Part shown: positions 1 through 64,000 of the stretch, one piece after another
Numbering within the stretch: position 1 is the first letter of the stretch
Layout of the letters: every line of letters starts with the position of its first letter
Made by a program: the position numbers and the translations under genes
Assembly: GCA_964017185.1 (NCBI GenBank)
Contig: OZ024869.1
Coordinates: forward strand, 64,308,931 to 64,372,930
DNA length: 64,000 nt
DNA from: Rugalucina vietnamica
Taxonomy: Eukaryota; Mollusca; Bivalvia; Lucinida; Lucinidae
Direction: 5' to 3'
Notes under the pieces: model-generated
What the model saw: the letters and a program-made list of their open reading frames with translations, nothing else
What the model was told of the DNA's origin: nothing
Databases searched by the model: none

Positions 1-640
1 ATGTATTAAACTTATGAAACGGAGCTGTATAGAGCCAAATAGACGGGATGTTTCCGCTAGCATTACGTGGTACCTCTACACACCGACGGGAATGATTAGC
101 ATGACTTGCCGAAAATGAAAACTCAGCAAAGAAATGAAAAACTGTCCATTATGTTGAAAAAGTACGTGGATTCATAAAAGTGTATTCATAAAAGAGAACT
201 TTCAGTGTATTTTAATATTCTAAAATTCTGCTCTCAGTTTTTATTTTCATAATCTTAAATCTAACAATAAATGCCTTTCATTGAAATCTCTTTGGAATTA
301 TGTCATTCTTGAAGTCATGATAACATCCAAACATTGACACAAACAATATTTCATTGTCATAAAGAATATTAATTATGAATACAAAGCACAATATTAATCC
401 CATGATACCACCTAAAGGCTGATTGCACACGGATCGTAGAAATAAAACATGGTAATGTTTTAACACCATATTACGCTTTTGTTTCGGTGCCTAAAAGGAG
501 TTTTGAACATTGTTCACAGAAATGAAATATGATAATGTTTTTTAACTGTATATCACGTTTTGTCTTTCTTTAATACTCAATGCCCACGGCTCGAAAACAA
601 ATAGGACATCATAATATTTTTAACATCATGTTATTTCGCT

Positions 641-1660
641 ATAATATACTATGCAAAATAAATTAAGCGATGTTTGATGTTTCATTTATTTGTTTCTCAT
701 CTTAGAGCAACTATGGACATTCCTTTCATTTGCGTGACAAGAATAGGGTCTTCGGCACATGCTACGATGAATTAAAAAACGCCATCCTTTACAGAGGCTT
801 TTGGAACAACCAAGAAATACAGAAGGGATGAGAAGGCAAAATTCACAACCATTAAACATAATGCAAACAACTGACTTTTGTTTAGTCCATCTGTTTCCCT
901 TTTTTCATCTCTTCTCTATCAACGATGTTGATTATGTGACAAATGAGATCGGGCTTTGGTGGTATAAACTTTACCCGCCGAAGTTGTCTTAATTTCGGTT
1001 TTCTTGGTTTCTATGTATTTCAGAACAACAATGCAAGACAAACGAAACAGAATGTAGCCAATACCGTGGCGAGTAAAACTTTCTGAGTCATAACGCGTCA
1101 TGCTAGCCTGGGTGAGATAACGCTGACGTTAAACTCATTCTTTTAACTTACGTTTTGAAGCCACGAAATGGCATTTTGCAAAACCACTTTATTTTGTCAC
1201 ATTTGTGTGTTCCAGGCAATTAAACTCAATGCCGATTTTTAGGAAATTTCACTTAGAAATGTAACTGTAAGGCGATAATGAAGGAGCCAGAGAAAAACGT
1301 CAAATTAAAAAACTTTGGATCTTTATTTCTCGACGATAAAATTTCGTTTCAAAACGTTGTCTTGTTTTTCCTTTGTTTTGATGACTAACCAGTTACTAAA
1401 GCATGATTTCGGTTTCTCACTTAAAGCAGACCTGTCAGTTTTGATCATGTGTCTTTAATTCTGACTTCAGTATGGCTGTAGCGTTTGATTTTTTCGAAAG
1501 TGTTCGCTTGCAAGATCTTGTCGAAAGATTGCCACTTATGCCTATATTCAACAAAATTAATTTTTATTCATTATGTGCAGAGTCTGGCGGCTGTAATGAA
1601 AATTGCTATATATATTTTGCATAGTATATATAGGCGTTTTGCAGACTGCTCATAGAAATG
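641..1660. other. No gene or repeat recognised
   Basis: AT-rich sequence with only short chance frames. A small AT-rich hairpin occurs around 1600-1632 (TATATATATTTTGCATAGTATATATAGG). Confidence 0.5.
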
Positions 1661-1663
1661 TAA

Positions 1664-2180
1664 TGCCTAGGTTACATTTGCCCTAATCATCGTACGATTT
1701 TTCGGTCTGCGATTATTTCTACGGTTTTTAGCCATCGTAGGTGATCGTGGGCTACGACGTATATGTTTACAATTCATACGCACATCGTACGATTTCTTAC
1801 TCTAACTTTCGTCGAACCGTGCGGAAATCGTAGGGTATCCGCACACTTTACGAGTAGCTTAAGTGAAAATCGTACGGAGCCCGTTCGATGTCCGAAAGGA
1901 GTCCCGGCGATTTCTGTCCCCAATTGATCATAAAAACGTGCGGTGATCGCACGGTCTCCGTAAGACTCCCGCACGACGTGTCTACGGGCTACAGTCTTAC
2001 GATTTTTAAAAATTTGTAAAGATGCAGACTATTACAAAATCCTAGAGGCTATGTAGATTGTAGAAAGCCGTAGAATCGTAGGGACATCGTAAGGTCACCC
2101 TGCGAAGACAGTACGAAAATGCAAAAATTGACATCGTGCGACCATCGCAAGCTAATCGTAGGCCAAATGTAACTGAGGCA
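1664..2180 (+). mobile_element. Harbinger-type MITE with TAA target duplication (517 bp)
   Basis: The left end TGCCTAGGTTACATTTGCCC and the inverted right end GGCCAAATGTAACTGAGGCA are flanked by TAA at 1661-1663 and 2181-2183. The interior is a dense series of degenerate motifs around CGTACGATTTC and ATCGTAGG, and has no transposase. TAA/TTA target duplications are typical of PIF/Harbinger elements, which is why I use that name. A related larger element lies at 24373-26261. Confidence 0.8.
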
Positions 2181-3079
2181 TAAAACATGAAATGACGTTT
2201 TATCATATTTTTCTGTAGAACCTAAAGGCTTCATAATAATGTTTTAACGACATTCCATGTGGTATTTTTCTTTCTGTTTGTTTTTGTGTACATTTAGACT
2301 TATTGCACGCGCCTCGTCGAGTTAAATACAAATGGAATCAAGTGGCTCATTTCAATTATACATGTATTAGAAATATATCGTTTGATTGTTTCTTTATGAA
2401 ACGTTGAGAGATCTTTCTGGGGAATTCCTACGAGCATGTTGTGTAAACATAAATACACCCCCCTGGAAATGACATTATCGTTCATCTATCAACGAATGTT
2501 ATTCAGATAATATTCTTTTCGTTTTACGGTTCTTTCGAAAGCCAAGATGATAATGGACTGCTCCTCTCTATTATCCGTTTATACGAGGCACAATCTGTGG
2601 TTTTGAGAAAATGAACTGTGTCCCCTTGTTTCTTGAAATTGAATCTAAGACGTTATCAAGTTTTCGTCTATTGTTGATAGTGTAAATTCGATCACATTTA
2701 ACTGATTGCTCGGAAAGTAGAACGAGTGATTAAAGCCATATAACAGCAAGTGATAATGATGCTTTTACATCCGTCCCATACAGAAATAAAATGTAAGACC
2801 ATACAAGACATTACTAAAATTAGGATTTAGCAGATCAAATCACTAAATTAAATATTACAATTTTTTGAAAGCTTTTAATCACGAAGTGAACATACGGGTC
2901 TTTCCCCAAACGCTAGCGATTTATTTTCTAGCCTGACCTCAATATCAATTTTGCGTTTAGTTATGAGATGAAGTCTGAGCATTACCACACTATAGATGAA
3001 TACTCTCGAGCTATTTATGAAATATTATTGCAAAAATATACGTGTTTCACAATATTAACAGCCATATATTAACGGAGAA

Positions 3080-4584
3080 AAAGGCCACTCGCTCCGCACC
3101 AAGCAAAACAATGATGGCGAGCTCCCCTCCAGCAAGACAGCCATTCGCTCAGCACCGACAAAACAATGGTGACGAGCTCCCTTCCAGTGAGGCAGCCATT
3201 CACTCAGCACCAACCAAAACAATAATGGCGACCTCCCTTACAGCAAGGCAGCCACACGCTCAGCACCAACCACAATGATAACGCTCTCCCTTCCAACAAG
3301 GCAGCCACTCGCTCAGCACCAACCAAAACAATAATGGCGACCTCCCTTTCAGCAAGGCAGCCACACGCTCAGCACCAACCAATGTGATAACGCTCTCCCT
3401 CCCAACAAGGCAGCCACTCGCTCAGCACCAACCAAAACAGTGATGGCGACCCCCTTCCAACAAGTCCGCCACTCGCTCAGCACCAACCAAAACAATGATG
3501 GCGACCCCCTTCCAGCAAGTCCGCCACTCGCTCAGCACCAACCAAAACAATGATGGCGACCCCCCTTCCAGCAAGTCCGCCACTCGCTCAGCACCAACCA
3601 AAACAATGATGGCGACCTCCCTTACAGCAAGGCAGTCACACGCTCAGCACCGACCAAAACAATGTTGGCGACCCCCTTTCCAACAAGGCAGCCACTCGCT
3701 CAGCACCAACCAAAACAATGATGGCGACCCCCCTTCCACCAAGTACGCCACTCGCTCAGCACCAACCAAAACAATGATGGCGACCCCCTTCCAGCAAGTC
3801 CGCCACTCGCTCAGCACCAACCAAAACAATGATGGCGACCCCCCTTCCAGCAAGTCCGCCACTCGCTCAGCACCAACCAAAACAATGATGGCGACCTCCC
3901 GTACAGCAAGGCAGCCACACGCTCAACACCAACCAAAGCAATGATGGCTAGCTCCCTTCCAACAAGTCCGCCACTCGCTCAGCACCAACCAAAGCAATGA
4001 TGGCGACCTCCTTTACAGCAAGGCAGCCACTCGCTCAGCACCAACCAAAACAATGATGGCGACCTTCCTTCCAACAAGTCCGCCACTCGCTCAGCACCAA
4101 CCAAAACAATGATGGCGACCTCCCTTACAGCAAGGCAGTCACACGCTCAGCACCGACCAAAACAATGTTGGCGACCCCCTTTCCAACAAGGCAGCCACTC
4201 GCTCAGCACCAACCAAAATAATGATGGCGACCCCCCTTCCACCAAGTACGCCACTCGCTCAGCACCAACCAAAACAATGATGGCGACCCCCCTTCAAGCA
4301 AGTCCGCCACTCGCTCAGCACCAACCAAAACAATGATGGCGACCCCCTGCCAGCAAGTCCGCCACTCGCTCAGCACCAACAAAAGCAATGATGGCGACCT
4401 CCCTTACAGCAAGGCAGCCACACGCTCAACACCAATGATGGCGAGTTATTTTCCAGCAAAGCAGCCACTCGCTCAGCACCAACCAAAACAATGATGGCGA
4501 GCTCCCATCCAGCAAGGCAGCCGTTCGCTCAGCACCAACAAAAACAATGATGACAAGCTCCATTCCAGTAAGGCAGCCATTCGC
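3080..4584. repeat. 55-bp minisatellite, about 27 copies
   Basis: The unit is close to CAATGATGGCGACCCCCTTC then CAGCAAGTCCGCCACTCGCT then CAGCACCAACCAAAA, 55-56 bp. Two main unit types alternate (AGTCCGCCACTC and AGGCAGCCACAC), and a five-unit block recurs (near 3600-3830 and 4100-4300), so higher-order amplification occurred. Open frames of up to 149 residues across it are repeat artefacts. A single, diverged unit is present at the paralogous place, 31581-31624. Confidence 0.95.
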
Positions 4585-4589
4585 ATATA

Positions 4590-4800
4590 TGTGGCCAAAC
4601 TGAACGCATTTGAAAACTATATTTGACATTTTATTTGGAACAAAACATACAAAAGCTATTTAGATAGATTGAAATAATATTTTGGATTAGAATTTATTTC
4701 TTTTAAAACAAATGCGTCTTGTAGATGAATATTCGCTTTTCAATGAATATTACACCAATAGTTATACTCTTAGAGTGATTTTCAATGTTTAAATGTGTCC
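4590..4800. repeat. Segmental duplication A, first copy (right part)
   Basis: Matches 32320-32530 in the same orientation: GAACGCATTT, GGAACAAAACATAC and AAAGCTATT occur in both in the same order. In the copy here it directly follows the 55-bp array; in the other copy it directly precedes the 48-bp array. Confidence 0.65.
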
Positions 4801-4991
4801 TCAGTCTGTAAGGCTGAGCCTTATTTTTTAGTCGGACAGGAACACTGTTTTTGAAATCTACAAATTTTGAACGTCAGAAAAGTTTAACTTACCCACGGGT
4901 TTATGAGTGACTATCGAAAATAAACCGTTTCTGTACTAAGTCTGTATGTCGTTTCAGAAGAGCTGTACAGCCGGAAACGATTCTCTAAGTA

Positions 4992-6484
4992 CAGCTTCGT
5001 CCAGTTATTAATATACCGCAGCAATATTCAGAAATAAATTGACAACTTTTCTAGTTTATGAACAATCGCCACTGGCAAGAAATGGACAACCGGAGGAATT
5101 TGTTCATATATATTTTGTTAAGTATGAGGGTAAATATTTACTCTGTATATAAAGTTTCCAGATTCTTTAATGTTGTATGCCTAAATTGATAAATATGTGG
5201 AGCCAAATTTTTAACAAAAAATCGCTGATATTCGAGTTTCAAATGTTCCACAAGGAACCATGGTTAATGGTTTGTAAGTTTACTTGTAATTTTTAAAAAG
5301 CTATATCCATTTGTGTACCAAGCTGAAAGGATTGGTGTATTTATGAGCACTATTTTTAAATTTACACCCTTTTAGAATTCCACGGTAAAGTGGCTGTTCA
5401 TGGTAAGGCGGTTGTTTCAATATAAGACTAAGCATGCAAGTGTTAGTTTGCTAGAAAACTAATACTCCACCAGGACGATTGTACAAAGAAAGCTTGCTAG
5501 TGGGTTCCGTCATGAGGTAAGCATGTCTTAAAGCACTGTGGAGTCACCTCTGGATTTGTTTTCGGCCAAAATGTGGGTTGGCATTTTATCATAAACTTTC
5601 ATGATTTGTTCCTCCGCAAAGAATACCATAGTAGGCTAAATTTGTTATTAGACAATGACTCACGTCTCTTCCAAACCTCTTCAATAGAGTCTAAGTCTAA
5701 GTCATGGAAATTAACATGCCAATAAAGGATGCAAATAGAAATAGGCTTTATGCAAGGCAATGTTCTCTGCATTTATCCTAAATCCACAAAACACTTTCTT
5801 GATATTAGAAGAACGTCTGTCTTTGATTGTCCTGGTGATTCCCTTGACTTAAATCCTATACAGGAGGTTTAATTAAACGCTTCTCTATGAAAATTCCAGT
5901 ACCTATGGTATTCTGTGCCGAGAAACCAAATCACGAAGCTGTATGATGAAAATCCAACCCGCGTAGTGGCAGAATTCAAAGCCAGGGGTGACTCTAGAGT
6001 GCTTTAAGACATACTTACCTAATGAAGCAAGGTTTCTTTGTACAAACGTTCAGGTGGAATATTATTTTTCTTGCAAAATAACGCTGACGTGTTGAGTTTT
6101 AAATTGTTACAGCCACTTAACCGTGGAATTCTAAATTGCACATTCAATAAAATCATAGGGTAACTTTGCAAATAGTGCTTATAAAGACACCAAATTTTCA
6201 GCCTTAGCCCAAAAATGGTTCTTCTTTCGTAAATAAGAAATTATATTACAATCCATTGACCATATTTCCTTATGAAATTCGAATTGCAGCGATTGTTTGT
6301 TCAAAATTTGGCTCCGTACATTATGTAATCAATTTAGGCATACAAGTTCTGGAAGTTTTACAGAGTAAATATTCACCCTCCAGTTGCCCGTTTCTTGTCG
6401 TCAGTGGCGATTGCTCAAAAACAAGAAGAGTTTTCAACTTATTTCTGAATATTGCACGGGTATATTAATGACTGAACTCAGCTG
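4992..6484. mobile_element. Tc1/mariner-like fold-back element with ~600-bp inverted arms
   Basis: The left arm, about 4992-5640, pairs with the inverted right arm, about 5870-6484: CAATATTCAGAAATAA, TTATGCCTAAATTGAT-type and TGTCTTAAAGCACT motifs occur in both. The central loop keeps Tc1-type transposase signatures on the plus strand in one frame: DNDSR at 5651 and CPGDSLDLNPIQE at 5828, resembling the family's conserved QDNDP and WPGNSPDLNPIEN. The frame has stops, so it is dead. The left flank TA and the right flank CA suggest an eroded TA target. The paralogous site near 15780 lacks the element. Confidence 0.7.
5651..5866 (+). pseudogene. Tc1-type transposase remnant
   Basis: Two catalytic-domain signatures of the DD34E type lie 60 codons apart in one frame, with stops between and after them. 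The normal spacing is about 34 residues, so an insertion or rearrangement has occurred. Only the C-terminal third of the domain is recognisable. Confidence 0.5.
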
Positions 6485-7159
6485 CACATGATTCTAAGTC
6501 AAGCCGTCGAAACAGACGCAATATGTTTACATTATTCTTTCTTGAAATCCCTGATGACGAGTCCTTCGGTCCTACTTTGTCCCTTGAAGTCTGGTAATTT
6601 GGCTCAATAAGCAATGATAGTGGTTGGACTACATGCTTGTGCATTATATGAACGTATATACCTTACCTAACATATTAAGATAACATATACTTGAAATGTA
6701 TACACTTATTTCACCCCACAATACATGATGAAGTTTGAACTTCAAGATTTTCTGCATATGTTAATATTTTTTATCTCGGATATGCAGCACTGATTCTCGG
6801 CTTTGCAGATAAAAGGTAGCGCATTTCCCAAATTGTACAGCAGATCTCCTTCATGGTGAATTATAAATAACTTAAATGGAGTGGAGCGCAGATGGTTGAT
6901 TTCTGCGAGTTAAAACTGCCTCGAACGACTACTTTGGATATTTCATTATACATGGAATTGGTGTCAACATTGTTCCGCGGTTTTTCTGTCCGATGTTGTT
7001 CAATATTCTAAACCATCCTTAGATGATTTAAGTGTTAAAGAAGATAAATTATTTACAAGTTGACGTAAACGACGAGTCAAGTGTAGAAAAAAGAACAAAA
7101 CTAGGAGAGAAAAAAATCAATAGGTCTAGTTTATTTTACCAAAAATCGCTTTTCTCGTG

Positions 7160-7825
7160 CATCACCCATAGTGCAGATTATAATTTCCTTTTGGTCCTTT
7201 AAGATCAGCGAGGGTATTTTGAGATATAAAAAATACCGGTTTATACTCATTTTCTTACCAACGTTTCATAGTTTTTGTGTCGACTACACTGTTGAAAGTT
7301 GCAAAATTACAGTTATTGTCTTTGGCTTCATGTTGCCAAATTTATACGGTCACCAAAGAGGCTTAATTAACCGAAACCGCGGTATGGCCCATCCTCTTTC
7401 TCAATAATGTATTAACTGCTCTTAAAGGATCTAAGTTTTATTTTTTATTTGCTATTACTTAAGCTGGTGTTGTGTGCAGTGTGGCGGCCCTAAGGAGTCT
7501 CCCCGTACATTACCCATAGTGCAGGTTATATTTTCCTCTTGGTCTTTTGAGATCAGCGGGGATATTCTGAGAAATATAAAAAAATCAACATCGGTTAAGA
7601 TTCATTTTCAAACCAATGTGACCCCATTTTGATTATACTAGTCTTTGTACACTGTTGAAAGTTGCAAAACTAGTCTATGCAGATTATACTAGTCTTTGTA
7701 TCGACTACACTGTTGAAAGTTGCAAAATATTACAGTTATTGTCTTTGGCTTCATGTTTCCAAATTTATAGGGTCACTGAATAGGTTAAAGCAGCCGAAAC
7801 TGCGGTATGGCCCAATCCCCTTTCT
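7160..7825 (+). repeat. 380-bp repeat family, tandem pair
   Basis: Two head-to-tail monomers (about 7160-7450 and 7461-7825) of a repeat also found at 12162-12540, 18040-18165 and 47850-47945, and inverted at 31685-32115. Diagnostic strings are AGCTGGTGTTGTG, GTGGCGGCCCTAA, GTCTCCCCGTACAT, CCATAGTGCAG and TTTGAGATCAG. There is no coding capacity. The right monomer continues beyond the nested MITE at 7831-8774. Confidence 0.8.
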
Positions 7826-7830
7826 CTAAA

Positions 7831-8774
7831 TATACACATGGAAATAAGTTAGGGAACACCTGTAATAATGTGACTACCAACGTTGGACTGTATATATATT
7901 TCTTTGTAAAAATTATGAAGAATGTTTTGACAACTTATCAGAATCTGTAGTCTCCAAAGTTGCTTTTATGTGAAAATGGTTAGCATCAAACATAAACTGC
8001 GGCGGAGAGCGGCCATCTTTGATTCAGAAAATGTTTGCTAAATTTAAGAAACGCACTGCTAGTCTTTGCAATAACTTCATTATTTGAACTCACATTGTCG
8101 TAATGTTTCGTAAGCATAAAGCTGAGACATTCCTTGTGGAACGTTGATCATAAATTCTTTATTTTCTGACCGACTGTCGACGGTAGGTCCATACTTTTCC
8201 AGGGGTAGGTTTCATGTCTACGTTTTGCTCTTTGGGTATACATTTTGCAGGTTGTAAATGTTGGGCCAGATATTCGATTTGACCCTTTAGGAATTTAAAC
8301 ATGTATGTTCTGATTATAGTGTCTTAGCGGAATGATTCTTTTTTACGGCTTTATTTACAAAATATCCAAGAATTTGGCTTTCCATAGAAATTAATGCAAA
8401 CTGTTGATTTTGTAAGATTATTTGGTTTGGAGATGAAGCATGAAAGTTTAGGTCCGAAGTCGTTTATTCATTCAAAACGATCAGATTCAACATTTTATTC
8501 CTGTTTTGCTTTCAAAAATTGAGTTTTACGGAGTGCAGAAGCAAAAAGGCAAACTTGTATTCAGTAAAAGTGGAGTTTTTCACATATGGCATATTGTATC
8601 CTCCGTAGCACAAAGACAAAATGTTGTGAATTTCCATAAATTGGTCTGTAGCTAGGCCAATGTATGACATATATGTGATAAAAATTTCAGTATCGCCAGA
8701 AAAAAGGAAAATGGATTTTTTTTAAACTTTCCCCAAGGGCTAAAAGTGTTCCCTAACTTATTTCCATGTGTATA
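7831..8774. mobile_element. Mariner-type MITE, 29-bp perfect terminal inverted repeats
   Basis: The ends TATACACATGGAAATAAGTT/AGGGAACAC and their exact inverse (8746-8774) are flanked by TA. Removing the element restores the 380-bp repeat sequence (CTTTCTCTAAATA + TGTTCACTGCTC, compare 7395-7420), so it inserted into a TA inside that repeat. About 944 bp, no transposase motif seen. Confidence 0.85.
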
Positions 8775-9762
8775 TGTTCACTGCTCTTTTAATTTTACTC
8801 AGACATCATGCCCCATGTGAATTAGAGTCCCTCACAGGGTTGCGGTTGAACGATCTTTATTTGGCCAAATTACCAACTGCTTCTAAAGAATATCACAATT
8901 TCATATAAGTGCATGTGCCATTTCCCTGTTTTTATTTAGGACAGGGCATGTGTGCAGTTCTAACAATGCACCAATGTTTGGTCATTGCCCTTTGACAACT
9001 TTGAATTGACATGTATTAACCCGAAAAGTTCTTCTGTTGCTGTAATGGAAATTATGGTCTGATAATCCGAAAATTAAGTGCTTGTACGATATGAACGAGA
9101 TTGTTATTTTATGGTGATCCCCCAGACAGCTATCACTATTTTGTCTGAGTGGAAAACAGCTGTTCATAGCATATCAGCTATCCAATTTTCTTTTTTTCTA
9201 TAAGAGGATAACACGCCCATGCATTTGATCTTTAAACCAATCTAAAATGTATGGGAAAATTGATTGCACAGAAATATGCAACATTTGCTTTAATTATAGA
9301 TAGCGTGTCTAAATCAACACCGTCTTTATTTCTTCTTACAACGGTTAATCTTTGATAGACTGACAGTACTCTGCAGAATAATTCAAAATCAACAAACGTG
9401 CATAGCCTAACATTACTCTGCGCCCTCAAAAGCTGAGCCTTTTTAATTAAGATTAAGTTTTCGAATATTATTCGTTTTATGTAGTTAGTGGTGTCGACGT
9501 TTTTCAGAACTTTTGATATCGCATGCAACGTACGCATCGCCCTTTCTGACAGTATAATGATGACACTATTTCCGTTATGTAATAACTTTATATGGTATTT
9601 GAGAAAAAACAACATCAATCGACCATAATGATGAGGGTTTATTTGTGCAGTGATCCGCCTTTTACTGATTAATTTGATTTATATTGATGCATCTTAGAAA
9701 CAGAAACCATTGTACATATGCTTAAGCATGACAATATTTGTGCATCATGCCTGTTAGCTACA

Positions 9763-9902
9763 TGTACAGAGCTGTGGGTATGCTGCAAAACAATGTCAGA
9801 GACAAATCATATGCTTCCTTTGATTAACGAGTGTACAGAGATGTGGGTATGCTGCAAAACAATGTCAGAGACAAATCATATGCTTCCTTTGATTAACGAG
9901 TG
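9763..9902 (+). repeat. 70-bp tandem duplication
   Basis: Two units starting GTACAGAGCTGTGGGTATGC (9763 and 9833) differ at one base. The paralogous site at about 18185-18250 has one diverged unit, so the doubling happened after segmental duplication B. Confidence 0.9.
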
Positions 9903-9909
9903 TAAATAT

Positions 9910-10232
9910 TGTAACAGTGTGCTATAAATAGATATGCAAATTTCAAACTCGGCAGTTTGTGAAATTAGTAAGTGGTGCATGAATATGTATAGCGGTGTAA
10001 ACCACCCTTGGTGGATGAGCATGCTTTTCCACCGACGGAGTTAAGCTGTGACTTGACTAGGCTGTTCGTTACATTTGGTAGCAGCGCCGGATGAAGCCAA
10101 ATGCCAGACTGGCAGTTTGTGCAATTAGTAAGTGGTGCTTATATAACGCAGTAAAAATCACCCTTGGTGGATGAGCATATGCTTTTTCCACCGACGGGGT
10201 TAAGCGGTGTCTTGACTCGGCTGTTCGTTACA
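9910..10232 (+). mobile_element. TRIM retroelement, plus orientation, internally deleted
   Basis: The left LTR 9910-10073 starts TGTAACAGTG and ends GTTCGTTACA. It is followed by TTTGGTAGCAGCGCCGGATG, a diverged tRNA-Leu-type primer binding site. A second, 5'-truncated LTR (10112-10232) shares CAGTTTGTG, AATTAGTAAGTGGTGC and CACCCTTGGTGGATGAGCAT with the first. The polypurine tract and the second LTR start are deleted. It is recognised by comparison with 39691-40199. Confidence 0.8.
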
Positions 10233-10244
10233 ATATAAATATTT

Positions 10245-11560
10245 TATATAATAGATATCTGTGTCGACATCCCTGCGTTGCATCCAAAACACAATTTCGA
10301 CGGCACATCTTTGGTGCTATGCAGCTATGGCAACGATGTGGTTTGCGTTTACGTTCTTGTATCTGGCGCACGGTGTCTATTATCAACAAAGGTATATTTC
10401 AAAATTTTGAGATTCATGATGTCGAGTTTTATTTTCAATACACCGCCATTCACGTAGATACTCGAAGAGTGAAATGAGCTAAATAATTCATAATTTGACG
10501 TGAAGAGCCGCAGTTTTAAAACAGGAATGGCTTCGTGGCAAGGGCCCCATCCATTGTGTATATGAAGACTTAAGCTGCAGAGGAGATTAGTCTTTTGTAC
10601 GTATTAATGTCTTTGTCCATAGTTTCCCTGTCACGATTTGCATTGTTCTTTGCAATGTTAACTTTAAAGCATCTCTTCTTCAAGCTAACTCGGCTCTCAC
10701 AGAGTCCACCAAATGAAAAGTGTCCAAGACTGTCAATAGAGAATATGTTAAAAAGAATAAAAAATAGTGAAATAAATGGTGTTTAAATCTTTAAAATCCT
10801 TTGATTTGCTTTTATTGAAGAAGTAACACGCAAAAGTACAATTAAGCCTAGACGCATTTTTGTTAGGAAAGTTATATTCGCAATACTATCATTATTTAAA
10901 GCATTTTATTTTGTTTTTCATTTTGTGTGTGACGGTTATTTTAATTATAAAAACGCTTATGGTCATTTGATGACTGAACGTTTTGAGCATGTGACTTTTG
11001 GCAAGCGAAAATAGATTGCAGACTTTGACCTGTTGATGTTCTGATCATCATGGGGAAAATTTAGGTATCTCTAAATGACCCCACATATTAATCTTCACTG
11101 ATTTGTAAAATGAACAGATAATCATTGGCTGCTTGCACCATTGCAATTGGAGCCGCTACGTGAGAAAACTAACAATTTGGGTTCCGACCAGGTCCGACAC
11201 AAACCAGCCTGTACAATCACAGAAGCAGGCTAGAAGCTTGAAATTTCGGTTTTAAAACGAAGAAGGATTGTACTATCCATGTAGCGAAAACAAAGGCGTT
11301 GATCAGCTTCGCGGTTACCGCGAAGTTGATCTACGCCTTTGTTTTCGCCCAAACATTTTGTTGATATTCTTATGTACTGGCTCATTTTTAAATTGGAATG
11401 TTTTGTTTAAGATAATTTAAATGCGACACGAACAATGCCATAACAACCACATATGATAGCCAGAGATGTGAAGCTTTGTATATGTATACACTGCCATTGT
11501 ATGTCGAGCCTCGAATCGCGATTTCTAACCGTTGTTCTTACATACAGGATGTGTTTCGAA
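10245..11560 (+). repeat. Segmental duplication C, first copy
   Basis: Aligns in order with 21160-21500, 23875-24370 and 26262-26300. Landmarks are GACATCCCTGCRTTGCATCC (10266 and 21166), AATTAAGCCTAGAC-like (10840 and 21310), TGTGACTTTTG..AAGCGAAA (10990 and 21456) and CGAATCGCG..TTCTAA..GTTGTTCTTACATACAGG (11511 and 24357/26266). It is interrupted here by a hairpin MITE at 11150. No gene is visible. Confidence 0.7.
11150..11383. mobile_element. Hairpin MITE family M, copy 1 (234 bp)
   Basis: The ends GAGCC...GGCTC enclose a central 65-bp palindrome, GCGAAAACAAAGGCGTTGAT..., at 11283-11347. Seven copies of 224-235 bp are in the window. Terminal inverted repeats read GAGCCGCSTCATGAGAAAAC with variation. 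No coding capacity. Confidence 0.85.
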
Positions 11561-12160
11561 ACTTATTATGCCCCCCCCCCTCTGAAGGAAAATGTAGCGT
11601 CGGCATACGCGTAGCTTTTTTTTCTGATGTGATTGATATCTTATGAACTAGTGAGTGGATTTTAACAAAACTTTCACATACACGTGGTTTGGATCGGGAA
11701 AAGTTAATCAGATTCTGGTGACCTAGGTCATCAGCCCATGACAAATGTTTAAATTAGCATTTCTGACGCATTCTGAAACATTGTTTGCAAAAGGCCTAAA
11801 TTCAATTAAATTTTGGTTACCTTGGCCTATTTTTCAAGGTCACACCTTGATCTAATTTTTTAGGTCACCAGACCATGAAAAATTTTAAAATTACCTTTTC
11901 TGATGTGATATCTTCTGAACAAATGCATGGATTCTGACCAAACCGACATAAAACATTATTAAGAGAAGACCTAGAGTTGATTAGATTTTGGTAACCTTGA
12001 CCTAGTTTTCAAGGGCACAGGATCATTAAAAACGTTGAAATTAACATTTCTGATGCGAACAAACTTACAGAGAAACTTTTTTGTGAGGAGATCTATGGTT
12101 CATTAAATTTGGGTGACCTGGACATAATTTCCAATATCACCAGTCCATGAAAACTGTTTC
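11560..12160. repeat. Degenerate ~150-bp tandem repeats (left block)
   Basis: Units share TCTGATGTGATATCTTCTGA, GGATTCTGACCAAAC and GGTGACCTTGACCTAG-like strings at spacings of about 140-155 bp (near 11620, 11760, 11899, 12049). The series resumes at 12535 after an inserted 380-bp repeat. Tandem cores of this kind occur inside non-autonomous Helitrons of bivalves, but no Helitron end is visible here. A run of C is at 11571-11580. Confidence 0.65.
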
Positions 12161-12161
12161 T

Positions 12162-12540
12162 ATTACTGCAGCTGGTGTTGTGCCGTGTGGCGGCCCTAAA
12201 AAGTCTCCCCGTACATCATACATAGTGCAGATTAAATTTTTATTTGGGTCCTTTGAGATCAGTAAAGATATTCAGAGTGTTCAAAACACTCACGTTTAGA
12301 AACATACTTCTAAGCAATGTTTAAATTATTTGACCCCGTTTAGGAATTTTCTTTGATTTAGACTCGTGTAAATTTTCGAAATTACAGTACAATAGTCTGG
12401 CTTTCGTCGCCGGTTTAAACAGGGCTACTGATGAGGGTTCATTACCCGAAATTGCGAAATAGAGTCCATACTATCTCCCTTTGAACGTTTTTACTGCTTC
12501 CAAAGGATCAAACATTTATATTTTATTTTCTGGTAGGATA
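12162..12540 (+). repeat. 380-bp repeat family, single copy
   Basis: One complete monomer, from GCAGCTGGTGTTGTGCCGTG to TTCCAAAGGATCAAACATTT. It interrupts the ~150-bp tandem series, so it arrived later. Confidence 0.8.
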
Positions 12541-12770
12541 TCATTTGAAAAGATGGATGGATTCTGTCCAAAGTTACACAGAAACATTGTTGGCAGGAGA
12601 AACAATACTGGTAAGATTTGGGTGACTTTGACCTTATTTCAAGGTCACCAGCCCATGAAAAAGGTGGAAATAAACTTTTCTGATGCGATATCTTCTGAAC
12701 AAATGGATGGATTCTCACCAAACCTTCAGAGAAACATTGTTGTGAGGAGACCTACAGTTGAATAGTGGGT
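12535..12770. repeat. Degenerate ~150-bp tandem repeats (right block)
   Basis: Two further units resembling 11880-12160, including CTTCTGAACAAATGGATGGA and GAAACATTGTTG. Chance frames of 76-94 residues across it (both strands) reflect the repeat, not genes. Confidence 0.65.
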
Positions 12771-13097
12771 GGGTGGGTCGGTGTGTATGTTTCTCAGTTC
12801 AACTTCAATAAATTAAAGTACTGAGTAGAAAAATATGTATAATTAAGTGAGTCGACGACGAGCTTTCGCTACTTATTTTTTTCTACGAGGTCTTTAACTA
12901 ACTTGTAGTATATCAGACCATAAGGTTTACAAATCCGTACTTTAACTTCTACCGTACGGTTTTCATTACTCCTTCTTCCTGCGTATTTATATGTAGGCCC
13001 ACCTCATTTGATACTCACTTGTATGAATCTATTGTTACACTACTTAGATAATAGTTCGTTTCACTTTCTGATTTGAAAGCTAAACAATCGTATAGTG

Positions 13098-13302
13098 GGG
13101 ACCGTGATGGAATAGTGGCAGAGCATCGGATCGAATCGAGAGGTCCTGGGTTCGATTCCCACCGACGGCTTCGTGTTGTGTCCTTGAGCAAGACACATTA
13201 ACTCCCCAGAGTACTGGTTAAACCCAGGAAGTGGTGGTTCCATGCCGACATGACTGAAAAATTGCTGACTGGGATGTGAAACCTCACTTCAAACAAACGA
13301 AA
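13098..13302 (+). mobile_element. tRNA-derived SINE
   Basis: An A-box-like AGTGGCAGAGCATCGG is followed by a B box GGTTCGATTCC at 13149-13159. Next come a GTGTCCTTGAGCAAGACACA central segment, of a type common in vertebrate and invertebrate SINEs, and a tail GCTGACTGGGATGTGAAACC..CAAACAAACG. Related tails occur near 26385 and 37240. About 205 bp, no target duplication resolved. Confidence 0.8.
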
Positions 13303-14200
13303 TTCGTATAATGAGCCCAACAGGATTGGTTTCTAAGACAGTTATTCTTCGAACAGTCTATGATCAATTTACGTAAGATAATTAAAGACATACAGCCCAT
13401 GTGGCATTTCAGTCATTTCATTTAAGAGCTTGCCAAATTTAGAGCGGTAATGAATTGAAATTAACAAGCTTGTATAATCTGTCTGGATATTTGCCTAAAA
13501 TTGTGTCGGGGAATGTTACATCTAAATAAAAAACGATAAGCTATGTATATGTTAAACGTTGTAACGCAGATTTATATGTTTCCGCAGAACATTCTATTTC
13601 ATTTGGGTTTAAGCATTTTGTTAAAGGTCCATGCTTCTTCCTGAAAATTCTACTTCGTTACCCACGCAAGTTCAAATCAGATTGTATAAACGTGATTCAA
13701 AGTAAAATCTTCGAGAAGTGAAACACGTTATCTTGTCTGTCTGGAGTTTACTAATTTTCATTAATAATTCTGGATTTGATTTTCGTATTCACATCAATTT
13801 GGTTTGGGGTTTCATCATTCCATATCTTGTTGCCATTTGGTAAAGTTTGCTTGATAAGGTTCAGAATTGTGTCAGCATGTCACCCCCTTATGAATATCAG
13901 TGGTTTGTTTGTTTGTTTGAACCGCTCGGCAAAATAACACCAATATATTTTGTTAGAGGTTTGCAAAATAATAAACTCAATGTCTTTTTCAAAGATTGAT
14001 GTACGTCTGATTCATTCATTTTCCTGTCTTAAGATAACGCATATTCACCCTATTTTCTCATATTAAAACTAGAACGATTTTCTTGAAATTTAATCATTGA
14101 GTTTTTCGTGTTGAAACCAGAACGCGCAAACAGCGAATACATGTTATATAAAGCGCAGACCACGATGTACATGACGTATGAATATACAAATACAAGCAGT
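13303..14200. other. No gene or repeat recognised
   Basis: AT-rich single-copy-looking sequence with short chance frames only. GTTTGTTTGTTTG occurs at 13905-13918. Confidence 0.5.
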
Positions 14201-14345
14201 AAATACGTGATGTAAGTGCCCTCCTGAGCTTCGTCACAGTGTCACTCAAAGTTATTACAAAGATAGTCACCTTTCTTTTCGTAGTGTCAGAACCATTTCG
14301 GAGTAGTCTAGTCACATATCTACCGTTGTAAATATAAACACATTT
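14200..14345 (+). repeat. Short duplicated block D (pair with 15445-15560)
   Basis: The strings CACAGTGTCACTCAAAGTTATTACAAAGATAG and CCTTTCTT here correspond to GCAGTGTGAGTCAAAGTTATTAAAAAGATAG at about 15472-15500. The match is diverged and short. Confidence 0.45.
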
Positions 14346-14360
14346 GACCAATAAGATAAG

Positions 14361-14510
14361 ACATGTTATTTTCGGCTCGTCGAGACGAGCCGAATATACG
14401 ATAGGATTTTGGCTGGGAACCTACAAAAAATACCGAACACTCCGCATGACTACACAGGTTGGTTTTCGATCTACACTAATTAGTCATCCGGTAAGCCGAA
14501 AACATGTGAT
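14361..14510. repeat. Small inverted-repeat element with a 24-bp palindrome at one end
   Basis: TTCGGCTCGTC-GA-GACGAGCCGAA at 14371-14394 is a perfect 11-bp-arm palindrome. ACATGTTATTTTCGGCT at the left is echoed, inverted, by AAGCCGAAAACATGT at 14493-14507, suggesting a ~150-bp element. Confidence 0.4.
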
Positions 14511-15066
14511 GTTTTAAACGTTAGCAGTGATTGGTTTAATGAAATCCAGCCAATCATCATTTTTCTTTTAAGCAAAGTTCGGATGTAGACCATTTTGCGT
14601 ATGCTGATATCGGGGCCGTAAGGGTCGACTAATTGCCGAACAGGAAATCCAGGAAGCAGGTCATCTCTGCCTTTTTACTTTTCGGTCTTACCAAGTCCAC
14701 CAGGCCTTTTTTTCTATTTTAATTCAATTTTATGTCACTTTTAAGATAATTTCAGCTCATATAAGTGGGTGGTATGAAAACGGGAGGTCCACAAGAAAAA
14801 CCATCTGGCAAACCGCAAGCAGAAGGTCTCGCACCGTGATCAAAGGGACCCCACTTTCACTGACACAATTCACACCAAGTAAACCATGTACACGACTTCC
14901 ATACATTGGACCGTGTCTGTTCGCCTCCGAAACACCTCTAATTCATTGCAAGCAGTACTGTGGCTTATGCCTACTTAATGGTCGGAAATCAACATATTTT
15001 TTATCCCACTTGTCCATCATGTTTATGCACACAGAGCCGTTTCTAGCCTATAAAAGTGTAACGGAA

Positions 15067-15640
<574 letters not shown>

Positions 15641-17197
15641 TTCCAATCGGACATTAAGTTCAACATTGTTTATGAATAAAATCTTTGAACGCCAGAAAAG
15701 TTTCTTTATTACCCACGGATTTTCGAGAGATTATCGAAAAATGTACACAGTTGGAGAGTCAGAAACGATTCAGCTTAGTATACATGTTCCCTTTTGTTAC
15801 AGTGTCAGTCTGTCGAAACAGATGCAATATATTTACATTTGAATTTATTCTTTACTTGAATTTCACGATGACCAGGCTTTCTGTCCTTGTTTGCTTGAAT
15901 GCTGGTAATTTATCTCAATAAGCAATGATAGTGGTTAGATTATATGTCTGTGCATTATAAGATCGTATCTAAGTGTCTAACATATCAAGATAACATATAA
16001 TAAGGCTTGAATTTCAAGATTTTCTGATATTTTCACTTTTGGCTCTGCAGCACCGATGCTCGGCCGATGCTTTATTTCTATGAGATAAAAACGGTCTCGA
16101 ACAAATATTTTTGAAAATCCAGTGGGCAGTATAGATGTAATCACTTTAAGCACTTTCCACGGGTTTTCTGTCCAATGTGGTTAAGTATTCTCAACCCATC
16201 CTTAGATAAATCAAGTGTGAAGCAAGATAAATTATTTACGATCCGCTAAGTCTTCGAACGAATAAAATTAGGGAAGAAAAATCAATAGGTGGACTTATTT
16301 TACCCCAAATCGTTTGAACTCACACATCATGCTACTCATGTGAGTTAGATCCCCCATTCTTTGTAATCGGAATGGGATTGAAAATTTAGAATTGATCAAA
16401 TTGCCAACTGGCTTTTAAGAGGTATTTTAAGAGGTATTAAGAGCATGAACCACTTTATTTAGTTATTTAGAATATTTAGTTATCAGGCTTGAAAATGAAC
16501 GAGACTGTTCAGATGGTGATTCTCCAGTCAGTAAGCATATCAGTTAACCAACTCTCTATTCAAAGTGTATAACACGTGCGTACATTTTGACCTTTAAAAT
16601 CATTCATAATCGTGAGGAAAAACTTGATTAGAAAGAAATACTCAGCATTGCTCTCATTATAAAGTGCAGGTCAGAAGCATGTGTCCTCTGTCTTTCTTTC
16701 CACTAACACTATTTTATCTTTTTGCGATATGACAGTTATTACCTAATCCAATCTACAGACTAATTCCAAATCAACAATATGCCCATCTTAACATCATTCT
16801 GTCCAAATAAAAGCCGAAGTATTTTAGTATTAGTTTTTGAATAGTATACACTTAATGGGCGATTAGTGGTGTTGACGTTTTTCAGCACTTCTGGTTTGGC
16901 ATTCAACGTACGCATTGTCCTCGATGGAATACCAATTTGTATAATGCGACACCATTTCCGTTATATAATAACTTTATATGATATCGGAGAAAAACAATAC
17001 TGATCGATCTTAATAATGAGGGCTTAATTGTGCAGCGAATCCGCATTTTGCAGATTAATTCGATTTATATATATTGATGCATACTGAATATCAGAAAAGT
17101 GGCAGTCAATCAAACAATAAAATTTTTTTTTTTCCACTTTTGACTCAGTCGAAATTATCAATTATTATAGAAACGTTGTAAAGTTAACAATATATAC

Positions 17198-18035
17198 ACA
17201 GTGGTGGCCATAAATGAGTTCCCACAGTGAAAAAATGCAAGTTTTTAAGTCATTTTTTGGGGGTTTAAATATTAATTATAATTGTATTTTAAAACTTATA
17301 TCTTCTCTCCTTACATACCATTGTAAAGCAAAATTACGTCGGAATAAATTCTTGTTGACCATAACTTTGGTTTTAAATTCATTGCTGGTTGCTAGGCAAT
17401 TTAAGAACATGACTGAAAAATGGATACCTGTTCGGCTTAAATGGTTGCCATGGTAACATACATGTTAACACCTGGTTGATTTACTACTGAAAGTTAAGAT
17501 TACATATCAAACTGTATATATATTTGAACTTGATGGTACCAGGCAAACAGAAACTGCAGCCTTTTAAACTTTAAGGTTGGTTTTTGACAAGAAAAAATCA
17601 CAAAATTAACATGGGAGTCAATGGGAGTGTCAATGCTCTCAGAATTTCTGCGGCAATTAAACTTGTGCCATTTTAAACTTCGTTATTTTAAAACCTCCAA
17701 GTGACTTTTACATAAGAGCCTAATATCTTATCCTTCATCTCACAAAATATTAGGTGATAATGTTCCCCACTGTTACCATAGCAACCACAAACAGCAGACT
17801 GATGCTCCATTTTGGGTTGTGTTCTAAAATTGCTTAGCAACCAATTCCCTGTTCATCATAAATGAGACAAATATTTTAACTTTGCTTGGAAATATCTCCC
17901 TTAAATGTTGGTATGTAATATGATTATTTTAAAAAAATATGCATTAATTGATATAGTTTTGAAGACAAAAAAAAAAAGACTAAAAATCCTGCATTTTTCC
18001 ACTATGGGAACTCATTTATGGCCACTGAGTGTATG
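17198..18035. mobile_element. Mariner-type MITE with ~38-bp terminal inverted repeats (~0.84 kb)
   Basis: The left end TACACAGTGGTGGCCATAAA, continuing TGAGTTCCCACAGTG, pairs with the right end CACTATGGGAACTCATTTAT then GGCCACTGAGTGTA. CAGTGGCCATAAATG is a typical Tc1/mariner-style terminus with TA flanks. No transposase signature was found inside; an 80-residue and a 131-residue frame look like chance. Confidence 0.8.
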
Positions 18036-18039
18036 CTTT

Positions 18040-18165
18040 ACAAAGGTTTATAAAGGATCAGGACCGAAAAATGCGAAATATGGCCCATACTGCCTCCCTT
18101 TGAACATATTCACTGATTCCAATCGATCAAACTTTATATTTCAATTAGTATGCCCGTATAACCAT
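18040..18165 (+). repeat. 380-bp repeat family, fragment
   Basis: GCGAAATATGGCCCATACTG, CCTCCCTTTGAACAT and TTCACTGATTCCAATCGATC correspond to the end of the monomer seen at 12440-12540. Confidence 0.65.
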
Positions 18166-18630
18166 TATTCGTGCATCATTTCTGTAAGCTACATGGCTGT
18201 AAGTATGCGCCAAACCAATATCATAGACGAATCATATGATTTCTTTGATTTGAATATTAACATTTTTATAGCTTCAACCCTTCAATGTATTATTCTATAG
18301 CTATAACTGTAATGGAAAAGTTCCATGTAGATATCCATCCGAGAAAAAAAGAAGTCCGGTTTTAAAAGATTGTTTATTCGTCAATATGATTATTTTAGGA
18401 TGTAAAGCTGTAGACATACAAAAAGTAAATAGATTGTTTTTTCAACTGGGACACTTAAAAGTTTGAAAGTTACTAACGTTTCAAATTAAAAAGACTGCTT
18501 AGAGGCCATGGGTAGTGATTCGGTCGGCGGTCATCAGTCTGCGGTCTTTGCAAGCCTTAGGCATATTCGTCCCCAATTATTTCGATACAAATTGTTATTT
18601 CGGTTTCTATTCTATAAACGATATGCTTAA

Positions 18631-19265
18631 AGCCAGATGTACGTAATTGACCTCACGGTAGAATTTTTTTATTTTTTGCATGCGAGTGTATTTTGATGTC
18701 CTACATACGAAAATGAAAAGAAATCGATACCGTTCCGAGCTTGTTTTCGAGATATCGGCCTTCAAAATCGTCAAATTTGAGAGCGAAAATACATTGACGT
18801 CAACGTAAAATGCGATTTTAGACCCCATTTTTGTTAATTTTCTTGATATATTTAAAAAAATCCACGGTAGGATTTTTTAAAAAACTGATATGTATTAGAG
18901 AAATTCCTGAACTACATATAGATAACGAGAAAGTCCTTAGTTACCGGATTCGACGTCGATTTTGCGCCAACATTTCCGACACTGTTTAGTAATCAATATT
19001 GCTAACTATCGCGGAAATGTTGTTTTCTTCGGGATAACATGTCCACAATCTATATTTTGAGCAAAAATAATAAATAATATCAAACTTTTTACATTTTGAA
19101 GTCCTCTTCATAATTGTATGGATATAGTTTCGTATTCCGAACGTAAACTGACGCTAGAAATGACGTTTCGAGCGAAAACTGACGTTACGAATGCGGCGTA
19201 AAAATGACGTTTCGACCCTTAGATACGCACGTTCCTTTGAGCGCCTTCAATTAGGTACATCTGTC
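18631..19265. mobile_element. MITE with TTAA target duplication (~635 bp)
   Basis: AGCCAGATGTACGTAATTGA at the left and the inverse of AGACAGATGTACCTAATTGA at the right are flanked by TTAA at 18627-18630 and 19266-19269. TTAA duplications are typical of piggyBac and Kolobok groups. Inside, near 19150-19215, a TGACGTTTCGA-type motif is repeated. No transposase. Confidence 0.7.
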
Positions 19266-19273
19266 TTTAAGAC

Positions 19274-19620
19274 ATGATTTCTATCATTGATTATGCCTGT
19301 AGTGCCTGTCTGTTCTTCATAATAATAATAGTTCATCGCGGTTTGTATTTAGCGCTACACTGCCGTGGTCACTTCAATAGTTTTTTTTATGATAACCTCG
19401 AAGGTACGAATGAAGCCGAGATAGCCTGATTCTCTATTCTCTTCTAATCAAGGGCGGGAAAATGATTCGGTATCAATTAAGCATGGCACTGGTTCCTATT
19501 CCGAATATATTTACATATAAACCTGATAACGGGAAACCAGCCGATAATGGCAACTATTTTTAGATTATTATTTATAGACCATAAATATTAATGATAACAT
19601 GAGTAATGCCGTTATCAGTC
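19274..19620. other. No gene or repeat recognised
   Basis: AT-rich sequence up to the tRNA-like pseudogene. Confidence 0.45.
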
Positions 19621-19623
19621 TGT

Positions 19624-19700
19624 CGGCCCCATTAGCTCAGTGTGTTAAGCATCGATCTTCTAATCAGACTCTTACAGGTTCGAATCTCGCCGAGTATCCG

Positions 19701-19731
<31 letters not shown>
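19624..19731 (+). pseudogene. tRNA-Arg(TCT)-like pseudogene followed by 30 T
   Basis: GGCCCCATTAGCTCAGTGTG resembles the 5' half of an arginine tRNA, with loop CTTCTAA (anticodon TCT) and B box GGTTCGAATCT at 19678-19688. The anticodon stem pairs at only two of five positions and the 3' acceptor strand does not pair with the 5' GGCCCCA. It is therefore a pseudogene or a SINE head. Thirty consecutive T follow at 19702-19731. Confidence 0.7.
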
Positions 19732-19733
<2 letters not shown>

Positions 19734-19881
19734 CATAATAAGCCTCTTTTCTTTCTTCATTCGTTTTTATTCTTCCTTTTTTTATGGAGTCTATTTAGCA
19801 GTACGCTGAAAAAAGTTGTTCAGTACTGGCGATAACTGGTAGACTGGTAGACCCAGACAGATGAATGTTGCATTATCAAAT

Positions 19882-20055
19882 GAGCCGCGTCACAAGAAAA
19901 CCGGATTTTTGCCTATGCGAAAACAAAGGCGCAGATCAGCTTCGCAGTAACTGCGAAGCTGATCAGCGCCTTTGTTTTCGCTACACGGATAGTACACTTT
20001 CTCTTCTTATTAAATCCGAAATTTCAAGCTTCTATGCTGCTTCGGGGACTGGTCA
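19882..20055. mobile_element. Hairpin MITE family M, copy 2 (right part lost)
   Basis: Starts GAGCCGCGTCACAAGAAAAC and has the 65-bp palindrome at 19917-19981 with almost perfect arms. The right third is replaced after about 20055 by the SINE body. Confidence 0.8.
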
Positions 20056-20290
20056 TGTTGGGATATTGCCTCCATTTTACAGGACTTTTACCCAAAATGA
20101 GGATGTCATCACATCCAACAAGTGCTTGAAATATAACTATCCAACTAAGACACAAAAGGCTTATACGTATGGATGGTTTGACTTGAAATGTTTCCTCGGC
20201 AGGCTCAGACACGGTTAACCAGTAATCAGTCAGCAGTGTATTTAGCTTTACCTGAAGGCACAAGTAGCCTATATCTATTTCTTTAGGCCC
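20056..20290 (-). mobile_element. SINE body, minus orientation
   Basis: Its reverse complement matches 36975-37235: GGCTACTTGTGCCTTCAGG, CTGATTACTGGTTAACC, TTTCAAGTCAAACCATCCAT and TAGTTATATTTCAAGCA. No tRNA-like head is present in this copy, and it abuts the truncated hairpin MITE. Confidence 0.7.
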
Positions 20291-21150
20291 CAATGGGAGG
20301 GGGGCCCATAGTCTCTATGGTGAAAATTACAGTCACAAATGATTAGCGTGTGTCTAAGGTGTGTACAGGTCGTATAATAATCTCAGCATGCTGAAAATTT
20401 TGGATTGCATGTACTTTTGTACAGATATGTTAAGCGCACAATACAGTATAGGCGCGTATCAAACGTTTAATGTAACGCGTGTTGAACTTATTCGTATAAG
20501 ACACATACCCGAGACACGTCGAGCTTTAAGCATGCTGCATGCTTAAAATACTTTAACGTACACCAAGCGTACAGAACGCACATGTACGAGGTTTGTGGAC
20601 ACCTTGGCTAGCAGGAAAAGTAAAGTGCTGTTGTTTAAGTTTTTTTGTTTTTGTATAAATATAAGCAGCAATATCTTATGAGCATATTTGAGGAATTTGT
20701 TTCAATATGAAGTATCAACACGTTAAATATGACATATTTTCTACTTAAGCGTACGTAGGGCCACACGGGACAGGTGCCAAAACGTCAACAAAATGTGACG
20801 ATTTTCATATTGTGTTTTTTCCCTGTCAAACGGCACTTAAATATGTTATAACATTAAAACATTTTGTCCTAAAACCAAATAACACTGACTGTTTTTGTCA
20901 GATTTCAATAAACTTTCTTGTATATTTGCTTATAAAATACTTTTGCAAAAGCAGATATATTCATTTTTCTGTTGAAAATATAAATGGTGTACACGAACTT
21001 TTCTGACAAACCACGTATGTATGTCTATGGAAATACATTGGTTGAATTTGCGGCATATTTTTCCACACGCTCGGTGCGCGCTTTGTCTTATACGTTATTG
21101 ACTGCGATAGAAAATTGAAGCTATTGATATGACACTTGTGTCATATCTTT
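20291..21150. other. No gene or repeat recognised
   Basis: AT-rich with short chance frames. CTTTAAGCATGCTGCATGCTTAAA at about 20523-20547 is a small palindrome. Confidence 0.45.
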
Positions 21151-21724
21151 TCTTGTTATATATGTAGACATCCCTGCATTGCATCCAAAACATCATTTAA
21201 AAAGTACTGTCAGTAGAAAATTAAATAAAAAGAATAACAATAGTATATTTTATTTTTTTAAAAAACCTTTTTGATTTTTTTTTGTAGAAATGAACACGCA
21301 AAATTGCAGTTAAGCCTAGACAACTTTATTGTATGGAAAGCTCGATGCCCAATTACATCTTTATCTAAAGTCATTCCTTTTGTTTTTCATGTTATGCGTG
21401 ATGGTCCTTTTTATGATAAGAACGCAGATGATCACGTTGAACTATTTAATCATGTGTGACTTTTGACAAGCGAAAGTAGTTTGAAAACTTTGACCAGTTA
21501 GGGGACATATTTTGATACAGTATATAGAGATCCTATAAATTTATAGATTCTATCAATTTATAAAAATGTTCAATGAATTTATAGTCAACAGGAATTAATC
21601 TGTCTGCGAAGCTTGACTGAATAAAAACCGCATCCTGAAAACTTGGCCACCTCTGTGTCGAGGGTCTACGCCACGCACATGTACTTTTGCTTTTCGTTTT
21701 TGCATGGAATGTATTTCGCTTATA

Positions 21725-22686
21725 CGTGGGGTGATCGGAAAGTACGTATAAAAATGTTGTCATTTCTTTATCTTTTGTTACTTCGAGATGAAATTTCATC
21801 AAATAATGCAGAAATACGTATGCAATTAATCCATTGCAATAACGCATGCATAAAACGCACACGTGCGTTGCAGCTGTCGTTATGGAAACACCGCCTATCG
21901 TTATGCGGCGCAACGTAACGTCGAAATTTTATTCTTATTTCAAAATACTTCTTAGTTCAAAGTATTGTAACACCCGTTTTGATTGCGTATGCCCACATTT
22001 TATTTAATACTCATTAACTGCATTGTACACGGCTTATATTTGTAAAGTTACGAGGTTGTTTATCGAATGGATTTATCTGTAGAGTCTTGCAAATACCGAC
22101 TGTGTCAAATAGACAAAAATGTTAAGATTATCGAAAATGATGCATTTTCGGGAAGTCATTATTTTAAAAGTATATATTTACTGCAAGCTCGAAACATATC
22201 TATTCTTGACATTGTCTCTACTAGTTATAGTTTATGCCAGTCTTTTATCATTTCGTTAAACATCGGCCAAAAAACAAGGTATTGAATTTAAGTTTACAAA
22301 ATGAAATCGACGTTCTTGCATATTTTACGTTAACCGGTTGCATTTAATTTCACCGTATTAGTAGATAAAGCATCAGAATGCCATATATTTTCGAAAAATG
22401 GTCAATTAATGTTAGAAAATTAGTTTCCATTAAAAAATGTCGACCAACTTTCCCAACCCCATCAAATACACTAACAAAGTCAACCCAGGGGTACAGGTGC
22501 GCCGGGTCACGTGAAGTGACGTCATTACCGCGGCCTCGTGCATGAACGTCTGATGTCATTGTTTTAAAATGAGAATGGCATTTAATTACAAAAGGACCAA
22601 TGTTTATTCATACTAAATTTCATATCAATCGGTTGACGCAAACTCATTTTACAGCATTTTTATACGTACTTTCCGATCACCCCTCG
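21725..22686. mobile_element. Mariner-type MITE, 32-bp terminal inverted repeats, TA target (962 bp)
   Basis: CGTGGGGTGATCGGAAAGTA, continuing CGTATAAAAATG, at the left is mirrored at the right with one mismatch and flanked by TA at 21723-21724 and 22687-22688. Ends beginning CGAGGGGTGATC are typical of mariner elements. There is no transposase in the interior. Confidence 0.85.
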
Positions 22687-23523
22687 TAAAGTTACATAGA
22701 AGACATTTCAAAATATGAAGGAAATGCCTGATACGAAAGTAAATCTAGAATGAAAACAAAAAAGAAAACTCCGGCAAAACATTATCAAATGAATTCATGA
22801 AAATACATATAAGAATTGGCTTCATGTACAAGCTAGTATGTAAAAGGTTGACACAGCCTTTATGCAACATCTGCAGTAATATAAAGAAGTTAGTCTAACC
22901 TGTTTATTCAAGACTCTGAAGATAAATAATCCAGCTCTGGAAGTCAATATAGAAAAGTAAGAATAGAGGGACCAGGATTCGATGCAATTTTAAAAAATTA
23001 AAGTCCCAACATAGACAGCGGGTGGGAAAGAAAATACATAACACACAACAAAACATTTTTCCGACAACACAGTCGAAGAGCAAAATGACTAGCTCTTTAC
23101 CAACAAGGTAGTCATCCGGCTACAGGAACGAAAGGCATCAAGCACGACAGAGAGGCACGCACAGTAAACAGTAGTATAATGAAGATAAGCCACTTTTCCT
23201 GGGACACCGATTATCGTTTTTACTAGGGACAAGTATGATGGAGATATACCACTTTACCTGGGACACAACATCGTTTTTACTGGGTACAACGCCGAATACT
23301 ATTTTTCCTGGGGACATCCTCGAATTCATAAAGAAAGAAAATTAAACAAAAACAAAAATAGTGTTCAACTGGCGAACACATGTAACAAAAACTTTTGATA
23401 AATAAGTTAAAATCCCAACCAAATACACCAGAAATACAGCGATTGTCATTATCATTAATAAAACCATTTTTACAACGACAGCGAAATAACCATTTCTATC
23501 AGTACAGCGAAAATGCATGAGCG

Positions 23524-23527
<4 letters not shown>

Positions 23528-23576
<49 letters not shown>
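23528..23576. repeat. Poly-A tract (about 48 A)
   Basis: Uninterrupted run of A, inside the 2.36-kb insertion. No retroposon body could be assigned to it. Confidence 0.95.
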
Positions 23577-23580
<4 letters not shown>

Positions 23581-24372
23581 AAGAATAAAAAAAAAGTAAA
23601 CCAAGGAAACATTCTTGGTGAAATACATGATGCACTGCTTTCAATGCAGCTTCTGTAACAAACTACACAAAGCAAAAACGAAAAGCAAAATTACGTGGTG
23701 TACACCCTAGACACAAATGTGTACACGGATTCGGATTGCGTTTTTCATTCGTTCAAGTTTCGCAGATAGATTACCTGTTGAACTTACAAATTTATAGATC
23801 ATCTTTTGTATATACACACTATAAATTTATAGAAAGTGTGTAAATCAAAATGTTTCCCCAGCCTGTTAAAACATGGTTAATGTCCTGATCATTGTTTGCA
23901 AAATTAAGGCGTCTCCAAATGATGGCCTCATATAAAACTACACTGATTTGTAGTCATTAGCTACTTGCAACATCGTAAATTTTAAACAGATTTGTTTTAG
24001 ATATGTTCATTAAAATATCAAAAATCCATTCGTATTGTCACAAAAGCCTCCGACCAAAAGCAACACAAACCAAGCTGTACCGACCACAGATGATAGCCAA
24101 AGACGTGAAACTTTGCTGCATATGTATGTACTGTAATTGCATGTAAAGTGCCAGTCCTACCGCGCTTAAGATCGCTATACGATTGCCTAAATATTATTTT
24201 AGGGGTCATTTCTTTGGCCCCGATATGCAAATTAAGAAAGCCTAAGCACGCTGGAAAACATTTTGCTTAATTTGCATGCGCGGTCATATCACAAAACTAA
24301 TGATTACACAATCGTGCGATTCCTTACGATTTAGTGGGGCCGGTACTTTAAGCTTCGAATCGCGGTTCCTAA

Positions 24373-26261
24373 AGCCTAGGTTACATTTGCCCCGATCATC
24401 GTACGATTTTTCGGTCTGCGATTTTCTCTACGATTTTTTAGACATCGTAGGAGATCGTGGGCTACGACGTATGTGTTTACATATGTTTTTTTTGATCTGC
24501 CATTTGTCGACGTTCTCATACAAAAACGCAAGGCGATCGTGCGGTAGTCGTATGTCTCCGCAGATAGTACGTAGATATCATAGGGATCCCGTGCGTTGTC
24601 CGTACGGAGTCGATATACGTTTTGATACAAAACGCAAGGAGGCCGCACGGTAGTCGTAGGGTCTCCACAGACTGTTAGTGGATATCGTACGGAGTCCCTT
24701 GGTTTTCAGACTGATGCTTCGGTTACATTTGGCCTACGATTAGCTTGCGATGATCGTACGATGCCATTTTTTGCATTTTCCTGCGGCCTCCGCAGGGTGA
24801 CCTTACGATGTCCCTACGATTCTACGGCTTCCTACGATCTCCGTAGCCTCTACGATCTTGTAATAGTCTGCACTATTACAAATTTTAAAATCGTAAGACC
24901 GTAGCCCGTAGACACGTCGTAGGGCATCATACGGACACCGTACGGATACCCTGCGATAATCGAGCGATCACCGCACGATTTTTTATGATAATTTGGGATC
25001 AAAAATCGTACAGCGATCGTAGGGAGGCCGCAAGGGGTCATGCCTAGTAGGTTACATTTGCCCCGATCATTGTACGATTTTTCGGTCCGCGATTTCCCTA
25101 CAATTTTTAGACATCGAATGTGATCATGGGCTACGACGGAGGTGTTTACAATTCATACGGACATCGTTCGATTTCTTGTTCTAGCTTTCTTCGATGTTTT
25201 GAGTCGGAACCGTTTCGAGATCGTAGAGAAATCAAAGGGTCTCCGCACACTTTAAGTTGAAATCGTACGGAGCCCGTGCGATGTCCGTGAGGAGTCTTTA
25301 CGATTTCTTGCTGTCTCCCTACGATAGCCGTAAGATATTAGGTGTCCGTCCGTCTTTTGTGTACTACCAAACGTGTACAACCTCACAGTACAACATGGCT
25401 CCCCCCAAAGGAAAAGGCAAGCGTTCAACAAAGGAAACACCACAGCATTATACAGATGAGGAAGACGAACCTGGAGAGAAACAAGCCGCATGCACTGAAC
25501 GACAGAATCGTGCAGTTTATTCGAAGACCGGCCTTACTTCTACGATATATGTTTGTTAAGTCAAAAAATTCCGTTACCGGTTCGGAACGGGACTGATTTT
25601 TCTTCATGTGCCCCTTTAAAGACACTCGGATCACGAAATATTGTTGCTGATGGTGTTTCCGTTTAGCAGGACATACTTTTGAATTTACATAGGAAACACG
25701 CAGATAGTTTTATTTTTAATCTGCTCAGACGATCGTTTTCAATGAGGCTTGTGGCACCTATTGAAACCTAATGGTGAAATGCAACCATATCCCATAAAAA
25801 TGCACAGCAATCACAGGGCGGCCGCACGATAAACGTGCGGACGCCGTAGTATGTCCGAATGATGACCGCACGATTTCCGTACGATTTTAATAAACTTGCG
25901 ATATAACCGTACGGATGCCGTATGATCACCCTAAAGGTCTACGATTATCATACTATTTTAGTCCCAAAATTATCATAAAACTGTGCGGCGACCGCACGAT
26001 CATCGCAGGGTTTCCGTAAGGCGCCCGCCCGATGATGCTACCTACGACGTGTCTACGGGCTACGGTCTTACGATTTTTAAAATTTGTAACAGTGCAGACT
26101 ACTACAAAATCGTAGAGGCTACGGAGATCGCAGGAGGCCGTAGGAAGCCGTAGAATCGTAGGGGCATCGTAGGGTCACCCTGCAGAGACCGCACGAAAAT
26201 GCAAAAAATGGCATCGTACGACTCATCGAAAGTTAATCGTAGGGCAAATGTAACCTAGGCT
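24373..26261. mobile_element. Harbinger-type element mosaic with TAA target duplication (1.89 kb)
   Basis: The outer ends AGCCTAGGTTACATTTGCCC and GGGCAAATGTAACCTAGGCT are flanked by TAA at 24370-24372 and 26262-26264. The paralogous empty site at about 11526-11535 has a single TAA (TTTCTAACCGTTG). Inside, a right-type end appears inverted at 24714 and a left-type end at 25041. The region is therefore three pieces: a left half, an inverted right half and a complete 1.22-kb copy. The interior consists of degenerate CGTACGATTTCC / ATCGTAGGG motifs plus a small coding remnant at 25395. Confidence 0.8.
25395..25559 (+). pseudogene. Coding remnant inside the Harbinger-type element
   Basis: The ATG opens a 54-residue frame starting MAPPKGKGKRSTKETPQHYT and continuing with an acidic DEEDEPGEKQ stretch. 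Its composition is unlike the surrounding motif arrays. The basic-then-acidic start would fit the N-terminus of an accessory DNA-binding protein of such transposons, but I cannot match a domain. It is only a fragment. Confidence 0.35.
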
Positions 26262-26384
26262 TAAACGTTGTTCTTACATACAGGGTGTATTGTCCACCTA
26301 TTTTTGATATGATTAATACATGTATAACATCCATGTATTTAATGTGTCTCTGTTCAACGTATTGAAAAAGATTTAAACATAACT

Positions 26385-26435
26385 GTTGACTGGGACGTAA
26401 AGCAACTGTTCAAACGTCAAACAAACTGTGACGGT
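26385..26435 (+). mobile_element. SINE 3' tail fragment
   Basis: CTGTTGACTGGGACGTAAAG followed by CAAACGTCAAACAAAC matches the tails at 37240-37288 and 13265-13300. No body is attached. Confidence 0.55.
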
Positions 26436-26451
26436 GAGAAGAAAAAAAAAA

Positions 26452-26802
26452 TATAATCAAAATCGGTAATTTGTGATATTAGAAAGTGTTGCATGTAAAA
26501 CGCAGTAAACCAGCCTTAGTGGTTGAGCATCCTTTTCCACCGACACCAGGCTTTTTGCTGGCTCGGCTACACGTTACCTTTGGTGGCAGTGGTGTGATAA
26601 TGACAACTGCCAGACTGACGGAGTTGTTTTACCCATGTAGTTCCCAGGCCAAGAATAGGGGCGTCTTCTCGGAGGGGGAAGTAATGTAACGGTGTGCTTT
26701 AAGTATGCAAATTACAAACTCGATAGAAACGTTAGAATGTGTTCTATATGTAGCACATGTCTTTCCACCGACGGGGTTTAGCTGTCTTGGCTACACATTA
26801 CA
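26452..26802 (+). mobile_element. TRIM retroelement, plus orientation
   Basis: The left LTR is 5'-truncated and ends CACGTTACC at 26578. A diverged primer binding site TTTGGTGGCAGTGGTGTGA (26579-26597) follows, then an internal part with AACTGCCAGA and ACCCATGTAGTTCCCAGGCC, then the polypurine tract GGAGGGGGAAG before TGTAACGG. The right LTR 26685-26802 ends CACATTACA and carries an internal deletion. Same family as 39691-40199. Confidence 0.82.
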
Positions 26803-27144
26803 AAACAACAATCAAAATGTGATGGCCTTAGTCGAAAATCATTTCGTAATGGACAGTCCACAACGCTAATACGGTGGCAGCGGAAAGAAAAGCAAATCAC
26901 ACTACAGCTCCCATCATGCAGAGCTAGACCATCAGCTGTGCATTTTTAAATTGGCGGTTCCTTCCCAAGAGAAACGTGTTGGTAATAAAGCCAGTAGTAA
27001 TATGATTGTCTATGATATAAATGCAAAAGCCATTTTGATGTACGATAAACTGACATCAATTATGCATCCTTTTACAAGGCTATGCTTCATTCATTTCGCT
27101 ATTCTGAAACGGATACAGACTTTACACTGCTCAACATATTTTTC

Positions 27145-27185
27145 AAAAAAAAAAAAAAAAAAAAAAAAACAAAAAAAAAAAAAAA
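27145..27185. repeat. Poly-A tract with one C
   Basis: Twenty-five A, a C, then fifteen A. It interrupts plain AT-rich sequence. Confidence 0.95.
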
Positions 27186-27756
27186 CATTCCACTTTTTTT
27201 CAATCTACCGTAATGTAAAGTATCGCTAATTTTAGACAATCCACAAAGAGCAGGATATCGTTGGAAAAAGTTGCTCGAAATTACTGAATTCATTCACAAT
27301 TTAAAATATTTTAATATACTTTATATTAAATACTTTAATATATCGAACATTTGATGCATTTTTCAACAATTTCGAACTCATGACATTTATTCTGAAATCC
27401 CAAGACTCAACAAAAATTTGTCACCAGTGTAAAGCTTCTGTGAAAGTCAGTCAACCATGAATGCCGGTAAATGCTGACGCCGTCACATTTAAGTTTCGCG
27501 GTCGCGAAATTGGTACGCTTCATCACATTTTGAAAAAAAAAAAAATCTTTTATCAGATAAATTCAAATTTGCAAGGCATTTACAGTATAAACTGTGTGCG
27601 ATCATTAATTTCAAGGCACTAGGAAACTTTTCTCCCAAAGAAGCCGATATTCTGGTTCTTGGCGGATTGCCTTATAATGTTGGCCAAAGTCATGGCACAT
27701 GTAGATACTAGTTAGAATGTTTAAGACAAACTGTGGGAGATGGAAAATGCATCAGG
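27186..27756. other. No gene or repeat recognised
   Basis: AT-rich; ATTTTAATATACTTTATATTAAATACTTTAATATAT at 27305-27345 is a low-complexity, partly palindromic stretch. Confidence 0.45.
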
Positions 27757-28005
27757 TAAACATGTCCGTGCAATGAATACCCCTTTCAACCCCAGTTTTA
27801 TATAGAAAACCTGGGGTTTGCAGGGGTAAACATATTTTTCTTATTTTTGCTCCAAAACATAGATTGTGGGTACTCGTTAGAACCGCCTCTAACGTGTAGC
27901 CACAATCTATGTTTTTAACAAAAATAAGAAGAATATCAAATTTTTCAGCTGAAAATTTTCAATTTTTAAAGCTTAAAGAATATCTGTTTATTGCACGGGC
28001 AAGTT
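27757..28005. mobile_element. MITE family N, copy 1 (~250 bp)
   Basis: The ends AAACATGTCCGTGCAAT and (inverted) AACTTGCCCGTGCAATAAAC bracket the element. The centre folds on itself: CAAAACATAGATTGTGGGTA is mirrored by AGCCACAATCTATGTTTT. No coding capacity. Confidence 0.75.
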
Positions 28006-28915
28006 AACGTAATGGTAAATTTGAATAATAATCTTTTCCGAATGCTTTTTATGGAGTTATTTTATGAAACAGTGATATTCTTTAATCTCGAAAAAAGCCC
28101 CGAGCAAAGATTAACTGTTCTTATATCTATTTAAATACAATACAAATACAAGTAAAAATATGTACATTTTCCTCAACCCTTTTACTGAGTCAAAGCTGTA
28201 TCATATGTTTAAAAAGTTGAAACATTTTGCAAAATACATTTCCCGTCTCGATTGTTTTAAGGAATTCGTAACGAACATTTTAGTCATGAAGACCCGCACT
28301 GGGCATTATGGCCCGAGCATGTAGTCTCAGTATTGTTTTTGTTAGAACATTCATGTGTGCTCGAAATGAAAAGGCTCCAACTCAGGGAATGCCTTGGTCG
28401 AGAATGAAAAATGAGCATACGAAAAAGCTGTGCTATGTTAAATCTTATCTGACATTTATGGTTTGAATTATAAGATATACTATATAAGTAGTAAACCGTT
28501 ACGTACACGTACGTATATTCAGTAAAGTCAAAATTTTAGTCATGTTTCTTTGGAAAATATCACAAAAATCTATTAATAGATCAGGGGAAACAACTGTGGA
28601 ATTTCGAGCCAAAGTCGAAAATCGTTTATTTTAAAGAACATTTGAACTTTAAAGGAAAGGCATATTTTTTCCAGAAGATCTTTGCTACCGCTAAAGAAAC
28701 ATAACAAGAAATCATACAATTATCACCAAAAAATGCAGTTCGAAATAAGTTTAAATGCGATCAATGCTAAGCTGTCACGAAGTGGAGCGAGGTCACCCGA
28801 TTTAGCCAGCTGATCTAAGAACCAAAGTTAGCTAATCATTTCTGTTCGCTACTTAAGCCGCTTACATGGAAAGTAAGTGTAAACCGAGACGTTTCCAGCA
28901 GTGCATTTTCATTAC
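28006..28915. other. No gene recognised; short repeated motif near 28780
   Basis: CACGAAGTGGAGCGAGGTCA..TTAGCCAGCTGATCTAA at 28776-28818 recurs at 62881-62919. The rest is AT-rich with chance frames. Confidence 0.45.
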
Positions 28916-28916
28916 G

Positions 28917-29146
28917 AAAACGTGCCTATGCAATATATGGAAATTTTGTTTGCTTGTGAAAATGAAAACTTTGAGTGGAAAAACTTGATATTTTTTTCTT
29001 ATTTTTGCTCGGCGAGGCAGTTCTAAAGAGTACCAACAATCTATGTTTTGGAGCAAAATAAGAAAAATAGGTATACCCCTGCATACCCCAGTTTTACTAT
29101 ATAAAAGTGGGGTATAAGGGGGTATTTATTGCATGGACATGTTTTC
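28917..29146. mobile_element. MITE family N, copy 2, inverted
   Basis: Ends AAAACGTGCCTATGCAATAT and ATTGCATGGACATGTTTT; contains ACAATCTATGTTTTGGAGCA as in copy 1. Confidence 0.7.
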
Positions 29147-29639
29147 CTAATGAAAATTCAAATTATCTGCTCTTAGTTTTTATTTTCATTATCTTTAATC
29201 GGACTATAAATGACTTTCATTGAAATGCATATTTATAAATCTCTTTGGAATTATGTCATTCTTGAAGTCATGATAACATCCAAATACTGACACAAACAAT
29301 ATTTCATTGTCATTAAGAATATCAATTATGAATACAAAGCACACCATTAATCCCATGGTACCACCTAAAGGCTGATTGCATGGGAATCATAGAAATAAAA
29401 GATGGTTATGCTTTAACACCATCCCACGATTTTGTTTCGGTACAAATCAAAAGGCTTTTTAAAAATTGTTTATAGAAAAGTATGATAATTTTAACTGTGT
29501 ATCATGTTTTGTTTCTCCCAGTGGCTCGAAAAATAGGACATCATAATGTTTTAACAGCATGCAATACATGTTATTTCGTTCCACATATATATGCGTTTGC
29601 ACTTTAATTATAGAAATAAAACATCAAATAACGTTTTCA

Positions 29640-29790
29640 AATTAAATACATACACCACCGAGGCGGTTCTAACGTAAACCCACAATTTATGTTTTGTATC
29701 AAAAATAAGAAAAATAAGCATACTCCTGTAACCACTAGTTTTACGACAAAAAAGTGGGCTGTGAGGGGGTATACATTTCATGGACTTGAT
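29640..29790. mobile_element. MITE family N, inverted partial copy
   Basis: GAGGCGGTTCTAACGTAAAC, CCACAATTTATGTTTTG and GGGGGTATACATTTCATGG correspond to the second half of copies 1 and 3, inverted. Confidence 0.55.
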
Positions 29791-29837
29791 AACATACTGT
29801 GTTTGTCTATGAAAGTTTACGTTGAGAGATCCAACAG

Positions 29838-30096
29838 GAAAACATGTCCGTGTAATGTATACCCCCTTGAACCCCACTTTTATATAACAAAATTGAGGTA
29901 TGCAGGGGTATACCTATTTCTCTCATTTTCGCTCCAAAAGAGAGATTTTGGGTACTTGTTAGAACCGCCTGTTAGAACCGAGTGTACCCACAATCCATGC
30001 TTTGAGCAAAAGTAAGAAAAATATCAAGATTTTTCTGATGAAATTTTAAAATTTTACAACTGAAAAAAATCACTGTATTTTGCATAGGCAAGTTTT
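29838..30096. mobile_element. MITE family N, copy 3
   Basis: AAACATGTCCGTGTAATGTA to TGCATAGGCAAGTTTT, with the same internal fold as copy 1. Confidence 0.7.
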
Positions 30097-30690
30097 CGCA
30101 ATGTTTCTGGCGAATTCCTACAGGCAGATTGTGTAAACATAAATACAACCCCTGGGAATGGCATTATCGTTCCTTTCGCCAATGAATGTTATTCAAATAA
30201 TATTCTTTTCTATTTTTGGTATTTTCGAAAGATGATAATGGATTGCTCCTTTCTGTTATCCGTTTATACGAGGCAAATCTGTGGCTTTGAGAAAACGAAA
30301 TGCGTTCCCTTGTTTCTTGTAATTGAATCTAAGACGTTATCAAGTTTTCGTCTGTTGTTGATAGTGTAAATTCGATCAAGTTTAACTGATTGCTTGGAAA
30401 GTAGAACGAGTGATAGCACTATGCTTTACATCCGTCCCATAAAGAACAAAATGTACGACCATACGGGATATTACTAAAATTGGAAATAAGTAAACCGCAT
30501 AATTAATACTATTACAAAGCTGTTAATCACGAAGTGAACATATGGGTCTTTCCCAAACGCTAGCCATCGACTTTCTAGTCTGACCTCAATATCAGTTTGC
30601 GTTTAGATTATCACTGAGATGAAGACAACGTCGAAATTGACCTCAACTCTGCGCATCATCATACGTTTAATGACTATTTTCGAGCTATTA

Positions 30691-31580
30691 ACGAGCTGTT
30701 AAGGGTATGCGCTGCCAATGAAAAACTATTCAACTTTTTTCTCTAACAGTTCTTTTTGGTTTATAAAATATAAAACAAGAGGTTTGGAAACAAAATCTCT
30801 TTACTGAGAACTAAAATTGTCAGAAAAATTGCAGAAAATGGTGTGAAAAGTGAAGTTCCTTAGATTGATAATTTTCATAGCTCGTTCGATGTGCACTTTG
30901 TCTATCAATGCTTACCCAAATATAAAATATTAGAGAAATATCTGCAACCATTTAGGAAATATTCAACAAAATAAAAAACGGAAGTTAAAAAATGTCAATT
31001 TCTAGCAGCGAACATCCTTAAATGAAATAGTTTATTATTACACAAGTAACAGAAACGTTTGACGTAAGTATGAACTGAAATAGAAATTTATAATTTAGTA
31101 GCACCCAATATGATCATAAAATTCCACAATTAACACATTTTATGTTTCTTTTTTAATTATTTTAAATCTAATTTTGTAAAGTTGGTTCTGTCACTAAGGA
31201 ACAGAGGGCATTAAGAAAGAATGGCGCTTTCAGTAAAACACGTTTGCAGATCGAAGATTGGTATAATAGTAGAATCACTTGCCAGGTGTCCGGACGCGGT
31301 AACGTTTTATAATATAAACAGAGGGCATCTACTTGCATTAGACGTTGCCCAGTGTCAGGTCAAGCTCATGATTGTGCATGTATTGCTTTTTTCCCGTTTC
31401 ATTTATTAGCTTTCGATGCATATTCACTTGTTTTGGATTGTTATAAAATATTATATGTAGGTACAGAAAGACCAGACATTTGTACAAATTTTGGAATCCC
31501 AGTTCAGACACCAGGCCGGAGAGAAATAAACGATACTACTTTATTGTTAACAAGAGGTATGAAGATCAAGATGTCAAACT
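30691..31580. other. No gene or repeat recognised
   Basis: AT-rich; frames of 62 and 91 residues around 31221-31627 have no splice context or protein-like motif. Confidence 0.45.
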
Positions 31581-31624
31581 CTCTTTTAGCAAGGCAGCCA
31601 CGTGGCAGTACCAACCAAAAATGT
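31581..31624. repeat. Single unit related to the 55-bp minisatellite
   Basis: CTCTTTTAGCAAGGCAGCCACGTGGCAGTACCAACCAAAA aligns with one unit of 3080-4584. It lies at the equivalent place in the second copy of duplication A. Confidence 0.65.
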
Positions 31625-31684
31625 TGAAACACAACTGAGATACAGAACAGACAAACGAAGCAAAAACAATGAAACCGTCATGGA

Positions 31685-32115
31685 ACGATCAGCAAAGAAT
31701 ACAATATAATTGTTAGATCCTTTGGAAGCAGTAAAAACATTCAAAGAGAGCAGGTGGGCCATCTTGTACAATTTCGGGTAATGAACCTTCGTCAGTGACC
31801 CTTTACAAAACTGGCAGCGAAAGCCAGACATTCATGATTGCTGCAATTTCTAGAATTTACACAAGTATAGTCTAAATCAAAGACTAATATTCCAAAAGAG
31901 GCCAAACATTCAAAATTCCGTTAAGATGGTGATTCTTAACATACAATATATTTGAAATACTCCAAATATTTCACTGATCTCAAAGGATCCAAAGAAAGAT
32001 ATAATCTGCACTATGGATGATGTACGGGGAGACTTTTTAGGGCCGCCACACGGCACAACACCAGCTGCAGTAATAGCAAATAAAATATAATTGTAAGATC
32101 CTTTGAAACCGCTAG
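31685..32115 (-). repeat. 380-bp repeat family, inverted
   Basis: The reverse complement gives a full monomer with GCAGCTGGTGTTGTGCCGTG, plus the end of a second monomer (TTTACTGCTTCCAAAGGATC) on each side, so it is head to tail here too. Confidence 0.8.
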
Positions 32116-32319
32116 AGGAACGAAATCGACTCGGAACAATACTTAATTCTATGCAATCCATGAGAAGTAAAAAAAAAAAATAAAGAAATTACTGAATCCT
32201 GTGTGTCAGTGTGTTCTGCAGAATTAATTGCTGACTGTCACGAGCAATTTTTGAAAACGCTACATCATTGCCATGATAAAATACCAAATTATATACATTG
32301 TATGTTTTATTTCAACATT

Positions 32320-32530
32320 TTATTGGGCCAAATGGAACGCATTTAAAAACGTTATTAGATATTTCATTCGGAACAAAACATACGAAAGCTATTAAGATTG
32401 AAAGAATATTGCAATTTAAAAAAATAATTTCCACTAATACAAACGCTTCTTGTAGGTGGAGATAACATTTTCACTGCATTTTGCAGAAATAGCTAAAATG
32501 ATTTTCAAAACAATGGAAACTGCGTTGAAA
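32320..32530. repeat. Segmental duplication A, second copy (right part)
   Basis: Matches 4590-4800 in the same orientation. Confidence 0.65.
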
Positions 32531-32631
32531 TGCAGCACCACATGAGTCTGGTATTACTTTGCTTTGAGTGACGATCTTCTCCTCATACGTTTTCAGTGGG
32601 CTTGTCTGATCTGAAGGGAGAACATTAGAAG

Positions 32632-34178
32632 CAGTCACATGACATAACACCGGCCGTTGAAAACATTTAGACTTAACTACAGTCACACGACATAACACCG
32701 GCCGTTAAAGAAATTTAGACTTAACTACAGTCACATGACATAACACCGGCCGTTAAAGAAATTTAGACTTAACTATAGTCACACGACATAACACAGACCG
32801 TTAAATAAATTTAGACTTAACTTCAGTCACACGACATAACACAGACCGTTAAATAAATTTACACTTAACTACAGTCACACGACATAACACAGACCGTTAA
32901 AGAAATTTAGACTTAACTACAGTCACACGACATAACACAGACCGTTTAAGAAATTTAGACTTAACTACAGTCAGACAACATAACACAGACCGTTAAAGAA
33001 ATTTAGACTTAACTATAGTCACACGACATAACACAGACCGTTAAAGAAATTTAGACTTAACTACAGTCACGCGACATAACACCGGCCGTTAAAGAAATTT
33101 AGACTTAACTACAGTCACACGACATAACACAGGCCGTTAAAGAAATTTAGACTTAACTACAGTCACACGACATAACACAGGCCGTTAAAGAAATTTAGAC
33201 TTAACTACAGTCACACGACATAACACAGGCCGTTAAAGAAATTTAGACTTAACTACAGTCACACGACATAACACAGGCCGTTAAAGAAATTTAGATTTAA
33301 CTACAGTCACACGACATAACACCGACCGTTAAAGAAATTTAGACTTAACTACATTCACACAACATAACACAGGCCGTTAAAGAAATTTAGACTTAACTAC
33401 AGTCACACGATATAACACCGGCCGTTAAAGAAATTTAGACTTAACTACAGTCACACGACATAACACCGGCCGTTAAAGAAATTTAGACTTTAACTACAGT
33501 CACACGACATAACACCGGCCGTTAAAGAAATTTAGACTTAACTACAGTCACACGACATACCACAGGCCGTTAAAGAAATTTAGACTTAACTACAGTCACA
33601 CGACATAACACCGGCCGTTAAAGAAATTTAGACTTAACTACAGTCACACGACATAACACCGGCCGTTAAAGAAATTTAGACTTAACTACAGTCACACGAC
33701 ATAACACCGGCCGTTAAAGAAATTTAGACTTAATTACAGTCACACGACATAACACCAGCCATTAAAGAAATTTAGACTTAACTACAGTCACACGACATAA
33801 CACAGGCCGTTAAAGAAATTTAGACTTAACTACAGTCACACGACATAACACCGGCCGTTAAAGAAATTTAGACTTAACTACAGTCACATGACATAACACG
33901 GGCCGTTAAAGAAATTTAGACTTAACTACAGTCACACGACATAACACGGGCCGTTAAAGAAATTTAGACTTAACTACAGTCACACGACATAACACGGGCC
34001 GTTAAAGAAATTTAGACTTAACTACAGTCACATGACATAACACGGGCCGTTAAAGAAATTTAGACTTAACTACAGTCACACGACATAACACAGGCCGTTA
34101 AAGAAATGTAGACTCAATTATTATTACACAACATAACAACGACCGTTAAATAAAGTTAGACTTAACTACAGTCACACA
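32632..34178. repeat. 48-bp minisatellite, about 32 copies
   Basis: The unit is ACGACATAACACCGGCCGTT then AAAGAAATTTAGACTTAACT then ACAGTCAC, 48 bp. Variants at one position (CCGGCCG, CAGGCCG, CAGACCG, CGGGCCG) cluster along the array: CAGACCG near 32790-33050, CGGGCCG near 33890-34060. Stops occur in every unit, so it is non-coding. Confidence 0.97.
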
Positions 34179-34352
34179 AAAACAAATTGCCATACTGTAT
34201 GATATGATAAAACGAGAGATCCCCTGGAAATTATAAGAAAGCCCACATTGCGCAATACCGTGTCAAGAACCTTTACAAACTGGTAAAGAATTTCAGGCAA
34301 CTTACCAATTTCATTTTTACGCACTGTCAAATGATATTAAATTATCAGTAGC

Positions 34353-34355
<3 letters not shown>

Positions 34356-34407
<52 letters not shown>
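34356..34407. repeat. (GA)n microsatellite, ~26 repeats
   Basis: Pure GA run. Confidence 0.97.
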
Positions 34408-34413
<6 letters not shown>

Positions 34414-35654
34414 ATATGCCTGTATCACATCGAACTGGAACTTTGTATTCCACCAGTCGTGCCTCTTAATACAATTTTCAATCGACCTGCCTTATGTATA
34501 GTACAATGCCATTAGAAAGCGGAAATTAAGACTACCATCGATGTCAATATGGGCTGTTAGGGTATTTCAAGGTGATCGAGAGTGGTCATTAACACAATTG
34601 TCAGAAGTGCGAGCACTACTGGAAAAATAACTATGTTTACCATAACTTGTCCGACTGTAAAGTTTTGCGCATTACCTGCATCTTTATTGTCATTAAGATA
34701 ACATTAGACAATTTGCCATGCCTACCGACCCTATTTTGTTTTATTGGTGAAGGAGATTGTGATTTAAAACAGTTATACATGTAAATGCAAAAATGGTGTT
34801 AGAAAATACTTTTTGCTGGTTTCTTTTTGTTTGAAACGTCATGACATGTGTTTCTGGTACCCGAGATGATCTCATTTGCTTTTCTGAACCGTTTTCAGAA
34901 AGAAAAAAAAATACGATCTGGCGACCCTATCTCATAATAGGCATGGTTTTGCTGTGATTTATCTTCATGTTTTCCGTTTTTATTCTGTCTACCTCTTTGT
35001 TGAACTCGTCACATTTGTAATTAATTTATGCTAGCTGGATCGCTACCTTGATGGGAAAGAGCTAGTCGTCTTGGTCTTTATGCATGTTGTACCATTTATA
35101 TCAGATTATTTGTAGTACTTCTCTGGGTTTAGGATTTAAAATTAGGTTGTACAGTCTCTGTGCCTTTTGGTTTCGCCATGTTATATTCACAGCATTTTGC
35201 GTACTTCCGTTGGTCAGTGGACTCAATAAGGTCAATCATCTAGCCTATCCTTGGATGGCTTTTCTCGCTTAAATTACATACATGTGGACGTATGTCCGGA
35301 AGCAGTTGGCATGAATAGTTCGTGTCTCATGCAAGTTAAGTGTATTGAGTGAAATGGTGTATAATAATTACAGAAATCGGGATGAAATTGCATGTTGTAA
35401 GCTAAAACCTGTTATTTTTCACTTGCTACTGAAATGCCCAGAAGATAGTGACAGACCTAATGACATACACTAATTTCTACATGCCAACACGCTTGTGCAG
35501 TCAATGGATTTGTTTCGGCTTGAATGGAGATTTCCTAACATGCACACAGAATTTGATTTAATGCTGACCTTAGAAGACAAAAAGTAAGATGTTTGGATAA
35601 AACATGTATCGAACTCAGACTGGTTGAACTATCAACGCCTTGTCAGTATGATTT
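34408..35654. other. No gene or repeat recognised
   Basis: Plain AT-rich sequence; a 62-residue frame at 35084 has no supporting features. Confidence 0.45.
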
Positions 35655-35878
35655 GAGCCTGTGCGTGAGAAAGCCAACAATTTGGGTTTCCGACAAGGTG
35701 TGACACAAACTGGTCTGTGCAGCCACAGAGGATGGCAAGAAGCTTGAAATTTCGGATTTAAGAAGAAGATGAATAGTAATATCAGTGTAGCGAAAACAAA
35801 GGCGCTGATCAGCTTCACAGTAGATCTGCACCTTTGTTTTTGCATAGGTAAACATCCCGTTTTCTCATGACGCGGCTC
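35655..35878. mobile_element. Hairpin MITE family M, copy 3
   Basis: GAGCCTGTGCGTGAGAAAGC to CATGACGCGGCTC. The central palindrome is eroded on its right arm, which shortens the element to 224 bp. Confidence 0.8.
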
Positions 35879-36050
35879 ATGTTCTTCAGTATGTTTGAGA
35901 TTCGATGTCAAAGGATCACAGCGCCTTGCTAATGCGGATTGAGCATCCCGACGCAAACAGGCACTGTCATGACATAACCGAAAAATTGTAGAAAATGCCG
36001 AAAACCAAACATACATGTTTATCTGTATGCCTGTTAAGTCTGGCCTTTGG

Positions 36051-36289
36051 CGGCCCCCGTGGCCGAGCGAGTTAGACCGTTGTTTCTTAATCACTCGATC
36101 ATCTCATCCATGTGTCTGGTGTGGGTTGGAGCCCCGCTCTGGCCACATGTGAGACAAGCCAAGTTCTGCTTGCGGGTGTGTCAGGTGTTCTTCTCGAGGT
36201 TCTCCCGTTTTCGGCCCACCTACTGATTGGCCCGTCTCATATGAACTGAAATAATCTTGAAAGGGACGTAAAACTGAATTAAAAAAAAG
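36051..36289 (+). mobile_element. tRNA-derived SINE (second type)
   Basis: CCCCGTGGCCGAGCGAGTTA is an A box like those of leucine tRNAs. GGTTGGAGCCCCGCTC follows as a degenerate B box, and the 3' end GAAAGGGACGTAAAACTGAA leads into a run of A. About 239 bp. A 159-residue minus-strand frame crossing it and the adjacent MITE is an artefact. Confidence 0.75.
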
Positions 36290-36960
36290 GCCTTTGACGG
36301 TACTGTGTTACATGAATGTGTATTTATAATGCAAACCTACACTGCATGTACATACACCGTGAAATTTGTTTAAGCTCATTCATGACCACAGACAAGCCTG
36401 CATGTAAACTTAACTCATTCAAATTTGATTCTTGGTGCCGTTGTGCATTATGCAAATTTCAGCCTTAACGCCTTCATGTTCCGTACTCTGTCATTATCAG
36501 GCTGATATTAAGGCGATCACCGATGCCAATAAGTGCTCTAAGTGTTTTACACGGCAACGGAAAATGGTCATAAAAGCCAGCGTCAAAGCAACGGTTTGCA
36601 TTTGTATAAGAGGCATTGAGCTGTTGCTTATAACGAAAAGCTTCTCTTCTGATTGTATAGACAAGATATTTTCCATCGGTGTTACGTTTATCTCTCCATA
36701 TCAACGGAAATAAGTTCTGCTGGACCTTTTATTGAAAGAGATGAAACATTGTGTTTTATATGTAATATCGTCTTATTATGTAATATATATTTTTATTTAT
36801 ATTTTTATATGTAGATCTAATATCGTCTTCGACACATATGAAATAATAAATATTTCAGATATATACGTACACAGATTCATTATATACTTAACGTTTTCCG
36901 TGGAAACTATCTCTGAGATGTCTATAAATAAACAAATAAGGGGAGACTTCTATATATTAA
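36290..36960. other. No gene recognised
   Basis: AT-rich; frames of 93 and 142 residues occur, but the second runs into the SINE body and neither has splice context. Confidence 0.4.
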
Positions 36961-36969
36961 GCGACACAA

Positions 36970-37288
36970 AGTATAATCTTTATGCTAAAGAAATAGATAG
37001 GCTGCTTGTGCCTACAGGCAAAGCTTATATGCTACTGACAGACCATCTGATTACTGGTTGGTTGATAAGGTTTGATCCTGACAAAGAAAATGGTTCAAGT
37101 CAAACTATCCATACATATATTATTAAGTCTTTTATTACTTACTTGGGTAGTTATATTTGAAGCATTTCTGGATGTCACGACATCCTGATTTTGAGTCACT
37201 GAAAACTCCCATGAAATGGAGGCAAAATCCGTCATGATTATAGCTGTTGACTGGGGCGTTAAGCCTCTATTTAAACAAACAAACATCC
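36970..37288 (+). mobile_element. SINE body and tail, plus orientation
   Basis: Matches the inverse of 20056-20290 over about 230 bp and continues to the tail GCTGTTGACTGGGGCGTTAA then CAAACAAACA. A shorter piece of the same body is at 40765-40835. The tRNA-like head is not evident here. Confidence 0.7.
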
Positions 37289-38930
37289 CTTCTCTTTTCA
37301 GTTTAAATTATGGTCTCCTCTAACCAAGACATTATTTTGTTTATCGTTTGCAGGGACATTGTTCCTCTGGTTCTGAGTTGTGACTGTAATATTACCTACA
37401 ATTTCGTGGAACAAGGTTACTTCGAGCAATAAATAAAGACTTCAGCTGTATATTTTGCTTACACTCCGATGCTATCCTGAGAGAGCTTTTGCAAATGAGA
37501 CAAATATAATATGATTGTCTGTGACAGCTATATAAAAGTTGTGTCATCCGATAAACTGTCATTAATAATGCAGATCTTTTACGGACGCAAATACGTTCTC
37601 AGCCATTTTAACCATCCTTATTATTGCACTGTTGAAATGAGCAATTCCATTAATTTAATTTTTTGGACCTTTAGAAATGTTTATGGTGAAGCAGAAACCG
37701 GTGCTAACGGTACCAAAGGCGTTACCTAAATCAGAATGAGCTGAACATTCGCACTTCTAAAAAAGAACGACGCGAACAACCGAGTGGGCAATTTTTCCCC
37801 CAATGCTTATGCAATAAAGTATAACAAAACGTACGATTACCATAGCACTCAGGTCAGAATTTGATAAAATCAGTTAGAATTCAGAATTGTTTGCTAACCC
37901 TACTATTTCTGGATATGGCACTATTTGTTCCTAGAACATCATGGTCTGATTCCATCTGCTTTGCCTTTTTGAAGTTGTTATCGATTAATTAATGCACTTT
38001 GAATCGAAACTTGTGAACAAATTCCAAACCTCTTTTGTCCATCGAGAATATAAAATCCAATTAAAAAGAAATATTTATCTGATCAAACTTCGCAAAGTTG
38101 ATGAATAAATAACTGAGTTCATAATGTACTTAAGGCATTTATCGATAGAACAACAAACAATATGGAGCAAGACAAACATACATTGCTTCAAATATTTACA
38201 GACCTCTATTTTCCATATATATGCCAATCTTAACATGGTCCCCGGTTAAAAAACAATCAAAAAGAAACTCATAGTGCCTCGAAGTGACTCACTACAAAGC
38301 ATTAGATAAAAGGGTTCTTTTTTCTGCGTCATTTTATCATGAAAATAGCTTTTCTTTTGAAGCTCCACATATTTTGTAAAGTCATTCCGAAATGCACCCG
38401 ACAAATGCAAATAGAACAGTATTAAAATTTGCTTACAAGTTTCACGTTTATACTTATTTTGAAGAAAAACGATTTTGCCAAAACCATTTTGTTACAAAAA
38501 TATTTCTCCCGGGCTTAAGCATTAAACAGGGTATTTCCGGTTTCAAATTTCCTGCACTGTCACTATCCAAATCACATCACTATCAAATGCAAACGCGGGT
38601 ATCCTAGAACTTTCTGTTTTATAGATGTATTTGTGTATTTTATATTGTGATATGTGGAAATATAGTACGACTTGTATGGCATGACGTTAACTATTTTGAG
38701 CAGTATACTTTACCATCAGTAAGTGAGGCTAAAGCATTAGCAGTTAGTAACAAAGCTAAAATTATTGTGTACATAATATCTAATTGTGATACATGCTATA
38801 GGCAGTGAAAGCCGGGACGTTGACGTACATTATTGATGCACATGTATATATAGTAATTGGAAGAGAGACCCTAAAATGTTAAATAACAGCCAGAATAAAA
38901 CACTTGCAGAAGCAAAATATACTGTACACA
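37289..38930. other. No gene or repeat recognised
   Basis: AT-rich unique-looking sequence. Short frames only. Confidence 0.45.
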
Positions 38931-38933
38931 TAA

Positions 38934-39167
38934 GAGCCGCCTCATGGGAAAACCAACAATCCGCATATGCGAAAACAAAGACGCAGATCAGCTTCGCGGT
39001 AACCGCGAAGCTGATCAGCGCCTTTGTTTTCGCTACACGGATAGTACATTTCTTCTTCTTCTTAAATCTGAAATTTCAAGCTTCTAGCTTGCTTCTGTGA
39101 CTGTACAGACCGGTTTGTGCCATACCGGTTCGGAAACCACATTGTTGGTTTTCCAACGAGGTGGCTC
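38934..39167. mobile_element. Hairpin MITE family M, copy 4, ATAA target duplication
   Basis: GAGCCGCCTCATGGGAAAAC to CAACGAGGTGGCTC, flanked by ATAA at 38930-38933 and 39168-39171. The central palindrome has near-perfect arms. Confidence 0.88.
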
Positions 39168-39460
39168 ATAATATGATTCAAGAGCACAGTCTACTATAGT
39201 GATGACATTATAGTCACAGCTAATGAGGACAAATGGGTAGACTCTTCCATACAGGGATGTGTTATACATCCTAAATCACCAATTTGTCTGAATAATTGAT
39301 AGACTCGTCCAAGATGCTGGCTGTAATTCAGAGTACGCCACAACATGAATAAACATGGTATTTTACACCCAGTTGTCCATCGCTGCCTAAACTAAACACT
39401 GTCATCAATCCGTTCTACTGATCACTCAGTGTGTGTCTGGGACGTTAGGTACCCAAAATG

Positions 39461-39630
39461 TTAATAGTATGGGTGCGGATCTCTGCTGTCAGACTGTGCA
39501 CCTACTAAAATATATGTTATCCTATGTTCTACTCTTTCTTGCGGCACGTCAAATTTATGACACATATGTTTACCTTTAATAGATTTCTTTTCTGTTCGAT
39601 CTGCCTTTTGCCTGGTTGTACCTTCTTTAA
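39461..39630 (-). CDS. Minus-strand gene, last exon
   Basis: The acceptor is CTGTATTAG on the minus strand. Entered in phase 1 it reads VKEGTTRQKADRTEKKSIKG, then KHMCHKFDVPQERVEHRITY and ILVGAQSDSRDPHPYY-stop. An internal AAAG/gtaaac could act as a donor, but the frame stays open without it. No AATAAA is obvious in the 150 bases after the stop. A TRIM retroelement lies just upstream, inside the intron, at 39691-40199. Confidence 0.42.
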
Positions 39631-42190
39631 CTAATACAGCCGAGTAGCACAATCATGGTATACATGTATCCTCAATTTAAGGTGTAGTACTGTAACGTGC
39701 AGCCGAGCCTAGCCACAGAAACCCCGTCGGTGGAAAAGCATGCTCATCCACCAAGGGTGGTTTACTGCGCTATATACCTAACACTTACTCTAATCACAAA
39801 GTTTCGAGTTTCTAATTTGCATATTACTACCCGCTAATATGCCGCTAATACGTTGCACCAACGTATTCTACAAGGGAGACTATCCCGTTACATTACTTCC
39901 CCCTCCGAGAAGACTCGTCCCGAGTCTTGGCCTGGGGACTACATGGGTAAGGCAACTCCGTTCTGGCAGTTGTCATTATCCCACCGCTGCCACCAAATGT
40001 AACGTGCAGCCGAGCCTAGCCACAGAAACCCCGTCGGTGGAAAAGCATGCTCATCCACCAAGGGTGGTTTACTGCGCTATATACCTAACACTTACTCTAA
40101 TCACAAAGTTTCGAGTTTCTAATTTGCATATTACTACCCGCTAATATGCCGCTAATACGTTGCACCAACGTATTCTACAAGGGAGACTATCCCGTTACAT
40201 TACATTGTAATCATGTTCTAAGAGTCACAGATTGTGAATGACACAGATTGTGATACACATGGCCTGAGAAAGCATTTTATTCGACCTGTAAGTTTTATTT
40301 TGAATAAAACTTATAAAAAATAACATCCTATATTAATCAGTTCATTATATACGAGGCTCGATCAAAAAGTAATAAAACTCGCTATATAACTCTGTTCCGG
40401 AAATGTGTATTCAAGTATTTTTTGCTTTTATTGAAAAATAAGAAAGGGATAGGGATAAACCTTGCACATTAAATGAGCCGCCTCGTGGGAAAACAAACAA
40501 TTTGGTTTCCGAACATGTCTGACACAAACCGGGCTGTACAGCAACAGAAGAATGCTAGAATCTTGAAATGTTGGATATAAGTAGAGGAGGAATTGTACTA
40601 TCCACGTAGCGAAAACAAAGGCGCTGATCAGATCAGCTTCGCGGTTACAGGGTTATTGCGTCTTTGTTTTCGCATTTGCATATTGTTGGTTTTCTCATGA
40701 GGCGGCTCTAATATAAATGTTTGGCAGTTTTGGTCATCGTATACCGAGGCCGTCGAAATAAATTGCTGCTTGTGCCTTCAGGCAAAGCTTACATGTATAA
40801 ACAATCCTACAGACCACCTGATTACTGGTACCGCTTAGAATGCCCGTATATGTTGTGGGCCTTGCTTGTAGATGCATAAACGTTATCCGGATATAGAGCT
40901 TGGCAATAAGTCTCTATTGCGCAGTAACAAATGTTATTTGTGGTGTCTAAGTGGAAGACGGACACCGTATTAAAGAAATACTTATTTTGTGGGCGTTTGA
41001 TGGTCGATTAATTCCAGTAGTTCGAATTGTATCGAAAAGAGACCCTTCGCGAAAAACGAGTTCTACTAAGTGGTTTCCGGACAGGACGAGGTTTTATTAA
41101 TATATAAAGACAATTGTATTGATGCCTAAGTTGTTTTATATAGACAACTGGAGGATTCGTTTTCATGTATGAAGCAAAAAAAGAGGGCACAGCTTGAATT
41201 TGGGTTTGATGCATTTTGTTGAGTCGACACTCACCCCTCATGGCATTGTCAAGTTCATTCCACGTACACGCTTGTTTGGTGGCGCTCTTTAGACGCTCTA
41301 TTCTTTCGTTAAGTGTGTTTATATCTCTTCTACCTTTTTTCTGAATTAAAAAATGTTTAAGTCTACAAGTAGCACATATTACAGTAATGGAACCTTCACA
41401 CAAAGCTCTTGTACACGATCATTTCGTAAATGACCAGCTTAAGTGTATCCAACAAAGCGGGATCACTTTATTTTTCATTTATACCCGACAAAAATAAAGT
41501 TAACGCAATTATGATGGGATTTCTCCCATTAAGTTCTTTATTAATTGCTCAAATTCATAATATTGTTTTTTTTTTTTTTAAGTTTTGATCCATTCTTGAT
41601 AAAAATCACATTTGGAGAGCTGGAATATCTGTTCTTTACAAATGTATAGAGAAAAGACTTCAATACAACCGGTAATCATGATTTTTAAAATGTGATTATT
41701 CAACTGTACCATCAATTCAAGTTTCGGGTATTTGTTGCAGTTTTTCGAAGCTTGCGACATCAGAGCAATGCTGCTTGTCTTAAAAAACTCGAATCTGATC
41801 GGCTCTGACCGCACAGGTCATTAAAATTATGCTTGAAAGATTCCATGTCTATAAAGTTTATCTCCGGTATGCAATTGTTGTTGAAAAGGGTATGAAATTA
41901 CATCAGTTAGAAAGCCATTAGATCCCGTATTTGAACAAAATACACATAAAAGGTGGAGACAATATGTGTCTAGGTACCTTCAGATGTACTGAAAAGATTC
42001 CATACACCTGTATATAAATGTATATAAATGAAATTGTGACCATTATGAAAAATTGAAGAACGACACCCTTGCGTTTCTTACTTTGTCGGGTACAGAATTA
42101 GTATTTTTTTTTCGATTCTTGATAGCATCAAGGACTGATGCGCATATCTGCAAAGCTGTACAGAGCAGAGATCTGTCAACATTGAAGTCT
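39461..42190 (-). CDS. Partial spliced gene, unrecognised product (3' part only)
   Basis: Reading the minus strand, three exons join in consistent phases: 42190-42082 (enters with one base completing a codon, leaves in phase 0), 41340-41235 (phase 0 to 1) and 39630-39461 (phase 1 to stop). Together they give about 127 residues. Segments are DFNVDRSLLCTALQICASVL, KKGRRDINTLNERIERLKSA and KGKHMCHKFDVPQERVEHRI, ending GAQSDSRDPHPYY. There are four cysteines and many charged residues, with a helical look in the first two exons. The last exon has a short stretch ITYILVG that weakly recalls netrin-like (NTR) modules; that is only an impression. No start codon or signal peptide was found upstream of 42190, so the protein is 5'-incomplete. 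An alternative terminal exon lies at 41778-41578. Confidence 0.5.
39691..40199 (-). mobile_element. Intact TRIM retroelement with identical 202-bp LTRs
   Basis: LTRs at 39691-39892 and 39998-40199 read the same base for base, each TGTAACG...CGTTACA. The internal part is only 105 bp. In the minus orientation it begins, two bases after the LTR, with TGGTGGCAGCGGTGGGA (39995-39979), the exact complement of the CCA-tailed 3' end of tRNA-Leu (...TCCCACCGCTGCCA-CCA). It ends with the polypurine tract GGAGGGGGAAG before the other LTR. There is no gag or pol, so mobilisation would need a partner element. A clear target duplication is not seen. It lies in an intron of the minus-strand gene. Confidence 0.92.
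40349..40375 (+). mobile_element. Solo mariner-like terminal sequence
   Basis: TATACGAGGCTCGATCAAAA AGTAATAA resembles the conserved outer end of mariner elements. No inverted partner was found nearby. Confidence 0.4.
40475..40708. mobile_element. Hairpin MITE family M, copy 5
   Basis: GAGCCGCCTCGTGGGAAAAC to CTCATGAGGCGGCTC, 234 bp; the centre of the palindrome has a duplicated GATCA and an eroded right arm. Confidence 0.85.
41235..41340 (-). CDS. Minus-strand gene, internal exon
   Basis: The minus-strand acceptor is TTTTTTAATTCAG and the donor ATGAGGG/gtgagt. The exon is 106 nt with only one open phase. It reads KKGRRDINTLNERIERLKSA then TKQACTWNELDNAMR and leaves one base of a codon. The strongly charged, helix-forming composition and strong splice sites argue for real coding sequence. 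A longer open frame spanning 41008-41403 runs past both splice sites and is misleading. Confidence 0.5.
41578..41778 (-). CDS. Minus-strand gene, alternative terminal exon
   Basis: The acceptor is GAGTTTTTTAAG on the minus strand. It is entered in phase 0 from the 42.1-kb exon, giving TSSIALMSQASKNCNKYPKL and continuing through a hydrophobic segment (HILKIMITGCIEVFSLYICK) to ...YQEWIKT-stop. A run of A follows the stop, and an AATAAA (minus strand, 41542-41537) sits about 36 bases downstream, supporting a polyadenylated end here. It could be a true isoform or a chance open frame. Confidence 0.4.
   Translation of the reverse strand, partial: TSSIALMSQASKNCNKYPKLELMVQLNNHILKIMITGCIEVFSLYICKEQIFQLSKCDFYQEWIKT
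42082..42190 (-). CDS. Minus-strand gene, most upstream exon found
   Basis: On the minus strand the acceptor is CTTTTTAATCTACAG and the donor GACAAA/gtaaga. The 109-nt exon gives one base plus 36 codons: DFNVDRSLLC...NSVPDK. It contains a run of nine A in coding sequence (AATCG then AAA AAA AA), a possible slippage or sequencing weak point. Both splice sites are strong, and this is the best supported exon of this gene. A weak candidate for the preceding exon, with AAAATGGCTGCC at about 42805, would end in the right phase only with a poor donor. Confidence 0.55.
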
Positions 42191-43467
42191 CTGTAGATTA
42201 AAAAGCTTTTAAAATTATGGCATATTAATTGAAAACGAAGTAGATTAATTGATTGAACTTGCATTGTATGTATTGGCAAATCATGCATTTAAGCTGCAAG
42301 GTAAAGCTGGTGCATGTTTGCTGTCATCTGAAAACAGGAAATGATTATTTACAGAAAATTAAGGTACGTACTATTCCAATTAAAGGTAAATGCATTTTCA
42401 TCTCAAATATGCGCAAAATGGTAAACAGATGAATGAGTACAGAATTAAGTTGATTAAATAGCATTCGAGCCGGATTTTCACAAGTGGTCCGATTGGTCCT
42501 TAATACAGGACAACCTTGCCCATTAAATTCCTTAGGTACAGGTGTTTGAAGTCGTAAGTTATGTAATAACGTAACATCAAAATAACCAAAATACGGTAGT
42601 ATCTAAATGCTATTATGCACGATACGTACAACATTTTATGATTGTAAGGTCACAAAGGACTTCAATTGTCTTTGCTTCCAGAAATATCAAGTTAGATAAT
42701 TGCCTAAAGCCAGATAAGCGCATCAAAAGGATAATACTTTCTCTCAGAACATTTGACCTTAACTACAGCTGAAGGATGGGAATTTTAACTATGGCAGCCA
42801 TTTTATCAATTTTCTGTAAGATATTAGAGTTACTGATGAGGCCTGATTAGTCGAAAGTAGCTACTCTGGATGAGAAAAGTTTTGTACTCTATACCTTTTG
42901 TATTTTGTTGTGTACTATCAAACGCTGACCAAAGTATCTGCATTGTAAAGAAAAATGTTTCTCATAACGCAACGGTATTGTCCACAAACTATCCTCTTTA
43001 TTTGGTCAGCTGACTTGTCTGTTTTAGATTGAATCAAATACAATCAACATTTAACACGCCACACTTGTCGAATATTACGTCTCGTGAGACATTACAGTAG
43101 ACGATCTATATCCTGGGCGGATTGTAGAAACCATTTTAAACAAACAACTTTGACTGGCTCATGTCTCCAGTCTTTAACTAACTCAGAAAAGCGTTTTTAT
43201 GGCATTTTATTTTGCAGACATTGTCTTTATCCTCAAACAATTTGTAGATCGATTTGCCCTACTTACTATTTGCACTTCTTCAAAAGTCGGTTCACTTCCA
43301 AATCATTCACACCTTATTTTATAATGGCTGGTTTTGATTGCAGTGGGGTACACGGACCTATTGATTGATGAATAAATGTATCATAACTGAAATAAAAGCA
43401 AAATTTGTTTTGACATTAAATAGACTATATAGGTTCTAGATCAGTGTTTAGGTTTACTTTATCAGAT

Positions 43468-43523
<56 letters not shown>

Positions 43524-44700
43524 TAATCGAAATCTAAGCATCTACAGTTCTGTTTATAATATTTATATCGCTGCTATTGCGTAAGTTTACAATACAGAGA
43601 CTATAATTCCCCCTGATGTCATGACAAATTACAAATTGATCTCAGAAGACACTTAACAAGTGAAGAGTAGTCAAGAGCCCGAAGGCCACTTCTACAATTT
43701 TACCAAAACCAAATTCAGTTAATTCCATCTGCCTGTCACAGAGAGTGAAAGTTAGTGTGCTTCTGAATGACAGTGTGTGTGTTTTTAGTTTGTGTATTTC
43801 ATGAAACCCAATCTTATTTGTACACTTTCAGGAAAAAATCACAAAACTGTTAAAAGCAATATAATAATTACGTTTTATGCAGAAAATAACTTGTGTCTAA
43901 ATTTGATTCCCTCGTCTTCAAACATACAGGACAATATTCTCAGACAAGGTTGTTATGCACAGTGATCTGTTCCTACAATTGATACCATTTGTTGCCATTA
44001 TATCGAAACACTTTTGCCTTTAATTCAGCCGTATCCTTCAAAAGTGCTGCATGTCTGGGCATTAAATTGAGAAAAGAGCACTCTCATTGTCTGGTGTTTA
44101 CAAACACTTAAGGCTGGTAACATGCGCTGTCACGTAATTACACAATAACATACATATGATACCTCAATGTAAACATGGCAGATATTGGTTCCAAGAACTA
44201 AATAAACAAAGAACGTGTTCCTCATACAATAATGCCCTGGAGATACAAATCTGTCTGATGCGGTCTATCGATACGGTCCTAAAATTCTCTAAACGAAGCT
44301 GCACATATTTAGAAACTTATTTAAAAATAAGATAATGCTATTAGGTTTCCTGTAGTTTGCAATCATGTTGCGGACTTCAACGCGCGAAATAAATGTTTCA
44401 CAGCTAAACTTCTCCAGCAGGGCTATCGGGATCATAAACTTCGAAAACCATTTTCTAAATTTTATCGCAGACACTTTGAATTGATTTCCAAATTTAATGT
44501 TGGGCTAATGACGCTTTTACGAGATGGCCTTTCGGAACCAGAATTTTATGGTGACTTAATTTACAAATTTAAGAAACTTATAGGAAGGAATGAGTTTTCT
44601 TTTCAGTTCAGAAAAATCAAAATACGTTACAGACGTATAGGGTATAACAAATATGCGACAGTCTGCATGCTCAGTTTTTAACTCAATCATGGTTGATAAC
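42191..44700. other. Region between the two genes; no confirmed exon
   Basis: Missing 5' exons of the minus-strand gene should lie here or beyond. A candidate (about 42765-42815, minus strand, AAAATGGCTGCC after TCTTACAG) fits the phase but has a weak donor. Frames of 94 (43084-43368, plus) and 61 residues (44289-44474, minus) have no clear splice sites. (GA)n is at 43473-43519. Confidence 0.4.
43473..43519. repeat. (GA)n microsatellite, ~23 repeats
   Basis: Pure GA run. Confidence 0.97.
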
Positions 44701-45499
44701 TATGCTTTATTCTTTTTGCACGCCGGTGTGTCTGGCATCAGACTCTATGATGTCCCCGACTTACTATTCATTTTAGTTGGTTGGAGTCGAAGCTTCTTGT
44801 CTGTTGGCCCACCGGAGTTTTACTGGTGTTTTCTTTTGCTTCGGTTTTCAGTAAGTAATTTGGCGCCCAGTCATCTCCATCGTCGGGCAGCTTAATGAAT
44901 CTGTGAGTCCTCGTTTTTGATTCATCATCATGGTAGTTATCATGATTTATTTGTTTGTCCTTGAAGATTCATTGATTAGTTAGAGATTTGCCACCAGGAC
45001 CGAACAACTAAGTAAATGAACCGCTGCAGAAAATGAGTGTGAGGTTTGGGTCCAGTAAAACCGGTTTAAACCCCCCAAGTAATTTTATAATACTGATCGT
45101 TCCAATGCGATAGCTCGGTTGTTGTTTTATTTGTTTTATGTATTGGAGTCGAATTTTTGTGCTGTTTGAACCTTTGTATTTTTTTTAAATATTTTAGTTA
45201 AGTTCGCCGGGTAACTTAGTGGCCGCTTATTGGAAAATAGCTGCACACTCGGCTTACGGTATGTTATCCTAGTAAAAGTACCTCATTGTCAATTTAGTTT
45301 TTTCCCCATCTCGATTGCATCTTTTCCTGATCATTTTTTACTTGTACATATTTTTATTATTATTATTTTATTATCTTTATTTATTTTTGTATTCATTTAC
45401 TTAATTAATTTAAATATACATAATCACTGTCATGTTTTATATTACAAGGACGTTTTTTTCACAATGGTACATGTTTATGTCATAGTGTTATATTTTCAG
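44700..45499 (+). other. Likely 5' untranslated and upstream region of the precursor gene
   Basis: The coding part starts one base after an acceptor, so a 5' non-coding exon is required. One candidate donor is TTTTCA/gtaagtaa at about 44851, after a 44700-44850 stretch with no repeat signature. No TATA box or initiator could be assigned with confidence. 45300-45420 is T-rich and AT-rich and looks intronic. Confidence 0.25.
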
Positions 45500-45593
45500 G
45501 ATGGAAATCAAGGTATCTTACTTGTTAGCAGTGTTGGCGTCACTAATGATGGTCGCACAGGTGTTTACATCACCCATTGGAGATGCAAGTCAG
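45500..45593 (+). CDS. Precursor gene, first coding exon: start codon and signal peptide
   Basis: The acceptor is TATTTTCAG at 45491-45499. The exon opens with G and then ATG at 45501, so a non-coding 5' exon must lie upstream. It encodes 31 residues beginning MEIKVSYLLAVLASLMMVAQ, a typical signal-peptide composition, and ends in phase 0 at CAG before gtatta. This start was chosen because the ATG directly follows the acceptor and opens the hydrophobic leader. An overlapping 162-residue frame at 45230-45718 runs across the acceptor in another frame and is not the gene. Confidence 0.72.
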
Positions 45594-46746
45594 GTATTAC
45601 TAACTTTATGAAAGACGATTTATTTTATTATCTGTGTACTTTTTTTATTTCTTTATTTATTTTTGATTTAGCATGCATATTTTACCATGTTTTATCAAGT
45701 AATGCAGATAATACATAATACAGAAAACAATCAATCAATCAATTTATTTTTCTTTTTTAAGAAAAGCAAAATCAAGTAGTCATTTATCAAACCTGGAACT
45801 CCTTAAGGTGGAAAAGACGATAATTTTATAGAGCGCTCAGATATCAAATTCAAACTGATGATGTTGATTATAATTTGAGCCGCATCATGAGAAAACCGGA
45901 TTTTTGCCTAGGCGCAAACAAAGGCGCAGATCAGCTTCGCGGTAACCGCGAAGCTGATCAGCGCCTTTGTTTTCGCTACTCGGATAGTACAATTCCTCTT
46001 CTACTTAAATCCGAAATTTCAAGCTTCTAGCTCTTTTCTGAGCTTGTACAGGCCGGTTTGTGTCGGACCTGGTCGGAAACCCCGAAGACCGGTTTTCTCG
46101 CGTCGCGGCTCATTTTATATGCCACCACTGTTAGAAAGTAAATTCTCTTCTTCCTGGCACCAGACAGAGAAAAGAAGAAACATAAGACAATCAAAAAGTA
46201 TGTATAACTTCTTTTGCCTCTGCATCAGGAAAACATGTCCGTGAAATGTGTACAACCTTGAAACCCATTTTATATAGAAAGACTGGGGTTTGCAGGGGTA
46301 TACATATTTTTTTTTCGTATTTTTGATCCAAAACATTAGATTGTGGGTACTCACTCGTTAGAACCGCCTCGCCCCACAATGTTTAGAGCAAAAATAAGAA
46401 AAATATATATATAAAAAAATTCTGATGAAATTTTCAAATTTTTCAGCTGAACAAAACATCTCTGTATATTGCATGGGCAAGTTGTCATAATGGTATAATT
46501 TCATATGACATCATAATTCGGTAAGAGTAAACTAAAACATTTTTCTTTCAGGGTTCAGACATACAAGAACAGAAGAGGCCTAAATACATGGACACAAGAG
46601 ATTTAGACTACTTCAAAGACCTGCTCATGTTTTCTTTAGACGAGGTGAGAACATCTGGATAGCATGTTCATAAAAAGTATGCCCCCTTCAAAACCTTTTA
46701 CATAGAGAAACTGGGATCAACAGGGTTAAACATGTTCTTACCTTTG

Positions 46747-46777
<31 letters not shown>

Positions 46778-49700
46778 CGATCGTGGGCACCACGGCGGTT
46801 CTAACATGTACCCAGAATCATTATTTTGAGCAAATAAGATAAATATTAAACATTTTTCAGCTTCAAATTTTCAATTTTACAACTTTGGAAAAATATCTAT
46901 ATAAACAGTAAACTTTACAATGGGAGATTAAAATTATTTGGCTTTTTGAGGCAAAGATGTCCTCAGTTTTGGCAGTGAAATATAGGGAAACTAGTTCAAG
47001 ATGTATTATATCTTCTCGCGTGTGTTCTATACATGTCCTCAGTTTTGGCAGTGAAATATAGGGAAACTAGTTCAAGATGTATTATATCTTCTCGCGTGTG
47101 TTCTATACATGTCCTCAGTTTTGGCAGTGAAATATAGGGAAACTAGTTCAAGATGTATTATATCTTCTCGCGTGTGTTCTATACATGTCCTCAGTTTTGG
47201 CAGTGAAATATAGGGAAACTAGTTCAAGATGTATTATATCTTCTCGCGTGTGTTCTATACATGTCCTCAGTTTTGGCAGTGAAATATAGGGAAACTAGTT
47301 CAAGATGTATTATATCTTCTCGCGTGTGTTCTATACATGTCCTCAGTTTTGGCAGTGAAATATAGGGAAACTAGTTCAAGATGTATTATATCTTCTCGCG
47401 TGTGTTCTATACATGTCCTCAGTTTTGGCAGTGAAATATAGGGAAACTAGTTCAAGATGTATTATATCTTCTCGCGTGTGTTCTATACATGTCCTCAGTT
47501 TTGGCAGTGAAATATAGGGAAACTAGTTCAAGATGTATTATATCTTCTCGCGTGTGTTCTATATTCTAATAAATTTTCCAATTACCAGCTCATTTTTGGA
47601 GCTATAATAAAGGAAATAAGATTATGCTATTGTTTTTCATATTCTTAGCTAATATAAAAGAAATATATTAGTAAAGAAATAACTTATTCTATGGCACGGG
47701 TCATTGTGTTCGTCACTGGCATCTTCAATTATTTCCTTAAATAAAACAAATATTATCTGATGTATGGCATCAAATCGAACATGATGTAAACTACATGTAT
47801 GCAGATACTTTGAAGGTCATCTATCTGCGTTCGTTGCCAGCATGTAACAGATCACTGATGAGGATTTATAACACGAAATTTGAAATATGAACCACCCTCT
47901 TTCTTACCTTTTAACTGCTTCACAACGGAACAACATCTTAATAGAGTTTAATTCATGCTTATATATAGTTGTATGTGTTTCTAAAAGTTTGATGTGATCT
48001 TAGTATCGCAGACCACGTTGTTTGATTATCACTAGACTAAATAAATTCTTAATAATCTTAAATTCTCAGTTTGGTTAGTGGAATTCAGAATATTAGCGAG
48101 ACTTTTAAAGTTTTAATTCTATCATACCAAGTCAATCCAAACATTTCACAATCTTAAGCTTACTGCTAGATCTACACGTAGATTTTATTTCAAACCAATA
48201 TTATCAAACAAGCCGCCACATATCAACATTGAGTTACATTATCAGAATCGCGAAACAGGTCAAGTCACGTGATAAGTTTTAGTACGGATCATTACAGTGG
48301 TTTTAATTAGGCATATACGGTGCAATTAAAAGCTTCCTAAAATTTTCGCAATTCAAGTCTAATAGGTGTGTCGGAGTATTTTAAAACACTGTGGCAATGC
48401 GCAAAATGTACCAAAATAAAATGGCAAAATAAGCTTCCCAGATAGCACGTATACATTGGCCCTCCATTGGCCCATCGGACGCCGCACGATTGGCCCATAG
48501 TTGTAAATCTTGAATGGGCCAACGTAGCGTTTGCTCATCGGCCCATCTTTGGCCCATAACATTGGTTCTACATTGGGCCAATCATGGCTAAGATTTTGCA
48601 TTTTTTGTTGGCCCATCACTGTTTGAATGTGCTCATTACAAGCTATCGACGATGTATTTCTATCGCATATGGTCCACTCGGTACAGTTTCTTGATCTGCA
48701 GCACCATGTTGACAGTCGAGCTTGGTCTCTTGTCTTTGGAGAAGGTAAACTCTTCATTTTTCGTTTTCTCTGTGCTGGAGGTCTTCTGAAAACAAACGAA
48801 TAAATACAGCACCATGACAAAAACATAAACTAGCCTCATTTATGCAACATTTTAACGCATGTATTTTAGCTCATAAAGGAATAGCTGTTAAAGAAATACA
48901 TGTTAAAACTAAAACCTCTTTGTTGCAACGAAGTATATAAATTAATGAAGTACTCGTATATAATATGAAATCAATTATATTTCTGCCTTTAATAAGATGG
49001 AGAAACGAGCTTAATTAGTAATGCAAAATAATAAATAAAACTTACCTTCTAAACCTCTGTTTCTTAACATGCAAAACTGACTTCTCTAAAACTTCACGCG
49101 AAACACCTGTTAATAATTCTCAAATGCCTGAGAAATTTTCTCGTTGCTATGACAACTGATGTACTCTTGTACTCTGGCTGGAGCAGCGAAGCAAATAATA
49201 AACTACAATGTTATGATGTTACAGTGAAAAGGGTGTTAACTTTAATTTTGCTCCCATTGCTTACTAAATATTTACAGAATAGATATACAGTAAATTAAAA
49301 TGGCCTGGTCAAGGAAGTAAGTGTTATTTAAGATAATGGTTTTAAAATCATTGATGTTGATTTACATATAAATCATAATAATTATTTTATAATAGATATA
49401 TAAATTGAAACTATGAGGAGACCGGACTGTTTATTAAGTCTCTTTATTGAATAAGATTTAAAGCCAATTAATCGATTACAAATTAACACCAGTCAGTATT
49501 TAATCATATACGAATCGGCCAATGACATGCCAACCATCGGCCAACGGAAAGTGTACACGACAAGTTTTTATTTACTTTCTAAGGCCCCTTTGTATGAGCC
49601 TTGTCATACAAGCTCACTACAGTTAACACTTTCCTTATATATATGTCAATTCGAACTTAAACTATTATGCATCAATGTCATCTAAACTACTAAACTTAAA

Positions 49701-52700
49701 AAAAAAAAATAAAAGATCAACACAAAATCAACAAACATTGTACAACATCAACTTTTATTACAATGGCTAACGAATATTGGGCCACTCTTGTTTCTGTGAA
49801 AGAAAATCACTTTCATGATCCGTTGCACTATCAGATCGTTGGCCATAATTGGGCCAACGTCGGCAAATATTGCATGTGAATGCACTACTACACCAACATT
49901 GGCCCAATCATGTACATGCGACCGCAACCAAACGCCAATTACCCAATCAATATGCAATGTTGGCCCAATGATATTTGCTATCTGGGTTACAGCATATACA
50001 AATGTACTTTTAGTGAGGAACTGCTGACTGTAAATACAAGAGGGATAGGTTTGCTTTTTTGAATATAATCAATAGCGCCTAAGAATCATTCAGAATTTAT
50101 CAAACTCTTTCAAGAACAGCTTACTCATCTTTCTAGGTTTTCAATTTCATCGCTTGTAAAGCTAAGTCTGGAGATAAATATACGTCAAGGAGGAAAATTA
50201 TAGCTTTCGGCCTAATTTCTGTCACCACTTAAGAGAATTCCAGGCGATTGACACCGGGGCAATCAAGAGGAGGATAGTAAATTTCACGGTCAACGCCATC
50301 ATTTCAATTAGTGAGCCTGTCATCCCAGGCTAAAATTAAACCAAATTATATGTTTGGCTGGAATACCAAAAGCTAACATAACCAACGATAGTCAGACTCA
50401 CGAGTAATTTAAGTTAGAAAAAAAAAAACAACAACAAAATATCTGGAGGCCGATACTGGTACTGAAAGGTATATATACTGGCCCCATGTGCTAACCGATC
50501 ACCCTAAAAATCGCGATAAACGTTTTTTTCTGTTTAAGTTATAAATTATGACAGAAATTAATATCGAGATACCAAAACACCAAAACCGTTCATTTCTGCT
50601 AGAAGTGCATGTCTGCTAACAATGGGATAGCAAAAACGGTAAAAAATGATAATTTTTCGACATTGCAACTTTAATTTGTGTTAATATATAAAACACTCTT
50701 GCTATTTTTTTTTTTAATTTTTATTTTCTTTTAAAAAGCAAAATTCATTAACAGATATGGCGTGTCGATTTTATCAAAGCTATAATGACCGGGTTAAATG
50801 GTGTGTCAGTCTTCGATGACGGCCATATGCAAAATTTTCGTACTGAGTAAGGTTGTATATACTTAAAGCCCATCTTTGAAAAAGTGGGGCTACACTGGAT
50901 TCACCCTGTCCTTCCGTAGTTCTGTCATTCCGTCATTCCGTTATTCTGTTATTCTGTCATTCCGTTACCACTCATAACTTGAGAACCAGTTGTTAGACTT
51001 CAACCAAATTTGGCATATGCATCAATATTGACAGTATCTTCATATGTGTCAATGCATGTCATTTTCCCCAAATTTGTAGAAGAGTTATTGCCCTTGGATG
51101 GCCCTTCATTAATGCCAGAATTTCGTTTCCGCTCAATATCTTGAGAACGAATTGACAGAATCTGACCAAATTTTGTATGCACATCAACATTGACAAGATC
51201 TAGCTTAGGATTGTTGCCCGTCATTTTTTGCAATATTTTAACAGAGTTATGGCCCTTGATTGACGTTAGAATTTCGTTTCCGCTCAATATCTTGAGAATC
51301 AATTGACAGAATCTGAATCAATTTTTGTATGCACATCAACATTGACAAGATCTAACTTGCGATAGTTGCCTGTCATTTTTCGCAAAACTTTGACGGAGTT
51401 AACGGCCCTTGATTGACGTCAGAATTTCGTTTCCGCTGAATATATTGAGAACGAATTGACAGAATCTGACCAACTTTTATATGCACATCAACATTGATAA
51501 CATCTAGCTTGGGATTGGGCATGTCATTTTTCGCAAAATTTTGACGGAGTAACGGCTTTGATTGACGTCAGAATTTCGTTTCCGCTCAATATCTTGAGAA
51601 CGAATTGACAAAATCTGACCAAATTTTGTATGCACATCAACATTGATAAGATCTAGCTTGGGATAGTTGCCTGTCATTTTTGCAAACTTTTGACAGAGTT
51701 ATGGCCCTTGATTGATGTCAGAATTTCGTTTCCGCTCAATACCTTGAGAACAAATTGACAGAATATGACCAACCTTTTTATGTGCATCAACATTGACAAG
51801 ATCAAGCTTGGGATTATTACCCGTCATTGTTTTTCTCACCCTGAAAACAGCTCAGAAGCGGGGCTATAGTCAGATCCTCTGACAATTCTAGTTAAGACTG
51901 CAAATCAGGCGTCCGGTAAGCGCCGCTCTCTAGATGAAAAGGGGAATTGCTTTACTTATCCACACTTTCAATCGAATGCTGCTCCTGACTTCAACTTCAA
52001 AGTCACGACCGTCACGTTGGTCACCTGTGAAGCCAGAGGGCCAGCCGTAATGGCAACAAAGCTAGCAAATAATAAAGCCTGGCTGTTTGGTTTCTGAACG
52101 GGATTACCTAAACAAACATTGTGAAATGGTTAGGAGATACTAGTAACCTCGAGCAGACAATTTCAGAGAAAGATGCCCACCAGATTTATCGCGTCAATAA
52201 ATGGAGTCTAAATCAACTGGTTTGACGGCAATAATACTTAATCCATTTCTAGATCACTGCCTAATCTAGGCTTTACCAATCACAGCGTGTGGTCTCAACT
52301 TCGTCGGCTAGCTTAATTGACTGCTGAATTGAATGTTAGTGATCGAGACTCTTGTCCTTCATATACAAATGATTCCAGTCTCTGAGATACTAATGATACT
52401 ATAGATTAATCAGCAATTGAATTCTTTAAAAGCAGTTTTATTGTTTCAAAAGTACGATCATTTATCAACAGAGTAATTTTAAAACAAATCTTCTGAATGG
52501 AACTTATTCAGTTGTAGAGACAACGCCATCTTATCGAAATTGAGTTTCTTATTTCAGCAAAACCTTAGCATTACAATTTGATTAAATTGAATTTTCTTTG
52601 TCCACATTCATTAACTAGCAGAAACGTGTAACAATTCAAGAAGTTTTTTCCTAAGAGAGTTGTATTAAATGAAATTTAGGAGCTCAAATCTTTCAAGGGA

Positions 52701-55700
52701 TTGGTTTAATCAAATTTTGGTTATTCACAAGCATTGACGCGTCGGAAATCTCACCGTCTATCGAAACTAACAGAACATTATGCAAACATACGCATCCAAT
52801 TTGCACCCCATTCCCGTTTTGTGTATGAAATATTTATTAAACAGTGTTTCATAATCCTTACCTGCTTTAAAAATGCTAATCATAGATTGTTGATACATAT
52901 ACATGTTAGATGGTTATAATAAACCGATTTCAGCAGTTTGAGTATTGTCACAGGTGAGAAACACTTGGTATGGAATTGGTGACGCACAATATAATTCTGC
53001 CTGAAGTTGAAATGAAAAATTCGAGTTTTCTCCTATAATACCATTTACTCTTTTGACTGATATATAGGTGCAGTCAATGCAGAAATTGAACATTTATTGA
53101 AGGAATCCAGATTATTTCGTTTTCGCAAACACTTTCGTCCCATGAACATATAGTGCTTCCAACACAATAGCATTGAAGTGTTTGCGAAAACGAAATAACC
53201 GGGATTTCTTATGATACGTTCTTCAATATAATTATGTTCAATTTATCAGTCAGTAGAAGAAACGCTGTATGAGAAAACTCGAAAAAATAGCATTAACTTC
53301 GTTCTCAGTTGCAGTGTGTGTCACCGATCATTTATCGGTTTGTATGTATACAATACCACGCGATTGTCAGTAGTGACTATACTCGCGGACCCGCTCCTTT
53401 AGGTCTACTGGTGTTTGTACTTAGCAGCGAACGTATTTTATGAAAATCAAAATTGGCTTGTTCTCATTACTTTAATAAATATTTATTTACTTTTTTTTTG
53501 ATCTGCAAACGTTTACGGTTTAAAGACATTTGGTTTAGTACTTTTTAATGTGTGCAAATGCTTCATACGAATTATTTGATGCACAATCTGTAAATCTGTG
53601 ATATATGTATTCTGTTTTAAAGTAAATTTTAGCTTTTCATAAGTTTGTAATTGTATTGTTTTATGTATTATTATAAAATATTATAAAATGTATCTTATGT
53701 ATAAAACAGTGTCTCATAAGCCAATTATCGGCTGAGTATCAACCGTTTTATTGTGTAAATTGTTATATGCTTGTAAAGTTGATATGTGACACTACAATAA
53801 ACTATTACTTGGTTTAAACACTAGTTTATTGATAAATTCACATATAGCAATAATGACAATCAATAAATCAAAGGATCAGAAAACAAGCTTCAAGGAAGCT
53901 TATATGAATCTTCTCCTAAAACTATTACTTACTTACTTACTTACTAATGAATTTGGATTTTTTTTTCAACACCACATGATTTTTGTTGAGGCCAACTTTT
54001 AAGGATAAAATAAACGAATTTTTAAGGAGAACATTGACATCACTCAGCTTATTTTGTCCAATGTCAAAGTAAATCACATTATTAAAGACAGAACAATTTG
54101 TCATCCAGAACCATTAGTAATTTGAAGATTTATAATTACAATGAAAACCGTTTCTTCTACATTTTCCCCAATTAGAAAATTATTAGTGTTTATTTCCCTT
54201 GTGAATAATAAACCTCAACCGTAGTCTTTGAAGTTCAATTTTCTTATTAATTATTTTGCATCTCAATGATCTTTGGACCCGTAGAACCGCACGAAAGATA
54301 AAACATATCAATTTTCATACTGTTTTTGAAATGTCGAATTCCCTCGTTGGATAATTCCAAGGAACAAATCACATGACCTAACGAAACTAGATTGTAACCA
54401 AGAAAAAAAAACACGCATTTTACACTGATGCTAACATGATAATAAGGTCACACGAAGACGACAGCAAAAGATGTCGATTATTACCAGCACAAATATGCAG
54501 TAATTGAAATTTTGCTACTCCCTAAATCCTAAGTTTTAAACGTCCGACCATCTTCAGTGGCGATCTTAAAGCAGTGTACTATGATTTTATTTCAGTTAAT
54601 CGATGAACACAAAATCAACCCCGACATATTTGTTGTTGATTCCAAACCTGCAGTCAAGAGAGCCGGTCACATCGGTCTGTGCTACAGAAGAACAGCCTCT
54701 GGGTTCAGCGCTCAGCCATGTTGGAAAGGGGATGGTAAGTTCACCAGTACTTTTATACCAAAAGTTATTTCTAAAAGATGAAAGTTTAAAAACAATCATG
54801 GTAATGCTTTAAGTTAAAGCAATAAATTACATGTTTCAAATTAAGCTATTCAGTTTTTCTGTACTACTTCCTTAAGGGGTGTGTAGCAGTAAATTGTAAC
54901 TCGTGAACTCCATCAAACATGTACTAGTGTGTAAAATCCATGACACTTGAAAACATAAATGTTACATTTCCGATGTCACCCACATATCTTCTGAAGTTGA
55001 CATCAGATTAAAGTGGTGCCATTTAGTGCTTTTTAGATCAGGCTTTGAATTTTTCAAGTATAAAAACATCTTTATATTCAGGAGGAAATTAAAGAGATTT
55101 GCATCATCAACTAGTTGTTCAATGTTAAGTAAATCTGGCGATAACAAGACAAAATATTCAGACCAGTGACATGTGTGCGCACGGCAGATTTTGCGCTTAT
55201 CAATCTTCCTAGTTGCGGCAACTTGCGATTGACCTCGGTACATGTACTCAACAAGTGAAGTTGGTGTCCAGACTGATCACAGATTGTACTGGGTGTGCAG
55301 ATATTTTCTTTGGTATTTTTCTCTCAGCAGCACAAAAACATGCTTACGTGATAAAGTCCTTGAGGTGCAGAATCAATCTTTTCTAAAAGCACTTAAGATA
55401 GAATTTTGTTTGCTGCTTACAATTGAGAATTCTATGACATATTGTATATTTGTCATCTTAGTTGTAAAACAGCATTTCATTGCACAATAAAGTTCCAAAG
55501 GAATTCTAAGAAATTATTTTGAACATCAAACTCGTTCAATACAATCTGATTGACTGCTAAATGTATGGCTTCTATAAACGAGCAATTCAATCTCTAATCA
55601 GGCAGAAGTCGACATTAAGTAAACAAGCACGTCCCTATATAACACCCACTAGAACCAGATAAGGGAAACCTTCATCCTTTCTGTAGATTAAATGTTAGTC

Positions 55701-58700
55701 ATTAAGATGTGAATCAGGTTAAAGACCCAATCACTTCCAGCAGATCAGAGATAATGATAGACTATCGGTTCAAGTTCCAGAAATTATCGTAGAATGTGTT
55801 AGAAAGAAAACATGACAAAAATTTCAAGATAAGTTCTGCAAGAGCAAATGTTATGATATACATGTACATATTATCTGAAGGCAGTATATATATGCAAGTA
55901 CAATAGACACGTCTCAATGGATGTGAATGTCATGATATGTTTTCAGATAAAAATGTTTGCTCTCGAACCGAGGGCAACATAATTAATGGCGAATATTGCC
56001 AAACATTATTTTGATGTTCCAGACTGACAGAGATCACTGACATTGCACCTGTGTACGATGTTACAATGTTGATTGCCGTACTCAGTTGTCATTTTCAATA
56101 GTTTTACGTGCATTATGCATTTCCTTTAAACAAAAACAAACCACTTCGCGTTTCATATTTATTTACATGTTCATACATCAAGCCTCAAATACGTTTGGTC
56201 TCCAGTAAATATATTAATGTGTACAAGAAGTAAATTATAAATGTGTCACAATAAGTGCTAATTTACATAGCATGCGTTCTCGCATTCACACACTGGTTTC
56301 AATGAACTGAGAATGGGTATAATGGTTTGGGTACAGATGTGCGAAGCGACCATTACGTCAGTACTTTGTTCTGGAATTGACCGAACGTTAATTGGATGGT
56401 CGGTTTCTTCTAGAATAGCAACATCGACACCATTAAATAATCTTAATTAGAACTCTGTGACACACATGCCAAGTTCAATTACGTACCAAGATATCAGTCT
56501 GGCGGAAAATTGTGACTGACACGTATATCCATCATTTCTGAAGGGAGCATGCATTTTTCTATCACTTGTAGAATTGAACAATTGCAAAATAAAATGCCAT
56601 AGAGAATGTACACTTTTATCAAGACGGTTTGTATTTATTGGTATATATTGAAAACAAAAACAACAAGAACAACAAAGCAAAAGTTGTATTCTTTTTACAT
56701 CTTGTCTATTCACGCCCAATATTCTTGAACAAAACCAATGACAAAAACAATTTTAAAAAGCATACTCTTTATTTTTAAATTGCCTGTTTTGATTCCGATT
56801 TTTGTTAAAAGATATATGAGCCACCGCATTAGAAAACCAACAACATACATAGGCGAAAACAAAAACGCAGATCAGCTTCGCAGTAACTGCGAAGCTGATC
56901 AGCGCCTTTGTTTTCGCTACACGGATAGTACAATTCCTCTTCTTCCTTCATCGAAATTTGAAGTATCTAGCTATCATCTGTGACAGTACCAGCTGGTTTG
57001 TGTCGGGCCTGGTCGGAAGCCCAAATTGCTGGTTTTCTCACGCACAGGCTCATATGGAAGTTCCAAGGAGTGCCATATTATTTAAGTTTTTACAAAGTAT
57101 TCGAGGCGAAATCATAAATATTTGGCGGAAAACCTAGTCACATAACAATATCATGTGATCATTGTGTTTTTGTTTTTTGATTCAGCTAGGCAACGTATTT
57201 CAGTAGGGATATGTCATTTTGGTAAACGTAGGTTATGTACTAAACTCATAACTTCAGGATAAAATGATGTATTTTCTCAGAAAATATTTCTTAGAATTTT
57301 TATAGGTTTCTATCATGGCCATTTGATTGATTTAATGCCTTCTGGTGTTTTTATTCTCAAAAGTTAATGGTTTTCTGTTTATGCTAGTCATGATGACTTT
57401 CAAGAGCGTTATGCTTTAATCATTCTGTTTGTTTAACAGCTTAATTATTCGAATGAGTGACGACTTTATGGTATCCCAAAGGTATAGTGTTTCATACTTC
57501 TTAGGTTGCACGTTCCTTAAATAACTGTGTTAGAGTTTATTTAATATCATAAATGCTAGAGCATGCGATCTAGAGAGATTTTTTTATCCTTTTTTTCACC
57601 AATCTTCATTATAGCATGAATCGTCAGTTAAGCTAAGACCATGTATATCTGGAACATGTTACTGGTCACAGAGACCATGTTCATTTTTGACCAACTTGCA
57701 TTCCAACACGGCGGGATTTTTTATGTATGCTTGCTCACAGAAAAGAATGGTTCTTGTATTTTGTGTTATCTAGTTTAGATACTAAACAAAGTTTAGTTAA
57801 TTATTCCATCTACAAAATCATTTCATAATTTCAAATAATGTTTGCATTCGGCGTTTATTTCAGTTTTGTTTATTTACTTTTGCAAATACATTTGTCATTT
57901 CCTTTCGTTAAATTCTTAGATATTTCATATTTATAGTCGATTTAGCACATTTTGATCACCCTCATGAAAATTTATTATTTTTATAAATCATAGAAAATGA
58001 GAAGAATTCAAATATGTTGTAAATTTTGCTGCATGCCAATTTGTTCATTAATTAATAAACCATACGTCAAAAACCTTACAGGCAATCGTTTTAAATTCAA
58101 CTGAAGTTGGATACACTAAACTGCAGGGCGGATATTTTCAGGGCATAGATGCCCTTTTTTCGGAAGGAGCTATTACGCCCGCCATTTCTAGATAACCATT
58201 AAAGCGAAATAAAATTTAGTTGTCTTAAACTGCGAAACTGAGAACTATAAGGTGATATATTTAGCTTTCAATTTTGATGGCTGAGAGTTAAATATATTGT
58301 ATTTAATACATTCACATGCTCAAGGTTCACAAAAACAAGACCTTTGATAACTAAAAAAATGCACAGGTAATTGCAATTTAGTTATTTCATTGACCAGTCA
58401 ACACATCCGTTCCGTTAACGCACTAAAAAAGAAAGAAAGAAAAAAAAATCTGGCACAGATATAAATTCTTAGAATGTTCTTCGGAAGGCGTTATGACGCC
58501 CGCCATTTCTAGATACATGTACATATTTAGAAACGAAATTAAAGTTTAGCTGTCTGTCGTACATGCAGTATTTAACTTTGAAATAATAAAAATGAAGGTG
58601 ATGGATCCAGCTGTCCATTGTAGATGTCCTGAGCCAGGTCAGAGTTTCCCTGGAAAGAATGTTATACTACATCCTCCCAAAGACAATAACAAGTCCACGT

Positions 58701-61200
58701 TCAATCGTATAGTTTAATAAGTACTACCCAGGTTCATACTACATCTTTATTTACTGCTTTAGCTACAACCAAGATATCTATTCAGGAAAGCGCGCACGAC
58801 AGTTTTATTGGTAAACGTCATGCATCAGGTTAAAGGTTGTTTCCTTTTTAGTTTTGTAAGAAAGGTGTAGTGTGTGTTTTGCATACTTTAGCCAAATAAG
58901 TGAACAGCATAAGCTTTGGTGCGCTATTTCTTAAAATGTATTTTTTTGACCCCAAACCAAACATTAGAAAAGATGTCTTAACTCCAAATGATACTCAGTA
59001 CATTATGTAGGCGCCATACCTAGCCGATTTTAACACGCGATTATTCGGTGAGGATCGTGAAGACATCGGGCCATTCGTGAGTGCATCGTTACCCATCATA
59101 TGTACATCGGGAGATTTTTAAGCCTTCGGCATCACCATCGCGAGCGGCACCAAAATCTTTGACATGCCAAAAAATACAGGAAGGACACACAAAGGTTCAA
59201 TTTCGTGTTGAATTCGCGAGTATATCTTGGCCTTCGCAAAGCCATCGTGAGACCATCTTATCACATCGGGGCTGTGGTCATCGGCACCATCGGCTGTTTT
59301 GCTACACGGAGGCAATATGGTGACCGATTTTGTTAGGAAGGCAACACGACATCGTGTGGCCTTCGCAACGCCATCGTACATGTATAAGCATCGTATTTCA
59401 AAAATCTAGAACACAATGGCATAAGGATGGAAACACGATATTAACAAAAACTTTTTAATATTTCCCGGGGTAACGTGGACATACAAAAATATATAAATAA
59501 ATAAATAAAAAATCAGCACCCACACAACATTTTTCTCAGAAGTCTCACGTGGAATACTGTTAAATCATGGCGTATTTCGAGGAAAAAGAAGGCTGCAGCA
59601 CTGCTTCTATACATGCAGCTGGAGCATGACCAAAAACTCCTGCAGGAGCAACATCATCTCTTACAGGTATTTCGTTTGTTTATTACTATGTTTTTGAGCA
59701 GCACTCTGTTTTCTTTCTAGTAGACTAGTACCCATTGCAGAATTCGACAAACGAGCGTTTTAACTACTGACTCAAGATCAGTTTTTTGTCAGTTTCATGC
59801 GAAAGATGGATTTAAAGTACTATCAAACTGTCACCATGAAGCTTGAACAGTGTTGTGAAGTAACTGATATTAATTAATTAATTAATTATTACTATGGACG
59901 TCAACAACGAAAGCAAACAAATAAGATGTTTTCTCAAAAGAGACCATGTTTGCACGCAAATAAAACTGGGGCTCATTCAACCACCAGCCTACATGGGATG
60001 GTTATGATAAGAAATTAACACCCATATCTGAAAGTTTCTTTGTATTTTTAAAAAGGATTTACTTGCATTTCCTGTTCCACTCCAAACTTTCTCTCCAGGG
60101 TACCACTTACAGAATCCAGTCCAATACGGCAGCCAATGGACACTCCAAGACTCCAAGTCTTGACTCTAACCCATAAAATACACAATGCCCCTACAATATA
60201 CATATTTTACTATTTGTGGTTAAACATGTGATATAATATCAATGCTCAGCCCACATTTTACATTACATCGGGTAGTCACGCGATACCTTCGGGACACATT
60301 CGGGAATACATTATACACCTAACACGATGTCGTCAGGCCATCGTGAGACCTTCGTGTACCATTCGCATCAACATCGTATGCAAAACTACCAGTTCCTATA
60401 TCTTCGTGAGTGCTTCGAGTATAATCGTGAGCTATTCGTGTGTCCATCGTGTGTCCATCGTGTGACCATCGGTAGGCTTCGTGTATGCGTCGACTCAATA
60501 TTGGCTTTTGTACCAAATTAGTGACGAAAATCGCGCGATATTCAAAATTTCATATTTGTGTGGCCATCATGTGTCAAAATCGGCTAGGTATGACGCCACC
60601 ATAATAATGAAACGCAAAAGGTATATTTTCTGCCATAACAATTTTAAAGATAACTATTTCAAATTTACAGAAAACGAATAATGACATGTCTGAATTCCAT
60701 ATTTTTTTAAATACGGAAACATTTTTTTTTCTGTGTCAATAAAGAGTACCCATAAACAAAAAGTCGCAATAATTTGTGGTGATGAATACTTTTTGTAACT
60801 CCTTTAAAACCTCTTCTATTCACTTCTTTGTCTTAAAACAAATTCATCATTCGTAACTCAGAATTGAGCTTGTGTGTCACTCAGACTATCTTTTTGGCTG
60901 CTATAGTCAACAACATGAATAAGTGGCCAAAATGCTCAGATCGATGGTCAATCTGGCACACTTTAAAAAATTGTGTCATAAGTAAAAATTTGGCTTGGCT
61001 GCAAATGGTATGATTAAAAACTTCTTTCAGAAGAATAATACTGTCTAAAACACGGCAGTATACTTTTCATAAAATGTAACGCACCTTACATTTTGACCAA
61101 ACTTGGCAAAATTTTCAGAACGTAAAAAAAATAATAAAATCAATAAAGATAAGAAAATAAAAAAAATAAAACAATAAATAAAATAAAATAAAATAAAATA

Positions 61201-61255
<55 letters not shown>

Positions 61256-63064
61256 AGGACTAGCGAATTGCAAATATCCCACATTCACTGCGAGATTCTT
61301 GGCATGTTTTTGGACCCAACTTTTTGCTTACATAGATGACCATATTTGGAAAATAAATAGATTAATACATGCAACTGATAAATTATAATCTTTGCATGTA
61401 GACGCTGCCAGTTCACCTAAACTGACATGCTTAGAAACCTAAAGTGTATCTAAAACACTTTGAAAACGCCTCATTTACTTTATTGAATCTTATCACCAAA
61501 ATACACGATACATGTATATCGGCAATAATATACTCCTCAAAAAATTCTAAGGGCCAATGTATTATTTCCCATATATTGTAGTTTCAGGTACCCCAAGTTC
61601 AGCTCAAATTAAATTGGAATCCCACAGGACGCAGATACCCCTTTGCATTTGCATTATTTTTTATATTGCCTGGAAGGTTATGAATGTAAGAAATTTAAAA
61701 CAAAAAACACACTGCCAAAACCTGTATGGAATTTTTGTTTGGCAAATCTGAGTTTGTTTTTTTTTTCCAAAAATTGGCATTGTTTTTTGAAAATCAGCTA
61801 AAACGTGACATTTACACGCAAGTGTTAATTTCACAGTAACAACATTTGCTGCAATGCCTTTAAAAGTGACTTTCATGGAAAAAAAAAAAACTTAAGTTGA
61901 ATTGACGTGAATCTGTGGACTTTCAGAAAAATGCCATAATTTCAAGTTTTTTGAAAAAATGCAAAAACTGTTCCATGGACTTTGGGAGGACATATGCTTT
62001 TTCAAACTTCTTTTAGTCAGTTACTTCGAAGTATTATCTGAAACAAATCAAATGAAACAGGCATTCTTTGACCGTGAGTAGTGCCATTAAATTTTGGTTA
62101 AGTATTGGGTGCTTTACACAAGAATATATGGAAAATATTACAATGGCCCTTAGATTTTTTGAGGAGTATATATTTGAATTGACACGTACAGTCAGTCTGC
62201 TTAACCTCATTACCAAAACCGAAACGTCACTGCAAGTTATAAACGTCTTACACATTGATTTCAAGCGTTACACAATTTTCTACAAAACCACATTCAGCAG
62301 GTCTAACATGATTTCTGAAAATAAACACCGAACGCAAAGCAAATTCTGTTGGTTGGCTTTCATTTGCACTAAAACGTGGTAATTACGTCACTTTAACGTT
62401 TATTAAGAAAACTTTTTTTTGGTCGTGCAAACTGAAACAAATTCAAACGTTTTTGAACACACTACAGAGGTACGGACTTACGTAAAAATATCATCACAAC
62501 TGTTGAAGCTGCATTTTGACCACTTTACGCTTAACGTCAGCAAAGAACGCTAGCACTATAAACCACATTGAAAGAAAGCACCCATTTTAATTTTGCTTTT
62601 TCTTGTGCTTAAGGTTGTTAACTATCACAACAGAATGCTTGTTTATTGTATCCGCTGTTAGGTTTTCTTACGTCTCGATGACGCCTGTGAAAACAGCTAT
62701 AACAAACAAATCAACTAACGAAATTTTATGGATAAACATAGTTTATGGCATTAAGATATACGATACTCTGTTTATTTTATACATCAGCTCACCTTTGAAA
62801 AGTTTTAACCAAACGATACATATAAACAATTAGACGGAATATTTCCATCGGTATTCCGTTAAACCTCTCCGAACGAGGTACCGAAGTGGAGCGGAGTGAC
62901 AGTTAGCCAGCTGATCTAATAAACAATGTAAACAATGTAAAGTGAGGCGTTTTCAAAGTCCCTTAGTATAACAAACCAAATAATCGTGTTGAGCACAAAA
63001 TTGTACAGCTTTCCCATAACACCAATGGATAATTTTTACTTTTGTATTTACAGGAAGACGGTAA
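45501..63064 (+). CDS. Spliced gene for a secreted peptide-hormone or neuropeptide-like precursor (111 aa model)
   Basis: Model: CDS join of 45501-45593, 46552-46644, 54596-54734 and 63054-63064. Every junction is GT/AG and the phases agree (0, 0, 1). Residues 1-24 look like a signal peptide: Lys4, then a hydrophobic run at 6-19. Residues 25-62 form a linker with Lys-Arg at 39-40 and acidic helical-looking sequence. Lys83-Arg84 precedes a C-terminal peptide, residues 85-108, with Cys91 and Cys104 (twelve residues between), Arg-Arg at 93-94 inside the loop, and the end PCWKGD-GRR-stop. Known biology of such precursors: convertases cut at KR, a single disulfide may form, and Gly before Arg-Arg is an amide donor. 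I do not recognise the family. The PCW motif recalls melanin-concentrating hormone, but the cysteine spacing differs. The gene would act in the secretory pathway. The three long exons are well supported; the last is less certain. Confidence 0.7.
45877..46111. mobile_element. Hairpin MITE family M, copy 6, ATTT target duplication
   Basis: GAGCCGCATCATGAGAAAAC to GCGTCGCGGCTC, flanked by ATTT at 45873-45876 and 46112-46115. It sits in the first coding intron of the precursor gene. Confidence 0.9.
46229..46483. mobile_element. MITE family N, copy 4
   Basis: AAACATGTCCGTGAAATGTG to ATTGCATGGGCAAGTT, between the hairpin MITE and the second coding exon. Confidence 0.7.
46552..46644 (+). CDS. Precursor gene, second coding exon: linker with a Lys-Arg site
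   Basis: The acceptor is TTTTTCTTTCAG and the donor GAG then gtgaga; length is 93 nt with phase 0 at both ends. The translation starts GSDIQEQKRPKYMDTRD and continues with an acidic, helix-like stretch ending FSLDE. The preceding intron (45594-46551) carries a complete hairpin MITE and a 255-bp MITE. Another MITE and the 76-bp tandem array follow downstream. Its clean phase-0 frame between strong splice sites marks it as a real exon despite the surrounding repeats. Confidence 0.75.
46662..46915. mobile_element. MITE family N, copy 5, diverged, with a poly-A insertion
   Basis: CATGTTCATAAAAAGTATGC..GGCGGTTCTAACATGTACCC..CATTTTTCAGCTTCAAATTT match the family. A run of about 31 A (46747-46777) replaces part of the centre. 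Confidence 0.6.
46961..47568. repeat. Eight identical 76-bp tandem units
   Basis: Units start CCTCAGTTTTGGCAGTGAAA at 46961, 47037, 47113, 47189, 47265, 47341, 47417 and 47493. I see no difference between complete units. Each carries CTTCTCGCGTGTGTTCTATA. The array is in the second coding intron of the precursor gene. Confidence 0.97.
47569..48436. other. Intronic; one 380-bp-repeat fragment
   Basis: 47850-47945 (CACTGATGAGGATTTATAAC ... TTTTAACTGCTTCA) is a diverged end of the 380-bp repeat. Nothing else recognised. Confidence 0.45.
48437..49986. mobile_element. 1.55-kb TIR element with TTGGCCCAAT-type motif clusters
   Basis: CCCAGATAGCACGTATACAT at the left and, inverted, CCCAGATAGCAAATATCATT at the right. 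Within about 170 bp of the left end and 240 bp of the right end are many copies of TTGGCCCA / TGGGCCAA in both orientations, giving a dense palindromic coat. The middle is plain AT-rich. A 56-residue plus-strand frame (ATG near 48628) is too weak to call. No target duplication is clear; superfamily unassigned. Confidence 0.7.
49987..50860. other. Intronic; nothing recognised
   Basis: AT-rich sequence with short A and T runs. Confidence 0.45.
50865..51891 (+). mobile_element. Helitron-like non-autonomous element with ~150-bp tandem core
   Basis: Five to six units of about 150 bp share ATTTCGTTTCCGCTCAATAT at 51119, 51270, 51423, 51572 and 51722. The 3' end has the hairpin GTCAGA-TCC-TCTGAC at 51869-51883, then AATT and CTAG followed by T, which is the Helitron 3' signature. 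CATTCCGTCATTCCGTTATT at about 50927 gives a short pentamer-like run on the 5' side. The layout resembles HINE and pearl-type elements known from flies and oysters. The 5' end is approximate. Confidence 0.65.
51892..52975. other. Intronic; nothing recognised
   Basis: AT-rich sequence. Confidence 0.45.
52976..53327. repeat. ~350-bp imperfect palindrome (fold-back MITE)
   Basis: The inner arms TTATTTCGTTTTCGCAAACACTT (53112-53134) and their exact inverse (53178-53200) are 23 bp and flank a loop of about 43 bp. Outer arms with TTCGAGTTTTCTC (53021 and inverse near 53282) and GGTGACGCACA / TGTGTGTCACC extend the pairing. Confidence 0.75.
53328..54595. other. Intronic; nothing recognised
   Basis: AT-rich; short (ACTT)n at 53929-53945. 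Confidence 0.45.
54596..54734 (+). CDS. Precursor gene, third coding exon: Lys-Arg site and two-cysteine peptide
   Basis: The acceptor is ATTTTATTTCAG and the donor is the strong gatG/gtaagt. The exon is 139 nt, entering in phase 0 and leaving in phase 1. The translation begins LIDEHKINPDIF, reaches the cleavage site AVKR and then the peptide starting AGHIGLCYRR and ending PCWKGD. If the intron is not removed, the frame continues GDGKF...ISKR and stops at 54781. That alternative also leaves Gly before a basic residue. The open frame spans 54557-54781, but the part before 54596 is intron. Confidence 0.75.
54735..56810. other. Intronic or alternative 3' UTR; nothing else recognised
   Basis: If the third coding exon reads through, the stop is 54779-54781 and AATAAA near 55484 could end the transcript. 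An 82-residue frame (55242-55490) has no other support. Confidence 0.35.
56818..57051. mobile_element. Hairpin MITE family M, copy 7, ATAT target duplication
   Basis: GAGCCACCGCATTAGAAAAC to CTCACGCACAGGCTC, flanked by ATAT at 56814-56817 and 57052-57055. Confidence 0.88.
57056..59001. other. Intronic; one short internal duplication
   Basis: CGGAAGGAGCTATTACGCCC..GCCATTTCTAGATA at about 58160-58200 recurs at about 58482-58515 with similar flanks. Otherwise plain AT-rich sequence. Confidence 0.45.
59002..60606. mobile_element. 1.6-kb TIR element with CATCGTGAG / CTTCGTG motif clusters
   Basis: GGCGCCATACCTAGCCGATT at 59010 and, inverted, GGCGTCATACCTAGCCGATT ending at 60597 give about 30-bp terminal repeats. 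The outer 380 and 340 bp consist of degenerate CCATCGTGAGACC and TTCGTGTG motifs in both orientations. The AT-rich centre has a coding remnant at 59568. No clean target duplication was found. Confidence 0.7.
59568..59666 (+). pseudogene. Exon-like coding remnant inside the 1.6-kb TIR element
   Basis: Thirty-three sense codons read WRISRKKKAAALLLYMQLEH then DQKLLQEQHHLLQ, ending at CAG before gtattt, a donor-like border. An ATG one base upstream (59567) is in another frame, so a small frameshift separates it. A short basic run followed by Leu/Gln/Glu-rich helix recalls the start of PIF/Harbinger transposases; that is an impression, not a domain match. Confidence 0.4.
60607..61202. other. Intronic; nothing recognised
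   Basis: AT-rich; (TAAAA)n-like sequence at 61170-61202 leads into poly-A. Confidence 0.45.
61203..61252. repeat. Poly-A tract (about 50 A)
   Basis: Uninterrupted A run following (AAAAT)n-like repeats. No retroposon body was recognised on either side. Confidence 0.95.
61531..62168. mobile_element. TA-flanked MITE with ~29-bp terminal inverted repeats (638 bp)
   Basis: TACTCCTCAAAAAATTCTAA, continuing GGGCCAATG, at the left pairs with CAATGGCCCTTAGATTTTTT then GAGGAGTA at the right; TA lies at 61529-61530 and 62169-62170. Mariner-type by target and end style; no transposase seen. Confidence 0.82.
62169..63053. other. Intronic; short repeated motif near 62880
   Basis: CGAAGTGGAGCGGAGTGACA then GTTAGCCAGCTGATCTAA matches 28776-28818. 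The rest is plain AT-rich sequence. Confidence 0.4.
63054..63064 (+). CDS. Precursor gene, candidate last coding exon (completes Gly-Arg-Arg-stop)
   Basis: The acceptor is TTTTTACTTTTGTATTTACAG, ending at 63053. Joined to the phase-1 end of the third exon, the first two bases complete a Gly codon, followed by AGA, CGG and TAA at 63062-63064. The C-terminus would be Gly-Arg-Arg, a classic amidation and trimming signal. The exon was found by searching for a compatible acceptor 8.3 kb downstream, so chance agreement cannot be excluded. An AATAAA at 63377-63382 fits as the poly(A) signal. Confidence 0.45.
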
Positions 63065-63400
63065 ACATCTATATCTGTGAAGAAATGGTGAAAAAGTGAT
63101 GAAAGACAGTGAAATTGTGTCAAAATGTCATAACAAATGAGCCACCATATGAACAAAACGTAGATTGTACACATAGCGAAGACTTAGATTTAAATTCAAA
63201 TTGATGAACAAGTCAAGCACTCTTCACTTCGAATATCTGTCTATACTTCCAATGTCTTTAGGGTGTAAAAGATGATTTCTTTCATTTATCAAAATGAATA
63301 TTTCCCTCATTTTGAGCAATTACAGGCGCACGCTGTCAGCTCACTCAATCACTTGCATGTGGTGGCTCATTGTGACAATAAATTTTCTATACATTTAAGA
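63065..63400 (+). other. Candidate 3' untranslated region of the precursor gene
   Basis: The sequence after the candidate stop has no continuing frame and contains AATAAA at 63377-63382, about 310 bases downstream of the stop. A second AATAAA lies at about 63893. If the read-through alternative of the third exon is used, a different AATAAA near 55484 would serve instead. Confidence 0.35.
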
Positions 63401-64000
63401 TTTATCATTACTCATAAAAACAAATACTTATTTCATACTGCTTAAACAGTTCCTTTTAAGTGGTGTTTCGAAAGACAACGATGCCATGGATCTCTGCAGA
63501 TTTGGAGTAGAAATTCTAAATCACACTGAAAATAATTATTGGAATATTGTTCATGCTATTCCAAAGCTGATAGATACACTTAATGTTTGTGTGCACTCAA
63601 CATTTTGACAATGTTCACTTTTTTATCTTCTGTGTTCGTATAATTGTGTTTTTCATTCACTGGGCTGCAGGACTCCGCAAACATTCGGCTATTGCTGTAC
63701 CGAATTATGAAATAATAATATTATATTGTTAGTATACCACTGTAAGCTGTATATAGCTGGCAAAAAGATATTTATTTCTAATGTTAACACGATAATTACG
63801 ATTTGATAAGAATTATCACCAGGAACTTCTATGAAATACGCTCATCGTCAGTTCTTATTAAGTTACACAAAGTATGTTTGGCGTGACTTTGATAATAAAT
63901 AGTCGTTTTCAAGATTCCTCGCTAGCGTTGAATTATTCATTTTTGAAGGACTTGCACTTTGGCAAAATGGTCAAGATATAACACGATACTATTCAAAACA
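63401..64000. other. Downstream flank; nothing recognised
   Basis: AT-rich with a further AATAAA near 63893. Confidence 0.4.

Follow-up and report, generated by a model that had tools for sequence, protein, structure and literature searches.

The window, by which we mean the whole 64-kb stretch of DNA that was analysed, carries on its + strand a 17.5-kb gene whose four coding exons splice in phase into a 111-aa precursor, all of its introns being GT-AG. Gene structure, reading frame across the junctions and family membership are what the analysis shows, and the coding features are as follows.

45501-45593, + strand: coding exon 1 (93 nt), with the ATG, the signal peptide (about MEIKVSYLLAVLASLMMVAQVFT) and the first part of the SPTR-like N-terminal peptide (SPIGDASQ)
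46552-46644, + strand: coding exon 2 (93 nt), with the end of the N-terminal peptide, Lys-Arg, PKYMDT, Arg and the start of an acidic spacer (DLDYFKDLLMFSLDE)
46579-46596, + strand: PKYMDT segment, CCT AAA TAC ATG GAC ACA, flanked by Lys-Arg and Arg
54596-54734, + strand: coding exon 3 (139 nt, ending in phase 1), with the end of the spacer, Lys83-Arg84 and the ring peptide AGHIGLCYRRTASGFSAQPCWKGD
63054-63064, + strand: terminal coding mini-exon (11 nt), with the rest of the Gly codon, Arg-Arg and the TAA stop, followed by the 3' UTR

The original prediction described three strong exons joined in phase; its coordinates and phase hold, while the exons number four once the 11-nt mini-exon is added. 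The spliced product reads MEIKVSYLL...QKRPKYMDTRDLD...KPAVKR AGHIGLCYRRTASGFSAQPCWKGD GRR-stop. Its residues 39-47, KRPKYMDTR, are encoded by exon 2, and the dibasic site Lys83-Arg84 is followed by the ring Cys91-X12-Cys104, both just as originally proposed. The amidation glycine codon is split by the last intron, exon 3 supplying its first base; the Gly-Arg-Arg-stop signal is formed after splicing to the mini-exon, 8.3 kb from the ring exon, and the same DGRR end is found in a close homologue, P0001. The position of signal peptide cleavage was set by analogy with Lymnaea SPTR. Downstream, AATAAA/ATTAAA-type matches occur at 63377 and 63894, and the ATG of exon 1 is closely preceded by an AG (45498-45499), which suggests an untranslated exon further upstream.

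Splice-site scores taken alone are mixed, and the predicted gene model rests on homology. The donors of exons 2 and 3 each have 7/8 consensus bases, which is equalled by 0.46% of the GTs in the window; the exon 1 donor is weak (5/8, with 24% of GTs as good). The acceptor pyrimidine tracts of exons 1-4 are equalled by 19%, 9%, 19% and 3.5% of the AGs in the window, those of exons 1 and 3 being ordinary. The pattern AG/G-N-(Arg)(Arg)-stop (slashes mark splice positions) has a single occurrence in the 64 kb, at 63054, with 0.01 expected in 54735-64000. As to homology, exon 1 aligns with P0001-P0003, and ORFs on ENA contigs bear on the individual junctions: the exon-1 match of P0038 stops at ...SSPIGDASQ/V, which fits the same donor, P0005 keeps ...FFQ/GSG...ALDE/VR, which fits both exon 2 splice sites, and P0004 has ...SFQ/LIDEHKINPDIF... 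at the exon 3 acceptor.

End-to-end matches to the precursor were obtained for P0001, an unnamed assembled protein (91% identical, E = 3.9e-61), for P0002 (6.9e-45) and for Mya arenaria LOC128238164 isoform X2 (P0003; 4.9e-18, 42% identity, 99% query coverage), the last being the sole database-named match in the first search. Because the contigs of P0001 measure at most 1292 nt, far below the 17.5 kb of the gene, P0001 probably derives from a transcript. A profile search recovered the SPTR prohormone of Lymnaea stagnalis (2.9e-18), together with Plakobranchus whitnin and Deroceras Pkymdt, and a further one the whitnin precursor of Aplysia californica (5.6e-35), whitnin of Haliotis discus hannai and the Biomphalaria pfeifferi SPTR prohormone. 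Across a 34-protein alignment, K39, R40, P41, K42, Y43, M44 and T46 are without variation. KRPKYM[DE]T is present in 57 of 63 proteins (the window's included; the remaining 6 are partial sequences), a count that is partly built in because the motif also seeds the searches.

The ring and the dibasic site are a freer test of the family than this count. Two cysteines follow the motif in 54 of the 57 proteins; omission of P0061, which runs into an intron, leaves a set of 53 that includes the window's protein, and every one of these has adjacent basic residues shortly upstream of the ring. The cysteines are 12 residues apart in 40/53 and 13 apart in 13/53, the spacing in Patella P0049, which has an extra terminal Cys, having been recounted by eye. 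The earlier view of a secreted peptide precursor that is cut at dibasic sites, contains a two-cysteine ring and carries an amidation signal is borne out, and the dibasic site and the ring are conserved among relatives. Conservation of the Gly-Arg positions had been proposed as a check alongside that of Lys-Arg and Cys; the latter two are kept, and the amidation signal is the least constant of the three, with an amide donor in 37/53 proteins and none in 16/53, so that amidation is common in the family, not universal. In a tree from which five fragments were omitted, the window's protein is placed with P0001 (98/91) and P0002 (95/93), all within a group of 12 rows that also holds Mya, Dreissena, Mactra, Ruditapes and the long-branch freshwater mussel Sinanodonta, with the fork (90/79) left open; the host is probably a heterodont bivalve.

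Judged by its sequence, the locus is almost certainly a whitnin ortholog (synonyms: PKYMDT, SPTR prohormone, proctolin-like precursor), since exon 2 encodes KR-PKYMDT-R, the motif after which the family is named, and the precursor is homologous to named members of the family. Whitnin precursors had been described before in snails, oysters and scallops, and what we describe here is another member, not a new hormone. The C-terminal ring peptide is the 'ERYM' peptide of this family. It had been held that the gene was unrecognised and fitted no known molluscan family, an opinion that overlooked the motif in exon 2 and falls with the named whitnin, SPTR and Pkymdt homologues. A link to melanin-concentrating hormone, suggested by the 'PCW' motif, is likewise made unnecessary by whitnin homology.

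It might be argued that the precursor represents a new, unclassified family of single-peptide amidated hormones, as it matches zero Pfam families and many of its database orthologs are called 'uncharacterized' or 'hypothetical protein'. However, the motif in exon 2 and the near full-length homology to named precursors refute this idea, to which we attach practically no credence. The identity of the locus is settled and the supposed hormone family disappears, and the same database labels (that of the Mya arenaria ortholog included), together with the lack of a Pfam match, imply that automatic annotation tends to miss the whitnin family. The names allatostatin C, elevenin, CCAP, conopressin, calcitonin/DH31 and GGN were absent among the names shown for the 38 and 60 proteins of the profile searches, many of which are nameless. 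The precursor gave nine matches to solved structures, all butyrophilin and none significant (best E 0.45); a Pfam search with 10 of the 33 listed ORFs of the window returned nothing beyond two weak matches under the curated cut-off, and neither tRNA genes nor Rfam families were found in the 64-kb window. That the locus is a pseudogene or a silent copy of whitnin, and not the working gene, is also very improbable. The locus is known from genomic DNA alone, in one 64-kb window, which would leave room for such a copy, but its four exons are open and in phase with GT-AG introns, and PKYMDT and CYRRTASGFSAQPCWK are identical to P0001, the two proteins differing in signal peptide, spacer and ring flanks.

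A further idea adds to the whitnin reading, namely that the amide is optional, with alternative terminal exons deciding whether the ring peptide is amidated or a free acid. It draws on the placement of the amidation signal on so short and distant an exon, on the isoform X1 or X2 label of several NCBI entries and on 5/53 proteins (P0002, P0007, P0015, P0026, P0031) in which Ala-stop or Ala-Gln-stop takes the place of the Gly-Arg seen in others. Intron 3 also contains an AG/CTTAA acceptor with a good pyrimidine tract, at 57440. However, in the region AG/CN-stop occurs 5 times against 6.2 expected and AG/CN-CAR-stop 0 times against 0.27 expected; since these counts are at chance level, the candidate at 57440 is no evidence. 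Moreover, the two ends were never found in one species, the position of the last intron is established for the window only, and some of the ends that lack an amide donor may stem from faulty assemblies or gene models. We therefore regard an optional amide as unlikely, and give an equally slim chance to a splice-controlled C-terminus of the whitnin ring kept from bivalves to snails. If it were true, use of the other terminal exon would yield a free-acid ring peptide whose receptor activity might be altered or absent.

The whitnin ortholog can be compared part by part with its relatives. The whitnin precursors of Aplysia californica (P0039) and Haliotis (PMC3434067; P0053, H. discus hannai) are alike in their leader, SPTR-type peptide, KR-PKYMDT-R, spacer, KR, C-X12-C peptide and Gly-Arg tail. 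That of Aplysia is 38% identical to the window's precursor over 107 aligned columns, and it has PKYMDTRR and the end CLRSGR, whereas in the window PKYMDT is followed by one Arg and the second Cys by Trp, and the end is CWKGDGRR. The Lymnaea stagnalis SPTR prohormone (P0024, Q9NJQ5) has the same part order (35% identity, 116 columns), and its ERYM peptide is described as amidated with one disulphide (PMC3434067); its N-terminal peptide starts with SPTR and the window's with SPIG, and what the rings have in common is mostly G-[IL]-C, a single basic residue, F and PC. Bivalve PKYMDT precursors are reported for scallops (PMC5996578) and oysters (PMC4200219), and those compared here (P0043, P0044, P0047, P0027, P0029, P0033) have the same part order and a C-X12-C ring, the scallops ending in CYKYGGRR and the oysters in CFRG-stop. 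Mya arenaria P0003, which has no neuropeptide name, differs in its C-X13-C ring and GRH end.

The cleavages, the disulphide and the amide are proposed by analogy with relatives. A neurosecretory cell would make the whitnin precursor and remove its signal peptide, and the remainder would be cut at three places, namely Lys39-Arg40, Arg47 (directly behind PKYMDT) and Lys83-Arg84. At most three main products would result. The first would be the SPTR-like peptide of the N-terminal part (about SPIGDASQGSDIQEQ), the second PKYMDT, a hexapeptide whose C-terminus stays free (computed [M+H]+ 754.34), and the third AGHIGLCYRRTASGFSAQPCWKGD-amide, the 'ERYM' peptide, with one disulphide and an amide from the Gly-Arg-Arg tail (2578.22). 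Up to three peptides rather than one are likely, which makes it doubtful that the gene encodes a single-peptide hormone. York et al. predicted several products of the whitnin precursor, whereas whitnin of the Reishia snail is listed with precursors of a single predicted mature peptide (PMC10036341). In ganglia of Haliotis asinina, masses are reported to fit the amidated C-terminal peptide, disulphide-bonded and unbonded, and PKYMDT is given as undetected by MALDI (PMC3434067). The oyster PKYMDT precursor is placed among those yielding extended peptides with internal sites uncut (PMC4200219), and the scallop peptide filed under PKYMDT is RRHLSYCLRRSGPNFVPYPCYKYGamide (PMC5996578).

Going further, it is conceivable that PKYMDT is a ligand of a molluscan relative of the proctolin receptor. 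Homology between proctolin and PKYMDT was proposed by Veenstra in 2010, as cited in PMC3434067 and PMC8557429; the latter describes arthropod proctolins as non-amidated peptides with Thr usually last. The latter source also gives the spiralian proctolin-type receptor as having no known ligand in 2021 and the PKYMDT link as only proposed, and among the literature matches listed, which cover few subscription papers, no title pairs whitnin or PKYMDT with a receptor in a mollusc. We speculate that the products would be released from ganglia as modulators linked to reproduction. The whitnin transcript level is reported to vary over the abalone spawning cycle (PMC3434067), and prepro-whitnin protein with circalunar phase in Platynereis (PMC6377233); to a family linked elsewhere to spawning and lunar timing, this locus adds a bivalve gene with its full coding-exon structure.

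The gene at 45501-63064 is an ortholog of the molluscan neuropeptide precursor called whitnin, PKYMDT or SPTR, and its family has been published since at least 2012 (PMC3434067). The original prediction was right about the kind of product, a neuropeptide precursor, and direct reading with exon joining bore out its coordinates and features. Its claim of a hormone outside the known molluscan families is overturned by exon 2, which carries KR-PKYMDT-R, and by homology to named whitnin, SPTR and Pkymdt precursors. In the literature PKYMDT denotes a family of molluscan neuropeptides, and in the account of York et al. (2012, PMC3434067) one gene bears the names whitnin, SPTR (Lymnaea) and PKYMDT/proctolin (Lottia), with SPTR, PKYMDT and ERYM as sub-regions of the precursor. 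Exons were read directly in 44.5-48.0, 54.4-54.9 and 61.5-64.0 kb and joined.

Coding features of the whitnin gene
45501-45593, + strand, coding exon 1, ending in phase 0 (direct reading and exon joining)
46552-46644, + strand, coding exon 2, ending in phase 0 (direct reading and exon joining)
46579-46596, + strand, PKYMDT coding segment in exon 2, reading KR-PKYMDT-R
54596-54734, + strand, coding exon 3, ending in phase 1 (direct reading and exon joining)
63054-63064, + strand, terminal coding mini-exon, limited to the remainder of a Gly codon, two Arg codons and the TAA stop

The three exons initially described are present, but the total is four once the mini-exon is included. All introns are GT-AG, and the joined exons give a 111-residue product whose spliced translation runs through a hydrophobic leader, SPIGDASQGSDIQEQ, Lys-Arg, PKYMDT and Arg, then through an acidic spacer, Lys83-Arg84, AGHIGLCYRRTASGFSAQPCWKGD and Gly-Arg-Arg; we call the C-terminal two-cysteine peptide the ring peptide.

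This four-exon gene is well formed and more than chance. P0001, a relative's protein of 114 aa from the first protein search, is 91% identical to the window protein over the whole query (BLASTP, E = 3.9e-61) and terminates in ADGRR, the end produced in the window by the junction of exon 3 and the mini-exon. Because the gene spans 17.5 kb and the source contigs of P0001 are at most 1292 nt, these are probably transcript contigs, as judged from their size. An AG acceptor followed by in-phase Gly-Arg-Arg-stop occurs at one site in the whole window, at 63054, and a first-order simulation gives 0.01 as the number expected in 54735-64000. To judge from their translations, ORFs on other genomic contigs break off at the window's splice sites (P0038 at exon 1, P0005 at exon 2, P0004 at exon 3). 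Splice-site scores by themselves would have left the gene unproven: 24% of window GTs reach the score of the weak exon 1 donor, and 19% of window AGs match the pyrimidine tracts upstream of exons 1 and 3.

Two profile searches, one with the window protein and P0001-P0003 (38 proteins) and one with 34 members (60 proteins), matched the SPTR prohormones of Lymnaea and Biomphalaria pfeifferi, Deroceras Pkymdt, and the whitnins of Aplysia, Plakobranchus, Elysia marginata and Haliotis discus hannai, as well as proteins from oysters, scallops, Mya, Dreissena, Ruditapes, Mactra, a chiton and Octopus; every displayed name was molluscan, many matches being unnamed. In direct BLASTP, Aplysia whitnin and Lymnaea SPTR are 38% and 35% identical to the window protein. 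K39, R40, P41, K42, Y43, M44, T46, C91 and C104 are invariant in an alignment of 34 proteins (39 minus five fragments). The tree groups the window protein with the relatives' proteins P0001 (98/91) and P0002 (95/93). Its deeper fork places them, tentatively, close to Mya, Dreissena, Mactra and Ruditapes, so that the window likely comes from a heterodont bivalve.

Among 63 proteins, the window's included, KRPKYM[DE]T is found in 57, the remaining six being partial sequences, a count partly built in because the searches begin from shared words. Two later cysteines follow in 54 of the 57; the exceptions are two exon 2 read-throughs (P0005, P0037) and a broken model (P0058). With P0061 dropped, since it runs into an intron, 53 proteins remain. 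Their cysteine spacing is 12 in 40 and 13 in 13 (that of Patella P0049 was recounted by eye, an extra terminal Cys having misled the script), and all 53 have adjacent basic residues ahead of the ring. Ring spacing and dibasic site are a freer test of the family than the motif count. A Gly amide donor is present in 37 of the 53 (25 as Gly-Lys/Arg and 12 ending in Gly, some of which may be truncated gene models) and absent in 16, so that the conservation anticipated for relatives holds for Lys-Arg and Cys, and for Gly-Arg in part only.

In MYMGICMRQSHNHFIPYPCMRSamide, the ERYM peptide of Haliotis asinina, 12 residues separate the two cysteines, and masses fitting its amidated form were matched both with and without a disulphide bond (PMC3434067); a scallop PKYMDT precursor is reported to give RRHLSYCLRRSGPNFVPYPCYKYGamide (PMC5996578), C-X12-C like the window ring peptide. 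The latter is the same element as both. It is improbable that alternative terminal exons switch its amide on and off, even though the amidation signal lies on a mini-exon 8.3 kb away from the ring exon and Ala-stop or Ala-Gln-stop stands near the Gly-Arg place in five of the 53 proteins (P0002, P0007, P0015, P0026, P0031), ends that look like the outcome of splicing to a different terminal exon but of which some may be artefacts. Candidate free-acid acceptors in the window are at chance (5 versus 6.2 expected; 0 versus 0.27 for the Ala-Gln form), no species showed both C-terminal forms, and the last-intron position is established for the window gene alone.

Published data on processing, as cited here, are not in full agreement (PMC3434067, PMC4200219, PMC10036341): PKYMDT itself is given as not detected in Haliotis asinina (PMC3434067), oyster yielded extended peptides in which sites had stayed uncut (PMC4200219), and for whitnin of the snail Reishia one predicted mature peptide was counted, and identified (PMC10036341). 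Going by standard processing rules for neuropeptide precursors and by the Haliotis masses, the window precursor would likely release an N-terminal peptide, PKYMDT whose C-terminus is free, and a cyclic, amidated ring peptide.

Veenstra is said to have proposed PKYMDT as the molluscan proctolin in 2010. According to PMC8557429, the spiralian proctolin-type receptor had no known ligand as of 2021. The same paper states that no PKYMDT orthologs are known in other lophotrochozoans; whitnin has, however, been reported in Platynereis (PMC3890597, PMC6377233), and PKYMDT/whitnin has been assigned to the stem protostome (PMC6425005). Transcripts of seven neuropeptide genes, whitnin included, are reported to change over the two-week spawning cycle of abalone (PMC3434067), prepro-whitnin protein in Platynereis to vary with circalunar phase (PMC6377233), and the PKYMDT/whitnin precursor to mark posterior neurons in oyster larvae (PMC10396302).

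Within intron 2, a 76-bp unit occurs in eight perfect tandem copies (46957-47563, 100% match). Scattered over the window are seven copies of a repeat some 200-250 bp long, most of them with a core of about 65 bp that is self-complementary; the repeat looks like a miniature inverted-repeat element, and introns 1 and 3 of the whitnin gene hold one copy each.

Dispersed repeat copies in the window (both strands; positions approximate)
11150-11385
19854-20051
35651-35896
38915-39170
40473-40716
45851-46122
56812-57055

Elsewhere, two long satellite-like arrays occupy 32632-34177 (48-bp unit, 32 copies, 94% match) and 3084-4584 (56-bp unit, 27 copies, 85% match). Two apparent long ORFs, 3444-3944 and 4001-4336, fall inside the second array. 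A large imperfect palindrome of 1.5 kb, with a 67% match to its reverse complement, lies at 4989-6487.
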